A stretch of 64,000 bases of DNA from Aidingimonas lacisalsi. GTDB taxonomy: Bacteria; Pseudomonadota; Gammaproteobacteria; Pseudomonadales; Halomonadaceae. Positions 1-64,000 of the stretch are shown piece by piece. The notes below the pieces were generated by a model. That model saw only the letters and a list, made by a program, of their open reading frames with translations, was not told the origin of the DNA and did no database searches. Numbering within the stretch: position 1 is the stretch's first letter; every line of letters starts with the position of its first letter. The stretch is taken from assembly GCF_008079445.1 (NCBI RefSeq), contig NZ_VRYH01000009.1:1-64000 (forward strand). Direction: 5' to 3'. The translations under genes were made by a program, and so were the position numbers.

Positions 1-84
1 TGCCGCTAACAGGCCGGATATAAGCGTGCAGTCTCACCCCGGCCATGGCGATTCGGGCTTGCACAACGGGACGGGTCCATATAA

Positions 85-158
85 GCGGTTTCAACCGCGA
101 TGCAGGACGTGGGTCCTGCCTGGGTGGCTCGGCCAATCGCGACTGAAGTCGCTCCTGC
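85..158. repeat. REP-like element, copy 1
   Basis: Three consecutive hairpins: GCGGTTtcAACCGC, then GCAGGAC-gtgg-GTCCTGC, then GCGACTgaAGTCGC followed by CGCTCCTGC. The outer two are inverted versions of the same palindrome and the middle stem is a covarying variant of the stem in other copies. It lies 3' of hipA and contains no gene. Confidence 0.85.
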
Positions 159-214
159 AAAGACCTTGCGGGAGGATGGCCCTGCATTGGCCTGGGTGCA
201 TGGGGTTGCGTGCT

Positions 215-1477
215 CTAGGGGGTATCGATGCGCCACTCTGGAGGCAACTGCCGCCAGTGGGTTTTCAATAGTGCTTGGTGTTCAGGCAGCATTGGGCTGT
301 TTGCCAGAAGCCTTGGCCAGTGTTCCCGAGCGCGTTGCATGGTGTCGTTCAATGCGATGCGAACCGATGCCCAGGGGATTCCGATGGCATTTGCCCAGGC
401 TCTGAAGTCGTCCTGTTCGATGCGATACCAGTTCTTATGCCCATTGAGATTGAGGGCAATGTCCTGCTCGTCGTCGATATACGCTTTGGTCATGACGATG
501 TCGTAGGCAGGCGAAAGTACGGGGGTGCGCTGGTCAGGGTAAAGGAGACTCCAGTTCTTGAGATGGGCATCACCATTGGCCAAGAGAATGTTCACCAACA
601 AGCGACGGGCGAATTGCTGCACGTTGGCCAGCCCATCCTGGGTGTAGGTTCTGAGCAGTTTGCCGATCTGTTCGTAGTTGGTGGTACCGTACTTGTCGTG
701 CGGATAGCGAACCAGAACTTGCGCCAGGTCTTCGGCGTGTTGGCGTGCTCCATCCAGCCGGTCGAATCGTTTGATGGCATAGACCCATTCTTCATCGGGC
801 AGGCTGATGGCAGGAAGTCCTTCCAGGTCGCCCAAGGCGGCCAGTCGGACCTCGGGAATCTCTACACCACCGGCTTCGGCTAACTGCATGGCGGTGAACT
901 CATTGGCGGGCACACCACGATGACGTGTCGAAGGCGTTTTGACGATCCAATCGCCCACCTCGTCGGCATGGTTGAAATGAAATCGCCCCTCACGCTCACG
1001 CATCGAGAATTTCATCTGGATGCCGGCCAGGGAAAACCCTTGTCCTGGCCGTGGAGTCCGTTTGACTGGCGTGATGCGTGTTCTATGGGCAAGAACATGA
1101 TCGGGAATGTCTTCAGCGGCCACGGGGGTGGCCACCACGGCTCCCGGCAGATCCTGGCCGAGTTGGGACAAGAGAGGAAATTCGTGGTCGGGATGCACTT
1201 TCAGGGTTTGTGCCAGCCAGTCTCGCAATGCACCTTCCGGAAGTAGATTCGAAAAGTAGGGGTGAAGCCTTTGTTGACGGATCCACGGAGATGCCATGAG
1301 TTGGGTGGCACGTGGAAACGCCGGATGAGTTGTTAGCGTAAGGACCGGTCGTTGAGGGTCATGGCGGTAAGGCTCATTGAAGACCATGACATTGCGGCCA
1401 CCTTGATATCCCGCTAAATAGCCGACATGAGTGTCATGCAGGCGAATATCCAGGACCTCCACCATTTCGGTTTTCAT
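215..1477 (-). CDS. hipA: HipA family serine/threonine kinase toxin
   Basis: Toxin kinase of a type II toxin-antitoxin module. HipA proteins phosphorylate a translation factor (GltX in E. coli) and slow growth. The 420-residue length is normal. The N-terminal couple domain covers about residues 5-105 and the kinase core about 145-375. The SLAGIQMK glycine-rich segment lies near 149-156, a catalytic-loop NGDAHLKN gives Asp303, and SPAYD gives the metal-binding Asp326, so the kinase looks intact. Its start overlaps the stop of the upstream hipB by four bases (ATGA), indicating translational coupling. Expression is probably repressed by HipB at the operator boxes at 1797-1874. The substrate cannot be told from sequence. 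Confidence 0.93.
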   Translation of the reverse strand: MKTEMVEVLDIRLHDTHVGYLAGYQGGRNVMVFNEPYRHDPQRPVLTLTTHPAFPRATQLMASPWIRQQRLHPYFSNLLPEGALRDWLAQTLKVHPDHEFPLLSQLGQDLPGAVVATPVAAEDIPDHVLAHRTRITPVKRTPRPGQGFSLAGIQMKFSMREREGRFHFNHADEVGDWIVKTPSTRHRGVPANEFTAMQLAEAGGVEIPEVRLAALGDLEGLPAISLPDEEWVYAIKRFDRLDGARQHAEDLAQVLVRYPHDKYGTTNYEQIGKLLRTYTQDGLANVQQFARRLLVNILLANGDAHLKNWSLLYPDQRTPVLSPAYDIVMTKAYIDDEQDIALNLNGHKNWYRIEQDDFRAWANAIGIPWASVRIALNDTMQRAREHWPRLLANSPMLPEHQALLKTHWRQLPPEWRIDTP

Positions 1478-1803
1478 TGTTCATGTCCCGATGTGTCATC
1501 CATATCGTCCAGGAGGCCATGCCAGGGATCGACATCAAGGGGCGGCGCCTCGGCCATATCCGTGGCTTCCTCGAGCAGCCTCTGCACGAGGTGTACCTTG
1601 TCACGGGGAATCAGCATGAGCTCGGCGTTGAGGCCTTCGGCAACGAGGGTGAGGGTTTCCAGCCGCGGGTTGCCATGAGCTTCCAGGCGTTGATATTGCT
1701 GGCGGGACATATCGATACGAGATTGCATGTCCCGTTGCGTCAGACCGAGTTGGCGACGTCTACGCTTGATTTGTGTATAAAGGTCCATGATGATAGGCAA
1801 CAT
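1474..1803 (-). CDS. hipB: HipB-type XRE antitoxin and repressor
   Basis: DNA-binding antitoxin that neutralises HipA and autorepresses the operon. The 109-residue product has an XRE helix-turn-helix at roughly residues 10-65 (IKRRRRQLGLTQRDM, then SRQQYQRLEAHGNPRLETL) and an acidic C-terminal tail, a common feature of antitoxins. An internal ATG at 1788 is an equally reasonable start, because neither start has a strong ribosome site. The upstream start lies inside the first operator box, which would let repressor binding block initiation directly. It is the first gene of a two-gene operon, overlapping hipA by four bases. Confidence 0.9.
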   Translation of the reverse strand: MLPIIMDLYTQIKRRRRQLGLTQRDMQSRIDMSRQQYQRLEAHGNPRLETLTLVAEGLNAELMLIPRDKVHLVQRLLEEATDMAEAPPLDVDPWHGLLDDMDDTSGHEQ

Positions 1804-1874
1804 ATTTATTTCTTCTTGACCAGAGTAGAAACATTTATGTTGCTTTTCAAGATGAATTGCAACTTATTTGTTGC
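1797..1874. promoter_or_regulatory. Three HipB operator boxes at 31-base spacing
   Basis: GCAAC-N6-GTTGC is a perfect inverted repeat at 1859-1874. Weaker copies lie at 1828-1843 (GAAAC-ATTTAT-GTTGC) and 1797-1812 (GCAAC half-site followed by a degenerate arm). The box starts are exactly 31 bases apart, close to three helical turns, so bound dimers would lie on one face of the DNA. The position immediately upstream of and across the hipB start fits autorepression. The operator assignment is inference. Confidence 0.7.
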
Positions 1875-1900
1875 CTTTTGCCAACTGGCTTGGCGGTGAT

Positions 1901-2036
1901 ATCGCGACTGAAGTCGCTCCTACACAACCCGTGCCAACGGAATGCAGTGGTTGTGGGGTTCGTGGGAACGGTTTCAACCGCGAAACAGGGCGGTGAGCCC
2001 TGCCGAGGATGCACCGCGTGAATCGCGAGTGCAGTG
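1901..2036. repeat. REP-like element, copy 2
   Basis: The GCGACTgaAGTCGC palindrome with CGCTCCTAC is followed about 45 bases later by CGGTTTCAACCG, the middle hairpin CAGGGCggtgaGCCCTG and a degenerate closing palindrome. Together with the operator boxes and the terminator-like hairpin at 2050 it fills the 400-base gap between hipB and the next gene. No coding sequence is seen there. Confidence 0.8.
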
Positions 2037-2049
2037 ATGTTTTTTCATG

Positions 2050-2080
2050 ACGCCTGTCATCTTTGATGACGGGCGTTTTT
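2050..2080 (+). terminator. Terminator-like hairpin upstream of the SUOX-like gene
   Basis: A 12-bp stem (ACGCCTGTCATC against GATGACGGGCGT, one G-T wobble) with a TTT loop is followed by TTTTT. No plus-strand gene lies upstream, so it is either the leftover terminator of a lost gene or a leader hairpin. The surrounding 65 bases resemble 6121-6190. Confidence 0.55.
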
Positions 2081-2204
2081 GTTACATTGGTATGGTAACC
2101 TTTCGTTGGTGCGTAAATAGGCACCTGTCGCCGTGTGATTCCGTGACGGCATTGGATAATAACGCGTTCCAACTACGCAGGGGCGGTGAGGGGAGAGTGC
2201 GGCT

Positions 2205-2675
2205 ATGCCGATCTGCAGGTCGTTCCGCTGGTTTGGCAGCTTCCTGGTGCTGATCGCACTGCATGTACAGGCGAATCCAAATCAGCTTGTGATCAGTCAG
2301 AATGACCGGGAGCATGTCATACCGGTCGAGACGCTACGCCAGCAGGCGGATATCGAATTTACCTTCCATGATCCTTACCAGCGCCAGGAGATAACGGTCC
2401 GTGGTCTAGCATTCTCTGAGTGGATCCGGGATCACTTCGATCCGGTGCCGGAGAAGCTGCGTATCATGGGTTGGGATGGCTACGAAACGGTTTTCGAAGG
2501 GTGGGATGATCCGCGGTGGGTGTTGGTGACCCATGAAAACGGTCGACCCCTGGGATTGCGCGAGAAGGGGCCGTTGCGCCTGGTAGAGCGTGACTACGGT
2601 GATCGTGATCCGGATAACCTGCGCAGCTTTAATGATTGGATCTGGATGATCAAGCGCATTGAGGTGGTCCCTTGA
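2205..2675 (+). CDS. Periplasmic SUOX-like (molybdopterin-binding-fold) sensor protein
   Basis: A 156-residue exported protein. Residues 1-23 form a signal peptide with a short basic start, a hydrophobic stretch and a likely cut after HVQA. The rest resembles the small oxidoreductase-molybdopterin-binding fold often found beside signalling genes, including the LREKGPLRLV segment and a C-terminal NDWIWMIKRIEV strand. A cofactor-binding Cys is not evident, so it is more likely a ligand-sensing protein than an oxidase. A GGGGAG ribosome site precedes the ATG. Its stop overlaps the TTG start of the diguanylate cyclase gene, so the two are probably coupled, with this protein acting as the periplasmic input. 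The function is inferred from family and context. Confidence 0.7.
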   Translation: MPICRSFRWFGSFLVLIALHVQANPNQLVISQNDREHVIPVETLRQQADIEFTFHDPYQRQEITVRGLAFSEWIRDHFDPVPEKLRIMGWDGYETVFEGWDDPRWVLVTHENGRPLGLREKGPLRLVERDYGDRDPDNLRSFNDWIWMIKRIEVVP

Positions 2676-3781
2676 GTCTATCGCGCTGGAAGGGCTCAGT
2701 GAGATGGTTCTGGCTGAGCTTGATGAGCTTCACCCTGCTCGTCATGTTATTGATCTATGAAACGCGCTGGGTATCACCGGAAATCGACCGGTACTTCAGT
2801 CAATCGAACAACCTGACCGGCCAACAACTGGCGACACGCTCCAGGGAATTCCTGCATGAGGCCCTGGCGGCGTTTCATGAGGGCGCGCCGGATGACGGCA
2901 CGACGGCCATGCATCTCGAGATGGCGTACAGTTTCATGGATATCGGTGTCTACCGTGAGAATTACCCCTGCACCGGGCCATCGCTGAGCCAGTTGAACCG
3001 GTTCATGCAACGCGCGGCCGAGCCTCCGCTGCCTTCGGGCGATGAAGCGAGTACAGCGCTGTTGCCCATCCTGGAGTGTTTGACGGCGATCGAAATGGGG
3101 CAGTTGAGTCGCCGCAGCCAGGCGGCCGCCGAATTTGCCGACAACACTCGCCGTCACCAATTCTGGGTCATGGTGGGCAGTGTACTGATTTATCTGCTCG
3201 GGCTCGTGTTCTGGCTGCTGCATGAACGCCAGCGGCGTGTGGCGGAACAGGCGACTCAGGAGAGCCTCGAATGGATGAAGAGGGCGCTACACGATCCCTT
3301 GACCGGCGTGAGCAACCGTAGCGCGTTGCATGAGCGTGTCGAAACGCACCCGGGCGACTGGCTGGGCATGATTCTGGTCGATATCGATTACTTCAAGCAA
3401 TACAACGACACCCTGGGCCACCCGGAAGGCGATCAGTTGCTGCGACAACTGGCCTCGCTGATCGATGTGGCGCTGAAGGGTGAAGCGACACTCTATCGCA
3501 TGGGCGGCGACGAGTTCGCGGCACTCTTTCCCTGCGATTCCGAAGCGGAATTGCGTGATCGTTGCCAGGAGTTGATAGCCCGGGTGCATAGCCAGGCGAT
3601 ACCTCATCCCGGCCACCCCGAACGCGATATCGTCACCCTCAGCATCGGCGGCACGTATTTTCAGGCGGCAAGCGACACCTTCCCGGCGGCGTATGCATCG
3701 GCGGATCATGCGTTGTATGCCGTCAAGGCCAGAGGGCGCGATGGCTGGCAGGTCCAGTCTTGTATGGAAACCGTTCAGTGA
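2672..3781 (+). CDS. Membrane diguanylate cyclase (GGDEF)
   Basis: Makes cyclic di-GMP from GTP. There is a transmembrane helix at about residues 14-33, a periplasmic region of roughly 130 residues, a second helix at about 167-186, then a GGDEF domain with DPLTGVSNR, DIDYFKQYND and an intact GGDEF near 278-282. The place of the RxxD inhibitory site, five residues before GGDEF, reads KGEA, so product feedback through the I-site is predicted absent. Translation starts at TTG overlapping the previous stop (TTGA), with GAGGTGG upstream. Pairing with the preceding periplasmic protein suggests a two-protein sensor setting c-di-GMP levels. The signal is unknown. Confidence 0.88.
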   Translation: MSLSRWKGSVRWFWLSLMSFTLLVMLLIYETRWVSPEIDRYFSQSNNLTGQQLATRSREFLHEALAAFHEGAPDDGTTAMHLEMAYSFMDIGVYRENYPCTGPSLSQLNRFMQRAAEPPLPSGDEASTALLPILECLTAIEMGQLSRRSQAAAEFADNTRRHQFWVMVGSVLIYLLGLVFWLLHERQRRVAEQATQESLEWMKRALHDPLTGVSNRSALHERVETHPGDWLGMILVDIDYFKQYNDTLGHPEGDQLLRQLASLIDVALKGEATLYRMGGDEFAALFPCDSEAELRDRCQELIARVHSQAIPHPGHPERDIVTLSIGGTYFQAASDTFPAAYASADHALYAVKARGRDGWQVQSCMETVQ

Positions 3782-3805
3782 GCTGCACGTCCGCGAGATA
3801 ACCCA

Positions 3806-3879
3806 ATCGCGACTGAGGACCCTCCCACAAAACCTGGCGAGATGGTGGTGGTGTAGGAGGGGCTTCAGCCGCGATGCAG
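3806..3879. repeat. REP-like element, copy 3 (degenerate)
   Basis: Degenerate pair: ATCGCGACTGAGGACC and, about 45 bases on, GTAGGAGGGGCTTCAGCCGCGAT. The middle hairpin is lost. It fills most of the gap before the toxin-antitoxin pair. Confidence 0.65.
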
Positions 3880-3976
3880 TTCATCACCCTTTGGGCGTTT
3901 CTTTCTTGAGGTAACGATTGCAATATGGTGTTTGGTGGCAGCATTATTGAAGGTAAGCCGCTGTTGGAGGTAGGCC

Positions 3977-4189
3977 ATGACCATGAGGTTGGGCGACATG
4001 AGTACGCGCGAGAAGCTTCGCGCTATGGAGGCGTTATGGGACGATCTGACCCGAGATCCGGAATCTGTCCCCGCGCCTGACTGGCATCAGGAGGCATTGG
4101 AGGAAAGGGCGTTACGTGCTGAGACTGGTAGCTCCACATTCAGTGAGTGGGAAACCGTAAAGCAGCGTCTGCGCGAGAATACGCGTTGA
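3977..4189 (+). CDS. Antitoxin of a ParE/RelE-type module (addiction module protein)
   Basis: A 70-residue acidic, helical protein resembling the short addiction module proteins (unstable antitoxin family) found before ParE/RelE toxins. It has STREKLRAMEALWDDL near the N-terminus and a tail ending in WETVKQRLRENTR that would wrap the toxin. An in-frame ATG at 4001 (MSTREK) is an alternative start. The stop overlaps the toxin start by three bases (TTGA). Such antitoxins usually autorepress the pair. No clear operator was recognised. Confidence 0.8.
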   Translation: MTMRLGDMSTREKLRAMEALWDDLTRDPESVPAPDWHQEALEERALRAETGSSTFSEWETVKQRLRENTR

Positions 4190-4482
4190 AAATCGAGATA
4201 TTGGAAGAGGCTGAGCAGGATCTGCTGGCAGGATTCCGGTTTTATGATCGATTGGAACCGGGGCTTGGTCAGTACTTTATAGATGCCTTGTTCTCTGACA
4301 TCGACTCGCTTCTCTTATATGCTGGAGTCCACCAACAAGTCTTCGGCTACTATCGCCTTTTGGCGAAGCGCTTTCCGTTCTCCGTTTATTATCGGTATGA
4401 GCAGGATACAGTGCGCGTCTATGCCGTTCTGGATAATCGTCAGTCTCCTTCACAGGCAGTAAAGCGCTTGTTTGAATCCTGA
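4186..4482 (+). CDS. ParE/RelE superfamily toxin
   Basis: A 98-residue toxin of the ParE/RelE fold. It opens with KIEILEEAEQDLLAGFRFYD, the usual first strand and helix, and ends with the strands RFPFSVYYRYE and VRVYAVLDNRQSP. Family members inhibit gyrase (ParE) or cut mRNA on the ribosome (RelE), and sequence alone does not separate them. The best start is the TTG at 4186, which overlaps the antitoxin stop. The upstream ATG at 4147 would put 13 extra residues inside the antitoxin gene and lacks support. The overlap and order (antitoxin first) are typical of this class. Confidence 0.82.
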   Translation: MKIEILEEAEQDLLAGFRFYDRLEPGLGQYFIDALFSDIDSLLLYAGVHQQVFGYYRLLAKRFPFSVYYRYEQDTVRVYAVLDNRQSPSQAVKRLFES

Positions 4483-4513
4483 GCTCAGGTTTTTTCGGTC
4501 GTTCTGTCCGCCC

Positions 4514-4633
4514 ATTGCGACTGAAGTCGCTCCCACAAAACCTGGCGAGATGGTGGTGTGGTAGGAGAGACTTTAGCCGCGATGCAGGGCGGCGAGCCCT
4601 GCCTGGATTACACCGCTGATCGCGACTGCGACG
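4514..4633. repeat. REP-like element, copy 4
   Basis: GCGACTgaAGTCGC with CGCTCCCAC, then GTAGGAGAGACTTTAGCC, the middle hairpin GCAGGGCggcgaGCCCTGC and a broken closing palindrome. It occupies the gap between the toxin gene and the nucleotidyltransferase gene. Confidence 0.75.
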
Positions 4634-4685
4634 TTTCCGCTGTGCAGTGTGATACGCTGAGTGAAACGTACCTGAAGGTGGCGAT

Positions 4686-4991
4686 ATGAGGTTGACAGCC
4701 TATCAATGCCAGGTGATCCGCGAGACTGTCGCGGACTGTTTCGGCCATGGTGCCAAGGTCCATCTCTTCGGGTCTCGTGCGGATGATACCGCGCGTGGTG
4801 GCGACATTGATCTTCTGGTCGAGACGGACATGACCGATGTCAATGCCATTGTCAGGGCCGAGATTCGCTGTCAGGTCAGGATTCAGCAGAAGCTTGGCGA
4901 ACAGAAAGTGGATCTGCTCATCGATTATCCGGGACGAGGAGAACATCCGCCGATCTTTGAGGTCGCTGAACGGACAGGTATTCCCCTATGA
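4686..4991 (+). CDS. MNT-type nucleotidyltransferase antitoxin
   Basis: A 101-residue minimal nucleotidyltransferase with the GSRADDTARGGDIDLLV motif (residues about 30-46). Gly-Ser and the Asp-x-Asp pair are intact, as in MntA antitoxins that AMPylate their HEPN toxin partner. A third acidic residue is plausible at VDLLID near 76-81. No full-length HEPN gene is adjacent, and only a 24-codon reading frame follows at 4998. It is either an orphan or the survivor of a decayed pair. REP elements on both sides suggest local rearrangement. Confidence 0.78.
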   Translation: MRLTAYQCQVIRETVADCFGHGAKVHLFGSRADDTARGGDIDLLVETDMTDVNAIVRAEIRCQVRIQQKLGEQKVDLLIDYPGRGEHPPIFEVAERTGIPL

Positions 4992-4997
4992 CGATGA

Positions 4998-5072
4998 ATG
5001 GTAACGGAGTTGGTGGAGTTATTGAAAAGGATCGAGCAGAAGCTTGATCTACCTTCGCTTGAAGAGGCCTGA
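4998..5072 (+). other. 24-codon open frame, possible remnant of the HEPN partner
   Basis: Seven bases after the nucleotidyltransferase stop an ATG opens MVTELVELLKRIEQKLDLPS and stops after four more residues. The peptide is leucine- and charge-rich and could form an amphipathic helix. It may be the start of a lost HEPN toxin or chance. There is no strong ribosome site. Confidence 0.3.
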
Positions 5073-5087
5073 ACGGCTTCAACGTTG

Positions 5088-5189
5088 ATCGCGACTGAAG
5101 TCGCTCCTACAAGACCCGTACTCCGGGATCGGGTGGTTGTGGGGTTCGTAGGGGCGGTTTCAACCGCGATGCAGGGCGGTGAGCCCTGC
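5088..5189. repeat. REP-like element, copy 5
   Basis: ATCGCGACTGAAGTCGC with CTCCTAC, a spacer, then GTAGGGGCGGTTTCAACCGC and the middle hairpin GCAGGGCggtgaGCCCTGC. No gene lies between 5073 and 5321. Confidence 0.8.
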
Positions 5190-5321
5190 TCATCAGGTGT
5201 CATCAGGTCCCGCCATTGCCACTATGTTCGGCGATTACAATAAGCTAACTGAGCGTTCCCTAAAGCTGTGTGATGATTCGTTCGCTTTCGCAGGTCACTA
5301 AAAGAACTGAAAGGGAACGAC

Positions 5322-6092
5322 ATGCTTCAAAAACTGGAACATATTTATTTAGGGATACTCCGTGCGTTTGTCATCGTGGTGGCGGGCATTCTGCTGATAT
5401 CGGCGGCGTTTTTTGCATTGGGCGCGCTGAAGGGGCTTCAGTCTCCGCCGGAGCACGAGACGTTTGTCCCGCGAGTCGAGCATGAGGGGGCGGCACAGGA
5501 TATCGTCGATTCCTATGCCGACGCGCCGGATGCTTCGCAATCCATGTCTGAGTCTCAGGAAGCAGCGGGGCCGGTGGGTGAGGAGAAGGAAGATCCGAAT
5601 CTGGCCCATTATGAGGAAGTGGCCGATCTCATCGATTCATTCGTGGTCGAGGTGACCGATGGTCAGTTGACGACGAATATCGACTTCCTGATTGCAAACA
5701 TTCGCGACCGGGCGGAATACTATTCCTATCAGGCGAGAACCGATGCCTACGCCGAGGGGTTGGTCTCCTACCTCGACGAGATTTTGAATGATGACGCTGT
5801 CAGAGACAGTGCGGAGCGGACGAATGCGTTCGATATCGTCAACCGGGCGCTGGATTCCTATGATCAGACATTCGATCGGCAGATAGAGCAGGAAGAGCAA
5901 CGCCGGAACCAGGAGCGTCACCAGCATATTCAGGACAAGGCCAATGCGACCCAGAGCCTGTATATCGCCGGCGGGGCGCTCGGGGCCTTCCTGTTCATCG
6001 TGTTCCTGTCCATTTTCATCAAGATCGAGCGTAACCTCAGAACCTTGAGCCAGCATGTGACCGCTCAGAACGAGGCGCGTCAGAACGGCTAG
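5322..6092 (+). CDS. Two-TM membrane protein of unknown function
   Basis: A 256-residue protein not assigned to a family. A transmembrane helix lies at about residues 13-36 (FVIVVAGILLISAAFFALGA), then an acidic low-complexity stretch (about 60-95), a charged mostly helical region (95-205) ending in the coiled-coil-like QIEQEEQRRNQERHQHIQDK, and a second helix at about 217-236. The short C-terminal tail is charged. The topology suggests a large extracytoplasmic helical domain held at both ends. It stands alone between a REP element and a terminator, so context gives no clue. Confidence 0.7.
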   Translation: MLQKLEHIYLGILRAFVIVVAGILLISAAFFALGALKGLQSPPEHETFVPRVEHEGAAQDIVDSYADAPDASQSMSESQEAAGPVGEEKEDPNLAHYEEVADLIDSFVVEVTDGQLTTNIDFLIANIRDRAEYYSYQARTDAYAEGLVSYLDEILNDDAVRDSAERTNAFDIVNRALDSYDQTFDRQIEQEEQRRNQERHQHIQDKANATQSLYIAGGALGAFLFIVFLSIFIKIERNLRTLSQHVTAQNEARQNG

Positions 6093-6126
6093 CCCGTGCA
6101 CTGAACGTTACGGTGTTTCCCATGAG

Positions 6127-6161
6127 CGCCCGTCACCCCACCGGTGGCGGGCGTTTGTGTT
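6127..6161 (+). terminator. Rho-independent terminator after the two-TM protein gene
   Basis: An 11-bp stem (CGCCCGTCACC against GGTGGCGGGCG, one G-T pair, 5-base loop) is followed by TTTGTGTT. It lies 35 bases after the stop and upstream of the LuxR-type gene. Confidence 0.75.
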
Positions 6162-6201
6162 ATGTTGGAATGAAAATCTGTCGTTGTCCGGAGCGATCCC
6201 C

Positions 6202-7236
6202 ATGTTCGAGGACCTGAATTCTCCCCGTGAACGTCTGTCACAGGTCATCGAGTCGCTGGGCGACAGCTCGTTTCACGAGGCCTTGATGGCCTATCTGTCC
6301 GGGCTGTTCGGGAATTTGAATGGCTTGGTCATTCGCTACCATATGAGCGCTCGTCCCGAGATGCTGATCAATCAGGTTCTCGACGATAAGGTGCAGCAGG
6401 TGTATCTCAACGGCCTGTATATGCTCGATCCGCTCAACAATATTAATCGGGCCAGCTTCACCGCCGGGGTCTACAGCTTCAGCGAAAGCTTCGAGATCGA
6501 CAGCGACAAGATCCGCTATCAGGAAGAGGTCTTCCAGCGCGCCCGAATCAGTGATGAGTTGGCGTGGTTGGTCATGATGCCGGATGCCAGCATGCTGGCT
6601 TTCTGTCTCGACAAGCCGGATGGGCGCTTTTCCGATACCGAGATCCAGTTGGCGAGTGCCGAGTTGCCGGTGGTCAAGGCGCTGGCGGCCAAACATTTCA
6701 CGCTGGAGTTTCTCAGCAAGCTCAAGGAGCGGCCCGGGGTGTTCACCCAGGTCGAGCGCATCATTCATCTGGCGAGTGAGCGGGTGACTGAATCGTCGCG
6801 GTGGCGCCCCGACTTTGCGTCGATGGGCGATAGCGATAAATCGTTGATCGAGCAGGAGGCGCTCACGGTGCGTCGCGAGGGAGGGTATAGCGAGGCCTTG
6901 CTGGGGGATGAGTCGATACTGAGCAGTTGCATCGTGTCGCTGGATGGGGAGCAGTATCTTCAGCAGCGTATACGCCCACGGAACACCACCAGCGCAGAGG
7001 GCTACAAGGCCCTGATCGATAAGGCGCTGGCGCCGTTCGCGCTCTCTGAACGAGAGCAGGACGTCGTTTTCCTCTCACTGTTGGGTTATCCCAACTCCTT
7101 GATTGCCGGGAAACTGTCGATTTCCAGTGGCACGGTCAAGAATCACAAGTACTCCATTTACAATAAACTCGATATCACGTCCGAGCGGGAACTGTTCAAC
7201 CTGGTGCTCAAGAATATCGTTGGCGTGGCGACGTGA
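6202..7236 (+). CDS. LuxR-family transcriptional regulator
   Basis: A 344-residue regulator. The C-terminal LuxR/GerE helix-turn-helix covers about residues 280-340 (LSEREQDVVFLSLLGYPNS, SSGTVKNHKYSIYNKL). The first 250 residues carry no autoinducer-binding or receiver signature that can be recognised, so the signal is unknown. The ATG at 6202 is preferred over the one at 6157 because GGAG lies at the right distance and the extra residues fall in the terminator-proximal leader. It is transcribed alone and REP elements follow. A role in controlling the downstream autotransporter is possible but unsupported. Confidence 0.82.
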   Translation: MFEDLNSPRERLSQVIESLGDSSFHEALMAYLSGLFGNLNGLVIRYHMSARPEMLINQVLDDKVQQVYLNGLYMLDPLNNINRASFTAGVYSFSESFEIDSDKIRYQEEVFQRARISDELAWLVMMPDASMLAFCLDKPDGRFSDTEIQLASAELPVVKALAAKHFTLEFLSKLKERPGVFTQVERIIHLASERVTESSRWRPDFASMGDSDKSLIEQEALTVRREGGYSEALLGDESILSSCIVSLDGEQYLQQRIRPRNTTSAEGYKALIDKALAPFALSEREQDVVFLSLLGYPNSLIAGKLSISSGTVKNHKYSIYNKLDITSERELFNLVLKNIVGVAT

Positions 7237-7261
7237 AAGGCGATAGCAACCACCCCCCATC

Positions 7262-7446
7262 AGCGACTGAAGTCGCTCCTACCTGGAATCAGCAGCGGGT
7301 GTTGTAGGAGCGGTTTCAACCGCGAAGCAGGGCGGTGAGCCCTGCTTGGGAGGCACCGCTGATCGCGACTGAAGTCGCTCCTACGAACCCCCGTGCCCGG
7401 AGATGTAGGAGCGGTTTCAACCGCGATGCAGGGCGATAAGCCCTGC
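7262..7446. repeat. REP-like elements, copy 6 (double)
   Basis: Order: closing palindrome, opening palindrome, middle hairpin GCAGGGC/GCCCTGC, closing palindrome, opening palindrome, second middle hairpin GCAGGGCgataaGCCCTGC. The remaining 210 bases up to the autotransporter gene hold no gene that can be supported. Confidence 0.85.
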
Positions 7447-7656
7447 CTCTCATTTGCCTGTCCGTCTCTTTATGCCTCCGGTACTTGACTGTGCGTCTCG
7501 ATATGCCGGAGAGGCGTTGCTCCCCTTCGGGCCGGTTGCTAAGTTGCCGAATCTCCAGTACCCCCATGACCGCGTCGTAAACGCGCTCGAGGCTACCCAC
7601 CATACGATCGATTAACGACTAAATGACAAGATTGGTAACGCAGGGGCATTCACTAC

Positions 7657-10320
7657 ATGGTTACAGTACGTCGAGCGGTGTATTTACGACAACGGTGGTG
7701 CGTCCAGATCTTGGTGATCGGCGCTGCCAATCTGGTAGCGATCTCGCCACTTCATGCCATTGAAGTCATTGATGGCGGAGATACCGTTAACGTGCCTGGC
7801 GACAAGGCTTCCCCCTGGGACATGGGCGATACACTGTATGTGGGGGATGATGGCTCGGGAACGCTGAACATTGTCGATGGCCAGGTCGAGGTCGATGACA
7901 ATATTCATGTTGGCGGTGACGCTGGCGAGGGTGAGATCAACGTCTCCGGGGGCGGCCATCTTGGCACCACTAGCAATCTATGGGTGGGTGCTGCAGGCAC
8001 TGGCAGTCTCAACGTCGACGACGCCACAGTCACGGTCGGTGGTACATTCCAGGTCGGTCGGGATTCTAATGGAGACGGCGTTGCGGTCCTGGCCAGTGGT
8101 GGTCGGCTAACGGCCACCGATATGTGGATCGGGAATTACGGTGATGGCCGAGTGATCGTGGATGGTAGTGGTAGTGAGGCAAGCAGCACCAATACTATAG
8201 CGATTGGACGACTTAGTACTGGCCGTGGCAGCTTGACGGTCACCGATGGCGGCCGGGTTATAGCCCCGTCGATCGATTTTGGCAACCTGAGTGGCTCTCG
8301 CGGTATTCTGAACATCGGCGCCCCGGCGAGCGAAGAAGCCGCCGCACCGGGCATTGTCGACGCCGATACTCTGCAGTTCCGTGGCGGCAGCGGCCAACTG
8401 GTTTTCAACCATGACGACCCGGGTTATGTCTTCGATACCGATGTCGAGACCAGCACCGGGAGCGACCTGGATGACGCCACGATCCGGCATATGTCGGGGA
8501 CCACCCATTTTACCGGCAATGGCAGCGGCTTTGCCGGAGTGCTGAGCATCGAGGGCGGTACCTTCCATGCTGATGAGTCGGTCGGCGGTGACGCCGTCGT
8601 CTCCGGCGGTATACTGAGCGGTACAGGCAGTGTTGGCGCTTTGAGGGTGGAAAATGGTGGCACGCTCTCGCCGGGTAACTCAGTCGGCACTCTCAGTGTA
8701 AACGATGGCGTCGTCTTCAATGCCGGAAGCACGTTCCTGGTGGAAGTGGACGGTACGGGGACAGACCGCCTGACAGCAGCCAATGATGTTCGCATCAATG
8801 GTGGTGATGTGCGTGTCGTCAGTCTGGAGCCTAACCAGGATGAAAGTGTTTTAGGTACTTACACTGTGCTCGAGTCTGTCACGGGCATCGACGGCGAGTT
8901 CGACACTGTCGAGGCCAACTACGCTTTCCTCGACCCTTCACTGAGCTACTCGGACCAAGCGGTCGAGTTGACTCTGCATATTGTTGACAGCGGTGAAGAC
9001 GATAATGGTGGAGGAAATGAAGATAGTGAGAATGGCGGGGAGGGTGATGACGCTGGCCCATCGCCTTCACCTTCACCTTCACCTTCACCTTCTCCTTCCC
9101 CCGGCAGCCTGCTGTCTCCATATGCCGCCAGCGGTAATTCGCAGCGGCTTGCGTCGGCGCTGGAGACGATGGATTCCGATACATCGGGGTATCACGACTT
9201 CGAGAATGCCCTGCTGCTGCTGGAATTCGGAGAGGCCGGTCAGGCCGCCGAGGAGCTGGCCGGCAGCGACATTCCCGCCAGCCAGACGGCCATCGATCAG
9301 CTGACTCAGTCCTTCTCGGCCTCGCTGCAGGGGCGCATGAGTGGTGCCGGCAGCGAAACGCCACTGGCGGCGGCCGCCTTGCAGCAGCTGCATCGGGGCG
9401 ATGCCGGGTATGCACCGCAACAACTGTCGATGCTGGAGTCGGCCTTTGCACCACCGTCTCGACAGGATCGCGAAGCGGTCGGCCCTCGTGGTTATGCGCC
9501 CACGTTGAGTCAGCCAACGGGGCCGGTGAGTTGGGCGCGAGCCGTCAGCAGCGACAGCCGGCTCGGCGGGGATGGCGAGTCACCCGGTGTATCCTCGCGC
9601 TCCTCCGGAGTGCATACGGGCAGCGAACTGTTCCTTGCGGACGAATTGATGGTTGGGGTCGCCGTCGGCATCGAGCGGGGCCGAGTCAGCGGCGATAGTG
9701 CCCAGAGCGATTTCGACGCCTACACAGCGGGGCTATATGCTCGCCAGCATGTCGGTGACTGGCGGCTGTCCGGCTCGGCCAGCCTGGGCTGGCTGGATCT
9801 GGAGGGCGAGCGCTATGTGACCGGTTTCGGCAGGCATCAGGCCGATTACGAGGCCCGCGTCGGCACTGTCGATGCCGAACTGGCGTATGACTTGCCACTC
9901 GAAGCTCGCGCCTGGCGTCTTTCACCGCTGATCGGTGTGACCTACACCCATACGTACCGCGACGGTTATCGGGAAGACGGCTTGGCGGGGCTGGATGTCG
10001 ATGCCTCCAGCGACGACAGTGTGCGTGGTCGGCTTGGCGGTGAGTTTGCCTATCGGGTCTCGGACAGTGCCGTGATCACCGGGCGCCTGGCATGGAGTCA
10101 CGAACTGGGCAATCCTGACGCCTCCACCGAGGCTTCGCTGTTGGGGAGTGAGACTTTCACCATCGAAGGCCAGACATTGCCGACCGACCTGATGGATGTG
10201 GGTGTGGGCATGGAAGCCCGAATCACCGACCGGGTCGATGTGTACGCCGCGTACGACGGCCGCCTGGGCAGTGGCTATGAGGATCACGCCGGTCAGGTGG
10301 GCATGCGTTGGCGGTGGTGA
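7657..10320 (+). CDS. Autotransporter (type Va) with Pro-Ser hinge
   Basis: An 887-residue surface protein. An extended signal peptide occupies residues 1-35. The passenger (about 36-455) is built of short beta-helix repeats of the type GTLNIVDGQVEVDDN and includes the autotransporter repeat TLSPGNSVGTLSV. An acidic Gly/Asp/Glu linker (about 450-467) leads to a (Ser-Pro)n hinge. The autotransporter beta-domain is C-terminal (about 610-887), ending in MRWRW with the terminal aromatic needed for outer-membrane assembly. No catalytic motif was seen in the passenger, so adhesin or biofilm roles are more likely than protease. AGGGG lies 11 bases before the ATG. Isolated by REP arrays on both sides. 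Confidence 0.88.
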   Translation: MVTVRRAVYLRQRWCVQILVIGAANLVAISPLHAIEVIDGGDTVNVPGDKASPWDMGDTLYVGDDGSGTLNIVDGQVEVDDNIHVGGDAGEGEINVSGGGHLGTTSNLWVGAAGTGSLNVDDATVTVGGTFQVGRDSNGDGVAVLASGGRLTATDMWIGNYGDGRVIVDGSGSEASSTNTIAIGRLSTGRGSLTVTDGGRVIAPSIDFGNLSGSRGILNIGAPASEEAAAPGIVDADTLQFRGGSGQLVFNHDDPGYVFDTDVETSTGSDLDDATIRHMSGTTHFTGNGSGFAGVLSIEGGTFHADESVGGDAVVSGGILSGTGSVGALRVENGGTLSPGNSVGTLSVNDGVVFNAGSTFLVEVDGTGTDRLTAANDVRINGGDVRVVSLEPNQDESVLGTYTVLESVTGIDGEFDTVEANYAFLDPSLSYSDQAVELTLHIVDSGEDDNGGGNEDSENGGEGDDAGPSPSPSPSPSPSPSPGSLLSPYAASGNSQRLASALETMDSDTSGYHDFENALLLLEFGEAGQAAEELAGSDIPASQTAIDQLTQSFSASLQGRMSGAGSETPLAAAALQQLHRGDAGYAPQQLSMLESAFAPPSRQDREAVGPRGYAPTLSQPTGPVSWARAVSSDSRLGGDGESPGVSSRSSGVHTGSELFLADELMVGVAVGIERGRVSGDSAQSDFDAYTAGLYARQHVGDWRLSGSASLGWLDLEGERYVTGFGRHQADYEARVGTVDAELAYDLPLEARAWRLSPLIGVTYTHTYRDGYREDGLAGLDVDASSDDSVRGRLGGEFAYRVSDSAVITGRLAWSHELGNPDASTEASLLGSETFTIEGQTLPTDLMDVGVGMEARITDRVDVYAAYDGRLGSGYEDHAGQVGMRWRW
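9064..9099 (+). repeat. Hexanucleotide microsatellite in the autotransporter hinge
   Basis: Four perfect CCTTCA units followed by CCTTCT and CCTTCC encode Pro-Ser dipeptides. The unit is a multiple of three, so slippage would change hinge length without breaking the frame. Confidence 0.85.
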
Positions 10321-10332
10321 GTTCTCCTGTAT

Positions 10333-10708
10333 GTTCGTGGGAGCGGTTTCAACCGCGATGCGGGTCGGTGAGCCCCGCCTGGGAGGCACCGCTGATCGCG
10401 ACTGAAGTCGCTCCTACATAACCCGTGCCAGTGAGATGGTGTTGTGGTGTTCGTGGGAGCGGTTTCAACCGCGATGCGGGGCGACGAGCCCCGCCTGGGT
10501 GGCACCGCTGATCGCGACTGAAGTCGCTCCTACATAACCCGTGCCAGTGAGATGGTGTTGTGGTGTTCGTGGGAGCGGTTTCAACCGCGATGCGGGGCGA
10601 CGAGCCCCGCCTGGGTGGCACCGCTGATCGCGACTGAAGTCGCTCCTGCACAACCTCTTGCCAGTGAGATGGTGTTATGGTGTTCGTGGGAGCGGTTTCA
10701 ACCGCGAT
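10333..10708. repeat. Tandem array of four REP units, copy 7
   Basis: Units begin at 10333, 10449, 10565 and 10682 (period 116-117 bases) and are nearly identical. The fourth is cut after the opening palindrome. The middle hairpin here is GCGGGGC/GCCCCGC, a compensated variant of GCAGGGC/GCCCTGC. With the AT-rich operator region it fills the gap from 10321 to 10865. Confidence 0.9.
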
Positions 10709-10741
10709 AAGCCGGTTCGATGCACTGGTCATATTTATCAA

Positions 10742-10761
10742 CTTGTATGATATGTTATAAG
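10742..10761. promoter_or_regulatory. Candidate GntR operator upstream of garD-like gene
   Basis: An imperfect palindrome, CTTGTATGATATGTTATAAG, with 14 of 20 positions symmetric, in an abruptly AT-rich stretch. It shares CTTGTATGATA with the site between larA and the GntR gene. Confidence 0.5.
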
Positions 10762-10865
10762 ATGATTAGTTATGATGAGGCATTGAACCGGTACTCGACG
10801 ATTCGTTTCGACATGACGGGAGGTCGGGATGCAATGCACTGGCTGGCATGCATGAGGTGATAACC

Positions 10866-12434
10866 ATGACCCAAACCATGGACGACAAGAAAATCATCAA
10901 GGTCCATGACAGCGACAACGTCGCCATCGTCATCGGGCAAGGCGGGGTGAACGCCGGAACGGAGCTGCAGGCCGGGCTGATAGCCGTTGCGGATATCCCG
11001 CAAGGGCACAAAGTCGCCTTGTCGGATATTCCGTCGGGTGCCGAGGTCATTCGTTACAGTGAGATCATTGGTACGGCGACCGAGACGATCCCGTTGGGTG
11101 GCCATGTCAATGAGCACAATATCGCGTTGCGCCAGCCGCCCGCCTTGCATGAGCTAGAGTCGGCGACCCGTGAGTATGGGCCGCCGGAAAGGTTGGAAGG
11201 GTATACCTTCCAGGGGTATCGCAACGCGGATGGCAGTGTCGGCACGAAGAATGTACTCGGCATCACGACGAGCGTGCAGTGCGTCGCCGGTACCGTCGAG
11301 CATGTCGTCAAGCGTATCAAGGCGGAATTGCTGCCGAAGTACCCCAATGTCGATGATGTCGTCGGGCTGACGCACACGTATGGCTGCGGGGTGGCGATCA
11401 ATGCGCCTGCCGCGATCATTCCCATTCGTACCCTCAAGAACATCACGCTCAACCCCAACTTCGGCGGGGAGGTGATGGTCATTGGCCTGGGGTGCGAAAA
11501 ACTGCAACCGTCGACGTTGGTGTCCGAGCAACCCGTCAAGATGTACGACTCGAGTGAGGAGGCATCGGCCACCGGCAATATTCTCAGCTTGCAGGACGAG
11601 CAGTTTGTCGGTTTTGCGGAAATGGTGGCCGGTATCATGGCCATGGCCGAGCAGCATCTCGCCAAGCTGAATCAACGGCGGCGCGAACCCTGCCCCGTGT
11701 CGGAACTGGTGGTGGGTACGCAGTGCGGTGGCAGCGATGCCTTCTCCGGGGTGACGGCCAACCCGGCCGTCGGTTTTGCCGCGGATCTGATCGTGCGGGC
11801 CGGTGGTACGGTCATGTTTTCGGAGGTGACGGAAGTCCGCGATGCGATTCACCTGCTGTCGCCACGGGTCGTCGATAAGGGCGTGGGCGAGAAGCTGGTT
11901 CAGGAAATGCAATGGTACGACGATTACCTGGCACAGGGGCAGGCGGACAGAAGTGCCAACCCGTCACCGGGAAACAAGAGCGGCGGGTTGAGCAATGTCA
12001 TCGAGAAGGCATTGGGGTCGATTGCCAAGTCGGGTACGAGTCCCATCGTCGATGTGCTCGGGCCGGGCGAGCGGATCAGCAAGCGAGGGTTGAATTTCGT
12101 CGCGACTCCGGCCAGCGACTTCATCTGCGGCACGTTGCAGTTGGCGGCGGGCATGAACATGCATGTGTTCACGACCGGGCGCGGTACCCCTTATGGGTTG
12201 TCCATGGTGCCGGTGATCAAGGTCGGGACGAACACCACGCTAAGCCGCCGCTGGCATGATCTCATCGATCTGGACGCCGGCCGCATTGCTTCCGGCGAGG
12301 CCACGATCGAGACGATGGGGTGGGAACTGTTCCATCTGATCCTGGAGATTGCCAGTGGGCGTGAACAGGCGGCGGTCGACCGGCTGGGGATACATAACGA
12401 TCTGGCGCTGTTCAATCCCGCCCCTGTGACGTAA
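10866..12434 (+). CDS. garD: Galactarate dehydratase-type enzyme (GarD/UxaA family)
   Basis: A cytoplasmic metal-dependent sugar-acid dehydratase. GarD converts galactarate to 5-dehydro-4-deoxy-glucarate. The 522-residue length matches GarD (about 523). It has the N-terminal SAF-like segment (about 10-90) and the UxaA core beginning at [13 protein letters not shown], then [20 protein letters not shown] and [17 protein letters not shown]. The start at 10866 has GAGGTGA at the right distance. The ATG at 10848 does not. It probably forms an operon with the SDR gene 38 bases downstream, and a candidate operator precedes it. The product would fit the HpcH-type aldolase encoded in the same island. 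A related hexarate or aldonate substrate is possible. Confidence 0.87.
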
Positions 12435-12472
12435 TACCGCCAGCAGCGACGAGAACCATTGAGGAGAGCACC

Positions 12473-13222
12473 ATGACAGGCAAGGTTGCGGTAGTGACAG
12501 GCGCAGGGAGTGGTATCGGCCGGGTGGCATCGCTGGCCCTGGTCGCCGAGGGGTATCGCGTCGCGTTGGTGGGGAGACGGCGTGATCGCCTCGAGGAAAC
12601 GGCGAGTCTCGCCAGTGATCGTGAAGCCACGCTGGTCGTAGAGGCCGATGTCATCGATGAGGCGTCGGTCGATGCGGCATTCGATCGGGTCGCCACTGCC
12701 TGGGGGCGGGTGGATCTGCTGTTCAACAATGCGGGACGCGGGGCACCACCGGCGACCCCGGATGAGTTGCCGGTCGCCGTATGGCGCGAGGTCGTCGATA
12801 CCAACCTGACCGGCAGCTTCCTGTGCGCCAGAGCGGCGTTTCGTGTCATGCGCGAGCAGTCGCCACGAGGTGGCCGAATCATCAACAACGGTTCGATCTC
12901 CGCTTATGTGCCTCGACCGTTGAGTGTGGCCTATACGGCCACCAAGCACGCCATTACCGGGCTGACGCGGTCGCTGTCGCTGGATGGCCGTGCCTATGAC
13001 ATCGCCTGCGGCCAGTTGGACATCGGTAATGCCGACACCGATATGACGGCCCGAATGGCCGAGGGGATACTCCAGCCCAATGGCGACGTCGTGCCCGAAC
13101 CGCGCATGGACGCCGACGAGGTGGGAAGGGCGGTCGTACACATGGCGAGTCTGCCGTTGGCGGCGAATGTGCAGTTCATGACGGTGATGGCGACCAAGAT
13201 GCCCTACGTCGGGCGCGGTTGA
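12473..13222 (+). CDS. Short-chain dehydrogenase/reductase
   Basis: A 249-residue classical SDR using NAD(P)H. TGAGSGIG near residues 9-16 is the nucleotide loop, NNAG lies near 84, and the catalytic Tyr-x-x-x-Lys appears as YTATK near residue 150. The basic GRRRDR after strand 2 suggests NADP preference. It follows the garD-like gene by 38 bases with a ribosome site (GAGGAG), so it is probably co-transcribed. A plausible role is reduction or oxidation of an aldehyde or keto intermediate of the sugar-acid pathway, for example tartronate semialdehyde. That is inference from context only. Convergent with the next gene, with only seven bases between stops. Confidence 0.82.
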
Positions 13223-13229
13223 GGCTGCG

Positions 13230-14657
13230 TCACAGCAATTTGCCGGGATTGAACAGCCCTTGCGGGTCCAGCGCCGCCTTGATGCGTTCCATCATCGCCA
13301 GGGCGACGGGGTCCTGGTAGCGGCGCAATTCGGTCCGCTTGGAAAGCCCGATACCATGCTCTGCCGAAATCGAGCCGTTCATGTCGGCGACCAGGTCGTG
13401 TACGGCGCGGTTGAACTGCGGTGTCAGGTCCATGAAGGCGGCAGTATCCATGGCCTCGGGCTGGCTGACGTTGAAGTGGAGGTTGCCGTCACCGACATGG
13501 CCGAAGGCGCAAATGCGGCATGCCGGAAGGATCGACCGGCAGGCGGCGCTGGCGGCCTCGATGAAATCCGCGATACGCGATACCGGTACGGAGATGTCGT
13601 GCTTGATCGAGGCGCCTTCGGCGATCTGGGCTTCCGCGACTCCTTCACGCAGCCGCCACAACGCCTGTGATTGCGTGCTGCTCGTAGCGATGACGGCATC
13701 CTTGATCACGTCGTTCTCGAAGGCGTCGGCCAGGGCCGCTTCCAGACGCGTATTCAGATCGAGTCCGGCATCCGGAGTCGTCAGCTCGATCAGCGCGTAT
13801 GACGCATAGCTCTGGTCGAAGGGCGCGCGTGCCCCCTGAATGTGGGACAGCACGGCGTCCATCGCAAAGCGCGGCAGGAATTCGAAGGCCGTCAATGTAT
13901 CGCTGAGTTGGCCCCGCAACTGGTCGTACAATGCCAGCACCTGATGCGGAGAGTCGCAGCCGACCAGCGCGGTGGCTGTCACTCGCGGCATGGGAAACAA
14001 CTTGAGCACCGCAGCCGTGATGATGCCCAGCGTGCCCTCGGAGCCGATGAAGAGTTGCTTGAGATCGTAACCGGTGTTGTCCTTGCGCAAGGCGGTCAAT
14101 CCGTTCATGACGCGGCCATCGGCCAGCACCACTTCCAGCCCGAGCACCAGGTCACGGGCATTGCCATAGCGCAGCACATTGATGCCGCCGGCATTCGTGG
14201 CCAGATTCCCGCCGATCTGACACGATCCCTCGGCGGCCAGCGATAGCGGAAACAGACGCCCGGCGTCATGGGCGGCGTCTTGCACCACCTGCAGGATACA
14301 GCCCGCCTCCACGGTGATGGTGGCATTGGTGGGATCGATGTCGCGAATCCGACTCATGCGTCCCAGTGCCACGACGAGGCTTTGCTGCGGTACGCCGCCT
14401 CCCACCAGCCCGGTGTTCCCGCCTTGCGGTACCAACGGCACGCCATGCGCGCGACACTGCTCGACGATGAAGGCGACATCGGCGGTGCAGGCCGGCAAGA
14501 TCACGGCCAATGCATCCCCTGGATACAGCCGACGCTGTTCCTGGACATAAGGCAGCATGTCGGCAGCGTCGGTCAGTACGTAGTCGGCCCCGAGTCGATG
14601 GACCAGCGTGTCGAGCAACTCGTCGGCGATCGGCTGTCGGTTCAGGGCGTCGGGCAT
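13230..14657 (-). CDS. FAD-linked D-2-hydroxyacid dehydrogenase (GlcD family)
   Basis: A 475-residue flavoenzyme of the GlcD/D-lactate/D-2-hydroxyglutarate dehydrogenase group. The FAD-binding PCMH domain includes PQGGNTGLVGGG (77-88) and GSEGTLGI. The C-terminal cap carries AFGHVGDGNLHFNV with metal-ligand histidines and SAEHGIGLSKR. Such enzymes oxidise D-2-hydroxy acids to 2-oxo acids and pass electrons to the respiratory chain. There is no GlcE/GlcF partner nearby, which favours a stand-alone enzyme. It is the last gene of the leftward set headed by the LarA homologue, so the D-isomer produced by that racemase is an attractive substrate. Confidence 0.85.
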   Translation of the reverse strand: MPDALNRQPIADELLDTLVHRLGADYVLTDAADMLPYVQEQRRLYPGDALAVILPACTADVAFIVEQCRAHGVPLVPQGGNTGLVGGGVPQQSLVVALGRMSRIRDIDPTNATITVEAGCILQVVQDAAHDAGRLFPLSLAAEGSCQIGGNLATNAGGINVLRYGNARDLVLGLEVVLADGRVMNGLTALRKDNTGYDLKQLFIGSEGTLGIITAAVLKLFPMPRVTATALVGCDSPHQVLALYDQLRGQLSDTLTAFEFLPRFAMDAVLSHIQGARAPFDQSYASYALIELTTPDAGLDLNTRLEAALADAFENDVIKDAVIATSSTQSQALWRLREGVAEAQIAEGASIKHDISVPVSRIADFIEAASAACRSILPACRICAFGHVGDGNLHFNVSQPEAMDTAAFMDLTPQFNRAVHDLVADMNGSISAEHGIGLSKRTELRRYQDPVALAMMERIKAALDPQGLFNPGKLL

Positions 14658-14696
14658 GTCGGGCTCCAGTGGGTGAGGCGTTCGATGTCGTAGGTG

Positions 14697-16376
14697 TCAA
14701 CCGCGCTTGGCGAGACGTAGTCGGGTGATGGTGGTTCGCGTCGAGATGCGTTCGGGATCGGTGCGCAACTCGATGACCGCCGGGCGGTGTGCCTCGATGG
14801 CACCCTGCAGCGCCGGCAGGAATTCGTCGGTGCGGTTGACCATGGCCGTGTAAGCCCCCATGCCCGCCGCCATCGTGAGGAAATCCGGATTGACCAGGTC
14901 GGTGCCGACCACGCGCTCCGGATGCTCACGCTCCTGATGCATGCGGATGGTGCCGTAGGTGCCGTTGTTGAAGAGCAATACGATCGGGCGCCCGCCATGG
15001 TGTACGGCGGTGGCCAGTTCCTGGCCGCTCATCATGAAACCGCCATCGCCGACGAAGGCGAGCACCACCCGCTCAGGATCCTGCAGTGAGGCCGAGACGG
15101 CGGCCGGTACGGAGTAGCCCATGGCGCCGCACGTGGAGCCCAACTGACGGCCGGGGCGGCCGTAACGCAGATAGCGTTGGGCCCAGCCGGTATGGTTGCC
15201 GGCGTCGAGCGTGATGACCGTGTCGGCGGGGAGTTGATCGCGCACGGCCATCATGGCTTGACCGATATTGAGCGGTCCGTCTTCATCCGAGCTGCTGATA
15301 TCGTCGAAATACGCTTGCCGGGCCTGCCGACGCCATTCGCTCCAACGCTCGGCGAGTTGTTCCCAGCGGCAGTCTCTCAGTGCGCGCGCGACCCGTTCCG
15401 GGGCCGCTGCTATGCCGATCTCGGGGCTGTAGACGCGGCCGATTTCATCGCTGTCACCATGGATATGGATCAGCGTCTGGTTGGCGACGGGGGGTGTCAA
15501 GGTCGTGTATGTCTTCGTGGTCATTTCCCCGAGCCGTGCACCAATCACGAGCAGTAGATCCGCCTCGGCAATGCGCTTGACCAATTGGGGCGAACTCGCG
15601 GTTCCGAAGTCGCCGATATAGACGTCAGAGCGGTTGTTCACGATGTCCTGGCGGCGGAACGAGCATGCCACCGGCAGGTCGTGTGCTTCGGCGAAGGCCG
15701 TGATGTCGCGGCAGGCCGTATCATCCCAGCCACTACCGCCGACCAGCAGCAATGGCCGTCTTGCTGACGATAGCGCCTCGCGGATGCGCGTCAGGTCGGC
15801 AGCGCCGATGTCGGCACGCGTGGGGCGATAGGGAGGGGCATCCACCGTATCGACGACATCGGTCAGCATGTCTTCAGGCAGTGCCAGCACGACCGGGCCC
15901 GGCCGGCCCGATGTCGCGATACGGAAGGCGCGTGCCATGTATTCGGGAATCCGCGCCGCATCATCGATCTGCGCTACCCACTTGGCGATGCTGCCGAACA
16001 TTTGCTGGTAGTCGATCTCCTGGAACGCTTCACGGTCCCGTGAGGGGCGATCCACCTGGCCGATCAACAGGATCATGGGCGTGGAATCCTGCTGGGCGAT
16101 GTGGACCCCGATCGAGGCATGGCAGGCACCGGGGCCGCGTGTCACCAGGCAGATGCCCGGCTTGTCGGTCAACTTGCCGTATGCCTCGGCCATGTTGGCG
16201 GCACCGGCTTCATGGCGTGCGTTGTAGAGGCTGATGCGATCCCGGACATCATGCAGCGCATCCAGGACTTCGAGATAACTTTCGCCCGGAACGCAGTAAG
16301 CGGATTCGACGCCGTGGATCAGCAACTGATCGACAAGCACCTGACCGCCGGAACGAGGGCGGAGAGACTGAGACAT
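14697..16376 (-). CDS. Thiamine diphosphate-dependent enzyme (acetolactate synthase-like)
   Basis: A 559-residue ThDP enzyme with the three standard domains. The catalytic glutamate lies in NARHEAGAA (Glu56), the central FAD/NAD-like domain at about 190-330, and the ThDP motif VGDGGFMMSG with a following NNGTYG about 30 residues on. It resembles large acetolactate synthase subunits but sits in a catabolic island with no small subunit, so glyoxylate carboligase-, oxalyl-CoA- or 2-oxoacid decarboxylase-like chemistry is likelier. The ATG at 16376 with GGGAG upstream is preferred. The longer frame to 16490 covers an intercistronic hairpin. Part of the leftward transcription unit. Confidence 0.83.
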   Translation of the reverse strand: MSQSLRPRSGGQVLVDQLLIHGVESAYCVPGESYLEVLDALHDVRDRISLYNARHEAGAANMAEAYGKLTDKPGICLVTRGPGACHASIGVHIAQQDSTPMILLIGQVDRPSRDREAFQEIDYQQMFGSIAKWVAQIDDAARIPEYMARAFRIATSGRPGPVVLALPEDMLTDVVDTVDAPPYRPTRADIGAADLTRIREALSSARRPLLLVGGSGWDDTACRDITAFAEAHDLPVACSFRRQDIVNNRSDVYIGDFGTASSPQLVKRIAEADLLLVIGARLGEMTTKTYTTLTPPVANQTLIHIHGDSDEIGRVYSPEIGIAAAPERVARALRDCRWEQLAERWSEWRRQARQAYFDDISSSDEDGPLNIGQAMMAVRDQLPADTVITLDAGNHTGWAQRYLRYGRPGRQLGSTCGAMGYSVPAAVSASLQDPERVVLAFVGDGGFMMSGQELATAVHHGGRPIVLLFNNGTYGTIRMHQEREHPERVVGTDLVNPDFLTMAAGMGAYTAMVNRTDEFLPALQGAIEAHRPAVIELRTDPERISTRTTITRLRLAKRG

Positions 16377-16466
16377 GGTAGTGACACTCCCAATGGACAA
16401 TTCGGGATAGACCGGGGACTGTGCGATACGCGGCGGCAGTGGCCGAGGTTGCGCACGGTCCCCGGG

Positions 16467-16497
16467 CCTCGGGACGGCTGTCGTCAGCATCCCGAGG
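16467..16497 (-). other. Intercistronic hairpin between TRAP permease and ThDP enzyme genes
   Basis: A perfect 8-bp stem, CCTCGGGA/TCCCGAGG, with a 15-base loop just after the permease stop. It has no T-run, so mRNA stabilisation or partial attenuation is likelier than full termination. Confidence 0.45.
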
Positions 16498-16509
16498 CGG
16501 GTGCGTGAG

Positions 16510-18402
16510 TCATTGCCGTGGCGACTCGTACAGATCCTGATCGCTCTTCGTGGTGAGAGACTGCCTGTTGAGCAGTATCGGCAGCATGCTGATCAGTAGC
16601 ACCAGACTACCGCCGAGAGTGACTCGCCAATCGGGATAGATGAAGCTGATGGCAGTGCCGAAGAGCAGGAACTGTTGCCAGCGCCGTAGCGGCGCGAACA
16701 TGTACCGTTGTAGTGCTGCGGCCAGCACAATGACGCCGATGGTGGCCTGCGTCAGCACCAGTGCGATGCGCAGCGGTTCTCCCTGCAGCAGGATGGTCGG
16801 TTCATAGACGAACATGAACGGCACGATGAAACCGGCGGCGCCCAGTTTGAGGGCCTCGATGCTCGATTCCCATATCTTGGCTTTCGACAGTGTATTGGCC
16901 GCGTAGACCGCCATGGCTACCGGAGGCGTGATGGCGGACAGGATGGCAAAGTAGAACACGAACAGGTGGGCGGCTTCGGCTTGCACGCCGAGTTTGGTCA
17001 GGGCCGGGACCAGCAGGGCGACCTGGACGATGTAGGCCGGCGTGGTCGGCATGCCCATGCCCAGGATGATACCCGCCACCATACTGAGCAGCAGGGCCAG
17101 TACCAGGATGTCCTGTGAAGCCGAAATGACGAAGTTCGAGAAGCTCAGGCCGATGCCGGTGATGTCGATCACGCCGACGACGATGCCGGCGCAGGCACAG
17201 GCGGCGGCGATCGGTAATACGTTCCTCGCCCCGTTTTCCAGTGCATCGATGGTGTTGCGCAGCGTGACGTAGTGGCGGGTCGTCTTGCGCAGAAACGCGG
17301 TAGGGATCACCGAGGCGATACCGCACATGGCGGAGTAGGGCGCAGAGTAACCGAGCACCAGGGCGCCGATGATGACGACCAGCGGAATGAACAGGTGGCC
17401 GCGTTCCTTGAGGACGCGCCCTAGTGGCACTTGATCCTCTTCAGGCACGCTGCCGACATTGTTGCGTTTGGCCGCGAAATGGATGCCGAAGAACAGGGCG
17501 ACATAGAACAGCACGGCAGGTGTAATGGCATACATCGCCACTTTGAGATAGCCGGTGCCGAGATACTCGGCCATGACGAAGGCCGCTGCGCCCATGACCG
17601 GTGGCATGATCTGCCCCCCCGTCGAGGCGACGGCTTCCGTGGCACCGGCAAAGGCCGGCCGGAATCCCATGCGCTTGATCAAGGGAATGGTGAAGGTGCC
17701 GGTCGTCATGACATTGGCAACGGCCGAGCCGGACACGGAGCCGAACATGCCGCTGGTGACGCAGGCGACCTTGGCGGGACCGCCGGCCTGGCGTCCTGTC
17801 AGTGCGACGGCGAAATCCATGAACAACTGACCGATCCCCATGCGCTCGACAAGGGCGCCGAAGATGATGAACAGCACCATGTAGGTTGCCGAGACGGCGA
17901 TCGGGATACCGAAGATGCCTTCCGTGGTGATGGCGAGCTGTTCGAGCACGACGGTAGGTAGCGTATTGGTTGCTGTAAAGGCGTAGACCAGAAAGCAGAT
18001 GGCGGTAATCGGTAGCGCCGGTCCGATCGCTCGCCTGGCGGCTTCCAGCACCAGGATCACGAGGGTGATGGAGGCGATGATGTCACGCGTGGTCAGCGGG
18101 TCGACATAGATGAAGCGCGAGAAGATGTAGTCCAGATTCAAGCTGGGGTATAGCGCTGCAAACAGGCCTATGACCGCCAGTATCATGTCGTACCAGGGCG
18201 GTATGGTGACAGATTCGCGTCGGTAGTTGCTGGTCAGGAAAATCAGGGAAACGGCCAGCGCAACATGGATGCCGCGCAGTATGTAAGGGCCTGGCGTTCC
18301 GGCCAGCGCGATATAGATATGGTATAGCGACATACCGACCAGGATGACCTTGATCGATAGTCCGAAAACCCGGGCATAGAGCGACGTTGAGGTGTGGCGC
18401 AC
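16510..18402 (-). CDS. TAXI-type TRAP transporter fused permease (DctQM)
   Basis: A 630-residue integral membrane protein with about 16-18 hydrophobic segments, the length expected for the fused small and large permease subunits of TAXI-TRAP systems. Signature stretches include SGSAVANVMTTGTFTIP, ASTGGQIMPPVMGAAAF and GMGMPTTPAYI. It drives sodium-coupled uptake of an organic acid delivered by the binding protein encoded directly upstream. Halophiles often use this transporter type. The cargo is probably the hydroxy or sugar acid handled by the neighbouring LarA homologue and dehydrogenases. Separated from the binding-protein gene by a strong hairpin. Confidence 0.93.
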   Translation of the reverse strand: MRHTSTSLYARVFGLSIKVILVGMSLYHIYIALAGTPGPYILRGIHVALAVSLIFLTSNYRRESVTIPPWYDMILAVIGLFAALYPSLNLDYIFSRFIYVDPLTTRDIIASITLVILVLEAARRAIGPALPITAICFLVYAFTATNTLPTVVLEQLAITTEGIFGIPIAVSATYMVLFIIFGALVERMGIGQLFMDFAVALTGRQAGGPAKVACVTSGMFGSVSGSAVANVMTTGTFTIPLIKRMGFRPAFAGATEAVASTGGQIMPPVMGAAAFVMAEYLGTGYLKVAMYAITPAVLFYVALFFGIHFAAKRNNVGSVPEEDQVPLGRVLKERGHLFIPLVVIIGALVLGYSAPYSAMCGIASVIPTAFLRKTTRHYVTLRNTIDALENGARNVLPIAAACACAGIVVGVIDITGIGLSFSNFVISASQDILVLALLLSMVAGIILGMGMPTTPAYIVQVALLVPALTKLGVQAEAAHLFVFYFAILSAITPPVAMAVYAANTLSKAKIWESSIEALKLGAAGFIVPFMFVYEPTILLQGEPLRIALVLTQATIGVIVLAAALQRYMFAPLRRWQQFLLFGTAISFIYPDWRVTLGGSLVLLISMLPILLNRQSLTTKSDQDLYESPRQ

Positions 18403-18464
18403 GGAGAACTCCCGATTTTATTGCTGTTCTTCGCCGATGACCTGGCTGCCGATAGGGGCTTGCC

Positions 18465-18491
18465 CCCTTGCCCAGTTCGGCTGGGCAAGGG
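18465..18491 (-). other. Strong intercistronic hairpin in the TRAP operon
   Basis: A perfect 11-bp stem, CCCTTGCCCAG/CTGGGCAAGGG, with a 5-base loop lies between the binding-protein and permease genes. There is no T-tract on the minus strand. Such hairpins commonly protect the upstream mRNA and raise binding-protein levels over permease. Confidence 0.7.
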
Positions 18492-18512
18492 CAGCGGTCG
18501 TCATGATGGCGT

Positions 18513-19463
18513 TTACAGTGCGTCGTGTTCGCGGTAGAACGCTTCCGCGGCGGGATGCAGCGGCACGCCGATGTCGGTGGCCATGTCTTCAGGCGTCAGA
18601 TCCTTCATGGCCTGACTGATATCGCCGAGAGAGTCCGTGTTCTCGACCACAGCCTCCAGAAAGGCGGTGACGATCTCGTCATCGAAATCACACTGGGCGA
18701 TCATGTGCGTGTCATAGGTGATGGCCGGCACATCCTCATCCACGCCCGGGTAGCTGCCCGCGTGAACCATGCGTTTCTGGAAGGCGGCGTTCTGCTCCTT
18801 GAACTGATCGAAGGTCGCGTCGTCGATCGGTACGAAGCTGATGTCACGGCTATTGGCCAGGTCCATCACCGAACCGGCAGGCAGGGCGGTACCGAGCGTG
18901 AAGATATCGGCGTGACCATCCTTCATGGCGATGACCGAATCGGAATATGACAGGTGGCTGACACTCTCTAGATCGTCGTAGCTCAAGTCGTTGGTATCCA
19001 GCAGGCCGCGCGTGAGCATCTCGCCGGTGTGACCATTCTGTTGCGTGGTGAGACGCTTGCCTTCGAAATCGGCGACGGATTCGACCTCGGCGTCGTCAAG
19101 CGCCATGACCTGGAAATACTGTGGATAGAGCGTGCCGAGGTTGCAGACGTTGTCGATGGCTTTGTTGAAGGGATCTCTGCCATTGATGCCATCGACCGTG
19201 GAGATGGAGTTGGCGAAGGCGATCGGGAAGCGCCCATTGGCCACACCCTGGACGTTGGCGAGGCCGGAACCTGGTGTCACCGTGATGGAAACATCATCGA
19301 CCTTGTCTTCAACGACGGCTTTCAGTGCCCCTCCGATCGGATACCAGGATCCTCCCTGTGACCCGGTCGAGAGGGTGAAATCCTGGGCCTGAGCCATGGA
19401 AACCGCAGTGACACTCAGGGCAGCGATTGTTGTCATGGAGGCGTGCTTACCCAGTTTGAACAT
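18513..19463 (-). CDS. TAXI family TRAP transporter substrate-binding protein
   Basis: A periplasmic receptor of 316 residues. The signal peptide covers residues 1-26 (MFKLGKHASMTTIAALSV, cut after AQA). The mature protein opens with FTLSTGSQGGSWYPIGGAL, the hallmark TAXI ligand-site segment. The ATG at 19463 is chosen because AGGAG lies eight bases upstream. The GTG at 19478 overlaps that ribosome site. A promoter with TTGACA and a 17-base spacer lies about 100 bases upstream, inside the gap after the dehydrogenase gene, so the transporter has its own start. The substrate is not readable from sequence. Confidence 0.92.
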   Translation of the reverse strand: MFKLGKHASMTTIAALSVTAVSMAQAQDFTLSTGSQGGSWYPIGGALKAVVEDKVDDVSITVTPGSGLANVQGVANGRFPIAFANSISTVDGINGRDPFNKAIDNVCNLGTLYPQYFQVMALDDAEVESVADFEGKRLTTQQNGHTGEMLTRGLLDTNDLSYDDLESVSHLSYSDSVIAMKDGHADIFTLGTALPAGSVMDLANSRDISFVPIDDATFDQFKEQNAAFQKRMVHAGSYPGVDEDVPAITYDTHMIAQCDFDDEIVTAFLEAVVENTDSLGDISQAMKDLTPEDMATDIGVPLHPAAEAFYREHDAL

Positions 19464-19559
19464 GACGTTACTCCTCACTTCTTGTCTTAGTTCGGTGCTG
19501 CACTGTCTTCATTGAGCTTGTTCAGTGCAGGTGTGAGCCTCGTTCAGCAAGGCAATTTT

Positions 19560-19588
19560 AAAGTATTGTTTATCATATGTTCTGTCAA
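19560..19588 (-). promoter_or_regulatory. Promoter of the TRAP operon with operator-like spacer
   Basis: On the minus strand, -35 TTGACA (19583-19588), a 17-base spacer and -10 TACTTT (19560-19565). The spacer contains ATATGATAA, the core seen at the other candidate GntR sites. A second site, AACTTGTCATATAACC, lies just upstream at 19591-19606. Confidence 0.6.
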
Positions 19589-19639
19589 CTGGTTATATGA
19601 CAAGTTATATAATTAATTGATAGAAAAGGATTTATAAGG

Positions 19640-20605
19640 TCATTCCTCCGACGTGGCCAGGTGGCTCGGTTGAGCCCCGGAAAAATGCTGTATCAGATGC
19701 TCCACGCTCTGAAGGGCCATCGCATTGCGCGTCTCGACGGTGGCACTTGCCCGATGAGCCGACAGCACGACGTTATCCAGCGTCAGCAGAGCATCGTTGA
19801 TGCGGGGCTCATCGGCGAACACATCGAGGCCGGCTCCGAGCAATTCACCACGTTCGAGCCGGGCGATCAGGGCGCTCTCATCGACGAGCACGCCACGTCC
19901 CACGTTGACGACGATACCGTCCGGACCAAGTGCGGCCAGCACGTTGTCGTCGACCAAGGCCCGCATGCCGGGGGAGCTGGCGGCGGCCACCATCAGGACA
20001 TCGCTCCAGGCGGCCAGTCGTTGCAGGTCCGGTTCGAACGCATAGGACACATCCTCTCTGGGTGTCCGGTTGGTATAGGCGATTTCCATACCGAAGGCTT
20101 CCGCCCGTGTCGCGATGGCCTGGCCGATACGACCGAGTCCGAGTATGCCGAGACGTTTGCTCGTCAGGCTGCGGGTCAAGGGAGGCTGCTTGCCTTGTGC
20201 CCAATGCCCCGCCTTGACGAAATCGTGTCCTTGCGGCAGGCGCCGAAGCGTCGACATCATGAGTCCGAAACCCATGTCGGCGACATCCGCGGTCAGCACG
20301 TCCGGGGTATAGGCGATGCGCAGGCCCTTGCGCTGGGCGTGATCGATATCGACCCGATCGAGACCGACGCCGTGCAGCGAGATGATCTCGAGGTTGGTCA
20401 ACCGTTCCGCTTGCTCCGGTGTCAGCCCGATGTTGGCACCCGTCAGGACGCCCCTGGCGGTGTCCGCATGGTCGTGCATGGCGCGTTCGGGTGTCGGGCT
20501 ATCCCATAGGTGGACGACGTTGAAATGTTCCTCGAGTCGCTCCATACCGGGGTCGGCGATACGTTGCAACAGAAGAACTTCGGGCTTGGAGGCTTGTTCT
20601 GTCAT
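19640..20605 (-). CDS. D-2-hydroxyacid dehydrogenase, NAD(P)-dependent
   Basis: A 321-residue member of the D-isomer-specific 2-hydroxyacid dehydrogenase family (glyoxylate/hydroxypyruvate reductase-like). The nucleotide-binding GLGRIG lies in LGILGLGRIGQAIA near residues 153-166. Catalytic residues fit VNVGRG (Arg), DVFADEP (Glu) and SAHRAS (His). It begins 12 bases after the LarA homologue ends, so the two are almost certainly co-translated. A nickel racemase interconverting stereoisomers next to a strictly D-specific dehydrogenase makes a natural two-step entry: racemise, then oxidise. Direction and substrate are inference. Confidence 0.88.
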   Translation of the reverse strand: MTEQASKPEVLLLQRIADPGMERLEEHFNVVHLWDSPTPERAMHDHADTARGVLTGANIGLTPEQAERLTNLEIISLHGVGLDRVDIDHAQRKGLRIAYTPDVLTADVADMGFGLMMSTLRRLPQGHDFVKAGHWAQGKQPPLTRSLTSKRLGILGLGRIGQAIATRAEAFGMEIAYTNRTPREDVSYAFEPDLQRLAAWSDVLMVAAASSPGMRALVDDNVLAALGPDGIVVNVGRGVLVDESALIARLERGELLGAGLDVFADEPRINDALLTLDNVVLSAHRASATVETRNAMALQSVEHLIQHFSGAQPSHLATSEE

Positions 20606-20617
20606 GACTCGTTATCC

Positions 20618-21946
20618 TCAATGAGTGTCGAAATGCTGATGCCAGAGCGAGGTCATCAGCTCGCCTTGCGCGTTGAACTGAAGTGTCTGCGGAGGGCCTA
20701 TCGGTTCCGCCATGCCGTCGGGGATATCGTCCAGCAGGGCGGGAGATACCATGATCCGGTCCAGGTGCAGGGTGGTCGAGATCATGCAGAACCGGGCGTC
20801 TTCATCGTTGAGCGCCCACGACGTGGTGACGGCAGCCGCGATCACGTCCCGTTCGGTCGGCAGCACGATGGGGATGCGTGACTTATCCACCAGGGTGGCC
20901 GTCAGCGCATTCATGTAGGTGGCCTTGAAGTCGACGGCTTCGGCGGCCGCTCGGGTCGTGAAATCGGCCATGCCGATACCGACGGCGTTGCCCGCGGTCT
21001 CCTTGGTCAGGTTCAGCAACCCCAGTTTATGGATGAACGGCGTTGCGGGGTTGTCGATGCCGCGGATGTCGGTGCGTCCCGTGACGGCAAAGTCCATCCC
21101 CGTGCCGCTGATCTCCTTGCCGCTGCGTTCGACGATCAGTACATCGGCCTGAGTGATGGGCAGACGCGGAAGGTAGGATTTGGCCTCCTTGAGCAGGCGT
21201 TCGTCGGTTGCCATGATGGCGTCGGGTTCGGCCCCTTCGAGGTGCACGATATCCTTGTTGGCGTTCTCGACCAGGCCGATGCCGAGCGTGATGGGCGCAT
21301 TGGCCAGGGCGATGCGTGCCAGGTTGGGCAGTACGTCGGAGAGGCCGCGCGGGCCGAGTTTGTGCACGCGTCGCGCCCCTTCGGCCTTGCCCAGCCCGAC
21401 GGCGATCATCTTGGTCAAGCCGCTTTCGATGGGGCGGTCGAACGTCGTGTGGGATTTGATACGGTTGACGATGATGATGCCGTCCGCGTCGGCGGCATTG
21501 CGATCGAACTTGCATTCGATGCCTTCCGCCGTCTTGCCGTATTCGACGACGTCCATCGTGGCGTGCACGGGAGCGCCCACGCTGGCTTCGGTGATGCCCA
21601 GCTTGGCCAGCACCGCTTCCTGACCTTCGGCCGTGCCGCCGCCATGGCTGCCCATGGCCGGAACGATGAACGGTGTATGCCCCAGTGATTGAAGTTCGGA
21701 CACGACAGCCGTGATGACCTCGACGAGCGCGGCGATGCCGCGGCTTCCGACACCGACCGCGACACGGCTGCCGGGGGCGAGCCGTGCGACTTGACGGCTT
21801 TCTCGCACCACCTGCCGGGTACGTCGGTCGATATCGGACACCGGCGTGCCTAGTCGGTGATTGAGTCGAACGGGGATGACTCGGGGCAGTCTGACCTCGG
21901 CCAGGTGGGGGAACTCGACGTCGGGAAAGCTGGCATGCTGGCCCAT
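20618..21946 (-). CDS. LarA-family nickel-pincer-dependent hydroxyacid racemase/epimerase homologue
   Basis: A 442-residue DUF2088/LarA-type enzyme. The family interconverts stereoisomers of 2-hydroxy acids by hydride transfer to the nickel-pincer nucleotide. Candidate catalytic residues keep the LarA order and spacing: His101 (GSHGGG), His166 (RIKSHTTF), Lys179 (SGLTKM, the cofactor-attaching lysine) and His195 (RRVH), with Arg69 for substrate. The sequence is otherwise far from lactate racemase, and its context (aldonate dehydratase, aldolases) suggests a sugar-acid epimerase or another hydroxyacid. The start at 21946 has AAGGAG upstream. The longer frame to 22072 runs into the regulator gene. 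Divergent from gntR. The cofactor genes larC, larE and larB are encoded nearby. Confidence 0.85.
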   Translation of the reverse strand: MGQHASFPDVEFPHLAEVRLPRVIPVRLNHRLGTPVSDIDRRTRQVVRESRQVARLAPGSRVAVGVGSRGIAALVEVITAVVSELQSLGHTPFIVPAMGSHGGGTAEGQEAVLAKLGITEASVGAPVHATMDVVEYGKTAEGIECKFDRNAADADGIIIVNRIKSHTTFDRPIESGLTKMIAVGLGKAEGARRVHKLGPRGLSDVLPNLARIALANAPITLGIGLVENANKDIVHLEGAEPDAIMATDERLLKEAKSYLPRLPITQADVLIVERSGKEISGTGMDFAVTGRTDIRGIDNPATPFIHKLGLLNLTKETAGNAVGIGMADFTTRAAAEAVDFKATYMNALTATLVDKSRIPIVLPTERDVIAAAVTTSWALNDEDARFCMISTTLHLDRIMVSPALLDDIPDGMAEPIGPPQTLQFNAQGELMTSLWHQHFDTH

Positions 21947-22007
21947 TTCGGTCTCCTTATTGTGGTGTTCGAGCAACGCTGTTAACACGCTTGCTGTTGG
22001 ACGTGTA

Positions 22008-22042
22008 TCTTGTATGATAAGAATATAAATCGCATTTTGTAA
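22008..22042. promoter_or_regulatory. Divergent larA/gntR control region
   Basis: TCTTGTATGATAAGA (22008-22022) is a short inverted repeat. On the minus strand TTACAA (22037-22042), a 17-base spacer and TATCAT (22014-22019) form a candidate larA promoter whose -10 lies inside the repeat. A plus-strand promoter for gntR may use TTGCTG at 21991 and TATGAT at 22013. One bound repressor could block both. Confidence 0.55.
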
Positions 22043-22059
22043 GTCATGAGTGAGAGAGA

Positions 22060-22797
22060 ATGAAAGAGCCATCTGGATTCCGTGCCGTTCGCAAGACCGT
22101 CAGCTTGAGCGATCAAGTGACGGATGAACTTCGCAGCATGGTGACATCCGGTGACCTCGAGGTGGGGGAGCTACTGCCTTCCGAGAGCACACTGGCCAAG
22201 AAACTGGGCGTCAGTCGCACCGTGGTTCGTGAAGCTGTGTCTCGCTTGAAGGTGGATGGCTTGTTGAGCAGCCAGCAGGGGCGAGGGGTGTTCGTGGTAT
22301 CGACACGCCCGGATCGCGGGTTCTCCATGCGTGGCCATGATGCGCAGAGCATCGAGCATGTGCTGCGCATGGTGGAGTTACGCATGGGGTTCGAGGTCGA
22401 GGCTGCGGCGTTTGCCGCCGAGCGACGTACCCGCCACGACTTGACGATGATGCGCGATGCTCAGAATTCGTTTCAGGAAGCGGTGGCGTCGGGCGACATT
22501 CAGGCCGGGGTCGATGCGGATATGGCGTTCCATCGGGCTGTCTGTACCGCCACCGACAACGAGCTGTATCTCGAGTTTTTCAACTATCTGAGCAGTTATC
22601 TCAAGGAAACGATCCTGGTGTCGCGGCGCAAGGCAGCGACCCGTGTCGATGGCGGGCAGGCCCCCATCGCCGAGCACCAGACCCTGATCGATGCCATCGC
22701 CGATCAGGATGTCGATGCCGCCCGGATTGCCGCGAGATATCACATCGAGTGCAACATGCACCGCCTGAAGACGTACTACGGCGTCATGAATCCGTAG
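22060..22797 (+). CDS. GntR family regulator, FadR subfamily (FCD domain)
   Basis: A 245-residue repressor/activator. The N-terminal winged helix (about 15-80) contains LPSESTLAKKLGVSRTVVREAVSRL. The C-terminal all-helical FCD ligand domain (about 95-230) retains Asp and His residues suited to binding a metal and a carboxylate (DADMAFHRAV, IAEHQTLI, AARYHIECN). FadR-type regulators commonly sense hydroxy or sugar acids. It is divergent from the LarA homologue and 33 bases upstream of larC, hence at the centre of the island, and is the most likely controller of all its units. The effector is probably the imported acid or a keto-deoxy intermediate. Confidence 0.9.
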   Translation: MKEPSGFRAVRKTVSLSDQVTDELRSMVTSGDLEVGELLPSESTLAKKLGVSRTVVREAVSRLKVDGLLSSQQGRGVFVVSTRPDRGFSMRGHDAQSIEHVLRMVELRMGFEVEAAAFAAERRTRHDLTMMRDAQNSFQEAVASGDIQAGVDADMAFHRAVCTATDNELYLEFFNYLSSYLKETILVSRRKAATRVDGGQAPIAEHQTLIDAIADQDVDAARIAARYHIECNMHRLKTYYGVMNP

Positions 22798-22830
22798 CGT
22801 GCCTACGCGATAACGAGGATGGAGCTCGCC

Positions 22831-24027
22831 ATGCAGCGAAAGCGCTTGATTCGGATCGATCCGCTCGGTGGCGTTGCCGGTGACATGATGGTCGCCGCGC
22901 TGCTGGATGCGTTTCCTGAACATGAACCGGCGCTGGCGGACTCGCTGGCGTGTTTGCGCTTGCCGGCCGCGGTGAACTGGCGTGTCGAGCCGGGGACGTT
23001 TGCGGGATTTCAAGGCAAACGGTTCCGCGTCGAGGCCGCAAGCGAACGGGCGGCCCATAGCCACCATCATTATCCCGATCTCGTCGAGCGCATCGGCCAT
23101 TGCGGGCTGCCGCAGGGTGTTGCACGCCGAGCGCTGGATATCTATGCGCTGCTGGCGGATGCCGAGGCGACCGTTCACGGGACGACCCGCGAACAGGTGG
23201 CGTTCCATGAGGTCGGCGCCTGGGACTCGGTGATCGATGTCGTGGCGGTTGCCACGCTGCTTGAGGCCATCGGGGAAACCAAGTGGTTGTGCGGTTCTCT
23301 CCCCTTGGGGAGTGGCCAGGTGCCTACCGATCACGGCTGGGTGCCGGTGCCGGCACCCGCGACGGCCCAGCTTCTTGACGGGATGCCGGTGCATGACGAT
23401 GGGCTCGGCGGGGAGCGCATCACCCCGACCGGGGCGGCCATTCTGCGCCATCTCGACTGTCGTTTCGATACCCGCTGCAGTGGACGACTGCGCGATACCG
23501 GCATGGGATTCGGCACGCGGGAACTGCCTGACCGGGCCAATGCCCTGCGTTTGCTGGTGCTCGAGGCGACGGCCAACGACGCCGGATGCGTACATGACCG
23601 GGTCATTCGGGCAACCTTCGATATCGATGACCAGACACCGGAAGACATCGCGATTGCCGTCGATATCCTGCGTGACACGGCCGGTGTGCTGGATGTCACG
23701 CTGGCGACCCGGGCAGCGAAAAAGGGGCGGGTCGGTTTTCAGGTCGAACTGCTGGCGCAGCCCGAGTGTTTCGACGACATCCTGGCGGCGTGTTTTCGCC
23801 AGACCACGACGCTCGGCATTCGCTATCACGAGATCGAGCGCGCGCTGCTGACCAGAGAACATGGCGAAGCCACTACCAGCCAGGGACAGGTCCGCATCAA
23901 GACGGCATCCCGGCCATCCGGTGCTACCCGTAAAGCCGAGGCGGATGACATCGCTCGACTGCGGGAGTCTCAACAGCGTCGACAGCAGGTCAGGCGTGAA
24001 GCCGAACAGGCAGGGGAGGAGCCGTGA
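22831..24027 (+). CDS. larC: LarC, nickel insertion enzyme for the nickel-pincer cofactor
   Basis: A CTP-dependent nickel insertase completing the nickel-pincer nucleotide used by LarA enzymes. The 398-residue protein opens with IRIDPLGGVAGDMMVAALLD, has a His-rich metal-handling stretch (AAHSHHHYPD near 68-77), the FHEVGAWDSVIDVVAVA block and the C-terminal ferredoxin-like region. The gene is one uninterrupted frame, unlike Lactobacillus plantarum where larC is split and joined by frameshifting. The ATG at 22831 has GGAG six bases upstream. The ATG at 22819 is less well placed. It is followed by larE, whose start overlaps its stop. Confidence 0.93.
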   Translation: MQRKRLIRIDPLGGVAGDMMVAALLDAFPEHEPALADSLACLRLPAAVNWRVEPGTFAGFQGKRFRVEAASERAAHSHHHYPDLVERIGHCGLPQGVARRALDIYALLADAEATVHGTTREQVAFHEVGAWDSVIDVVAVATLLEAIGETKWLCGSLPLGSGQVPTDHGWVPVPAPATAQLLDGMPVHDDGLGGERITPTGAAILRHLDCRFDTRCSGRLRDTGMGFGTRELPDRANALRLLVLEATANDAGCVHDRVIRATFDIDDQTPEDIAIAVDILRDTAGVLDVTLATRAAKKGRVGFQVELLAQPECFDDILAACFRQTTTLGIRYHEIERALLTREHGEATTSQGQVRIKTASRPSGATRKAEADDIARLRESQQRRQQVRREAEQAGEEP

Positions 24028-24842
24028 TGTGCGTACCCGCCGCACTGCATGATGCCTTGCAGACACCCGAAATGCTGGTCATAGCCGTCAGCGGTGGCGT
24101 GGATAGCCTGACCCTGGCAGCGGCCGCCCGTCGGGTCCGGGGCCGGGAGAACGTGACGCTCTGCCATGCGCTGTCGCCGGCCGTGCCGGGGGATGCCTCA
24201 GCCCGGGTCCGGCGGCTTGCCGGCCAATGGCAGTTGCAGCTCGAGGTCATCGATGCGGGGGAGTTCGACGATCCCGATTATCTCCGTAATCCCGTCAATC
24301 GCTGTTATTACTGCAAGACTCACCTGTACCACACGATGTCGCGCCTGCAGGCGCATTTCCAGGGGACGTCCCTGACGATGGCCTCGGGAACCAATACTGA
24401 CGACCTGGGTGATTATCGTCCCGGTCTGATCGCCGCGAGCGAGCATGGGGTGTTCCATCCATTCGTGGATGCGGGTATGGACAAGGCTGCGGTTCGCGCG
24501 CTGGCGCACTCGTTGGGTCTGACCGATATCGCGCGTCTACCCGCCGCGCCCTGTCTGTCGAGCCGTGTCGAGACGGGGCTGGCGGTCGAGGCCGATACGC
24601 TGCTGATGGTGGATGCGATCGAAAAATCGGTACGTGACCGGCTGGGCAACATCACGGTGCGGTGCCGCGTTCGTCATTCGGAATACTGCATCGAGCTGGG
24701 CGACGCATCGTTCGAATCGCTGAGCCCGGCCATGCAGCGGCAATTGCTGTCTCAGGCCAGACGCATCATGGCGGATCATGGGCGTGAAGCGCCCGTTACC
24801 CTGGAAGCCTATCAACAAGGGAGCGCTTTTCTGCATGGCTGA
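24027..24842 (+). CDS. larE: LarE, ATP-dependent sulfur transferase
   Basis: Converts the two carboxylates of the pyridinium dicarboxylate nucleotide into thiocarboxylates. The 271-residue PP-loop protein carries VSGGVDSLTL (residues 21-30) for adenylation. Cys176 in APCLSSR is the position of the sacrificial cysteine of the L. plantarum enzyme. Two more cysteines form RCYYCK (Cys93, Cys96), the three-cysteine pattern linked to iron-sulfur-cluster-type LarE that transfers sulfur catalytically. The ATG at 24027 overlaps the larC stop and has AGGAG five bases upstream. The GTG at 24024 is too close to that site. Overlaps larB by eight bases. Confidence 0.93.
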   Translation: MCVPAALHDALQTPEMLVIAVSGGVDSLTLAAAARRVRGRENVTLCHALSPAVPGDASARVRRLAGQWQLQLEVIDAGEFDDPDYLRNPVNRCYYCKTHLYHTMSRLQAHFQGTSLTMASGTNTDDLGDYRPGLIAASEHGVFHPFVDAGMDKAAVRALAHSLGLTDIARLPAAPCLSSRVETGLAVEADTLLMVDAIEKSVRDRLGNITVRCRVRHSEYCIELGDASFESLSPAMQRQLLSQARRIMADHGREAPVTLEAYQQGSAFLHG

Positions 24843-25497
24843 TGAACAGATTGTCCGTTTCGATCGCAATCGAGCCTCTCGTATCGGGTTGGAGGAGGCG
24901 GTCTTTGCGCAATCCAAGACGCCGGATCGCATTGCCGCGATCGTCGATGAGGCCGTCGCGGAGGAGCGCCGCTTGCTCATTACCCGCATCAGCCAGCAGT
25001 GCTGGGAGGCCCAACCTGCGCACATTCAGCAGATTCTCGATTATGACTCGCTGTCCAGCACGGCCGTGTTGGGTGACATGCCGTCCCCTCGGGATGCGCC
25101 GGCCATCGCCATCGTCACGGCCGGTACGGCGGATGCGCGAGTCGCTGCCGAAGCGCGGCGCACGCTCGAATATAACGGCTATGCCGTCGATGTGGTCAGC
25201 GACGTGGGCGTGGCCGGCCTGTGGCGGCTGCTCGACCATGTCGAGCGGCTGGAGGCCGTCCCCATCAAGCTGGTGTTCGCCGGCATGGACGCTGCCTTGC
25301 CCAGTGTCGTCGCCGGCCTGGTATCGGGAAGCATCATCGCGGTACCGACGTCGGTGGGCTATGGCGTCGCTGACGGTGGTCGAGCAGCCCTGGATTCGGC
25401 GTTGTCCAGCTGTGCTCCGGGCGTGACCGTGGTGAATATCGATAACGGATACGGGGCGGCCTGTGCCGCCATCCGGATTCTAGGAAGCCAGTCGTGA
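24835..25497 (+). CDS. larB: LarB, nicotinate dinucleotide carboxylase/hydrolase
   Basis: First enzyme of nickel-pincer cofactor synthesis. LarB carboxylates the pyridinium ring of nicotinic acid adenine dinucleotide and releases AMP. The 220-residue protein has a PurE-like C-terminal domain, with IAIVTAGTADARVAAEARRT at about 93-112 and the loop VPTSVGYGVADGG. The ATG at 24835 lies inside the end of larE with GGGAG upstream. Order larC-larE-larB with overlapping ends marks a tightly coupled cofactor operon directly followed by catabolic genes. Confidence 0.93.
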   Translation: MADEQIVRFDRNRASRIGLEEAVFAQSKTPDRIAAIVDEAVAEERRLLITRISQQCWEAQPAHIQQILDYDSLSSTAVLGDMPSPRDAPAIAIVTAGTADARVAAEARRTLEYNGYAVDVVSDVGVAGLWRLLDHVERLEAVPIKLVFAGMDAALPSVVAGLVSGSIIAVPTSVGYGVADGGRAALDSALSSCAPGVTVVNIDNGYGAACAAIRILGSQS

Positions 25498-25528
25498 TCA
25501 TCGACAATAACAAACCCAAGGAGACGCT

Positions 25529-26311
25529 ATGCCTGCCACCTTACCCAAGAACCGCTTCAAGTCGTTGTTGAACGAACAGGCGCAGATCGGTATATGGAGC
25601 ACCTTGTGTTCCAACATCGTGATCGACGCCCTGAGCGATTCCGGATTCGATTGGGTGCTGTTGGACACCGAGCATTCACCGAATGAACTCCCCAATGTCG
25701 TGACACAACTGCAGGCGTTGGCGGGAACCCAGACCGCGGCTGTCGTACGCCCGGCCTGGAACGATCCGGTTCTCATCAAGCGCTTTCTCGACATCGGGGC
25801 GCAGACCTTGCTGATTCCCTTCGTGCAGACGGCGGAAGAGGCCGAACGCGCGGTCGCGGCAGTTCGCTATCCCAACCAGGGTATCCGCGGCGTGGCTGCT
25901 GCCCATCGTGCCAACCGCTATGGCCGCGTGCCTGACTATGTCCACCGGGCCAATGACGAGCTGTGCCTGATCGTGCAGGTCGAGACGTCGAGCGCGATCG
26001 ACAATATTCCCGCCATTGCCGCGGTGGAAGGGGTCGATGCCATTTTCATCGGTCCTTCCGATCTCGCCGCCGACCTGGGGCATATCGGTGAAGCCGGACA
26101 TGTCGACGTGCAACGGGAGATCGCCAGGGGCCTGGCACTGTGCAGTGAGCACCGACTGCCGGCGGGCATCCTCGCGCCCGTGCAGGAACAGGCGGAACAA
26201 TGGCTCGATGCCGGCTTTGCGTTCATTGCGGTGGCCTCGGACATGGGGCTGTTGACTCGCCAGGCCGATGCCAGGGCGGATCATTTCAAGGCCTTGGTTG
26301 CCAATCGTTAA
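25529..26311 (+). CDS. HpcH/HpaI family class II aldolase
   Basis: A 260-residue metal-dependent aldolase related to GarL, RhmA and HpcH, which split 2-keto-3-deoxy (di)acids into pyruvate and an aldehyde. Visible motifs are FDWVLLDTEHSPNE near residues 35-48, IVQVETSSAIDNI (metal-ligand Glu) and FIGPSDLAADLG (metal-ligand Asp). It could act on the 5-dehydro-4-deoxy-glucarate from the garD-like enzyme or on a keto-deoxy product of the IlvD/Edd enzyme encoded next. AAGGAG precedes the ATG. It starts 31 bases after larB, likely in the same transcript. Confidence 0.88.
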   Translation: MPATLPKNRFKSLLNEQAQIGIWSTLCSNIVIDALSDSGFDWVLLDTEHSPNELPNVVTQLQALAGTQTAAVVRPAWNDPVLIKRFLDIGAQTLLIPFVQTAEEAERAVAAVRYPNQGIRGVAAAHRANRYGRVPDYVHRANDELCLIVQVETSSAIDNIPAIAAVEGVDAIFIGPSDLAADLGHIGEAGHVDVQREIARGLALCSEHRLPAGILAPVQEQAEQWLDAGFAFIAVASDMGLLTRQADARADHFKALVANR

Positions 26312-26364
26312 GCCGTTCGCTACCGCGTAGATCTTCTATCAAGAGAACGGCATCACTGTCATCT

Positions 26365-26381
26365 CATTCATCATATGAATG
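26365..26381. promoter_or_regulatory. Inverted repeat upstream of the IlvD/Edd gene
   Basis: CATTCAT-CAT-ATGAATG is a perfect 7-bp inverted repeat, followed directly by ATAAG, which gives the AATGATAAG core resembling the larA/gntR site. It lies 50 bases before the chosen start. A separate promoter or operator for the dehydratase unit is likely. Confidence 0.5.
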
Positions 26382-26431
26382 ATAAGCAGACGAGTTGAAT
26401 GTCGCGTCTCCTAGCTGTTTCAGGACATGTC

Positions 26432-28174
26432 ATGACGATCAACAACAGAAAACGCCCCGATACCTTACGGAGTGCCCGCTGGTATGCGCCCGACGACCTG
26501 CGTTCCTTCGGTCATCGCTCGCGGGCCATGCAGATGGGCCGGGAACCGAGTGATTGGGAAGCCCGGCCGCAGATTGCCATCATCAATACCTGGTCCGATA
26601 TCAATCCCTGCCATGCGCATTTCAAGCACCGCGTAGACGATGTCCGTCGTGGGATTCTCGAAGCCGGCGGTTTTCCTATCGAGCTACCCGCGCTCTCTCT
26701 CGCCGAGAACTTCGTGAAACCGACCACCATGCTGTATCGCAACATGCTGGCCATGGAAGTCGAGGAGCTACTGCGCTCGCACCCCGTGGACGGCGTGGTG
26801 TTGATGGGGGGGTGCGACAAGACCACGCCGGGCTTGGTATTGGGTGCGGTCAGTGCAGGACTCCCTGCGATTTTCGTGCCGGCCGGCCCGATGCTGCGTG
26901 GCAATTGGCAGGGCAATGTCCTGGGCAGTGGCTCGGATGCCTGGAAGTATTGGGATGAACGCCGCGCCGGCAACATCTCGCGTGACGAGTGGATCGCCAT
27001 TGAAGGCGGGATTGCCCGTTCCTATGGCCACTGCATGACGATGGGAACGGCCAGCACCATGACCGCGATAGCTGAAGCCATGGGCCTGACGTTGCCGGCG
27101 GCCAGTTCGATTCCCGCCGCAGATGCCAACCATATACGCATGTGTGCGGCCTCGGGGCGTCGAGTCGTCGCCATGGTCTGGGAAGACCTGACCCCGGATC
27201 GAATCATCACGCCGGCGGCGGTCAACAATGCCGTCACCGTCGCCATGGCGACGGGATGTTCGACGAATGCGGTCATCCACTTGATTGCCATGGCCCGCCG
27301 CGCGGGCATCGACATGACGCTGGATGATTTCGATCAGGCCAGCCGTGATATTCCCGTCATCGCCAATGTGCGACCGAGCGGCGAGCACTATCTCATGGAG
27401 GACTTTTACTACGCGGGGGGTCTACGTGCGTTGATGACCCGTCTGACCGATTATCTGGCGCTCGACGCCTTGACGGTGGCCGGTGAGCCCCTGGGCGAGA
27501 CGTTGCAGGGTGCCGAAGTCTACAACGATGAGGTGATACGCCCCTTGTCGAATCCGGTGTATCGGGAAGGGTCACTGGCGGTATTGCGTGGCAATCTGGC
27601 TCCCGATGGGTGCGTGATCAAGCCCGCCGCCTGCGACCCCAGGTTTCATGACCATACGGGGCCTGCCCTGGTATTCGATAGTTACCCCGAAATGAAGGCG
27701 GCCATCGACGACGACGATCTGGATGTCACGGCCGACCATGTGATGGTGCTTCGCAACGTGGGGCCCTTGGGAGGGCCGGGGATGCCCGAGTGGGGCATGC
27801 TGCCGATTCCGACCAAGCTCGTTAAGCAGGGCGTGCGCGACATGCTGCGCCTTTCCGATGCCCGCATGAGCGGTACGAGTTATGGCGCCTGCATGCTGCA
27901 CGCCGCCCCCGAAGCGGCGGCCGGCGGGCCGTTGGCGCTGTTGAGAACCGGCGACATGGTCCACGTCGATATTGCGCAGCGGCGTCTTTCCATGGATGTC
28001 TCGGACGAGGAACTGGCGCGTCGCCGCGCTGAATGGACGCCCCCCAGGCCGGCCTTCGCCCGAGGCTATGGCTGGATGTTTGCGCAACACATCAAACAGG
28101 CGAACGAAGGCTGTGACTTCGACTTTCTGGAGACCGATTTCGGTCCTGCCGTGGGCGAGCCCGATATTTATTAA
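26432..28174 (+). CDS. IlvD/Edd family sugar-acid dehydratase (L-arabinonate dehydratase-like)
   Basis: A 580-residue iron-sulfur dehydratase that removes water from an aldonate to give a 2-keto-3-deoxy acid. Cluster cysteines are Cys60 (INPCHAHF), Cys128 (GGCDKTTPG) and Cys201 (YGHCMTMG). Lys130 fits the carbamylated lysine of the pentonate dehydratases. Length and pattern match L-arabinonate/D-xylonate/D-fuconate dehydratases better than IlvD or Edd. The start at 26432 has AGGA upstream. The ATG at 26399 has no ribosome site and lies next to the operator-like repeat. The substrate may be an epimer made by the LarA homologue. Followed by an RraA-like gene after 14 bases. Confidence 0.88.
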   Translation: MTINNRKRPDTLRSARWYAPDDLRSFGHRSRAMQMGREPSDWEARPQIAIINTWSDINPCHAHFKHRVDDVRRGILEAGGFPIELPALSLAENFVKPTTMLYRNMLAMEVEELLRSHPVDGVVLMGGCDKTTPGLVLGAVSAGLPAIFVPAGPMLRGNWQGNVLGSGSDAWKYWDERRAGNISRDEWIAIEGGIARSYGHCMTMGTASTMTAIAEAMGLTLPAASSIPAADANHIRMCAASGRRVVAMVWEDLTPDRIITPAAVNNAVTVAMATGCSTNAVIHLIAMARRAGIDMTLDDFDQASRDIPVIANVRPSGEHYLMEDFYYAGGLRALMTRLTDYLALDALTVAGEPLGETLQGAEVYNDEVIRPLSNPVYREGSLAVLRGNLAPDGCVIKPAACDPRFHDHTGPALVFDSYPEMKAAIDDDDLDVTADHVMVLRNVGPLGGPGMPEWGMLPIPTKLVKQGVRDMLRLSDARMSGTSYGACMLHAAPEAAAGGPLALLRTGDMVHVDIAQRRLSMDVSDEELARRRAEWTPPRPAFARGYGWMFAQHIKQANEGCDFDFLETDFGPAVGEPDIY

Positions 28175-28188
28175 GGAGCACGAACGTC

Positions 28189-28914
28189 ATGTCAGAAACG
28201 ACCCTTACGACACAGACACGCGAAAAGCTGATGGGCGTCAGTACGGCCACCTTGAGTACGGCGCTATTCAAGCGTGGGTTGCGCAATCAGTTCATTCAGG
28301 AGGTAAGCCCTCTCGATCCCGAGAAACCCAATATGGTGGGAGAGGCGTTCACGCTCCGGTATATCCCCGCCAGGGAGGATCTCAACCCCATCACGGTCTT
28401 CCAGGATCCTGACCATCCTCAACGCGCCGCCGTCGAGCAGTGTCCTGCCGGCGGGGTGATGGTCATCGACAGTCGACGCGATCCTCGCGCGGCGTCGGCG
28501 GGATCCATCCTCATTTCACGAATGATGGTGCGGGGAGTGGCCGGTGTCGTGACGGACGGCGGTTTTCGCGACTCGCCGGAGATCGCCGGACTGGAGATTC
28601 CGGCGTATCACCAGCGTCCGTCCGCGCCGACCAACCTGACGCTCCACCAGGCGATCGGCATCAATGTGCCGATCGGTTGCGGCGATGTCCCTGTCTTCCC
28701 CGGCGATGTCATCGTCGGAGACAGTGAGGGAGTGATTGTCATACCGGCACATCTCGCCGATGAAATCGCTGATGAGGCCGTTGAAATGACAGCATTTGAA
28801 GACTTCGTCACGGAAGAGGTCCTGGCCGGTCGATCCATCATCGGTCTGTACCCACCGACGAAGCAGCAGAGCAAGGATGATTTTGCGGCCTGGCGACAAC
28901 GTCAGGGCCGATAA
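28189..28914 (+). CDS. RraA-like / HMG aldolase family protein
   Basis: A 241-residue protein of the RraA/4-hydroxy-4-methyl-2-oxoglutarate aldolase fold. The core shows GGVMVIDSRRDP, GSILISRMMVRGVAGVVTDGGFRDS and GDVIVGDSEGVIVIP. Members of this type are often encoded next to arabinonate dehydratases and are labelled RNase regulators only by homology. Here an aldolase or oxaloacetate-decarboxylase-like activity on a keto acid is more plausible. It starts 14 bases after the dehydratase stop with AAGGAG upstream, so co-expression is likely. Arg and Asp in GGFRDS fit the pyruvate-enolate site. Confidence 0.84.
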   Translation: MSETTLTTQTREKLMGVSTATLSTALFKRGLRNQFIQEVSPLDPEKPNMVGEAFTLRYIPAREDLNPITVFQDPDHPQRAAVEQCPAGGVMVIDSRRDPRAASAGSILISRMMVRGVAGVVTDGGFRDSPEIAGLEIPAYHQRPSAPTNLTLHQAIGINVPIGCGDVPVFPGDVIVGDSEGVIVIPAHLADEIADEAVEMTAFEDFVTEEVLAGRSIIGLYPPTKQQSKDDFAAWRQRQGR

Positions 28915-28985
28915 GCACCACCGACGTTTGCCGAGGGCCGCATCGGTCCCGTGTTAATGCATTGATGATGAATCAGGAGGTAGCT

Positions 28986-29585
28986 ATGTCGCGGCTTGTC
29001 AACGAAGCGGCCAGGGTGGGACTGGCACTGGGTGCCGTGGTTCTCGTGTGGTCGGGTAGCGTTCACGCCCATCCGGGACATGACGTCGTCGGCGGTGGGT
29101 TTGGGGCAGGGCTGACCCATCCGCTGTTTGGACTCGATCATTTGGTGGCAATGATGGCGATCGGCGTCTGGAGTCTCAATCAACGTCCGACGTGTCGGGC
29201 GGTGATCCCTCTGTTGGCTGCTTGCGGCATGCTGCTTGGTGCCGTCGTTGCGTGGGGAGGCTTACTCTTGCCGGGGATTGAATTCGGTATCGTCATGTCG
29301 GTCCTGCTGATGGGGATGCTGGTTACCACGCTCTGCAGGGCACCGACAATGCTGGGCGCCCCGATGGTCGTGCTTTTCCTGTTTTTCCATGGCCAGGCAC
29401 ATGGGGCGGAAATGCCGGCGGGGATAGCGCCGTTGGCCTATTTAGCCGGCTTTACTGTCGCCACGTTATTGATCATCTACACGGCCCGTTGGGTTGGCCA
29501 GCGGCTGATGTCACACGACAAACGCCTCGTACAACTGCTGGGTGCTCTCATCACGACCGGCGGTGCGTTCCTGACACTCAGCTAA
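28986..29585 (+). CDS. hupE: HupE/UreJ family nickel (cobalt) permease
   Basis: A 199-residue membrane protein with a cleavable-type N-terminus (ending HAHPGH) and about six transmembrane helices. The HupE signature HPGHDVV, HPLFGLDHLVAMMAIGVW and FLFFHGQAHGAEMP supplies the metal-binding histidines. Family members take up nickel for hydrogenase or urease. Neither enzyme is encoded here, but a nickel-dependent LarA homologue and its cofactor pathway are, so nickel supply for that enzyme is the natural role. The ATG at 28986 follows AGGAGGT. The frame upstream of it (28962) is not needed. Its place between RraA-like and DapA-like genes ties it to the island. Confidence 0.9.
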   Translation: MSRLVNEAARVGLALGAVVLVWSGSVHAHPGHDVVGGGFGAGLTHPLFGLDHLVAMMAIGVWSLNQRPTCRAVIPLLAACGMLLGAVVAWGGLLLPGIEFGIVMSVLLMGMLVTTLCRAPTMLGAPMVVLFLFFHGQAHGAEMPAGIAPLAYLAGFTVATLLIIYTARWVGQRLMSHDKRLVQLLGALITTGGAFLTLS

Positions 29586-29598
29586 GATGAAAAGCGGA

Positions 29599-29621
29599 AT
29601 CGCGACTGAAGTCGCTCCTAC
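29599..29621. repeat. REP-like half element, copy 8
   Basis: A single ATCGCGACTGAAGTCGC palindrome with CTCCTAC, the only trace of the repeat inside the catabolic island. It lies in the gap between the hupE and DapA-like genes. Confidence 0.7.
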
Positions 29622-29736
29622 CAAACCGGTGCCACCAGGATAGGCGGTTAGGGGGGCTGGTGGGAAATGGGATGGACCCGTCCCTATGCCATCGAGCCCT
29701 GGCAGTGATGGGTACCGATTCGATAAGGAGAACGTC

Positions 29737-30666
29737 ATGTCCCAGCAACATGGAGACGTCTGGTCTCCGGTGATCACTCCCTTCGGCGCCGATCTGGCGC
29801 CGGATGAGCGGCGATTCGTGTCGCATTGCCGCTGGCTTGCCTCGCATGGTGTCGGGCTTGCGGTGTTCGGTACCAACTCCGAAGCCAATTCGCTGACGGT
29901 GGCGGAGAAGCAGGGGCTATTGAATGCCCTGGTCGAGGGTGGGATCGATCCCGCCCGTTTGATGCCCGGTACCGGGCACTGCGCGATTGGCGACAGCGTG
30001 ACACTAACGCACGAGGCCCTGACGGCGGGCTGTGCGGGCGTATTGATGCTACCGCCTTTCTACTACAAGGGAGTCAGCGACGAGGGGCTGTTTCGCTACT
30101 ACAGCGAGGTCATCGAGCGGGTAGGGGATGCACGGCTGCAAGTCTATCTCTATCACATTCCGCCCGTCGCCCAGGTGCCGCTGTCGTTGGCACTGATCGA
30201 GCGACTGCGCGATGCCTTCCCCGGCACCATCGCCGGGATCAAGGACAGCGGCGGGGATTGGGAACATACCCAGGCCCTTATCGATCGCTTCGGCGATGGC
30301 GACTTCGCCATCTATGCCGGCAGTGAGCGCTTCTTGCTGGATACCTTGCGAGCCGGCGGCGCCGGTTGTATCAGTGCTACCGCCAACGTCAATCCTGGCG
30401 CCATCGCCGGCCTGGCCGCGAACTGGCAGGCCGGGGATGCCGATCAGCGGCAGCAGGCACTCAACGTGCTGCGCGACCTGTTCGAGAGCTATCCCTTGAT
30501 TCCCGCCATGAAAGCGGCGACGGCGCACTTCTCCGGGGCAGCAGATTGGCGACGCGTACGACCGCCGCTGGTCGAGTTGGACGAGTCGCGCTCCGCAGAA
30601 CTCGTCGCCTCATTGGACGCCTTGGGATTTCGCATGGAGGGGCTGGAGAAGACCAATCATGGATGA
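29737..30666 (+). CDS. DapA-family aldolase/dehydratase
   Basis: A 309-residue class I (Schiff-base) lyase of the dihydrodipicolinate synthase family. The Schiff-base lysine is Lys169 (AGIKDSGG) and the assisting tyrosine Tyr139 (VYLYHIPP). The GTNSEANSL stretch replaces the GTTGE of true DapA, pointing to a catabolic relative such as a 2-keto-3-deoxy-aldonate aldolase or 2-keto-3-deoxy-arabinonate dehydratase. AAGGAG lies just before the ATG at 29737. It is the last gene of the island and would act after the IlvD/Edd dehydratase. The HpcH-type aldolase upstream could be an alternative branch. Confidence 0.85.
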   Translation: MSQQHGDVWSPVITPFGADLAPDERRFVSHCRWLASHGVGLAVFGTNSEANSLTVAEKQGLLNALVEGGIDPARLMPGTGHCAIGDSVTLTHEALTAGCAGVLMLPPFYYKGVSDEGLFRYYSEVIERVGDARLQVYLYHIPPVAQVPLSLALIERLRDAFPGTIAGIKDSGGDWEHTQALIDRFGDGDFAIYAGSERFLLDTLRAGGAGCISATANVNPGAIAGLAANWQAGDADQRQQALNVLRDLFESYPLIPAMKAATAHFSGAADWRRVRPPLVELDESRSAELVASLDALGFRMEGLEKTNHG

Positions 30667-30755
30667 GGCGTTGATGGAATCTTGTTTAAAGATTGAGATA
30701 CTGCCTGCTGACTATACATTGGCTAGCTGAGATTACCCGTTGCAAGGAGGCATGC

Positions 30756-31520
30756 ATGATCTCGTCATGGAGGATCTTTATTGATTGCGTGAGAGAGCCT
30801 TTTAAAAGACAGACTCCCAGCGAGATCGTTTCATGCCATCAGCCGATCAGTGATCCCAGCTTTACGTTACTGCTCGCCATGCAGCGGAGCCTCTCTCCAA
30901 GACCTCAAAGTTTCTTTGGTTTTCTGGCCTGGCATACGGTCGTGGTACTTGCCTCGTTGGTTGTCGTCATGGCCTGTTTATGGCTGTTTGGGAATTGGCT
31001 CATGTCGCTCCCTGGAGCCAATATCGCCCTCCTGATGTATGTGATTTTTCTGTATCTCTATGGTATCTGGATGATGTTGGTGCCTATATGGCAGGGAGCT
31101 AGTGCCATCATCGATCCATGCAACGACCTGTTGCAGGAACAGGATAAGCGGTTAGCGAAATCGATGGAGATGATCGCCAAGCTGGACAGCATGGTCTTTC
31201 CCAGTGCGCGATTGAGGCTGGCATATTTGACCTCGTTGATGAGAAGGCTATCTCGTCAGCAGCAGGTGATTCGGGGCATCGTATTAGGATCTCCGCTTCT
31301 GGGCATTCTCATTGATCACTTGGCGGGAACCGAGTGGGAACAGCTATTTGACACGCCACTGATGCTGTACCCCGCTTGTTTCATGATCGGTATACTCATT
31401 GGCTGGATACGCATGTATTCGGTATTGAGAGAATTATCCGATTTGCAGTTTGCTCTGGCGCACTGTCGCCATATTGGAAGTCAGTGCGAGGGTGCCCATG
31501 CGGGAGAGAACAGCCAGTAG
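30756..31520 (+). CDS. Four-helix membrane protein of unknown function
   Basis: A 254-residue protein not recognised. Hydrophobic segments lie at about residues 52-80, 88-113, 172-192 and 205-225, with a charged, probably helical cytoplasmic segment between the second and third (about 114-170) containing LLQEQDKRLAKSMEMIAKLD. The C-terminus has several Cys/His residues without a clear motif. The start at 30756 follows AAGGAGG. The longer frame from 30693 has no ribosome site. It stands alone between the catabolic island and a REP element. Confidence 0.65.
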   Translation: MISSWRIFIDCVREPFKRQTPSEIVSCHQPISDPSFTLLLAMQRSLSPRPQSFFGFLAWHTVVVLASLVVVMACLWLFGNWLMSLPGANIALLMYVIFLYLYGIWMMLVPIWQGASAIIDPCNDLLQEQDKRLAKSMEMIAKLDSMVFPSARLRLAYLTSLMRRLSRQQQVIRGIVLGSPLLGILIDHLAGTEWEQLFDTPLMLYPACFMIGILIGWIRMYSVLRELSDLQFALAHCRHIGSQCEGAHAGENSQ

Positions 31521-31572
31521 GCCGTTGCGCCGAGGCTGCCGGATGTGCCGCTGTGGGTGCCTGACGGCACTA

Positions 31573-31711
31573 ATCGCGACTGAAGTCGCTCCTACAGAAC
31601 CTGTGTCCCGGGATCGGGGGGTGTGGGGGCGTAGGAGCGGTTTCAACCGCGATGCAGGGCGATGAGCCCTGCCTGGGTGGTACGGTCAATCGCGACTGAA
31701 GTCGCACTTAC
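31573..31711. repeat. REP-like element, copy 9
   Basis: Closing palindrome, spacer, opening palindrome, middle hairpin GCAGGGCgatgaGCCCTGC, closing palindrome ending CGCACTTAC. It is the last copy in the window, and none was seen in the following 32 kb. Confidence 0.85.
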
Positions 31712-31740
31712 ATCTGATGTGACGGAGGTTGGGCATATCT

Positions 31741-32994
31741 ATGCAGCAGGCTTCGGGGTGGCAGCGGGTTAACGGTTGGGGTGTGGTGGCCATTGCCGCA
31801 CTCCTGGTCACGCTTCCCTTGCTGTTGGAGGGGGTGTTGCTGTTGCTGCTGCCCGGGCTGGTGCTGGGGCTGTCGTTCCATGCCAGGTCGCTGTGGCTTG
31901 ATCGGGATGATGGGAAGCTGGTGACGGCACTGGTCGTATTCGGGGCGGTGTGGCTGGCGGATGTCGGTTGGCGGGGCGAGGGCCTGATGCCCTGGTCGAT
32001 GGCGCTCTGGCCACTGTGGGCGGTGGCCGGTCTGGTGTGGTTGCGCCGGTTCTGTCCGCCATTTCGTTACTGGTATTTCGGGATCGTGGCGGGTGCCTCG
32101 GGGGCCGGTGTGGTGGCGGTGATCGAGCGGTTGCTCGGGGCGGAGCGCGCCGGTGGGCATATCAATGCGATTCCGTTCGGTAATCTGTCGTTGCTGTTGG
32201 CGGCGATGTCAGTGGTGCTGGCACTGATGACACTGGAGAACGGGCGGTACCGATCATCTCGATGGCATCTGGTGGCTGCGGTGCTGGCCACGGTATGGGC
32301 GCTGGTGGCGATGGTGCTGTCGGGCACACGTGGAGCCTGGGTCGCCGTACCGGTGATGGGGCTCGTGATTGTATTAGCCTACCGTCGTAGTCTGTTCCGG
32401 TTGATTAATCCCTGGCTGGTGGCCGGGGTCCTGGTGGTGTGTTGCATCGTGGTGTTAGTCGCGCCTGTGGGAGTCATGCCACGCTTGCTGGAATTGGCCC
32501 AGGAGGTCGGTGCTTATCACCGTACCGGCGAGGCGGATACGTCATACGGAGCACGTGTCGAGATGTGGCGAACGGCCTGGCTGCTGTTCCAGTCTTCACC
32601 TTGGCTGGGTTGGGGGGAGGGGGATCTCATCGCCGGACGTGACATGTTGATCGCCGGCGCGTCGGTGTCACCGGCGATTCACTATTACGACCAACTCCAC
32701 AGCGATATTCTCGATACGCTGGCGCGACGGGGCATCGTCGGCGGTCTCGGCCTTGCCATGGTGTATGGCGTCCCGGCATGGCTTTTCATTCGCTATCGGC
32801 GGCATGCGTGTCCCGAAGTAAAGGCGTTGATGGTATCCGGCATACTTCTGGTGATTGCCTTTCTAATTTTCGGTATGAGTCAGTCCATGCTACGCGATTC
32901 CAGAGGTCTCATTGCCTACCTGGGATTTCTGGCAATCTTATGGGCACTGTTGCAACGACGAGTGTCATTGTTACAAAAAGAAACTGATCGTTAA
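31741..32994 (+). CDS. O-antigen ligase / Wzy-like membrane protein
   Basis: A 417-residue polytopic membrane protein with about 11 hydrophobic segments. The large periplasmic loop region includes GTRGAWVAV, the WLGWGEGD segment and HSDILDTLARRGIVGGLGL, typical of the Wzy_C/WaaL family, with a histidine thought to act in glycan transfer. It either polymerises repeat units or ligates glycan to an acceptor. The ATG at 31741 lies 12 bases after GGAGG. It precedes the export operon but is separated from it by a 330-base AT-rich leader, so it is probably transcribed separately. Confidence 0.85.
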   Translation: MQQASGWQRVNGWGVVAIAALLVTLPLLLEGVLLLLLPGLVLGLSFHARSLWLDRDDGKLVTALVVFGAVWLADVGWRGEGLMPWSMALWPLWAVAGLVWLRRFCPPFRYWYFGIVAGASGAGVVAVIERLLGAERAGGHINAIPFGNLSLLLAAMSVVLALMTLENGRYRSSRWHLVAAVLATVWALVAMVLSGTRGAWVAVPVMGLVIVLAYRRSLFRLINPWLVAGVLVVCCIVVLVAPVGVMPRLLELAQEVGAYHRTGEADTSYGARVEMWRTAWLLFQSSPWLGWGEGDLIAGRDMLIAGASVSPAIHYYDQLHSDILDTLARRGIVGGLGLAMVYGVPAWLFIRYRRHACPEVKALMVSGILLVIAFLIFGMSQSMLRDSRGLIAYLGFLAILWALLQRRVSLLQKETDR

Positions 32995-33327
32995 TCTCGC
33001 TATACACCCCACTTCGATGCCTGACTTGTATAGAGGTATCGATTGGTTTGTTTTAATATTTCTTTTTAAATCAGTAAATTACACTTTTATTGATTTTCTT
33101 AGTCCTCTCTCGATAAAAAGCATTAGAAAATCCCTCCGTGCAGAAACCCCGACTATATGTAATCTTATGTAGTGCAGGGAGTTTTATTGTAACTAAGTGT
33201 ATTAATCCCTTGTCGCATCGATATCGTTGCGATGGAAAGCGTTGTGCGGCTTGAGAGAATGCCGAGGTAACTCTGGGGCGGTAGCGTGGGTAAAGCATCG
33301 TTGATAACGAAAACAATAGGTACCGGT
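32995..33327 (+). promoter_or_regulatory. AT-rich leader of the polysaccharide operon
   Basis: About 330 bases without a gene, markedly AT-rich in its first half. It likely holds the operon promoter and a long untranslated leader that ends in the ops element. No specific -10/-35 pair can be chosen with confidence. Confidence 0.5.
33277..33288 (+). promoter_or_regulatory. ops element (RfaH recruitment site)
   Basis: GGCGGTAGCGTG matches the 12-base ops sequence of JUMPstart leaders exactly. In enterobacteria ops pauses RNA polymerase and loads RfaH, which suppresses Rho termination through long polysaccharide operons. It lies 40 bases before the wza start, the expected position. Whether this host has RfaH is not visible here. 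Confidence 0.85.
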
Positions 33328-34446
33328 ATGTTGATGCAGGGTGGACGTCACTGGTTGGGAGTTATCGCGCTATCAGCCGGCATCAGTGGCTGTGCAATGG
33401 CGCCTGGAGGGCATATCGATTATGAAACGGAATCCGTCTCGTTGGATGGCCTGGTCGATATCGAGCCGATTACGCCGGAGTTGGTCTCCGAGTACCGGGC
33501 CCGCCTGAACGGGAGCATTGCCAGCCCGATATCGCCGGCACTCAGTGCGGCGGTCACCGAGTACGAGTATCTGGTCGGGCCGGGCGATATCCTCAGCATT
33601 GTGGTCTATGACCATCCGGAGTTGACCATTCCCGCGGGTGGCGAAAGAAGCGCTGCCGAGGCGGGCAATGTCGTCCATCCCGATGGAACCCTCTTCTATC
33701 CCTATATCGGCCGGGTCGAGGTCGAGGGTATGACGGTCGAGGCGGTTCGCGACTTGTTGACTCGCCGGTTGTCCGAATACATCAACGACCCGCAGATCGA
33801 GGTGACCGTCGCTGACTATCGTGCCAAGAAGGTCTATGTCAGTGGCGCGGTCGGTTCGCCGGGCACCATTCCCATTACCAATGTGCCGTTGACGGCCATG
33901 GATGCCATCAGTCTGTCCGGTGGCATCAGCGGTGAAGGTAATTGGCATGAGGTGACGCTGACCCGCGATGACGAAGAGGAAGTTCTCTCCTTGTACGACA
34001 TGATGCAGCGGGGCGACCGGACACAGAACCGGCTGCTTCAGGACGGCGATATTCTGCATGTACCGACGCGGGAGAACCAGAACGTGGCAGTGCTCGGGCA
34101 GGTGCGCGCGCCGGGCAACCTCAATCTGGGCAATGAGCGGATAACGTTGACCGATGCATTGGCCCGGGCCGGCGGCGTGGTGGAAGAGCGGGCCGAGCCG
34201 ACGGGGATTTTCGTGATCCGCACCCACCGCGATGCCAGTGACAAGGTGGCCACGGTCTATCAGCTCGATATCAGCAATGCGGTGGCGCTGGCGATGGGTA
34301 CCCGGTTCCCGCTGGAACCGCAGGATATCATTTACGTGACATCGGCGCCGCTGGCTCGCTGGAATACCGTCATCAGCCTGCTGTTGCCCTCCGTCAACCT
34401 ACCGGGGTCGGTCGTGAATACCACCACGGACGTGAACGATCTGTGA
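33328..34446 (+). CDS. wza: Wza-type outer membrane polysaccharide export lipoprotein
   Basis: Forms the outer-membrane channel for capsule or exopolysaccharide. The 372-residue protein has a lipoprotein signal ending in ISGC (lipidated Cys about residue 21), a poly_export domain with YLVGPGDILSIVVYDHPELT near residues 80-100, and SLBB domains (KVYVSGAVGSPGTIP, VAVLGQVRAPGNL). The ATG at 33328 with AGGT six bases upstream is chosen over the GTG at 33286 that overlaps the ops element and would spoil the signal peptide. First of a wza-wzb-wzc set. The next gene overlaps its stop by four bases. Confidence 0.93.
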   Translation: MLMQGGRHWLGVIALSAGISGCAMAPGGHIDYETESVSLDGLVDIEPITPELVSEYRARLNGSIASPISPALSAAVTEYEYLVGPGDILSIVVYDHPELTIPAGGERSAAEAGNVVHPDGTLFYPYIGRVEVEGMTVEAVRDLLTRRLSEYINDPQIEVTVADYRAKKVYVSGAVGSPGTIPITNVPLTAMDAISLSGGISGEGNWHEVTLTRDDEEEVLSLYDMMQRGDRTQNRLLQDGDILHVPTRENQNVAVLGQVRAPGNLNLGNERITLTDALARAGGVVEERAEPTGIFVIRTHRDASDKVATVYQLDISNAVALAMGTRFPLEPQDIIYVTSAPLARWNTVISLLLPSVNLPGSVVNTTTDVNDL

Positions 34447-34904
34447 CATCGATGTTCGATTCGATTCTGGTGGTGTGCAGCGGCAATCTCTGTCGCAGTC
34501 CGGTGGCGACCGCCTTGTTGCAAGCCCGCCTTCCCGGTCGGGTGATCCACTCGGCCGGGTTGAATGCCAACCTGCAAGAGGGGCTGGGTGTGGCAAGTAC
34601 GGCCAGGGAGTTGGCCGAGGCGGATGGACTGGGTGTACACCACCATCGTTCGCGATCGTTACGCAGGGAATGGCTGGAAAACGTCGATCTGGTGCTAGTG
34701 ATGACCGAATCACAGCGGTTGGCGATCGGCGACATGGCCCCGGAAGCCACCGGCCGGACTTTCCTGTTCGGGCGCTGGCTCGAAGGGGGCGGCCCGCAGG
34801 GTGTGGAAATCCCCGATCCTTACCGCAAAAGCCGCGAAGCCTATGCCTATGTGCATCAGTTGCTCGTGAGGGCAGCCGACGAGTGGTATCACCGGCTGAT
34901 ATGA
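34443..34904 (+). CDS. wzb: Wzb-type low-molecular-weight protein tyrosine phosphatase
   Basis: Dephosphorylates the tyrosine kinase Wzc and so permits polymer assembly. The 153-residue enzyme has the P-loop CSGNLCRS near residues 11-18 (Cys-x5-Arg) and the acid-base aspartate in IPDPYRKS near the C-terminus. The start is GTG overlapping the wza stop (GTGA). An ATG three codons later is an alternative. Adjacent to its kinase, as in group 1 capsule and colanic acid loci. Confidence 0.93.
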   Translation: MTSMFDSILVVCSGNLCRSPVATALLQARLPGRVIHSAGLNANLQEGLGVASTARELAEADGLGVHHHRSRSLRREWLENVDLVLVMTESQRLAIGDMAPEATGRTFLFGRWLEGGGPQGVEIPDPYRKSREAYAYVHQLLVRAADEWYHRLI

Positions 34905-34923
34905 CAGCCGCAGGGAACAACCA

Positions 34924-37197
34924 ATGACACAAATGCCCTACCTTCCCCATAGAGAACCGTCCTCTTCCGGCGGCAGCGATATCGATTTCGGTCGCTTGTT
35001 CGGCATGCTGCTGGATCACAAGTGGTTCATCATCCTCGTCACGGCGTTGTTCTTCGTTGGTGGCGTCGTCTATGCCGCACTGTCCACGCCAATCTACCAG
35101 GGTGATGCGCTGGTCCAGGTCGAGCGCCGCTCTTCGGTCAGTCCGTTGGGTGATCTGGACTCCATCATGGGCAATGAAGAGGCCAACACCTCGGCGGAAG
35201 TCGAGATACTGCGCTCACGGATGGTGCTGGGCAAAGTGGTCGATCGAACCGGGCTCGATACGCTGGTGATTCCCGAGCGGGTGCCGTATATCGGTGATTA
35301 CGTACGCCGCAACGGTATTGCCCGGCCCGAGCCGTTTTCGGTGCCGTACCTCTCGCAGTGGGGTATCGATGAGATCGACCTTCCCGACTTGCTGGGGATC
35401 GATACGGCGGCCTGGGGTGGCGAGAATGTGAGAGTCGGGCGCTTCGATGTCGAAGCATCGTTGCGGGGGTATCCCTTTACCCTCCGGGTCGAGGATGGTG
35501 ACAGTTACTCGCTCGTTCAGGGGGAACGGACGATCGGCCAGGGGCGCGTCGGTGACAATGTCACGTTCCTTGATGGCGATATGCACCTGCGGGTGTCGGA
35601 GATCACTGCGCCGGCCGGAGTGGAGTTTACCCTGGTCAAACAGACTCGCGCGGTGGCGGCCGGGTCGCTGGGGGCACGTCTTGGTGTGAGCGAGCAGGGC
35701 GCGAGTGGCGGTAGCAGCACCGGCATGTTGCGACTGCGCCTGACGGGTACTGACCGGGCCGAGATCCAGGATTCGCTCGATGCAATCAGTGAGGCCTTCC
35801 TGATGCAGAATGTCGAGCGTCAGTCCGCGCAGGCGGATCAGAGTCTCGAATTTCTGGAAGAGCAGACGCCGGAACTACGGACCAAGCTGAATGAGGCTGA
35901 AGAGCGGCTGAATCAGTATCGGGTCGACACCAATAGTGTCGATCTCAATTCGGAATCGCAGTCCGTGGTCAATCAGATGATTGCCGTCGAGCAACAGCTC
36001 AGTGATCTCGAGTTGCAGGAAGCCGAGCTGGCGCAGCGCTTCACGGGCAATCATCCCTCCTACCGGGCACTGGGACGTCAACGAGCCCACCTGCAGGAGG
36101 AGCGCGAAGAGCTCAATCAGCGGATCGACAGTCTGCCGGCGGCCCAGCAGGAAGTCGTGCGGCTGACCCGGGATGTCGAGGTGACCCAGGCGATCTATGT
36201 CAACCTGCTCAATCGCGCTCAGGAATTGCAGGTGGCCAAGGCCGGCACGATCGGCAATGTGCGAATCATCGATGATACCGTGGTCGGCGCCGGTCCGATT
36301 GCCCCGAATAAGCCGGTGATCGTCATGCTGGCGACTGTCATGGGTGGTTTCCTGTCAGTGGCGTTCGTCCTGGCGCGCGGGTTTCTCAACCGCGGCGTGG
36401 AAAACCCCGAACAACTTGAGGAACTTGGACTGCCGGTCTATGCGACCGTGCCGTTGTCCGACGCCCAGACCAAACTGGTCAAACGCATCAAGCATCGGCG
36501 TGACAAGAAGAGTCGAGCGGTCATCGGTGGGTTGCTGGCATCGACGAACCCGACTGATACCGCCATCGAGGCCATGCGAGGCCTGCGTACCAGCCTACAC
36601 TTCGCCATGCTGGACGCTATCAATAACAGCATCATGATCACCGGCCCGAGTCCGAATGTCGGCAAGAGCTTTCTGTCGGCCAATCTTGGGGCGGTCTGTG
36701 CCCAGGCCGAACAGCGGGTGCTGGTCATCGATGCCGATATGCGCAAGGGACACATTCACCATATCTTCGGCGACAAGCCCGATAACGGGTTGTCGGATGT
36801 CCTGTCGGGCAGATGCCATTGGCAGAAAGCCATCCGTTATACCTCGATCGAAGGGCTCTGTTATCTGTCGCGGGGTGTGGTCCCTCCCAATCCGTCGGAG
36901 CTGTTGATGCAGGAGCGGTTTTCACGCTTCCTGCAGAGTGTCAGCCCCGAGTTCGATCTTGTGATCATCGATACGCCGCCGATTCTGGCCGTCACCGATG
37001 CCGCGATTGTCGGCAAGCAGGTCGGAACGACGTTGATGGTCGCACGCTTCCAGTTGAATCCTCCCCGTGAAGTGAACATTGCCCTCAAGCGCCTCGAAAA
37101 CGCCGGTGTCGAGGTCAAGGGCTGCATCATGAACGCCCTCGAGAACAAGGCGGCCGCCAGCTACGGCTACGGGTACTACCATTACACCTACTCCTGA
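34924..37197 (+). CDS. wzc: Wzc-type tyrosine autokinase and chain-length regulator
   Basis: An inner-membrane protein of 757 residues controlling export and chain length. A Wzz domain with a TM helix lies near residues 35-58, a long periplasmic coiled-coil region at about 290-420, and a second TM near 460-480. The cytoplasmic BY-kinase has Walker A SPNVGKSF, Walker A' VLVIDADMRKG and Walker B LVIIDTPP. The C-terminus is the tyrosine cluster SYGYGYYHYTYS, the autophosphorylation tail. Stands directly after its phosphatase with a 19-base gap. Confidence 0.94.
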   Translation: MTQMPYLPHREPSSSGGSDIDFGRLFGMLLDHKWFIILVTALFFVGGVVYAALSTPIYQGDALVQVERRSSVSPLGDLDSIMGNEEANTSAEVEILRSRMVLGKVVDRTGLDTLVIPERVPYIGDYVRRNGIARPEPFSVPYLSQWGIDEIDLPDLLGIDTAAWGGENVRVGRFDVEASLRGYPFTLRVEDGDSYSLVQGERTIGQGRVGDNVTFLDGDMHLRVSEITAPAGVEFTLVKQTRAVAAGSLGARLGVSEQGASGGSSTGMLRLRLTGTDRAEIQDSLDAISEAFLMQNVERQSAQADQSLEFLEEQTPELRTKLNEAEERLNQYRVDTNSVDLNSESQSVVNQMIAVEQQLSDLELQEAELAQRFTGNHPSYRALGRQRAHLQEEREELNQRIDSLPAAQQEVVRLTRDVEVTQAIYVNLLNRAQELQVAKAGTIGNVRIIDDTVVGAGPIAPNKPVIVMLATVMGGFLSVAFVLARGFLNRGVENPEQLEELGLPVYATVPLSDAQTKLVKRIKHRRDKKSRAVIGGLLASTNPTDTAIEAMRGLRTSLHFAMLDAINNSIMITGPSPNVGKSFLSANLGAVCAQAEQRVLVIDADMRKGHIHHIFGDKPDNGLSDVLSGRCHWQKAIRYTSIEGLCYLSRGVVPPNPSELLMQERFSRFLQSVSPEFDLVIIDTPPILAVTDAAIVGKQVGTTLMVARFQLNPPREVNIALKRLENAGVEVKGCIMNALENKAAASYGYGYYHYTYS

Positions 37198-37205
37198 GTC
37201 CACGC

Positions 37206-39026
37206 ATGTTCCACCAACTCAAGGAACTCTACACGTTGCTGACCCGCGAGCAGCGCCGCAAGCTCAAGGCGTTGCAGTTGTTGGTAGTGATCATGTCGTT
37301 CACCGAAATCGCCAGCGTCGTCTCGATCGGGCCGTTCATGGCGCTGGTGGGTGATATTGAACAACTTCAGGGCAATGGCTGGTTGGCGGAGATCTATCAG
37401 TTCAGCGGTGCGGCAACACCCGAAGACTTCCTGTTCATGACGGGCATCATCGTCCTACTGTTGCTGGTGGTGGCCGGGCTGTTCTCCATGTACACGACCT
37501 GGCGTTTGTCTCTCTATGGAACCTATGTAGGTACGGAGATCTCCAGTCGACTCTACCGGTACTACATGCATCAACCCTGGCTGTTTCATACCACGGGTAG
37601 CAGCAGCTACCTGACCAAGCAGATCGCACAGGAGTGTCAGCGTGTCATCAACGGCATCATCACCCCGGTCATGGAGATGAACGCCAAGTTGTTGATGGCC
37701 AGCATGATGTCGGTGGCGATCTTTATCTACAATCCGGTCGTGGCACTGATTGCACTGGTACTATTCGGTGTTTCGTACTACGTCTTGTATAAGACGGTAC
37801 GCAAGAAACTGATCGATAATGGCCGAGACATTTCGGAGGCTCAGAATCAGCGTTATCGACTGATGGCGGAAGGATTCGGCGGTATCAAGGATGTGTTGTT
37901 GCTGGGTCGGCAACGTCTATTTACTTCACAGTTCAATAGGACAAGCCGGCATCTAGCATATGCCATGGGCACCAATCAGGCGCTACGACAGGTACCTCGG
38001 TATGCCATGGAGATAGTCGCCTTCGGTGCGGTGATCTTTCTGGTGTTGTATCTGTTGAGATCCCATCAGGGCAACCTGGGAAGCATCCTGCCAGTATTGT
38101 CGGTGTATGCCCTGGCGGGGTTCAAACTGCTTCCTGCCTTTCAGCAAACCTATGCCAGCATTTCCACCATTCGCGGCAACCTGTCGGCGTATGAGACGGT
38201 TCGGGATGATTTGTGGGCCAGTCGTGAGGGATATGTACCTGACGATTTCGCCACCTCCCGGGGAAGTGATGCGTCGACTGACCCCGTATTGATACCTGAG
38301 CACGACATTGTGCTTGAAAACATCGCGTTTCATTATCCAAACAAGCTGGAACCGGCATTGAAAGGCCTGTCCTTGACGATACCCGTCAATGAAGTCGTTG
38401 GACTGGTAGGCGCATCGGGATCGGGTAAATCCACTATCATCGATCTGCTGCTGGGCTTGATCGATCCCGATCCGGGTGAAGTCCTCATCGATGGTCAGCC
38501 TCTAACTCGCGATATCAAGCGTGCCTGGCAGAATTCGGTCGGTTTCGTGTCACAAAACATCTTCCTGGCCGATGCCAGTATTCGGCGCAATATCGCCTTT
38601 GGCTTGCCTGATGATCTGATAGATGAGGCGCGCGTCAAGCGGGCGGTTGAACTCTCGCACTTGAGTGAGTTGGTCGATGAGTTGGAAGAAGGGCTCGATA
38701 CCCGGGTGGGGGAGCGCGGCATTCAACTGTCCGGCGGACAGCGTCAGCGTATCGGCATTGCCCGCGCACTTTACCACGATGCCAGCGTATTGATCCTGGA
38801 TGAAGCGACCAGTGCGCTCGATGGCATCACCGAAAAGATCATCATGGATGCCATTCACGATTTCTCCGGCAGCAAGACCATCGTACTGGTGGCTCACCGG
38901 CTGGCGACCGTGAAGCAGTGCGATCGTATCTATCTGATCAGCCGCGGTCGGGTCGTCGACCAGGGCGATTACGACAGCCTGATGCAGGATAACGACACCT
39001 TCCGCCGTATGGCGCAGCACGCCTGA
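37206..39026 (+). CDS. ABC transporter with fused permease and ATPase (PglK/MsbA-like flippase)
   Basis: A 606-residue half-transporter. Six TM helices in residues 1-320 are followed by an ATPase with Walker A GASGSGKST, the signature LSGGQRQRIGIARAL, Walker B VLILDEATSALDG and the H-loop VLVAHRL. The length and type resemble PglK, which flips lipid-linked glycans. No Wzx flippase is seen in the window, so this protein may move the lipid-linked repeat unit across the inner membrane. It lies eight bases after wzc, inside the operon. Confidence 0.87.
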   Translation: MFHQLKELYTLLTREQRRKLKALQLLVVIMSFTEIASVVSIGPFMALVGDIEQLQGNGWLAEIYQFSGAATPEDFLFMTGIIVLLLLVVAGLFSMYTTWRLSLYGTYVGTEISSRLYRYYMHQPWLFHTTGSSSYLTKQIAQECQRVINGIITPVMEMNAKLLMASMMSVAIFIYNPVVALIALVLFGVSYYVLYKTVRKKLIDNGRDISEAQNQRYRLMAEGFGGIKDVLLLGRQRLFTSQFNRTSRHLAYAMGTNQALRQVPRYAMEIVAFGAVIFLVLYLLRSHQGNLGSILPVLSVYALAGFKLLPAFQQTYASISTIRGNLSAYETVRDDLWASREGYVPDDFATSRGSDASTDPVLIPEHDIVLENIAFHYPNKLEPALKGLSLTIPVNEVVGLVGASGSGKSTIIDLLLGLIDPDPGEVLIDGQPLTRDIKRAWQNSVGFVSQNIFLADASIRRNIAFGLPDDLIDEARVKRAVELSHLSELVDELEEGLDTRVGERGIQLSGGQRQRIGIARALYHDASVLILDEATSALDGITEKIIMDAIHDFSGSKTIVLVAHRLATVKQCDRIYLISRGRVVDQGDYDSLMQDNDTFRRMAQHA

Positions 39027-39065
39027 TTACACCATTCCCCTCTGACGTTTCCGGATGGACGACGC

Positions 39066-40076
39066 ATGGATTTGACGAACAGAACGATTCTGGTGACCGG
39101 TGCCGATGGTTTCATCGGCTCGCATCTGGTGGAGACACTGGTCAGGCGGGGCCATTCGGTCAGGGCGTTCGTGATGTACAACGCCTTCAATTCCTGGGGC
39201 TGGCTGGATCAGAGTGAACCGGATATTCGGGAAGCGGTCGACGTGTTTGCGGGCGACATTCGCGATCCGCATGGCGTCCGAAAGGCGATGACAGGCTGCG
39301 ATGTCGTACTGCACCTGGCGGCGTTGATCGCGATTCCGTATTCCTACCATTCGCCCGATACGTACATCGATACCAACATCAAGGGAGCGCTCAACGTACT
39401 GCAGGCAGCACGGGAGCTTGGCGTCGAGCGAGTGGTGCATACCTCGACCAGTGAAGTGTATGGCACGGCGCTCAGTGTGCCGATCGACGAGTCGCATCCA
39501 TTGCAGGGGCAATCTCCCTACTCGGCGTCCAAGATTGGTGCCGACCAACTGGCGCTGTCGTTTCATCGCTCGTTTGCTACCCCGGTGGCGCTGATTCGAC
39601 CGTTCAATACCTATGGCCCGCGCCAGTCCGCGCGGGCGGTGATTCCTACCATCATCACGCAACTGGCCGCCGGCAGCCGACGACTGCGGTTGGGCTCGCT
39701 GCATCCGACCCGCGACTTCAGCTATGTCGACGATACGGTGGCCGGTTTCATCAAGGTGGCCGAGTGTGACGACGCGGTGGGGCAGGCCATCAATGTCGGT
39801 AGTGGTTTCGAAATCAGTATTGGCGAGACGGCCAGATTGATTGCCGATCTGATGGGCCGCGAAGTGGCTATCGAATCCGACGATCAGCGGCTGCGCCCCG
39901 AAAAGAGCGAGGTCGAGCGGCTCTGGGCCGATACACGCCGCGCGGTATCCTGGCTGGGCCATGTGCCGACCTATGCTGGCGAGGACGGATTGAGTCGGGG
40001 GCTCGAGAAGACGATTGCGTGGTTCACGCAGACCGACAATCTGTCCCGCTACAAAGCCGACCATTACAACCTGTGA
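39066..40076 (+). CDS. legB: LegB-type NDP-sugar 4,6-dehydratase
   Basis: An extended SDR of 336 residues. TGADGFIGSHL near residues 11-21 is the NAD-binding loop. STSEVYG and the catalytic YSASK (about 155-159) are intact, and the C-terminal FTQTDNLSRYKADHYNL resembles LegB of legionaminic acid pathways, which makes the 4-keto-6-deoxy intermediate from GDP-GlcNAc. The following genes complete most of that pathway. A related 4,6-dehydratase with another NDP-hexosamine cannot be excluded. A short gap after the exporter gene suggests the same operon. Confidence 0.85.
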   Translation: MDLTNRTILVTGADGFIGSHLVETLVRRGHSVRAFVMYNAFNSWGWLDQSEPDIREAVDVFAGDIRDPHGVRKAMTGCDVVLHLAALIAIPYSYHSPDTYIDTNIKGALNVLQAARELGVERVVHTSTSEVYGTALSVPIDESHPLQGQSPYSASKIGADQLALSFHRSFATPVALIRPFNTYGPRQSARAVIPTIITQLAAGSRRLRLGSLHPTRDFSYVDDTVAGFIKVAECDDAVGQAINVGSGFEISIGETARLIADLMGREVAIESDDQRLRPEKSEVERLWADTRRAVSWLGHVPTYAGEDGLSRGLEKTIAWFTQTDNLSRYKADHYNL

Positions 40077-40118
40077 TGGTTCCTCTCAAGATGATCTGCA
40101 CGATAAAGGTGACAACTG

Positions 40119-40745
40119 GTGTGTGACTTCGTGGTGCTTGGGGGAGGAGGGCATGCCCGGGTCATCATCCACGGGCTGCAGTCTCTTGGTCATCAGGTCT
40201 GCGGTTACACCGCGCTGGAGAATGTTGGTGCGCTGCGGGGTGTGCCGTATCTGGGCAGCGATATGCTGTTGGCCGAGCTGAAACCGCAATTGCCCGAGTA
40301 TGCCGCGCTGGGCATTGGCAAGGTGGTTCCCGATTCGCTTCGTAGCGGGTTGATGGACCGGCTGTTCAGACTCGGCTTCCGGCTGCCCGCTCTGATAATG
40401 CGGTACGCAGTCGTGCATGACGATGTCGATCTCGGCGAGGGATCGGTGATCCTGGATGGGGCGATCGTGGTTTCCGGCAGCCGACTTGGCCGGGCGTGCA
40501 TCATCAATACACACGCCAGTGTCGATCATGATTGTGTCATCGGTGACGACGTACATATCGCTCCCGGGGGGACGTTGAGTGGTGGTGTCGTGGTCGGGAA
40601 CCGCTGCATGATCGGGACCGGAGCCAAGCTGATTCACGGGGTGCGGTTGTGTGACGACTGCCTGATCGGCGCTGGCTCGACGGTCACGCGCAATATCGAT
40701 GTTCCCGGTACCTATGTCGGGACACCTGCCAGGAGACTCCCTTGA
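40119..40745 (+). CDS. PglD-like sugar O/N-acetyltransferase (LegH role)
   Basis: A 208-residue NeuD/PglD-family acyltransferase. An N-terminal Rossmann-like half (VVLGGGGHARVIIHGLQSLG) is followed by a left-handed beta-helix of hexapeptide repeats (GEGSVILDGAIVVSG, IINTHASVDHDCVIGDDVHI), with His in ASVDHDC as catalytic base. In nonulosonic acid loci such enzymes acetylate the 4-amino sugar. It starts at GTG with AAAGGTG upstream. Its stop overlaps the TTG start of the next gene. Substrate by context only. Confidence 0.84.
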   Translation: MCDFVVLGGGGHARVIIHGLQSLGHQVCGYTALENVGALRGVPYLGSDMLLAELKPQLPEYAALGIGKVVPDSLRSGLMDRLFRLGFRLPALIMRYAVVHDDVDLGEGSVILDGAIVVSGSRLGRACIINTHASVDHDCVIGDDVHIAPGGTLSGGVVVGNRCMIGTGAKLIHGVRLCDDCLIGAGSTVTRNIDVPGTYVGTPARRLP

Positions 40746-41761
40746 ACGATCTGGATAGCACCTTCGTGATCGCCGAAGCTGGTGTCAATCACAATGGCTC
40801 GATCGAGTTGGCCCTCGATCTGATCGAGACAGCCAAGCGCTGCGGGGCCGATGCCGTGAAATTCCAGGCTTTCCGGACGGATCGGTTGGTCACCCGGCAA
40901 GCCGGCAAGGCAGCGTATCAGCAACGAACGTCGCCGGAAGCGGAAACCCAGTACGCGATGCTCGAGTCACTGGAATTGTCCGAGGCACAATTCGCACTGA
41001 TTAGTGATCGGTGCGCAACGCTGGGGATCGAATTCATGGCGAGCCCGTTCGACGAAGCGAGCGCCTCGCTACTCGATGACATGGGGATGCGTCGCTTCAA
41101 GATTCCCTCCGGTGAGATCACTAATCTGCCGCTTCTGGCACATATCGGTGCCTTCGCCAAGCCGGTCATCCTGTCGACCGGGATGTGTCACCTGGCGGAC
41201 GTGGAACCGGCCTTGTACCGACTGTTGGATGCCGGCGCTGCGGATGTGACGCTGCTGCACTGCGTGACGGAGTATCCGGCGCCCTATGACGAGATCAATC
41301 TGACGGCGATGGATACGCTGGCTCGGGCGTTCGGCGTCAAGGTGGGCTATTCCGATCATACTCAGGGAACCGAGATTTCACTGGCGGCTGTCGCCATGGG
41401 AGCGGTGGTGCTGGAAAAACACTTCACTCTCGATACGACCATGCCCGGGCCGGATCACGCCGCTTCGCTGGCCCCCGATGACTTTCAGCGCATGGTGGAA
41501 GGCATTCGTCATATAGAGATGGCGCGAGGCGACGGCCGCAAGCGACCCGCTCCCTGCGAACAAGCGAATGCCAGCGTGGTGCGCAAGAGTATCGTCGTCA
41601 ACCGCCCCCTGGCAGCAGGAGATGTCATTACGGAAGCGCATGTCACCGTGAAGCGACCTGGTTGCGGTATGGCGCCCAGCTTGCTCGGAGCGGTGATCGG
41701 GCGGCAGGTGGCCAGGCCGTTGGCAGTCGATGAGTTGCTCGATTGGCAGGATCTGTCGTGA
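40742..41761 (+). CDS. legI: Nonulosonic acid synthase (NeuB/LegI family)
   Basis: Condenses a 2,4-diamino- or N-acetyl-hexose with phosphoenolpyruvate to form a nine-carbon acid. The 339-residue protein shows the NeuB barrel (FVIAEAGVNHNGSIELALDL, ADAVKFQAF, YSDHTQGTEIS, VLEKHFTLDTTMPGPDH) and a C-terminal antifreeze-like SAF domain (KRPGCGMAPS). Start at TTG with AGGAG upstream, overlapping the previous stop. Context with PtmE and LegB favours legionaminic acid over sialic acid. Sequence alone does not settle it. Confidence 0.9.
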   Translation: MNDLDSTFVIAEAGVNHNGSIELALDLIETAKRCGADAVKFQAFRTDRLVTRQAGKAAYQQRTSPEAETQYAMLESLELSEAQFALISDRCATLGIEFMASPFDEASASLLDDMGMRRFKIPSGEITNLPLLAHIGAFAKPVILSTGMCHLADVEPALYRLLDAGAADVTLLHCVTEYPAPYDEINLTAMDTLARAFGVKVGYSDHTQGTEISLAAVAMGAVVLEKHFTLDTTMPGPDHAASLAPDDFQRMVEGIRHIEMARGDGRKRPAPCEQANASVVRKSIVVNRPLAAGDVITEAHVTVKRPGCGMAPSLLGAVIGRQVARPLAVDELLDWQDLS

Positions 41762-42954
41762 GCCGTCGTCGTCTTTGGGTGCTGACATCTACACGGGCCG
41801 ATTACGGATTGTTGTATTGGTTGTTACGGGAGATCGATGGTGATGACGATCTGGAACTGCAACTCGCGGTGACGGGGTCTCATCTGTCAGCCGAGTTTGG
41901 TGAAACGGTCAAGGATATCGAGCGGGATGGTTTTCACGTGTATCGCCGCATGGAAATCCTGCTCTCCTCGGATACCCGGATTGCCATGACCAAGGCCATG
42001 GGGCTGGCGATGCTGTCCTGTGGTGAGGCTCTGGCCGAGGACCGGCCGGATATGGTGGTTCTGCTGGGTGACCGATTCGAGATCGTGCCGGTGGCATTGG
42101 CGGCCGTGACTCACGGGGTTCCCGTGGCGCATTTGCACGGCGGTGAGACGAGCCGTGGGGCACTGGATGACTACTTTCGCCATGCCGTGACCAAGCTGGC
42201 CAGCCTGCATTTTCCTGCCACTGAGACCTACCGCCGACGGATTCTGCAAATGGGAGAAAGTCCGGAAAGGGTCTACAACTACGGTGCGCCAGGCCTGGAT
42301 CACCTTCATCGCAGTGAACCGGTATCGCGTGAGGCCCTATCCGAGGTACTGGAACTGTCGCTCGACCGTCCCACCGCGATCGTGACTTACCATCCCGTCA
42401 CGATCGAGTCGGATCGTGCAACGGCGTCACCGGTATCCGCGCTGTTGGCGGCTCTCGATGCTCGCCCCGATCTTCAGGTCGTCTTTTCCAAGGCGAATGC
42501 CGATGCCAGAGGACGTGCCATCAATACGGTGCTGGCGCAGTGGTGTGAGGCGCATCCGGAACGCAGCCGTCTTTTCGACAATCTGGGCCAACGGCTCTAT
42601 CACGCCTGTCTGCATCATCTGGACCTGATGATCGGCAACTCCTCGAGCGGCCTGGTGGAAGCGCCGTCGTTCCGGCTGCCGGTCGTCAACGTGGGCAGTC
42701 GTCAGGAAGGCCGGCTGTTGGCCGACAATGTGATTTCGGTCGCCGATACCGTTGCGGCCATTTCACAGGGGATCGGCCAGGCGTTGGATCCGGCATTCCA
42801 GGCGAGTATCGCCGAGATGAGCAATCCCTATGACCATTTTGGCGATGGCAGCGCGTCGCGGCGGATCAAGGACGTTCTGAAACAGATACCGCTGGATGTC
42901 GCATTGATGAAAAAAGGGTTCGTCGACATGCCCGGGATAGCGGCACATGACTGA
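41758..42954 (+). CDS. legG: Hydrolysing NDP-GlcNAc-type 2-epimerase (NeuC/LegG family)
   Basis: Releases and epimerises the sugar for the synthase. The 398-residue GT-B-fold enzyme has STRADYGLLYWLLREI near the N-terminus, LLGDRFEIVPVALAA, AHLHGGETSRGALDD and the C-terminal GNSSSGLVEAPSF, which binds the nucleotide phosphates. The best start is the GTG at 41758, which overlaps the synthase stop (GTGA). The ATG-like longer frame is a TTG at 41743. Part of a tightly overlapping set. Confidence 0.9.
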   Translation: MSRRRLWVLTSTRADYGLLYWLLREIDGDDDLELQLAVTGSHLSAEFGETVKDIERDGFHVYRRMEILLSSDTRIAMTKAMGLAMLSCGEALAEDRPDMVVLLGDRFEIVPVALAAVTHGVPVAHLHGGETSRGALDDYFRHAVTKLASLHFPATETYRRRILQMGESPERVYNYGAPGLDHLHRSEPVSREALSEVLELSLDRPTAIVTYHPVTIESDRATASPVSALLAALDARPDLQVVFSKANADARGRAINTVLAQWCEAHPERSRLFDNLGQRLYHACLHHLDLMIGNSSSGLVEAPSFRLPVVNVGSRQEGRLLADNVISVADTVAAISQGIGQALDPAFQASIAEMSNPYDHFGDGSASRRIKDVLKQIPLDVALMKKGFVDMPGIAAHD

Positions 42955-42967
42955 GCGAGGGGATACG

Positions 42968-44032
42968 ATGACAGGCCTTGATGCACTAATGATCGATGCA
43001 CAGCGCAAGGTACTGGATGCGTTGCATCAATTGGAGGAGACGCGGCGCAAGATTCTCTTCGTGATCGACGAGGAGCAACGTCTGGCAGGTAGCCTGACGG
43101 ATGGGGATGTCAGACGCTGGATTCTCGGCGGTGGCAATCTGGACAGTGTCGTCGGTGACGTTTGTAATCGCGTTCCTCTCTCGGTAGATCCGCATGCCAC
43201 TCTGGACGTGATCCGACAGCTCATGTCGACGCACAAGATCCATTCCGTGCCGGTCTTGGATGTTCAGGGCAAGATCGTCGACATTCTCTTTCAGGAAAAT
43301 GTATGCCAGGACGCCACCATCGAGCCACATCGAGCGCCACTGGCCATGCCGGTGGTGGTGATGGCTGGCGGCAAGGGGACCCGGCTGGCTCCGTTTACCA
43401 GCGTGCTGCCCAAGCCCTTGATTCCGGTGGGCGAGAAAACCGCCATCGAGGTGATCCTCGATTCATTCGTCGAGCACGGCGTTGATGATTTCTACTTGTC
43501 GGTGAATTACAAGTCGAAACTGATACAGGCCTATTTCGAAGAGCTGGACCCGCCTTATCGCCTCAGCTATGTCCATGAGGACCAGCCGCTGGGGACGGGA
43601 GGAGGGCTGCATGCCCTGATCGGCAGGTTCGACGGTGATCTGATCGTGACCAACTGCGATGTCATAATCAAGGCCGATTACCACGCGCTGGTGGAGCATC
43701 ATCGCGACGAGGGCAACGACATTACCATGGTGGTATCGCTACGCCATTACGATATTCCCTATGGGATTTGCGATATCGTCGATAACGGACAGTTGTGTTC
43801 GATGCGCGAGAAACCGCATTACAACTTCCTGGTCAATACGGGGCTTTATGTCCTTCACGCCTCTGTACTCGAGTTGATTCCTGAAAACCGGTTCTACCAT
43901 CTCACCGACCTGATCGATGATGTGAAAGCCCAGGGTGGCCGGGTTGGTGTCTATCCCATCAGCGATAAAGCGTGGCTGGATACCGGTGAGTGGCAGCAGT
44001 ACTGCGAGACCATGGCACAACTGCGTTCCTGA
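42968..44032 (+). CDS. ptmE: PtmE-like nucleotidyltransferase with CBS pair
   Basis: A 354-residue protein with two N-terminal CBS domains (about 8-115), then a sugar nucleotidyltransferase domain with VVVMAGGKGTRLAPFTSVLP near residue 130. In Campylobacter PtmE makes the GDP-hexosamine that feeds LegB, distinguishing legionaminic acid (GDP-linked) from sialic or pseudaminic acid (UDP-linked) pathways. CBS domains suggest adenylate-type regulation. The ATG at 42968 with GAGGGG is preferred over the one at 42947, which lies inside the previous gene. Confidence 0.88.
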   Translation: MTGLDALMIDAQRKVLDALHQLEETRRKILFVIDEEQRLAGSLTDGDVRRWILGGGNLDSVVGDVCNRVPLSVDPHATLDVIRQLMSTHKIHSVPVLDVQGKIVDILFQENVCQDATIEPHRAPLAMPVVVMAGGKGTRLAPFTSVLPKPLIPVGEKTAIEVILDSFVEHGVDDFYLSVNYKSKLIQAYFEELDPPYRLSYVHEDQPLGTGGGLHALIGRFDGDLIVTNCDVIIKADYHALVEHHRDEGNDITMVVSLRHYDIPYGICDIVDNGQLCSMREKPHYNFLVNTGLYVLHASVLELIPENRFYHLTDLIDDVKAQGGRVGVYPISDKAWLDTGEWQQYCETMAQLRS

Positions 44033-44074
44033 CGCCGTGTCGCTACCTTTCCCATTGATTTCTGGTTCCCCCTC

Positions 44075-44791
44075 ATGATCGACAGTCATCGTGTCATTGC
44101 CATGATTCCCGCCCGAGGCGGCAGCAAGAGCATCCCCGGCAAGAACATCCGCCTGCTTGGTGACAAGCCATTGATGGCCTGGGCGGTGGAAACGGCCTTG
44201 AGCGTCGATGAAATCGATCGTGTCATCGTGTCTACGGACAGTGAGGCGATTGCCGAGGTGGCGAGGATGTATGGGGCGGAGGTTTATGAGCGTCCCGGCC
44301 ACTTGGCGACGGATACGGCCTTGGTACTTGAAACGGTTCGCGATTTGATGGGTCGGTTACGCGCGCGAGGAGAGTCCGCGCTCTATGGGGTTCTCTTGGA
44401 GCCGACCGCGCCGTTTCGGCGCCCGGAGGATATCCGGGCTTGTTTACAACGTTTGCACGAGGAAGGCCTCGATTCCGTGGCGACCTTCAAACCTGTGGAT
44501 CTCAATCCACACCGGGCCTGGCGTTTGGAAAACGGGGAGCCTCAGCCGTTCATAGATGGCAGCATTCCTTGGTTACCTCGGCAGCAACTTCCAGAAGCGT
44601 ATCAGTTGAGTGGCGAGGTGTACGCTTTCCGTGTCGCTAGTCTCGATTTGACACAGCAGGGGATGCTGTTCGGTCGGATGGGAGCAGTGGTCGTCGACGG
44701 TAAGTCTTCATTGGATATCGATGATGAGCACGATTTCCGTCTCGCAGAGTGGATGATCAGGGAGGAGCGGCATGAATCGATCACTGCATGA
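44075..44791 (+). CDS. legF: CMP-nonulosonic acid synthetase (NeuA/LegF family)
   Basis: Activates the nine-carbon acid with CTP. The 238-residue enzyme has the signature [19 protein letters not shown] near residues 11-29, STDSEAIAE, and the catalytic region with ALVLETV and EPTAPFR. CMP-activated product would be the donor for the putative transferase encoded at 56891. Starts 42 bases after ptmE. Its end overlaps the next gene by 20 bases. Confidence 0.9.
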
Positions 44792-45569
44792 CTTGTTTGA
44801 CCTGTCCGGGCGCACGGCACTGATAACAGGAGGAGCCGGCCATCTTGGCAGTGCCATGGCGGAAGCTCTGGCCGAGCAAGGAGCCAATGTGGTGCTGGCT
44901 AGCCGCGACGTCGCCCATTGCGACGATGTGCTCAGGCAGCTTCGCGACCTGGCACCGGATAGCCGTCACCTGGTGTTGCCGCTGGATGTCACTGACCGGT
45001 CTTCGGTGCAACGCTGTGCAGAGACACTTCGTGAGCATTCTGGACGACTCGATATCCTCGTCAACAATGCCTGGTCAGGCAAGAAGAACAGCTGGCAGAG
45101 CATCGACGAAGATGACTGGTATCACGATGTCGATATCAGTCTCAACTCGGTGTTTCGGATGGTGAAGGAGTGTTATCCGTTGCTCAAGGAAAGCTCGGGA
45201 TGCATCGTCAATATCGCCTCGATGTATGGTCATGTCGCCCCCGACTATCGGCTCTACGAGGGCACGGATCACGCCAATCCGCCCAGCTACGGGGCAGCCA
45301 AGGCCGGAGTGCTCCAGTTCACGCGCTACCTCGCCAGTTTTCTCTCTCCCGATGCGATTCGTGTCAATGCCATTAGTCCGGGGGCCTTCCCGCATGCCAT
45401 CACCCAGGAGAATCGAGCATTCATGCAGCGCCTGGAGAACAAGGCGCCGGCGGGCCGGCTCGGTCATCCCCAGGATTTGAAAGGAGCTATTGCGCTTCTC
45501 GCCAGCGATGCCGGTGCCTACATGACTGGACAGAACCTGTGTGTCGATGGCGGATGGTCGGTCTGGTGA
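44772..45569 (+). CDS. ptmA: PtmA-like SDR (first of a paralogous pair)
   Basis: A 265-residue SDR resembling PtmA of flagellin-glycan loci. [15 protein letters not shown] is the NAD-binding loop. NNAWSG follows, and the catalytic Tyr-x-x-x-Lys is YGAAK. GGAGGAG lies directly upstream of the start, which sits inside the end of legF. It shares an LFDLSGR opening and YGH / RYLA segments with the SDR at 47692. The exact reaction is not established. In Campylobacter PtmA belongs to the hexosamine supply for legionaminic acid. Confidence 0.78.
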
Positions 45570-45580
45570 GGAACACTGGG

Positions 45581-46741
45581 ATGAACGTCTGTCTGGTCAA
45601 CGATACGTCCGATGATCCTAACTGGGGAGCCATCGCGACGTCTCAGGCGATGCGTGAGTTGATCCATGAGGCGGGTGGATCAGTGACCTCCACCTTGTAT
45701 CAATACCGTATCGGTTCTCCGCAACCGGACGATACGGTTGACACCGCTGAGTCAACGTCAGTCGATGGTGACAGAAAGAGCGTGGCTGATATCGCGCCAT
45801 GCGAGTGGGAAGCGTTCGACGAATGCGCGGCGCGCGTCCTGGATGGGGAGTGGTTTCCAGCGATCTATGGGGCATTGAGCGAATGCGATGTCGTACTGAT
45901 CAACGGTGAGGGGTGTATCTACGACCGAACGCGCCAGAGCCGCATGATCTACTTCATCGCTTATCTCGCCAAATGCTATCTGGGCAAACCCTCGGCCATC
46001 GTCAACCACAGTATCGTGATGAACGATCCCGTGTTGGTGGAAATTGCCGCGAATGTCTACCCGTATCTCGACGATATCGTCTTTCGCGAACCGGATTCGG
46101 CAATCGTCTGTCCCGGCGTGTCAGGGCATGTGGGGGCGGATGCCGCCTATATCCATTCGCCGAGACCGCTAGCGGCGTGGAACGGCACCTACGGTGACGG
46201 TTTTGATCCCGAACGGCCCTATGCATGTCTCGGCGGTGGGTCGGTATTTTTCCGTGGATTACGACCCGGGCACGATCCCTTGCCGGGTGTCATGCAGTTG
46301 TGCGAGCGATTGCGGGACGCTGTCGGGCAGATCGTGCTGACGGCCTCTTCCCACAAGGATTTGAGCCTCATGACTCCCGTGTCGAGAGAGCTCGGTCTGC
46401 CGCTGATCGATATCGATAACTGTGTGCAAGAGGCGGTCGATGTGCTGGGCCATGCCGGGGTCTATGTCGGAGCACGATGGCACCCCGGTATTTTCGCGCA
46501 TCGCGGCGGAACCCCGGTGATCGCCTGGACGGAGCATACGCCCAAGATGACGGCATTTCTCAAGCAGGCCGAATTGTCACAACGACCGTTCGATCCGTTT
46601 CTCATCGGGGAACAACTCGACGATATCGTAATGCTGGCGACCACTTACCTGGACGCAGGCGACGAACTCCGGGATCGACTGCGCGCCGGTGCGCAACGGC
46701 TGGAATACAAGACGCGTGACAATGTTCGTCTGCTCGGTTGA
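45581..46741 (+). CDS. Polysaccharide pyruvyl transferase family protein
   Basis: A 386-residue protein with a two-lobed GT-B-like fold. It shows NDTSDDPNWGAIATSQAM at the N-terminus, VLINGEGCIYDRTRQSRM around residues 107-124, a central CPGVSGHVGADAAY, and the C-terminal GARWHPGIFAHRGGTPVIAW. Family members ketal-link pyruvate to sugars or transfer glycosyl-like groups. The ATG at 45581 is preferred, since GAGGA precedes it and the longer frame lies inside the SDR gene. It might decorate the nonulosonate glycan. Confidence 0.75.
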   Translation: MNVCLVNDTSDDPNWGAIATSQAMRELIHEAGGSVTSTLYQYRIGSPQPDDTVDTAESTSVDGDRKSVADIAPCEWEAFDECAARVLDGEWFPAIYGALSECDVVLINGEGCIYDRTRQSRMIYFIAYLAKCYLGKPSAIVNHSIVMNDPVLVEIAANVYPYLDDIVFREPDSAIVCPGVSGHVGADAAYIHSPRPLAAWNGTYGDGFDPERPYACLGGGSVFFRGLRPGHDPLPGVMQLCERLRDAVGQIVLTASSHKDLSLMTPVSRELGLPLIDIDNCVQEAVDVLGHAGVYVGARWHPGIFAHRGGTPVIAWTEHTPKMTAFLKQAELSQRPFDPFLIGEQLDDIVMLATTYLDAGDELRDRLRAGAQRLEYKTRDNVRLLG

Positions 46742-46784
46742 ACACCAGTTTTTCTCTCAATAGCCCTGAAAGCAGGTTATTTCC

Positions 46785-47711
46785 ATGGTCACACGAGTCG
46801 GTATGCTAGGCGTGAGCGAAGGTAACGGTCACCCCTTTTCGTTCGCCACGATCATCAACGGTTACCGTGGTCACGGTCTTAAAGAGGCCGGTTGGCCGGG
46901 AATCGATGACTATGTGCGCCGCCGCCATGACTCGGAGTTTGGGGTCGGCGATATGCGTGTGACTCATGCCTGGACGCAGGAGAGCGAACAAACGTCAGTC
47001 CTGTGTGAAGCTACCGGCATTCCCAATGCGATGAAATCGGTCAGGGACATGATCGGTGAGGTGGATGCCGTAATCATTGCTCGTGATGATCCCGAGAGTC
47101 ATCGAGAACTGGCGATCCCCTTTCTGGAGGCCGGTATCCCGGTGTTCATCGACAAACCCCTGACGCTGGATCCCGATGACTTGAGAGATTTTCTCCCTTA
47201 TCTCCAGCAGGGAAAGCTGATGTCGTGCTCGGGCATGCGCTATGCGAAGGAACTGGATGCCATTCGTGACGGCCAGGTGGAGCATGGCGATCTGAAAGTC
47301 GTACGCGGCACGATCGTCAAGGATTGGGCCCGCTATGGCATCCATCTGCTGGACGCGATCCTGCCGCTGTTACCGGCCCGCCCGCTGGCAGTGACACCGT
47401 TGCCGGGTCGGCACGAGTCGGTGCTGGTCACCTTGGCGGATGGTTTGAGCCTGACTCTGGATGCGCTGGGAGACGCGCCGGCCACCTTTCGTATCGAATT
47501 GATGGGAAGTCGAGCCATTAGCCGAGTCGACATAGCCGATAACTTTTCGATGTTTCGTCGTACGCTCTGGGAGTTCCAGCGCATGATCGTCGATCGACGC
47601 CCCCCGATTCCGGTGACGACGACCCTCGACTCCGTGCTCACCCTGATCGCCGGGCAACGGGCGCTATCCACTCGCAAGGAGGTTGCACTGGATGACTTCG
47701 ACCTATCGTGA
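46785..47711 (+). CDS. Gfo/Idh/MocA family oxidoreductase
   Basis: A 308-residue NAD(P)-dependent sugar oxidoreductase. An unusual N-terminal stretch (VGMLGVSEGNGHPFSFATII) replaces the usual GxGxxG loop. DAVIIARDDPESH, VFIDKPLT (the variant EKP motif) and WARYGIHLLD with a catalytic His follow. It stands between the pyruvyltransferase-family gene and the second PtmA-like SDR and overlaps the latter by 20 bases. A role in modifying the nonulosonate or its precursor is inferred. Confidence 0.78.
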   Translation: MVTRVGMLGVSEGNGHPFSFATIINGYRGHGLKEAGWPGIDDYVRRRHDSEFGVGDMRVTHAWTQESEQTSVLCEATGIPNAMKSVRDMIGEVDAVIIARDDPESHRELAIPFLEAGIPVFIDKPLTLDPDDLRDFLPYLQQGKLMSCSGMRYAKELDAIRDGQVEHGDLKVVRGTIVKDWARYGIHLLDAILPLLPARPLAVTPLPGRHESVLVTLADGLSLTLDALGDAPATFRIELMGSRAISRVDIADNFSMFRRTLWEFQRMIVDRRPPIPVTTTLDSVLTLIAGQRALSTRKEVALDDFDLS

Positions 47712-48516
47712 CCTGTTCGATCTGAGCGGTCGTGTCGCCATCGTCACTGGAGGGGCCGGCATCCTGGGGCGTCATTTCTGTCTAGGGTTGGCTGAGCATG
47801 GCGCCAATGTCGTCGTGGCCGATGTGGATGGCGGGGCGGCGGAGGCCTATGCCGGTGAGCTGGAAAGCAAGACGGGCGTGTCCTGTATCGGCATGGCGTG
47901 TGATGTGGCTTGCGAGTCGTCGGTGGAACGCCTGGCGGCAGCCACTCTGGAACATTTCGGCAGGATCGATGTGCTGCACAACAATGCGGCGAGTAAATCC
48001 GACGATCTCGAGGCATTCTTCGCACCGGTCGAAGAGTACAGTCTAGCCGAGTGGCGCAAGATCATGGCGGTCAATCTGGATGGGGTCTTCCTGGTCTCCC
48101 GGACGGTCGGCAAGCGCATGATCGAGCTGGGCCGGGGTGGCAGCATCATTCATACTGGCTCCATCTACGGGCATCTGGGCAGCGACTCACGTATCTACGA
48201 AGGGTCGGAGTATCTGGGAACGGCGATCAACACGCCACCCGTCTATGCGGCGTCCAAAGCCGGTGTCGCGGGTTTGGCGCGCTATCTGGCCACTCAGTGG
48301 GCCACTCACGGCATTCGTGTCAATACGCTGGTGCCGGGCGGTGTGGAAAGCGGCCAGAACGATATCTTTCAGTCGCGCTATTCGCAGCGAGTGCCGCTGG
48401 GGCGCATGGCGCAAGTCGGCGATCTGGTCGGGGCGTCGATCTATCTCGCCTCGGAAGCCTCTCGTTACGTTACCGGCCAATCGCTGTTCGTCGATGGTGG
48501 TTTGAGCGCCTGGTAA
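47692..48516 (+). CDS. PtmA-like SDR (second of the pair)
   Basis: A 274-residue SDR with TGGAGILGRHFCLGL, NNAAS and the catalytic YAASK. AAGGAGG lies nine bases upstream of the ATG at 47692, which is within the end of the oxidoreductase gene. It resembles the SDR at 44772 (DLFDLSGR opening, YEGS/YEGT segment and ARYLA), so the two probably arose by duplication and now act on related sugars. Differences in the substrate loop suggest different substrates. Confidence 0.8.
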   Translation: MTSTYRDLFDLSGRVAIVTGGAGILGRHFCLGLAEHGANVVVADVDGGAAEAYAGELESKTGVSCIGMACDVACESSVERLAAATLEHFGRIDVLHNNAASKSDDLEAFFAPVEEYSLAEWRKIMAVNLDGVFLVSRTVGKRMIELGRGGSIIHTGSIYGHLGSDSRIYEGSEYLGTAINTPPVYAASKAGVAGLARYLATQWATHGIRVNTLVPGGVESGQNDIFQSRYSQRVPLGRMAQVGDLVGASIYLASEASRYVTGQSLFVDGGLSAW

Positions 48517-48542
48517 CCCTTTCTCGTGCAGGAGCAATCAGC

Positions 48543-49532
48543 ATGTCGCAGCCGTTGACCATCGTGATGTACCACTATGTCCGTCCGTTGCGGGACTCGC
48601 GTTACCCGTCCTTGAAAGCCCTGGACGTGCAAGACTTCGCAGGACAGCTCGATTATCTCCAGCAGCATTATTGTGTCGTGCGGATGGAAGACGTCATCGC
48701 TTCGGCCAAGGGAGAGGCTTCGCTTCCCGAGAACGCTGCACTGCTGACCTTCGATGATGGCTACCGTGATCATTACGACCATGTCTTTCCGTTATTGGTG
48801 GAGCGGGGCCTTCAGGGCAGCTTCTTCCCGCCTGCCAGTGCGATCAGGGAACGTCGGATGCTTGATGTCAATAAGATCCACTTCGTGCTTGCGTCGGTCG
48901 ATGATCATGCCCCGTTGGTCGATGCCGTATTCCGTTTCCTGGACACCTACCGCGAGAGATACGGGCTCGAGAGTAACGAGACCTATTACCAACGTCACTG
49001 CAAGGAAAGTCGCTACGACGGCCCTGAGGTGACCTTCATCAAGCGGCTGCTGCAAAAGGGGCTGCCAGAAGCGCTGAGAGCCGAGCTGGTCGATGCACTC
49101 TTTCACCGTTTCGTGACGGACGATGAAAGCGCATTCGCCGACGAGCTTTATATGAGCGTAGAAGAACTTCGCAAACTCCATGAGGGCGGCATGTACCTCG
49201 GTAGCCATGGTGACCGCCATGAATGGTTGAACACGTTGCCCGGTGAAGCGCAGCAACGGGAAATCGATGCCAGCTTGTCGTTTCTCGCCGAGTTGGGAAT
49301 CCAGAGTGATGACTGGGTCATGTGCTATCCATACGGCGGATACAATGACTCGCTGTTGGCAGTATTGCGTGATCGAGGCTGTGCATTGGGACTGACCGTC
49401 GAGGTAGGGGTGGCGGACTTAACTAAAAATGACTCATTGTTGCTCCCTCGGCTGGACACTAACGACTTGCCCATCGACGGTGAGGCATTGCCGAATAACG
49501 GGACGTGTAGCGCTATTACGACTTACAGCTAG
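48543..49532 (+). CDS. Polysaccharide deacetylase (NodB homology) family protein
   Basis: A 329-residue carbohydrate esterase 4-type protein without a signal peptide, so probably cytoplasmic. LLTFDDGYRDHYDHVF supplies the metal and base aspartates, GSHGDRHEWL the metal histidines, and CYPYGGYND the conserved tyrosine-proline stretch. A 120-residue insert lies between the first two motifs. It could deacetylate a sugar-nucleotide or lipid-linked precursor. The start at 48543 is chosen at the first ATG after the SDR stop, with AGGAG upstream. Confidence 0.83.
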   Translation: MSQPLTIVMYHYVRPLRDSRYPSLKALDVQDFAGQLDYLQQHYCVVRMEDVIASAKGEASLPENAALLTFDDGYRDHYDHVFPLLVERGLQGSFFPPASAIRERRMLDVNKIHFVLASVDDHAPLVDAVFRFLDTYRERYGLESNETYYQRHCKESRYDGPEVTFIKRLLQKGLPEALRAELVDALFHRFVTDDESAFADELYMSVEELRKLHEGGMYLGSHGDRHEWLNTLPGEAQQREIDASLSFLAELGIQSDDWVMCYPYGGYNDSLLAVLRDRGCALGLTVEVGVADLTKNDSLLLPRLDTNDLPIDGEALPNNGTCSAITTYS

Positions 49533-49578
49533 TTGTTATGTCTTGGATCACTCTGCCGAAGACGATAAGGGTATTGAT

Positions 49579-50868
49579 ATGAAAACGATGATCCAATTGT
49601 TAGATGACCTGACTCCCTTGAATCGTGTGATTTGCTCCAGCGACTACGATGATACGATCGAGTATCTAATGGATCTCCTGCCTTTCAAAGAACTCACTTA
49701 TCCCGCAAACGACAATTATAATGGATGGGTGATTCCGCCCAAATGGGATGTCAAGGCCGCTCACATCTATCATGGGAGTGAAATGATATACGACGGTCGT
49801 TGGCACCCCATGGCGGTCATGGCCCTGTCGGCACCGTTCAAAGGCATAGTCACGCGTGAAGAGCTGTGCAAGCATCTGCACTTCGATCATCGCTTCGACG
49901 ACCGGATACCCTTCCACTTCCGTCAGCTCTTCACCAGCTGGAAGCGGGACTGGGGGTTCTGTGTTACCAAAGCGTTCTATGACTCGCTGCCGCCGGGCGA
50001 CTATGACGTCCTGATCGAGACCGAGGAAGCGCCCGGGCCCTTGCGGGTGCTCGACTATCACCTGCCCGGCAAGCTTGACGACACCATCGTTTTCGGTGCC
50101 AACCTCGATCACCCCGGGGTCGCCAACGATGGCGTGTCCGGCGTGGCCGTGGGCGTTGCGCTCTTTGATATGCTGCGTAAGCGTGATCTAAAGTTCAGTT
50201 ATCGGTTGGTGCTGGCTCCGGGGATCATGGGTAATGAGTATTATCTAGGTAGGATGCCGGAGAAAGAAAGAGAGATACTCTTGGAAGGAGTCATGCTGGA
50301 GATGCTGGGATCTCCGACGCCGTTGAACCTGCAACTATCGAGAAGCCAAAACAGCAATATCGAACTTGCACTGCAGGAAGCTCTCGGTAACGGTTCGATT
50401 GAGCACCGTGTGGGGGAATTTGAAAGCCTGTTGCTCAATGATGAGTATATCTGGGAGGCCTACGGTGTACCGATGTCGTCTCTCTCACGCTTCCCTTATC
50501 CTGAGTACCACACCGATGCCGATAATGTGGCATTGATGAGCGAGGGGCGGCTTTCCGAGGCCCTGACCCTGATCGAGGCGGCGATCGACAATCTCGAGGT
50601 ATCACCCGTTATCAAGAAAAAGTTCATGGGCAATATCTGCCTGTCCAACCCCGACTACGACCTCTATATTGATCCGGGCCAGGTAGCATTCGGCGATCAG
50701 CTGGACGACACTAGACGCCGCAAGCGCATGCTGATGGATATCATTCCAACAATCAGCAGGCCCACCACTACCAGGCAACTAGCCATGGAAGTGGGGCTAC
50801 CGAAGCAAACGGTGGAGCAATATATCAGAGCTTGGCAGGAATGCGGGCTTTTGGAGGTGAGCGCTTGA
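49579..50868 (+). CDS. DUF4910/DUF2172 aminopeptidase-like protein with winged helix
   Basis: A 429-residue protein of the M28-like group carrying a DUF2172/DUF4910 core. LDHPGVANDGVSGVAVG supplies the metal-ligand His and Asp, and GNEYYLG the catalytic acid region. A C-terminal winged helix lies at about residues 365-429 (MLMDIIPTISRPTTTRQLAM onward). Such proteins recur in surface-glycan and flagellin-modification loci but have no settled role. Amide or ester hydrolysis of an acylated amino sugar is conceivable. The start at 49579 has AAGGG upstream. Confidence 0.78.
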   Translation: MKTMIQLLDDLTPLNRVICSSDYDDTIEYLMDLLPFKELTYPANDNYNGWVIPPKWDVKAAHIYHGSEMIYDGRWHPMAVMALSAPFKGIVTREELCKHLHFDHRFDDRIPFHFRQLFTSWKRDWGFCVTKAFYDSLPPGDYDVLIETEEAPGPLRVLDYHLPGKLDDTIVFGANLDHPGVANDGVSGVAVGVALFDMLRKRDLKFSYRLVLAPGIMGNEYYLGRMPEKEREILLEGVMLEMLGSPTPLNLQLSRSQNSNIELALQEALGNGSIEHRVGEFESLLLNDEYIWEAYGVPMSSLSRFPYPEYHTDADNVALMSEGRLSEALTLIEAAIDNLEVSPVIKKKFMGNICLSNPDYDLYIDPGQVAFGDQLDDTRRRKRMLMDIIPTISRPTTTRQLAMEVGLPKQTVEQYIRAWQECGLLEVSA

Positions 50869-51285
50869 GAGCGCCAAGTACCTTCGGCCGGCTTGCTGTG
50901 ATACTGCTCGTCACGAAGCCTAGTGATTGACATACCCACAATTTATTAATCAACTTGGTGCTAGAGCAATACTAGTGCTTTAGCGAAAATTACTGAACAA
51001 TAAGCTTTGAATGTTATTCATCATTTTTCGTAATGCAAACCGTTACTTTCTTGCAGAAGTTAGGATTGGTTAAATTTTATTGTATAAAAAACACCAACGA
51101 TAGTATATGTTAAGATCTGGCTGCGGAAAAGAGCTGTTACAATATTGGTACACATATATGAAATTTTCGAAGCTTTGGTGAATTTTGTCACTATTATAAT
51201 CTCTTTAAAGGTAGTCATAAATTAGAATCTGAAGGTCGGTTTTTAAGTTACCATAATTATTATTTATTTTTTATAGGAAATTGCT
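50869..51285. other. AT-rich intergenic stretch at the edge of the imported block
   Basis: About 417 bases with no supported gene. Base composition falls sharply to AT-rich from about 50935. No repeat, terminator or attachment site was recognised. Confidence 0.6.
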
Positions 51286-52233
51286 ATGATATCAATAATA
51301 ACCCCTGTTTATAATGGTGGAAAATACATTAGAGATTGCATTGAAAGTGTTCTTGATCAAGATGAAGTGGATGTTGAGCACATTATAGTTGATGATGGCT
51401 CTACTGATTCTACTCCTTCAATAATTTCTGAATATAAAAGTGTTGTGTTGTTATCGCAACGTCGGCATGGCGCAAACGCTGCAAGAAATAAAGGGTTGAA
51501 TATTGCTAGAGGTTCCTATGTAAAGTTTCTTGATTCAGATGACATGCTAGTTAGAGGAGCCTTAAAAAAGCAATATTACTACTCTCTTGGTGTTTTGGGA
51601 AAGAAAATATCCTATGGGTATTATGAATCATTTCGTGACAATGGGCTTATTGAAAAAAAAATGAGGTCAAGCGCTGTAAAACTCAATAACAACGTTGCTG
51701 ACTTGATCATGAGAAATATATTAATTTCTCTTCCTCTTTACCCACTTGAAACTCTAAAAGCAGTAGGTGGGTTTGACGAGCGGATGCATGCAAAGCAAGA
51801 ATGGGCTCTTAATATTAAACTGTCATCGATTGGTTATAGTTTTGAGTTTGATGATACTTTGATTTTCAGACAGCGTCTGCACGACGCCTCACATAGGATA
51901 AGTAATAGAAAAATTAGCCCAGCTTTAGAATTAAAAAATCTAGAATATGCATTCGAAGCTGTAGCAAATAGTAATGAGAAAATAATATTTGATGCTTGGG
52001 CCCTTTATCTCTGGAGAGAGGGAGGGGGTTTGATAAAGAATGGAGATCATGAAGGTGGGAGGATGTTCTATAAGAAAGCAAAGGAAATCTCTCCAAATGG
52101 ATATAAAAGCTTTTTAAATACAAAATATAAAATAGTGATGGCTATAGTAGGGGAAGTGGCTGCTACCCGGTTGTGGCATTATAAGGAACAGTTAAACAGT
52201 TCTTTATTGATAAAAAAGGTAAATAATATTTAG
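51286..52233 (+). CDS. GT2 family glycosyltransferase
   Basis: A 315-residue GT-A enzyme. It opens with ISIITPVYNGGKYIRDCIES and HIIVDDGSTDSTPS, has ARNKGLNIARGSYVKFLDSD with the DxD-type metal site, and a C-terminal helical part. It transfers one sugar from a nucleotide donor to the growing lipid-linked unit. AGGAAA precedes the ATG. Codon use is AT-rich, unlike the preceding operon, so it was probably acquired from another source. Acceptor and donor are unknown. Confidence 0.86.
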   Translation: MISIITPVYNGGKYIRDCIESVLDQDEVDVEHIIVDDGSTDSTPSIISEYKSVVLLSQRRHGANAARNKGLNIARGSYVKFLDSDDMLVRGALKKQYYYSLGVLGKKISYGYYESFRDNGLIEKKMRSSAVKLNNNVADLIMRNILISLPLYPLETLKAVGGFDERMHAKQEWALNIKLSSIGYSFEFDDTLIFRQRLHDASHRISNRKISPALELKNLEYAFEAVANSNEKIIFDAWALYLWREGGGLIKNGDHEGGRMFYKKAKEISPNGYKSFLNTKYKIVMAIVGEVAATRLWHYKEQLNSSLLIKKVNNI

Positions 52234-52440
52234 TTGCGGAGTTAAATTGTTTTCTTGAGTTAAGTATAATTATAGGTCCACCTTGTCTATCTGTTGTATT
52301 GTTTATGTTATTACTCATTAAGTTTATCTATCTGATATACATTACACTGGAAGTTGTTTATCAATAGAATAAAAAGTCCAATGAGTGGTGATGGTATATC
52401 ACAAACTTATCTTAACTGAAGAGATGAGGGTTTAAATAAA

Positions 52441-52605
52441 ATGAATATGCGATACGAGCCCTTCCATGAGTTTAATATGGTTAGGCTAATGGATGGTCGA
52501 CTAAGAGTACTCCAATACCACGGCAGCCCAGCGCCTATAATGCTGCCATACAACCTCACCATGAAGGAAGTAAACGGTCTAGGAACCCCAAATATACCGG
52601 CCTGA
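52441..52605 (+). other. 54-codon frame, possibly the 5' end of a gene cut by an IS66 element
   Basis: ATG-initiated frame with MRYEPFHEFNMVRLMDGRLR near the start and PYNLTMKEVNGLGTPN near the end. The peptide reads like a genuine protein start. GAGG precedes it. It stops in a palindrome exactly where IS66-like sequence begins. It may be a truncated glycan gene. The remaining AT-rich sequence from 52234 to 52440 holds nothing recognisable. Confidence 0.35.
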
Positions 52606-52616
52606 ATCAGGCCGGT
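52596..52616. repeat. Perfect palindrome joining two convergent stop codons
   Basis: ACCGGCCTGA, one A, then TCAGGCCGGT. The left arm contains the TGA of the 54-codon frame and the right arm the complementary TGA of the IS66 remnant. It could serve as a bidirectional terminator or be an element-end structure. Confidence 0.75.
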
Positions 52617-52834
52617 AGGGTGTCTTTCCACTGCCAGGGCAGCAGGGCGTCGAGGCCGTCATCCTTACCGAGGGTGGACAGCGTCTCGAACACGAATTGC
52701 AGTACGCGTAGGGCGAGAGACCATTGGCCTTGGCCGTCTTGATCAGACTGTAAGTGGCTCCACTGGCCTGCGTTGTCAACGCCAATGAAGGATGTCCGGT
52801 TTGGGGGTGCGGCGTTTTTCTTGGACTCTTTCAT
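52607..52834 (-). pseudogene. IS66 family transposase remnant (C-terminus)
   Basis: Fragments in two frames give SGATYSLIKTAKANGLSPYAY and then ETLSTLGKDDGLDALLPWQW, the end of IS66 transposases. The frame breaks near 52690 and the N-terminal 400-plus residues are missing, so it is dead. From 52835 to 52943 nothing is recognised. Confidence 0.8.
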
Positions 52835-52950
52835 CGTCAGCTTCAGCTTCAGGTTCGTGTGAGGTCTCGTCCTCCTTTTTTGACTGGGGACACCAGTGTG
52901 ATCGACGCAAGTCAGTTTAAATGGATGTGGTTGCTAGAGTGCTTAAGTAC

Positions 52951-53980
52951 CTAAGCAAAAGAAATTGCGCATTCCGTTCCGTAACCTGACAGGATCCGTT
53001 CTACCTCGCGGCACAACGTCGCGAAGCTTTCATAGGCAGTCAGCGGCAGCCAGGCATACTTGACCTGGCGCCAGAGGATTTTGATCAGGTTCAACTCGGG
53101 CGGGTAGGTCGACAGGTAGACCACGTGGACCCGCTGGTCCAGCCACTCCAGGCGCTTGCGTTGGAAGGACTCCGGACGATGTATGCTGGCATTGTCCAAC
53201 ACCACGATCACGAAGGTATCCGGCGCTTTCTGGGCAATGAAGTGGTCGCAGGCAGCGATGACCGTCTCCGTCGCCACGACTCGGTGGTGGACTGATAGAC
53301 CAGTTTGCCTTGCCGACTCAGGAAGCCCAGTGCGTTGAGCCGGCGACTGCGCGAGTAGGCGGTCATCTCCAGCGGTTTCCCGACAGGACTCCACGCATAG
53401 GGCAAGGCAAATGACTGGGAATACGCTGATTTATCAAAATAGTAAAGCTCTGCGATGCCCTGATCTTCCCGGGCCTGAAGCGCTGACATCAGTCCTGGCG
53501 TGTTGCGGAAATCCGTCTCGTCACGTCGCCCCGTCAGGGACCGCCGGACGCGTTTGAAGCTATGGCCGATTTTTTTAACGTCCGCCTGAGGGTCGCGGTG
53601 CTGGAGGTCTTGCCGGTTTCCTCGAGCAGCCGAGCTCGAACGATCTTGATTTGATGAGGATACTCTTGGACCAGCTCCTGCAAGCGCCCATGATCCTGAT
53701 CATCGAAAATCGGCGGTCGCCCGCTACGCGCCCTGTCATGGAGCCTTTGCAGGCCTTCAGTCTCCCAAGCCTTGAACCAGCTTGCCACCGTGTTACGGGT
53801 GACGACCAGGATCTCGCAGATCTGCCCGATCGTATGCCCTTTGTGGCTGAGCAGGATGCCATGAGCACGCCGACGCAGCGCAGGCTTTTCGGCATACTGG
53901 TAAGTGTCCATCAGGGCCTCCTGCTCAGCCGTAGTGAGAGGAGTAACAAAGCGGTGCCTCATGCGCACGTCCTGGTGCAA
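52951..53980 (-). pseudogene. IS630 family transposase, frame-broken
   Basis: The first part (from 53980) has a helix-turn-helix region with HTIGQICEILVVTRNTVASW. The frame changes at a run of seven A (53570-53576) where a -1 slip gives LKK-IGHSFKR, as in elements that use programmed slippage. A second break near 53278 (one base missing after STTES) is a true mutation. Over the frames the catalytic acids are present: YYFDKSAYS, VLDNASIH and YPPELNLI. Functional transposase cannot be made without repair of the second break. Confidence 0.85.
53570..53576 (-). other. A7 slippery run in the IS630 transposase
   Basis: On the minus strand TTA AAA AAA TCG. A -1 shift on the A7 run joins orfA to the conserved downstream frame without loss of residues. 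The first frame otherwise ends 45 bases later. Confidence 0.65.
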
Positions 53981-54212
53981 GGGGAAACAAGCTGACCATT
54001 ATGCACAAAAACTTATGTGCTGTCACTTACTGAAGAGAACCGGGGGCGGGGCTGAAAGGAACTATCGGGTTCGAGACGTCTTGACAATGCGCTGATATAT
54101 AAACCGAAGTTTGAGGAATATCTTGGATCAGGCCAAATCCATATGAAACTTATAATATGCTGAAAATACTGAAAATTTATGTATTATTTATTAGATAGCA
54201 AGGAGTTTAGAG

Positions 54213-55259
54213 ATGCTGCTTTCATTGATAATACCCTTCTATAATTCCAAACACAAGTGCGAGAACTTATTAAAGACCTTGAGGGATATTGATGACCATG
54301 AAGTTGAAATTATTCTAGTTGATGACGGATCTGTGGACGGTACCGGTGAGCTTCTGGAAAAATTCAAGGATGATTCAAAAATCACAACTCAGGTTATATA
54401 TCAAGATAACAAAGGGCCGGGTGGAGCTAGAAATCATGGCTTGAGTGTCGCAAGTGGAGAATATGTTTGGTTTATAGATTCTGATGATAATATTAATTTA
54501 AATGCAATCGATGTTATAAAAGAGGAAAGATATGGGTCTTACGATTTTATTGATTTCGACATATGGCATAGAGGAGAAGTTATTAACACCTTAGGTCTAA
54601 GCCCAGGCAGTTATACTGATTCTGAAAAAAGTAAAGCTTGTCTTTTGGAAATCTTTGGAAGGCTATGCTGTAAAGTATTTAGAAGGAAGTTTTTAGTTAG
54701 CAATAAAATATTCTACCCTGAATGCTGCCTTTATGAAGACCATCCTATGCCATTTATATATCCCTTTTTTGTAAAGCATTTTTATAAGAGCAATGTTGTC
54801 GGATACTATCATAATGAAGAGTTTGAATCAGTGACAAGATGCGACCCTAGTCCACGTTTTTTTGATAAATTGCTTACACTCCAGTATGGCTTTAGTCGGA
54901 GCAAAGCAATGTGCAATTCTGATGAATTGGAAAAGATAAAGAAAAAATTTGCTGTGCATTATTTGATATACACATCAGGGATGCTGATTACAAAAAAGCC
55001 AAGCTATCGCTGGATTATGATTGCTCGTTTAATGCGGCAATATAGAGATGTTGCCAAGGAAAATTCTATACAAATAAATCCACTAAATCATCTTGGTGGT
55101 AGTGTTGGCTATAAAGTGTTTTTTGTTTTCCTTTGGGTTATATCCTGCATGCTTCCTGATCAAAGCAAATATTTTCATAAGTTAAGGATTGAAGGATGGA
55201 AAGTTGATTTTAATCCTCCTGTCGGGCCTCAAATAATTAATGAGCCATATGTGAAATAA
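54213..55259 (+). CDS. GT2 family glycosyltransferase
   Basis: A 348-residue GT-A enzyme: LSLIIPFYNSKHKCENLLKT, IILVDDGSVDGTGELLEKF, and GPGGARNHGLSVASGEYVWF followed by DSDD for metal and donor binding. The C-terminal half has a hydrophobic segment near 305-322. AAGGAG precedes the ATG. Strongly AT-rich codon use marks it as part of the imported block. Only distant similarity to the GT2 at 51286 is visible, so it probably adds a different sugar. Confidence 0.85.
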   Translation: MLLSLIIPFYNSKHKCENLLKTLRDIDDHEVEIILVDDGSVDGTGELLEKFKDDSKITTQVIYQDNKGPGGARNHGLSVASGEYVWFIDSDDNINLNAIDVIKEERYGSYDFIDFDIWHRGEVINTLGLSPGSYTDSEKSKACLLEIFGRLCCKVFRRKFLVSNKIFYPECCLYEDHPMPFIYPFFVKHFYKSNVVGYYHNEEFESVTRCDPSPRFFDKLLTLQYGFSRSKAMCNSDELEKIKKKFAVHYLIYTSGMLITKKPSYRWIMIARLMRQYRDVAKENSIQINPLNHLGGSVGYKVFFVFLWVISCMLPDQSKYFHKLRIEGWKVDFNPPVGPQIINEPYVK

Positions 55260-55619
55260 TTCTGTTGGTATTATCTGCCACTCCTACAAATTGACAAATG
55301 GGGATTTGTGGTGCAATTCCTTCTGTTGGATGGGGAGCTTATACAGTCAGCAATAGCTCTTCAGCGTCGACTTCATTATTTCACTGACACGTAATGTCAG
55401 GCACGTAGCTTATATCATTGATCAGCTTTTCCAGAGCAGGAAAGAGCAAAAACTCCTCCCTGCGAGTACGCAACAGCTCATAATTCATAATCTAGTATCC
55501 TAATCCGACATCAGAATCTTTATATTAAATTCCAAATAAAATTTTTAACTTAAATAATTGAGAGTTACTAATTGATTTGCATACATTACTCCAATGCTCA
55601 ATGAAAGGAGAGAGCCGCC
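55260..55619. other. Intergenic stretch with a 35-codon minus-strand frame
   Basis: 360 bases with no supported gene. A minus-strand frame at 55381-55488 encodes MNYELLRTRREEFLLFPALE and 15 more residues. It is GC-richer than its surroundings and may be the fossil of an IS or lost gene. Otherwise nothing is recognised. Confidence 0.4.
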
Positions 55620-56891
55620 ATGTACGATACCGAATTTCTGGTGGTCGGTGCCGGTGTGACTGGACTGGCTTTCGCCGATCACATCGCTAGCAATGATTAT
55701 TTAATATGCGAAGCTGCCAATAAAATTGGCGGGTATTGTAAAACAATTCAAAGAGATGGGTTTACCTGGGATTACTCGGGACATTTTTTCCACTTCAAGC
55801 ATGCTGCTATTGAAAAGGATCTCGTCTCGAGAATGGGGGGGCAGAAAGTTTATAAGGTGAAGAAAAATAGCAAAATCTATTGGAATGGAGGGTGGATAGA
55901 TTTCCCATTCCAAAAAAATATACATCAGTTGCCGAAAGATGATTTCGTAGATTGTATCCACGGATTGTTTTTTAGACAGAAGAAAACTCCTGAAAATTTT
56001 CAGGAGATGCTGTATTCCAAATTTGGAAAGGGCATATCAGAAAGGTTTTTGATACCATATAATCAGAAACTTTACGCTACAGACCTAAGAAATCTTGATA
56101 TGAATGCAATGGGAAGATTTTTCCCGCATGCAGACATGGAGCAGATTGTCAATAACTTCAAATATTCTGACAATGGTAGTTATAATGATTATTTCACATA
56201 TCCCAGTGGTGGAGCCATCCAGTATGTGAATGCGTTGGCTACGGGGGTCGCGCACGAACGCATTCTCTTGAACGAAAGGGTCATTTCGGTAGATCTAAAA
56301 AATCATATTGCATTAACTAATCGTCGTGAAATACGCTACGAGTCTTTGATCAGTTCGGCTCCGCTTCCTGCATTGCTGGGTTGCTGCAAGGTTGAGACTA
56401 ACAGTAGCCTGTACAGCTGGAACAAGGTTTTGGTCTTTAACATAGGCTTCGACTCAAAGGGGCCAACAGATATTCACTGGATCTATTTTCCCCAGGAAGA
56501 AATTAGCTTTTATCGTGTCGGTTTTTACGACAATATCTTGGCAGAAAATAGAATGAGCCTGTATGTTGAGATTGGTATGAATCACAATAGCTCTCTAGGA
56601 GAGGGTGATGTCGAAAAAATACGTGATAGAGTCATTGGAGATCTTAGAAAAGTCGGCCTAGTGGTAAATCATAAGGTTTTGTCATGGCATTACACTGTCA
56701 TGGATCCTGCTTATGTACACATTACTGAGAGATCAATAACTGAAGTTTCCAGAGTAAAAGAGATACTGTCCAACCATGGTGTCCATAGCATAGGGCGATA
56801 TGGTGGTTGGACATATTGTAGTATTGAAGACAATATTGTGGAAGCTCAAGCTCTAGCTGAGACTTTCAATGCTGTTGATAGGATCTATTAA
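55620..56891 (+). CDS. FAD-dependent oxidoreductase, UDP-galactopyranose mutase/amine-oxidase-like
   Basis: A 423-residue flavoprotein. LVVGAGVTGLAFADHI (about 5-20) is the dinucleotide-binding loop, followed by EAANKIGGYCKTI and GHFFHFKH as in UGM-like and protoporphyrinogen-oxidase-like proteins. The C-terminus includes IGRYGGWTYCSIEDNI, a FAD-binding end motif. A reductive ring-contraction role like that of Glf is possible, but several Glf signature residues cannot be confirmed. AGGAG lies upstream, and the gene overlaps the next start. AT-rich codons. Confidence 0.72.
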   Translation: MYDTEFLVVGAGVTGLAFADHIASNDYLICEAANKIGGYCKTIQRDGFTWDYSGHFFHFKHAAIEKDLVSRMGGQKVYKVKKNSKIYWNGGWIDFPFQKNIHQLPKDDFVDCIHGLFFRQKKTPENFQEMLYSKFGKGISERFLIPYNQKLYATDLRNLDMNAMGRFFPHADMEQIVNNFKYSDNGSYNDYFTYPSGGAIQYVNALATGVAHERILLNERVISVDLKNHIALTNRREIRYESLISSAPLPALLGCCKVETNSSLYSWNKVLVFNIGFDSKGPTDIHWIYFPQEEISFYRVGFYDNILAENRMSLYVEIGMNHNSSLGEGDVEKIRDRVIGDLRKVGLVVNHKVLSWHYTVMDPAYVHITERSITEVSRVKEILSNHGVHSIGRYGGWTYCSIEDNIVEAQALAETFNAVDRIY

Positions 56892-58084
56892 TGACCGCCC
56901 GATCACTGTCGCTGCATGTTGCCATTGTTGCGCAAACGCCTTTCCAGTACTTGTCGGCTATCTTGATTCGTCAGGCTTCTGGTATGAAGTGTGACTTATG
57001 GTTGATTGATCCATCTTTAAAGGACTATGTGGACGGATGCCGTAATTCCGAATTATGGGAAAGAGTCGAATACCTGGAGGTGAATAAACTAGCGGTAGGG
57101 AAGTACAAGCTTACCGATAAGATAAAAAGGCGCTACAAGATTATGGCGGCTATTAAAAGAATAAAAAGATACCTAATGAATACAAGGCCTTCAGCAATCG
57201 TAATTTTTTCCGATAACCATGAGCTGACTGCTGGCTTTGCACGTCTAGGAAAAATAGTCTCTAGCTCACATGTCGTCATGGCAGAAGATGGGGCAGCCGT
57301 ATACCTATCTTTCAAGAGAACCCAGACCATACTATGGAAGCGGATATTTGCACAGCTTATCAATGCTGACAACCCTAATGGCTATAGTATAGGTTGGTCG
57401 CCATACATTGATTCTTTATTAGTGTCTAATCCGGAAGTTGTGCATCAAGATTATGTGAGAGATAGAAAGGTTTTTCCCTACCCAGCAGGACCATACCCTC
57501 GAAGCGTCATGACAGAGTTCATTGACATGCTCAATATCAATCTTGAAGAATACATCGAGTATGATCGCGATATCGTTCTTCTCGGGCAACCTTGGGCCGA
57601 ATTAGGCAGGATGGATAGTAATCAGGAGAGGAAAATGCTCCAGAGCCTCGGCGATAGCAAATTTTCCAGCAGAATCTTGATAAAGCCTCATCCATTCGAA
57701 TCAATAAACAAGTATTATGGTTTGGGAAACATCAAGGTTTGCAGCGATGAATTGAACCGTGTGCCTGCTGAAGTCGTTTTTGAACTCTTGCATCCATCTA
57801 TTGTAATATCGATATTTAGTTCTGCTGTATTCAACTATTGTCTTCGAAATTGTAAGCTTGGGATATTGCTTGCATTTTCAAGCCTACCACAGGAAGTCAC
57901 ACAATTCATGAAAGGCAAGTTGTCTAGCTACCATGCCATTACAATCGTTAAGGATGAGCGGGAGCTCTACGAAGCAATAGAAAGAATAAGCCAGGAATCA
58001 GCGAATTGTGATTGTAATTCACTTGTAGAAGCAAATGATGATAGCTGGAGATCGATGGTGAGAGAGGCTCTTATACTATCGTGA
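56891..58084 (+). CDS. Putative CMP-nonulosonate (sialyl-type) glycosyltransferase
   Basis: A 397-residue GT-B protein. VAIVAQTPFQYLSAIL near the N-terminus is typical of bacterial polysialyltransferase-like and GT52 proteins. The three bacterial sialyltransferase motifs are visible: the acidic-acidic-Gly motif as AEDGAAVYL near residue 131, the HP motif as KPHPFES near 264, and the Ser-Ser motif as FSSAVFNY near 308. With a CMP-nonulosonic acid pathway upstream, the likely job is transfer of that nine-carbon sugar into the glycan. Linkage and acceptor are unknown. It starts with ATGA overlapping the previous stop. Confidence 0.75.
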   Translation: MTARSLSLHVAIVAQTPFQYLSAILIRQASGMKCDLWLIDPSLKDYVDGCRNSELWERVEYLEVNKLAVGKYKLTDKIKRRYKIMAAIKRIKRYLMNTRPSAIVIFSDNHELTAGFARLGKIVSSSHVVMAEDGAAVYLSFKRTQTILWKRIFAQLINADNPNGYSIGWSPYIDSLLVSNPEVVHQDYVRDRKVFPYPAGPYPRSVMTEFIDMLNINLEEYIEYDRDIVLLGQPWAELGRMDSNQERKMLQSLGDSKFSSRILIKPHPFESINKYYGLGNIKVCSDELNRVPAEVVFELLHPSIVISIFSSAVFNYCLRNCKLGILLAFSSLPQEVTQFMKGKLSSYHAITIVKDERELYEAIERISQESANCDCNSLVEANDDSWRSMVREALILS

Positions 58085-58115
58085 TGTTAAAGGTTTTAAG
58101 GGTAGGAGGGTCAAG

Positions 58116-59273
58116 ATGAAAGTTACATATTTCATGGTCAGCCCAGGCATGACAGGGGGAAACCTGGTTATATTCCATCATATGGAAGCATTAGCAAAAG
58201 AGGGAATCAATGTTCAATTGATCACACCGTTCGGAATAAAAAATTGGGCTGCCGGTACATTAGAAGAATTATTTAAACATTCCTATTGTCCAGCTTACAA
58301 CGGAATATGGAAGTACGCGAAAAAGGTCCAGTATGTCCTACGAAATCATGCCCCAGGCATTGAGCGGTTGGCCATGAATTGGTATAGTGGTAGTGAAAAT
58401 CTTATAAGTTCTTCGTCAAGTGTGACAAGACGTCTTGTCGAGCAATGGACTCCGTCGGACATTACGGTTGCGACTCACAGCTTTACGGCACACGCTGCTG
58501 CTTTGGTCTCGAGAAAAAGCAACGTCTTTTATCACATGCAAGGCTTTGAACCTTGGTTCAGTGATGATCCAGTGTTTCAATCAATATCTGAACTATCCTA
58601 CAGGCTGCCTTTAAAAAAATTCGCCAATTGCACCTGGCTGCAAGATAAGGTCTTTGCACTCACTGGTGACAAGATTGGTCTAGTTAGACCCGGCTTGAAT
58701 CATCAGGTTTTTTATCCACGCCAAAGTCAAAAAATAAACGACAATAAAATGAGTGGAGATAAAAAAATAAAGATTGTTTCCTATGCAGATTCTCGCCCAC
58801 TTAAGGGGTGGGCTGAAAGTCAACTAGCCATGAAGTCTGTGTTTTTAAGGATGGGAAATGATTTAAAAGTTGAATGGGAGGTGTTCGGTTCTACCAATGT
58901 CTCAAGCAGTGAAGTTTCTGTAAGAAATCATGGTTTTTTATCGCATGAAAAATTGGCAATGCTGTATTCTAATGCTGACATTGTCTTTGTGCCTTCTTGG
59001 TTTGAAAGTTTTCCTCTTCAGCCGGTCGAAGCCATGGCTTGTGGTGCTGCGGTAATTACTACTAGAATTGGAACCGAAGATTATGCGCGCCATAATGAAA
59101 CAGCTTTAGTCGTTGAACCAAGGAAGCCTGAGTCGTTAGCTAACGCAATTATAAGATTAATTTATGATTGTGACAAGAGGGAAAAGCTTGCTAGTGCTGG
59201 TCTGGCAGAAGCAAAAAAATTTACTTGGGATCAGTCAGCTAGAGAAGTAAAAGCAGCTCTTGAAATATGCTGA
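58116..59273 (+). CDS. GT4 family glycosyltransferase
   Basis: A 385-residue GT-B enzyme. MVSPGMTGGNLVIFHHMEAL lies in the N-terminal lobe, and the donor-binding lobe has HGFLSHEKLAMLYSNADIVF, PSWFESFPLQPVEAMACGAA (the ExFxxxxxE-type motif) and GTEDYARHNETALVV. GGAGG lies ten bases before the ATG. AT-rich codons. Adds a sugar, possibly mannose- or glucose-type, to the repeat unit. Donor cannot be read from sequence. Confidence 0.86.
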   Translation: MKVTYFMVSPGMTGGNLVIFHHMEALAKEGINVQLITPFGIKNWAAGTLEELFKHSYCPAYNGIWKYAKKVQYVLRNHAPGIERLAMNWYSGSENLISSSSSVTRRLVEQWTPSDITVATHSFTAHAAALVSRKSNVFYHMQGFEPWFSDDPVFQSISELSYRLPLKKFANCTWLQDKVFALTGDKIGLVRPGLNHQVFYPRQSQKINDNKMSGDKKIKIVSYADSRPLKGWAESQLAMKSVFLRMGNDLKVEWEVFGSTNVSSSEVSVRNHGFLSHEKLAMLYSNADIVFVPSWFESFPLQPVEAMACGAAVITTRIGTEDYARHNETALVVEPRKPESLANAIIRLIYDCDKREKLASAGLAEAKKFTWDQSAREVKAALEIC

Positions 59274-59348
59274 GCTAAATAGGCAGAGGGCCGAGTTTTA
59301 ATATTTTGGTCCTTGAAATAATTTAATATATACAAGTGAGCATGTATA

Positions 59349-60464
59349 GTGAGAAAAAAAGTATTGCTTCTTTCAAAATACTCACGCCAGGGGGCCAGCA
59401 GCCGACTCCGGTCACTTCAATATCTTCCTTATTTAGATAAGTATGGCTTTGACGTTACGGTTCAAAGTCTATTTGATGACAAGTATTTGAAGCACATCTA
59501 TCAAGGTGAAGCAATATCCAATTTCTCATGCTTTAAATATTCTTGGAATAGGCTGGTTACTCTATTTGGTGTTTTTAAGTATGATTTGATCTGGATCGAG
59601 TATGAGGTATTTCCTTACTTTTTCCCCATCGTTGAGCGATTGTTAAATTTGTTCGGCAAGGCATATGTTGTGGATTACGATGATGCTGTCTTCCACAATT
59701 ACGATCTTTCCAGTAATGCCCTCGTCAAACGCTGTCTTGGCGGGAAGATCGATGATGTTATGCGCCATGCCGGTTGCGTGATTGTGGGTAATCGTTACCT
59801 GGCGGCGCGTGCCCGAAGAGCCCGGGCGTCACAAATCGCAGTCATTCCCACAGTCGTCGATCATGGGCGCTACGTAGCCAGGAAGTCTACTGCACCAGAG
59901 CGGCCCGTTATCGGCTGGATCGGCTCCCCTTCCACACAGAAGTATGTTGTGGCAATGGGCGAGGTACTGCGCAGGGTCTGTAGGGAAACCCGAGCCCGTC
60001 TCATGCTGGTGGGTGCATCACCGGCGGTGGCGGAAGAGCTTCTGGGCATCGACGTCGAGGTCTTGGACTGGCATGAAGCGAGTGAAGCAGAACTAATCCG
60101 GCAAATGGATATCGGGATCATGCCGATACCAGATGGTCTATGGGAAAAGGGAAAGTGTGGCTACAAACTGATTCAATACATGGCTTGTGCCGTCCCCGTG
60201 GTTGCCTCTCCTGTTGGTGCGAATATCGATATCGTCAAAGGCAGTCGTGCGGGGCTACTCGCTGACTCTCCCGAGGAGTGGGAAAGGGCCTTGACGCAAC
60301 TCCTCGAGTCTCCGCGGCTCCGTCAGAGAATTGGGCATGCAGGACGCAGGGCCGTGGAATCAACATATTCATTGCACGTTCAAGCGCCGATATTGGGCAA
60401 AGTGTTTGCGAAAGCCATCAAAGACAGGGGGGCGCGCACCTCTGTTAGTCACCTGCTCCAGTAG
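59349..60464 (+). CDS. Glycosyltransferase, GT4-like, compositional chimera
   Basis: A 371-residue GT-B enzyme starting at GTG. The C-terminal half has VIGWIGSPSTQKYV, GIMPIPDGLWEKGKCGYKLI and MACAVPVVASPVG, typical of group 1 transferases. The first 110 codons are AT-rich like the upstream block. From about 59690 the gene turns GC-rich like the following rml genes, while the frame stays open. This looks like a recombination joint inside the gene. Function as a transferase remains plausible. Confidence 0.82.
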   Translation: MRKKVLLLSKYSRQGASSRLRSLQYLPYLDKYGFDVTVQSLFDDKYLKHIYQGEAISNFSCFKYSWNRLVTLFGVFKYDLIWIEYEVFPYFFPIVERLLNLFGKAYVVDYDDAVFHNYDLSSNALVKRCLGGKIDDVMRHAGCVIVGNRYLAARARRARASQIAVIPTVVDHGRYVARKSTAPERPVIGWIGSPSTQKYVVAMGEVLRRVCRETRARLMLVGASPAVAEELLGIDVEVLDWHEASEAELIRQMDIGIMPIPDGLWEKGKCGYKLIQYMACAVPVVASPVGANIDIVKGSRAGLLADSPEEWERALTQLLESPRLRQRIGHAGRRAVESTYSLHVQAPILGKVFAKAIKDRGARTSVSHLLQ

Positions 60465-60590
60465 TCGTTTGTCGAGTGAAACGCGCATCGCCACGATGGC
60501 TTTGAGGTGCACGGATTCATCTGTCTTCTCATTGCTTTCCTGATCATTTTGGGATGTAAGCAGAATAATAATGCTTTGGTAGGGGGGGCT

Positions 60591-61675
<1,085 letters not shown>

Positions 61676-61679
<4 letters not shown>

Positions 61680-62569
61680 ACATCTTGCTGCTGGGCAGCC
61701 ATGGCCAGGTGGGTTGGGAGTTGCAGCGCTCCCTCTCCCCCTTGGGGGACGTCATGGCTGTGGGCAAGCACGTTCGACATGGCTCCGACATCGACCTCGC
61801 TCAGCCGGACAGCCTGGTGAAACTTGTTCGTGAGCTCAAGCCCGCGGTGATCGTCAATGCCGCTGCTTACACCGCCGTGGACCGTGCTGAGGAAGAGCGC
61901 GCGTTGTCATGGCGTGTCAATGCCGAGACGCCCGGTATACTGGCAGAGGTCAGCCGTCAGGTGGGGGCGCTGCTCGTCCATTACTCCACCGATTATGTGT
62001 TTTCCGGTGAAGGTGATACCCCATGGCGAGAAAGCGACATTCCGGCCCCCATCAACCATTACGGTGCCGGCAAGTTGGCTGGGGAGGAGGCCATCTCGAC
62101 GGCCGGTGGTCGACACCTGATCTTTCGCATCAGTTGGATCCACGCGCCACGTGGCCGTAACTTCGTCCTGACCATGCTCAGGCTCTTGCAGGAGCGGGAT
62201 GCTCTCGCAGTGGTCAGCGACCAGATCGGGGCCCCGACCTCCGCCGAATTGGTTGCGGATATCACGGCCCAGGCGTTACGCCAAGTCTTGGATGAGCCCG
62301 GCAAGGCAGGGACCTATCACCTGGCGGCAACCGGCGAGACGAGCTGGCACGGGTACAGTCGTTACATCGCCCAGCATCTCTCCGAACGTGGCCTGACGGT
62401 CAAGGTTATGCCCGAGGCGGTGCCCACCGCGCACTTCCCCACGGCGGCCAGGCGGCCGGCGAACTCCCGACTGGATATCAGCCGCCTGATGTCGACGTTC
62501 GACCTGAACCTGCCGTCATGGCAGCGGGGAGTGGGCCGTACGCTCGACGAGTGTCTGGAACACGGCTAG
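61676..62569 (+). CDS. rmlD: dTDP-4-dehydrorhamnose reductase
   Basis: Final step of dTDP-L-rhamnose synthesis. The 297-residue SDR starts [16 protein letters not shown], has [24 protein letters not shown] and the catalytic Tyr-x-x-x-Lys in [10 protein letters not shown], then [15 protein letters not shown]. Start at 61676 overlaps the rmlB stop by four bases. An upstream in-frame start at 61610 would lie inside rmlB and is not needed. Confidence 0.95.
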
Positions 62570-62788
62570 GCACACTAGCCGATAAGGTCACCGCCTACGG
62601 AATCAGGCCATACATTGCAAGAGGCTACGTCTCATCGAGAGGCACCAGGGCTGGTAATGGCCGAGACGAGCTTCGATATAGCGACGGGTAATGATGGATG
62701 GTGGTTGTCAGGGCGCTGGTGCTCGATGATGCCCGTGGCTCACGGTGACGATCACAAGACGAACAATACTGTAATACAGGAGTCGATC

Positions 62789-63661
62789 ATGACATTTAAA
62801 GGTATCATTCTAGCTGGCGGCTCCGGTTCACGGCTTTACCCCATCACCCACGGGATTTCCAAGCAACTCTTGCCGGTCTACGACAAGCCGATGATCTATT
62901 ATCCGTTGTCGGTACTGATGCTGGCCGGCATCCGCGATATCCTGGTCATCACCACCCCGGAAGACCAGTACGGCTTCAAGCGGTTACTTGGGGATGGCCA
63001 CCAGTTCGGCATCAAACTGAGCTATGCCGTTCAGCCTAGCCCCGATGGCCTTGCCCAGGCCTTCATCATCGGTGAAGAATTCATCGGCGATAGCAATGTC
63101 TGCCTAGTACTCGGAGACAATGTCTACTATGGACAGGGTTTCAGCCGGTTGCTGCAGTCCGCCTGTTGGCGCACCAACGGGGCCACGGTATTCGGCTACC
63201 GGGTCACCGACCCCGAACGCTTCGGTGTCGTGGAGTTCGACGATCGGAAGCGTGCAATCTCAATTGTGGAAAAACCGGCCCAGCCGAAATCAAACTATGC
63301 CGTGACAGGACTCTATTTCTATGACAATGATGTGATAGAAATTGCCAAGTCGATCAAGCCTTCACATCGTGGGGAACTGGAAATCACCTCTGTCAACCAA
63401 GTGTATCTTGAGCGTGGCGACTTGAATGTGGAACTGCTGGGACGAGGGTTTGCCTGGCTGGATACCGGTACCTATGACTCGCTTCTGGAAGCCTCCGCCT
63501 TCATCGAAACCCTGGAAAAACGGCAAGGACTTAAGGTCGCCTGTCCCGAAGAGGTGGCCTATCGTATGGGGTATATCGACAGGGACACGCTATTGCTGCT
63601 TGCCAGTGATCTCTGCAAGAACAGCTACGGACTGTATCTCAAGAGTCTGGTCGAGGAATAG
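62789..63661 (+). CDS. rmlA: Glucose-1-phosphate thymidylyltransferase
   Basis: First step of dTDP-L-rhamnose synthesis. The 290-residue enzyme begins [20 protein letters not shown], has [20 protein letters not shown] and the product-binding [20 protein letters not shown] lies seven bases before the ATG at 62789. The 219-base gap after rmlD holds no recognisable gene, although its frame is open in places. Order rmlB-D-A-C as in many gammaproteobacteria. Confidence 0.96.
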
Positions 63662-63685
63662 TCAAGCGGCCATGAAAGGAATCAT

Positions 63686-64000
63686 ATGTACATCACTCCC
63701 TCTTCGATTCCGGATGTCAAACTCATCGAACCAAGAGTGTTCGAGGACGACCGTGGGTTCTTCATGGAGTCCTGGAATGCCAGGGTGTTTGCCGAAGCTG
63801 GCATCGATCATCCGTTCGTTCAGGACAACCACAGTCGTTCAGTCAAGCACACCTTGCGTGGCTTGCATTATCAAATACGACAGCCCCAGGGCAAGCTGGT
63901 CCGGGTAACTCAAGGCGAAGTCTTCGATGTAGCAGTGGACCTTCGTCTTTCATCCACGACGTTTCGAAAGTGGGTGGGTTTTTATCTCTCGGCAGAGAAT
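63686..64000 (+). CDS. rmlC: dTDP-4-dehydrorhamnose 3,5-epimerase, 5' part
   Basis: The first 105 codons of RmlC, running off the window edge. MYITPSSIPDVKLIEPRVFE and DRGFFMESWN begin the cupin. QDNHSRSVKHTLRGLHYQ contains the catalytic His, and GKLVRVTQGEVFDVAVDLR follows. GAAAGGAATC lies just before the ATG. Part of the rml operon, 24 bases after rmlA. Confidence 0.95.
   Translation, partial: MYITPSSIPDVKLIEPRVFEDDRGFFMESWNARVFAEAGIDHPFVQDNHSRSVKHTLRGLHYQIRQPQGKLVRVTQGEVFDVAVDLRLSSTTFRKWVGFYLSAEN

Follow-up and report, generated by a model that had tools for sequence, protein, structure and literature searches.

LarAH22, a LarA homologue of group 22 encoded among nickel-pincer cofactor and acid-sugar genes in Aidingimonas lacisalsi

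Gene content of the larAH22 locus

The window analysed here is a 64-kb stretch (positions 1 to 64,000) of contig NZ_VRYH01000009.1 of Aidingimonas lacisalsi. Its larAH22 open reading frame lies at 20618–21946 on the minus strand and encodes a 442-residue product that starts at the ATG at 21946, with a TAAGGAG box just upstream; a longer form starting at the ATG at 22072 would have 484 residues but overlaps the divergent gntR gene. On the minus strand larAH22 is followed by genes for a D-2-hydroxyacid dehydrogenase, a TAXI protein, a TRAP permease, a ThDP enzyme and an FAD oxidase, in that order, and the plus strand carries, in turn, genes for an FCD-GntR regulator, LarC, LarE, LarB, an HpcH aldolase, an IlvD dehydratase, an RraA-like protein, a nickel permease and a DHDPS-family protein. 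The cassette gene order is the same in the related loci L001–L003, except for the DHDPS gene, and the genes for GarD and the SDR oxidoreductase next to it are the outer part of one conserved cassette with the larAH22 operons. Orthologues of LarAH22 with 91–94% identity are encoded in Aidingimonas halophila, Modicisalibacter luteus and Halomonas sp. NO4. The features are listed below by their position in the window; where two scores are given, the second is the cut-off of the model.

10848–12434, plus strand: galactarate dehydratase of the UxaA/GarD family (TIGR03248, 868/731 bits; kept in L001–L003)
12473–13222, plus strand: SDR oxidoreductase adjoining GarD (PF00106, 156 bits; kept in L001–L003)
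13230–14657, minus strand: FAD-linked 2-hydroxyacid oxidase/dehydrogenase, GlcD-like (PF02913 and PF01565)
14697–16490, minus strand: ThDP-dependent decarboxylase/carboligase-like enzyme (NF006052, 791/539 bits)
16510–18402, minus strand: fused TRAP permease (TIGR02123, 605/321 bits)
18513–19478, minus strand: TAXI-type TRAP solute-binding protein (TIGR02122, 218/84 bits)
19640–20605, minus strand: D-isomer-specific 2-hydroxyacid dehydrogenase, directly downstream of larAH22 (PF02826, 162 bits; order kept in L001–L003)
20618–21946, minus strand: LarAH22, group 22 NPN-dependent isomerase, 442 residues (NF052515, Lar_N, fold, residue alignment); predicted roles H101 and H166 acid/base, K179 NPN thioamide, H195 nickel ligand, R69 phosphate
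21947–22059, no strand: putative larAH22/gntR divergent promoter/operator region (DNA alignment)
22060–22797, plus strand: FadR-type GntR regulator with FCD ligand domain (Pfam GntR and FCD; order kept in L001–L003)
22819–24027, plus strand: larC, nickel insertion for NPN (TIGR00299, 175.8/90 bits; NF052512, 99.3/50 bits; PF01969, 320 bits)
24024–24842, plus strand: larE, NPN sulfur insertase (TIGR00268, 236.6/150 bits)
24835–25497, plus strand: larB, NPN carboxylase/hydrolase (NF033503, 252.4/175 bits, the match starting at residue 28 in the longer open reading frame)
25529–26311, plus strand: HpcH/HpaI-type 2-keto-3-deoxy-aldonate aldolase (PF03328, 163 bits)
26399–28174, plus strand: IlvD/EDD acid-sugar dehydratase, L-arabinonate dehydratase type (NF009559, 1093/882 bits)
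28189–28914, plus strand: RraA-like aldolase-fold protein (PF03737; NF006093, 358.7/208 bits)
28962–29585, plus strand: HupE/UreJ-type nickel permease (PF04955, 156 bits; kept in L001–L003)
29686–30666, plus strand: DHDPS-family lyase/dehydratase (PF00701, 131.6 bits)

The larAH22/gntR intergenic region is 113 bases long and contains a block, GTGTATCTTGTATGATA, near 22003–22019 that is almost invariant in the four genomes. The FCD-GntR protein is likely to be a local acid-sensing repressor, and the HupE/UreJ permease probably supplies nickel. For larB, the internal ATG at 24835 is a more likely start than the listed one at 24778. The aldolase at 25529–26311 scores below the cut-offs of the specific GarL and HpaI models, as does the FAD oxidase with the GlcD equivalog. 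The DHDPS-family protein is possibly a 2-keto-3-deoxy acid enzyme; genes of this family also lie near those of LarAH22 relatives in five other loci (L015, L020, L023, L024 and L049). In L023 an RraA-like homologue lies near an IlvD dehydratase as well, and a 69% identical homologue of the ThDP enzyme is encoded near the group-22 gene in L067.

Elsewhere in the window, a HipA-type kinase (HipA_C and Couple_hipA domains; toxin-antitoxin-like) is encoded at 215–1477 on the minus strand, and a LuxR-type regulator followed by an 887-residue autotransporter at 6157–10320 on the plus strand. An apparent exopolysaccharide cluster (31729–58000, plus strand) comes directly after the acid-sugar operon and encodes a Wzy-like ligase, a Wza-like export protein, a Wzc-like tyrosine kinase, an ABC transporter and glycosyltransferases. 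Between it and the DHDPS-family gene lies a 275-codon open reading frame (30693–31520, plus strand) whose product matches neither a Pfam nor an NCBIfam model. Scanning the window for Rfam families and tRNAs gave no matches.

Family assignment, key residues and fold

LarAH22 matches the NCBIfam family NF052515 (nickel pincer cofactor-dependent isomerase, group 22) over positions 1–388 of 392 with 480.2 bits, against an equivalog cut-off of 400. All 23 sequences in the alignment of its relatives match this model too, and nothing excludes LarAH22 from the family, which by its name corresponds to LarA homologue group 22 of Desguin et al. 2020 (PMC7583248). The larAH22 lineage is thus an already named group, apparently without an assigned activity, and not a newly found family: no activity of any group-22 member is given in the main text of PMC7583248, in PMC11770544 or in PMC12611868. 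Supplementary Table S1 of the first of these papers may already tabulate the acid-sugar context of the group. The Pfam scores are close to the thresholds, 25.7 bits for Lar_N (cut-off 23.3) and 24.4 for DUF362 (cut-off 24.0); each model matches 21 of the 23 relatives (at E ≤ 0.01 for DUF362), the better best E-value being that of Lar_N. Scores fell far below the cut-offs of the malate-racemase (LarAH6 type) model, with 23.6 of 500 bits, and of the LarAH10 model, with 23.5 of 540. No LarA structure was matched in PDB sequence searches with either the single protein or the 23-sequence profile, which bears out the statement of the first-pass annotation that the protein is divergent from lactate racemase.

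That annotation had also placed four catalytic residues, His101, His166, Lys179 and His195, in LarA order at near-LarA spacing. All four occur exactly at these positions, and the spacing, 65/13/16 against 66/10/16 in LarA, is close apart from a three-residue insertion between the second histidine and the lysine. When the group 22 profile was aligned by hhalign with a canonical LarA profile (Halomonadaceae copies, L. plantarum and Isosphaera pallida), H101 fell unaided on H108, H166 on H174, K179 on K184 and H195 on H200, and R69 on the phosphate arginine R75. By itself this alignment has modest statistical weight (P of 0.0002 in global and 0.0008 in local mode); we accept the match because all functional residues coincide and the fold agrees. 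Among 32 group-22 proteins, which range down to about 33% identity and in which just 9% of alignment columns are invariant, H166, K179, H195, R69, S175 and G176 never vary and H101 is present in 31. This conservation, together with the unaided placement, argues that the correspondence is more than chance. Loss of the second catalytic histidine, as in LarA homologue groups 14, 15 and 17, was not seen in any of the 32.

The surroundings of these residues are only partly as different as had been supposed. The SGLTKM motif around the lysine is not alien to LarA, since it aligns with SGGRK (SGG(R/P)K in general) with SG and K invariant; its third and fourth residues do differ. Features of canonical lactate racemase that are absent include the F175/F176 pair, replaced after the second histidine by T167/T168, with T, S or A and then T, S, D, A or N, all small or polar, across group 22. 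At the position of the NPN-ribose aspartate D72, group 22 has an invariant serine (Ser68), in a loop shorter by two residues, so cofactor binding would differ in detail from that of LarA.

An AlphaFold2 model built from a seven-sequence alignment had a pLDDT of 71.7 and a pTM of 0.71; a scan of viral contigs yielded no further relatives for deepening this alignment. The N-terminal domain is well modelled, the loop at 166–174 has a pLDDT below 50, and so do most of residues 276–358, in the C-terminal substrate-binding domain, where counterparts of Y294, Q295, K298 and W358 would be expected. In Foldseek all 19 matches with E ≤ 0.001 were members of the LarA family or Thermotoga maritima 4NAR, a structure described in its deposition as a putative uronate isomerase; LarA-family chains had E-values from 6e-10 to 7e-7, and the next fold 0.02. 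VIA-align gave Z scores of 18–20 for the LarA family and 4NAR and at most 6.5 for other folds. The model thus has the two-domain fold of LarA, its C-terminal domain being poorly modelled. L. plantarum LarA (5HUQ) has a fold Z of 18.1, equivalents of H108/H174/K184/H200 and R75, and larB, larC and larE genes in common with LarAH22, which differs in its sequence (about 14% identity), its three additional substrate-loop residues, the T/T pair and the serine at the D72 position. The single-histidine LarA homologues of S. plurextorum (9Q3K) and B. wexlerae (9Q3J) are similar in fold (Z 19.5) and in a possible sugar-related role (PMC12611868), but their second catalytic histidine is replaced by asparagine, whereas LarAH22 retains the invariant His166.

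Relatives and cofactor genes

Group 22 is present in 7 of 151 Halomonadaceae genomes and 10 of 245 genomes of a second proteobacterial order, as well as on plasmids of Rhodobacterales, Bacillota, Rubrobacter and haloarchaea. Certain types of neighbour recur: IlvD and/or UxaA dehydratases together with DHDPS, RraA and HpcH proteins; a DUF1537 kinase with PdxA; UxaC with an SDR; and KDPG aldolase with KDGal kinase. Of these routes, IlvD and/or UxaA, DUF1537 kinase with PdxA, and UxaC with an SDR adjoin different clades of the group. An acid-sugar enzyme is encoded within about 10 kb at 27 of 32 group-22 loci as against 2 of 40 spaced 20-kb control stretches from two genomes, and larB/C/E nearby at 23 of 32 as against none of 40; the contrast is somewhat inflated, the markers having been picked from the loci themselves. 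In a 34-sequence tree the larAH22 branch joins those of Sulfitobacter brevis and Roseicitreum; every one of these genes has an IlvD dehydratase next to it, and the branches together form a separate, long-stemmed clade inside group 22. The group may hold several specificities, and the context of other clades need not carry over to larAH22.

The case for an NPN enzyme draws most of its strength from the combination of the adjoining larC, larE and larB, each above its model cut-off, with genome co-occurrence. The host genome encodes one Lar_N protein, LarAH22, and one LarC, side by side. Of the 151 Halomonadaceae genomes, 18 carry both Lar_N and LarC and the rest carry neither; all seven with group 22 carry LarC (hypergeometric probability 1e-7, kinship ignored), and in five of these seven the group-22 protein is the sole one with Lar_N. 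Given the residues, the fold, the adjacent cofactor genes and this co-occurrence, LarAH22 is very probably a working NPN enzyme, a prediction already made by the first-pass annotation and now strongly supported.

Proposed function of LarAH22

In LarA, one histidine on each face of C2 works as acid/base, and the hydride resides on the NPN carbon. We favour, with moderate confidence, the view that LarAH22 depends on NPN to epimerise C2 of a sugar acid, probably an aldonate, and feeds a stereospecific dehydratase; cofactor loading, activity and substrate class are inferred from the conserved residues, the gene context and the small polar loop. LarB, LarE and LarC encoded nearby would build the nickel-pincer cofactor, which would be tethered to K179 with H195 as the fourth nickel ligand. 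H101 and H166, one per C2 face, would alternate in taking and giving the proton of the 2-hydroxyl, and the NPN carbon would accept the C2 hydride and return it to the opposite face via a 2-keto intermediate. The C2 epimer would then be accepted by the nearby IlvD dehydratase, which is strict about the configuration at C2 and C3, and its product go on to the 2-keto-3-deoxy acid aldolase, the TAXI-TRAP transporter importing the acid and the FCD-GntR protein switching the divergent operons. L-Arabinonate dehydratase shows strict stereospecificity for both C2 and C3 (PMC9795676), which would leave a clear role for a C2-epimerase. The small or polar residues at the F175/F176 positions would suit a polyhydroxylated substrate; our guess at the exact one is the L-arabinonate/L-ribonate, D-galactonate/D-talonate or D-fuconate/6-deoxy-D-talonate pair.

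The larAH22 operon itself offers another reading. Its order (larAH22, D-2-hydroxyacid dehydrogenase, transporter, ThDP enzyme, FAD oxidase) could mean that LarAH22 racemises a simple 2-hydroxyacid (glycerate, lactate or malate-like) and supplies the D form to the operon's own dehydrogenase and oxidase, both of which would fit such a substrate, the sugar-acid genes being separate modules; LarA homologues that racemise glycerate and other small acids have been published (PMC11770544). This is unlikely, as the dehydrogenase/oxidase pairing is missing from most group-22 loci while the acid-sugar enzymes are kept, the malate-racemase model is far from matched, and small polar residues stand where lactate racemases have the bulky phenylalanine pair. 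Retention of both histidines for two-sided inversion (31 of 32 and 32 of 32 proteins) makes it improbable that NPN-bound LarAH22 performs a different hydride-transfer isomerisation, such as a hydride shift to the adjacent carbon in a sugar or keto acid without C2 inversion. Such reactions have been raised for homologues that lack a catalytic residue (PMC7583248), LarAH22 has changes in the substrate loop and at the D72 position, and the putative uronate isomerase 4NAR has the same fold.

DUF362 and DUF2088 belong to one Pfam clan (PMC11770544), and LarAH22 could in principle be a DUF362-type protein that works without NPN and resembles LarA through shared ancestry in that clan alone. The narrowly passed DUF362 cut-off, the 21 matching relatives and a K-x-H...K layout that may be common to DUF362 are consistent with this; yet the Lar_N cut-off is passed as well, that model matches as many relatives with the better best E-value, larB, larC and larE adjoin larAH22, LarC and Lar_N never part company in the 151 genomes, and five LarC-bearing ones have no Lar_N protein other than that of group 22, so we regard it as very improbable. 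That larAH22 is a decayed or non-catalytic copy is hardly credible: we found no support for it, and the open frame, the 91–94% identical orthologues in three genomes, the catalytic residues and the conserved divergent operon all speak against it.

Returning to the epimerase reading, the new substrate proposed by the first-pass annotation is plausible, because LarAH22 falls far short of the malate-racemase and LarAH10 cut-offs and lies in an acid-sugar catabolism context. Novelty is limited by the fact that aldonate C2 epimerisation (gluconate/mannonate) by LarA homologues is already known, having been established for the GntE D-gluconate 2-epimerases of groups 19 and 20 (PMC7583248), which share with LarAH22 the reaction proposed here. 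The four specificity positions of GntE are usually E, V, A and H (PMC11770544), in contrast to T and T at the first two in LarAH22, and the family models are different. LarAH22 is ordinary in kind and useful as a target, its activity being a prediction from sequence and context. To our knowledge, there are few NPN enzymes, most of them without an assigned substrate; the complete cassette conserved in four halophile genomes means that the substrate of LarAH22 can be sought directly. If it is an epimerase, the funnelling of C2-epimeric sugar acids into stereospecific dehydratases would be explained.

More tentatively, group 22 as a whole could be a separate acid-sugar C2-epimerising NPN branch across bacteria and haloarchaea, with a modified cofactor pocket (serine for D72, longer substrate loop), in which aldonate pairs feed IlvD or UxaA and erythronate/threonate a DUF1537 kinase with PdxA, and which accounts for some NPN genomes without LarA. 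At the DUF1537/PdxA loci the matching reaction would presumably be D-erythronate to D-threonate. Genomes with larB, larC and larE and without larA are reported to make up about 15% of those surveyed (PMC11796402). Group 22 may account for part of them, as Pfam Lar_N appears barely to detect or to miss archaeal members: four of five haloarchaeal proteins tested fall below its cut-off, and the Haloferax volcanii control genome has matches for group 22 and LarC and none for Lar_N, so that a survey relying on Pfam would count it among the NPN producers that lack LarA.

Some group-22 loci stand out in other ways. In two other Halomonadaceae genera (L050 and L054) a canonical LarA and a group-22 protein are encoded no more than about 12 kb apart, in a single cluster that they share with a DUF1537 kinase, PdxA, larE, larB, larC and a Tct-type transporter, which suggests a combined route for lactate and a four-carbon acid sugar. 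A Salinigranum marinum plasmid encodes the sole group-22 protein with tyrosine for the first catalytic histidine (MGSYGG; L019, 9001–10314, plus strand), with a nikR gene 1.4 kb downstream; its chemistry is possibly one-sided or altered. On a plasmid of Halomarina sp. BND7 (L027), about 4 kb separates two group-22 genes (3522–4922, minus strand, and 8764–10047, plus strand), which lie next to MR/MLE-type dehydratases and a sugar ABC transporter, and these paralogues perhaps differ in substrate.

Follow-up and report, generated by a model that had tools for sequence, protein, structure and literature searches.

In Escherichia coli, RfaH and the ops element suppress operon polarity in surface-polysaccharide operons as well as in hly and tra, and polysaccharide and nonulosonate operons are the usual type of RfaH target. 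UpxY, LoaP and TaA are likewise NusG-family antiterminators of long operons. Our search of the literature found no report of RfaH/ops in the Halomonadaceae. We analyzed a 64,000-nt stretch of DNA from the halomonad Aidingimonas lacisalsi (the window), which carries a 12-mer identical to ops; as in E. coli, it lies on the coding strand in the leader of a long polysaccharide operon, and rfaH is a lone gene apart from its targets. The targets predicted in halomonads differ from those of E. coli in that they include integron platforms, Wzz genes and a type VI effector array, the last in a single relative. Judging from sequence comparisons, we consider it very likely that the 12-mer in the window is a working ops element, at which RfaH would be loaded and the long polysaccharide operon read through.

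The ops element and the wza operon

The element, GGCGGTAGCGTG, occupies positions 33277-33288 (+ strand) within the 333-nt gap that separates an O-antigen ligase/Wzy_C family gene (31729-32994, +; PF04932, E 8.8e-23) from wza and forms the non-coding leader of the wza operon (32995-33327, +). It starts 282 nt into the gap, the preceding gene stopping at 32994, and ends 39 nt short of the wza ATG at 33328; the exact ops before wza that the initial annotation had claimed is confirmed. No other exact copy is present in the window. Sites with up to two mismatches number 14, compared with 6.7 ± 2.4 in shuffled sequences, and the other 13 each carry two mismatches. A simple scan of the leader (32995-33327) matched no sigma-70-like promoter. 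The element ends in GTG (33286-33288), a potential in-frame start of the wza reading frame; a start at ATG 33328 yields the more typical lipoprotein signal.

Downstream of the leader, genes on the + strand run from 33328 to at least 50868. The first three are wza, encoding the outer-membrane polysaccharide export lipoprotein (33328-34446; NF011658 above cut-off; Poly_export, SLBB and Wza_C domains), whose nearest relative is found in Aidingimonas halophila (96%), in keeping with a halomonad origin of the DNA, wzb, encoding a low-molecular-weight protein tyrosine phosphatase (34443-34904; PF01451), and wzc, encoding a polysaccharide co-polymerase/tyrosine autokinase (34924-37197). They are followed by genes for an ABC transporter with membrane and ATPase domains (37206-39026), an NAD-dependent sugar epimerase/dehydratase (39066-40076), a PglD-like hexapeptide acyltransferase (40119-40745), a NeuB-family nonulosonate synthase (40742-41761), a UDP-GlcNAc 2-epimerase family protein of the NeuC type (41743-42954), a nucleotidyltransferase with CBS domains (42947-44032), a CMP-sugar cytidylyltransferase (44075-44791), a short-chain dehydrogenase (44772-45569), a polysaccharide pyruvyl transferase (45539-46741), a GFO/IDH/MocA oxidoreductase (46785-47711), a polysaccharide deacetylase (48051-49532) and a DUF4910/DUF2172 aminopeptidase-like protein (49429-50868). 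The combination of wza-wzb-wzc with the NeuB, NeuC-type, cytidylyltransferase and pyruvyl transferase genes suggests that the product is an acidic, nonulosonate-containing surface polysaccharide. A terminator-like hairpin at 52595-52617 (+) may mark the end of the operon; as a class such hairpins are not above chance, the scan of the operon stretch giving 16 matches vs 14.0 in shuffles.

Using the reversed pattern as the control for all ops counts, we found six exact ops copies and one control copy in the whole genome (3.95 Mb, 27 contigs). Two of the six lie within genes (L001, L005) and four in non-coding leaders, namely the copy before wza, one beside an integron integrase gene on contig C5 and two on contig C11, one before each of two tandem Wzz-domain genes and about 1 kb apart (L185, 7325 and 8329).

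RfaH in Aidingimonas lacisalsi and its co-occurrence with ops

Two NusG-family proteins are encoded in the genome. The gene of one, NusG itself, sits in secE-nusG-rplK-rplA; the gene of the other, RfaH (L008), stands separately. L008 scores 168 bits on the RfaH model TIGR01955 (cut-off 144.5), and its best PDB match is E. coli RfaH. Unlike UpxY and LoaP, it passes the RfaH models only (TIGR01955 and NF006534), remaining below the cut-offs for NusG, LoaP and UpxY, and it differs from UpxY, LoaP and TaA in being encoded outside its target operon.

The ops-contact residues of E. coli RfaH, taken from PMC5995543, were compared with 31 halomonad RfaH sequences, in which a few loci represent one gene fetched twice. 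K10, R16, Q24, T72, R73 and G74 are present in all 31 and H20 in 25; K10, R16, Q24 and R73 thus represent a likeness to the E. coli protein, from which the halomonad proteins differ in that R23, an ops contact in E. coli, is replaced by N in 27 of the 31, Aidingimonas lacisalsi included, and in that the HTTT motif (65-68) reads N-W-R/A/G-P. At the interface of the two domains, E48, L142 and R138, the last of which we take to be an interface residue, are found in all 31 sequences, and F130 in 29. For E48 and L142 this role is described in PMC13015549. In the RfaH/ops system this C-terminal domain is an autoinhibited alpha-hairpin that switches fold; its AlphaFold model here is of low confidence and beta-like and does not confirm autoinhibition.

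Of 34 wza loci in halomonads, 30 retain exact ops in the 700 nt that precede the match, with flanks that have diverged among the conserved leaders, and one further locus has a single mismatch. The initial annotation had named an rfaH homologue in the genome and conservation of the 12-mer upstream of wza in relatives as checks on its claim; both came out in its favor, the former with a protein above the TIGR01955 cut-off and distinct from NusG. None of 32 non-halomonad Wza relatives, some with little upstream sequence, has a site within one mismatch of ops. Of the 34 genomes with those wza loci, 32 encode an RfaH that scores above cut-off; despite RfaH, exact ops is absent at wza in L049, L061, L109 and L059, the last with one mismatch. 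In Halomonas sulfidaeris (L070, G597) ops before wza is kept and rfaH is broken, and in Kushneria avicenniae (L073, G600) ops is likewise kept and rfaH was not found; a recent loss of rfaH is possible in both.

We extended the comparison to 201 halomonad genomes, comprising 181 with RfaH, 16 without and 4 with intermediate scores. The RfaH-bearing genomes contain 994 exact ops copies vs 293 of the control (mean 5.5 vs 1.6), the RfaH-less genomes 17 vs 23 (mean 1.1 vs 1.4) and the four intermediate ones 12 vs 11. The excess differs between RfaH-bearing and RfaH-less groups at p = 2e-9 and is confined to RfaH-bearing genomes. Non-coding locations account for 70 of the 79 ops sites that were read, compared with 42% of 635 control positions. 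In one genome (G032), several ops leaders are nearly identical and carry 9-bp hairpins (L201, L202); a gene near one of them (L202) encodes an N-terminal VasX domain, of a type VI secretion effector family.

These data bear on two other readings of the 12-mer. According to the first, it is a functionless chance match, as the two chance-like copies within genes and a control frequency of about 1.6 per genome might suggest. However, computed from that control rate over both strands, the probability of an exact ops arising by chance on one strand of a 333-nt leader is ~7e-5, and the conservation of ops between diverged flanks in 30 of 34 wza leaders, together with its excess solely in RfaH-bearing genomes, already refutes a chance match, to which we assign a probability close to nil. 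According to the second, ops serves for pausing alone, setting the time for the hairpin to fold or for ribosomes to load, and its partner is NusG instead of RfaH. PMC5995543 calls ops an exemplar of a consensus pause, and two genomes retain the element without an intact rfaH, both of which fit such a role; yet RfaH-less genomes show no excess of ops and most of the residues by which RfaH specifically contacts ops are conserved, which makes a pause-only function highly improbable.

A leader hairpin adjoining ops

The leader contains a predicted RNA hairpin that abuts ops, with arms at 33252-33257 (TGAGAG) and 33271-33276 (CTCTGG; 33252-33276, + strand), and is supported by covariation across halomonad leaders. 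We aligned 30 wza leaders, that of the window and those of 29 relatives, leaving out L052, which is close to L051. In this alignment, a six-pair helix ends directly at ops and five of its six pairs show compensating changes. Pairing is seen in 92.5% of cells vs 76.1% in shuffles, and the covariation score is 0.66 compared with 0.33 ± 0.03 in shuffles and at most 0.22 when the partner is slid. The window itself forms five of the six pairs, with one mismatch, and its hairpin is weak, giving no folding-energy signal (z = 0.4); when the 38 nt 5' of ops are folded one sequence at a time, the energies mostly do not fall below those of shuffles, significance being reached only in the comparative test. 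Among 53 distinct non-coding leaders, 27 have an ops-adjacent stem (weight ≥5; 5.4 in shuffles) and 26 do not, so that the hairpin is frequent without being present everywhere. The wza leaders also share a conserved GGC/GCC motif, with 83.5% of cells paired; the helix it could form, a pseudoknot with the main stem, shows no compensating change and is not claimed here.

The halomonad hairpin resembles JUMPstart (RF01707) in that its foot touches ops and in the U-G pair at -1, which the E. coli C JUMPstart leader has as well and which occurs in 23 of 29 halomonad leaders. It differs from JUMPstart in its loop and stem sequences. Rfam searches of the window leader (E up to 5) and of 20 loci gave no JUMPstart match, and RF01707 matched in none of 19 genomes, the E. 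coli control being positive and the gathering threshold not reached. The halomonad hairpin appears to work like JUMPstart and is not classed as a member of RF01707. A foot spacing of 11-12 nt is that of hairpin-stabilized pauses. Since E. coli polymerase pauses at U11 of ops (PMC11001881), the foot of the halomonad hairpin would trail the 3' end of the paused RNA by 11-12 nt. The same source sets the E. coli ops complex apart from the hairpin-stabilized pause type.

The covarying hairpin that touches ops and the conserved GGC/GCC motif would also be expected if the leader acted as an RNA element alone, an EAR-like antiterminator or an attenuator, with the 12 bases as its RNA end and RfaH uninvolved. 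This is improbable in light of the 12-mer tracking RfaH presence across genomes and of its occurrence in leaders that lack an adjacent hairpin (the 26 of 53 above). In all probability, the element in the window is a genuine RfaH/ops site whose leader resembles JUMPstart, and the following mechanism is expected for it. RNA polymerase coming from a promoter upstream of the wza operon would pause at ops, as it does at U11 in E. coli, exposing G5 and T6 in a small hairpin of the non-template DNA strand. RfaH, the product of a gene at another place in the genome, would bind the exposed ops bases and stay on the polymerase, where it presumably excludes NusG and Rho and couples ribosomes, and the wza operon would be read through. 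The leader RNA hairpin may limit backtracking or help to hold the ops pause.

ops ahead of integron platforms

Among the 73 listed ops sites of ten relatives that were read, one class lies 3' of integron integrase genes and points antisense through intI toward attI. In the 201 halomonad genomes, 48 integrase places score above cut-off; 46 were read via the integrase list and a 47th (G070) via the ops set, and G075:C25 was left out of the ops counts. At the 43 intI loci of RfaH-bearing genomes, ops is exact in 26, has one mismatch in 6 and is missing in 11 (32/43 with a site), and it lies 1-69 nt past the integrase stop, the distance being judged from the match end in L248 and L252, where the intI frame is disrupted. 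RfaH-less genomes have ops at one of four intI loci; the difference from 32/43 (p = 0.07) is not significant alone. In L245 (G187), an exception to the co-occurrence, ops is present at the integron integrase and only NusG was found in the genome.

A selection by attI, which was detected in 62 of 201 halomonad genomes (reversed control 0), gave a similar picture: of 30 loci read, 21 have ops on the same strand in the 1500 nt upstream of attI (15 exact, 6 with one mismatch) and none has it on the opposite strand. Outside the family, a class-wide sample of 369 genomes yielded ops at one of the 30 best intI loci, in an RfaH-bearing genome (G296), and the link is therefore not general outside halomonads; the composite pattern was found in only two of the 369 genomes, G296 and Aidingimonas lacisalsi itself (G000).

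In the Aidingimonas lacisalsi integron (L186, G000:C5:1-14000), ops at 3981-3992 (- strand) lies just past the stop of intI (2922-3959, +) and reads toward attI and a cassette array that extends to the contig end. This locus carries an IntI integrase (TIGR02249, 407 bits), attI, and attC sites with an R'' that corresponds to the R' before it. Its attI ends TACCTG/TTATGA and is followed by TCATAAC..GTTAGCC; the next attC sites, identified by eye, are GGCTAAC..GTTGGAT, ATCCAAC..GTTATGC and GCATAAC..GTTAGAG. The automatic chain confirmed only the first link in this array. In relatives, attC chains reach six links in L259 and four in L195 and L256, shuffles giving at most three; chains of two to three links, including L194, L257 and most of the Aidingimonas lacisalsi array, are at shuffle level. 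Stricter first attC scans found nothing, and for most arrays a relaxed scan gave results close to background.

In L195, L205 and L194, ops is present and attI has no adjacent integrase. L195 and L205 each have two ops-leader copies in the genome, 7.4 kb and 2.2 kb apart, respectively, and in L195 the first copy is followed by attC-like sites. In L194, ops precedes the integron platform in yet another, third arrangement, the order being ops, glyoxalase-family gene, attI and attC-like sites. We also considered ops as part of an intI terminator; the element is preceded by several different upstream sequences, with intI present or absent, which disfavors this idea.

From the position and orientation of these sites we infer a function in the integron. 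In the standard model, cassette expression is lost as the distance from the Pc promoter grows (PMC11014356). An ops element ahead of the platform would load RfaH on the polymerase before intI, in antisense, and attI are crossed, promoterless cassettes far from the first promoter would thereby be transcribed, and the cassette pool would become part of the RfaH surface-polysaccharide regulon. We moderately favor the view that in the Halomonadaceae, and at least once outside, RfaH serves as a built-in antiterminator of integron cassette arrays whose cassettes join this regulon. Two observations in Vibrio count against it: as reported in PMC11014356, attC sites do not terminate transcription, and Rho inhibition gave no higher expression from gene-less cassettes. 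Literature searches on RfaH with integrons, on integron antitermination and on Rho-dependent termination in integrons found no report of such a link, and neither RfaH nor NusG appears in the text of PMC8876359.

The site in the window extends the well-studied E. coli mechanism to the Halomonadaceae, with a covarying leader hairpin in the JUMPstart register. The family-wide link between ops and integrons, the part that a specialist would not expect, matters more than the site in the window: if the antitermination model is true, ops ahead of an array would offer a direct means of maintaining the expression of distant cassettes and would tie it to RfaH.
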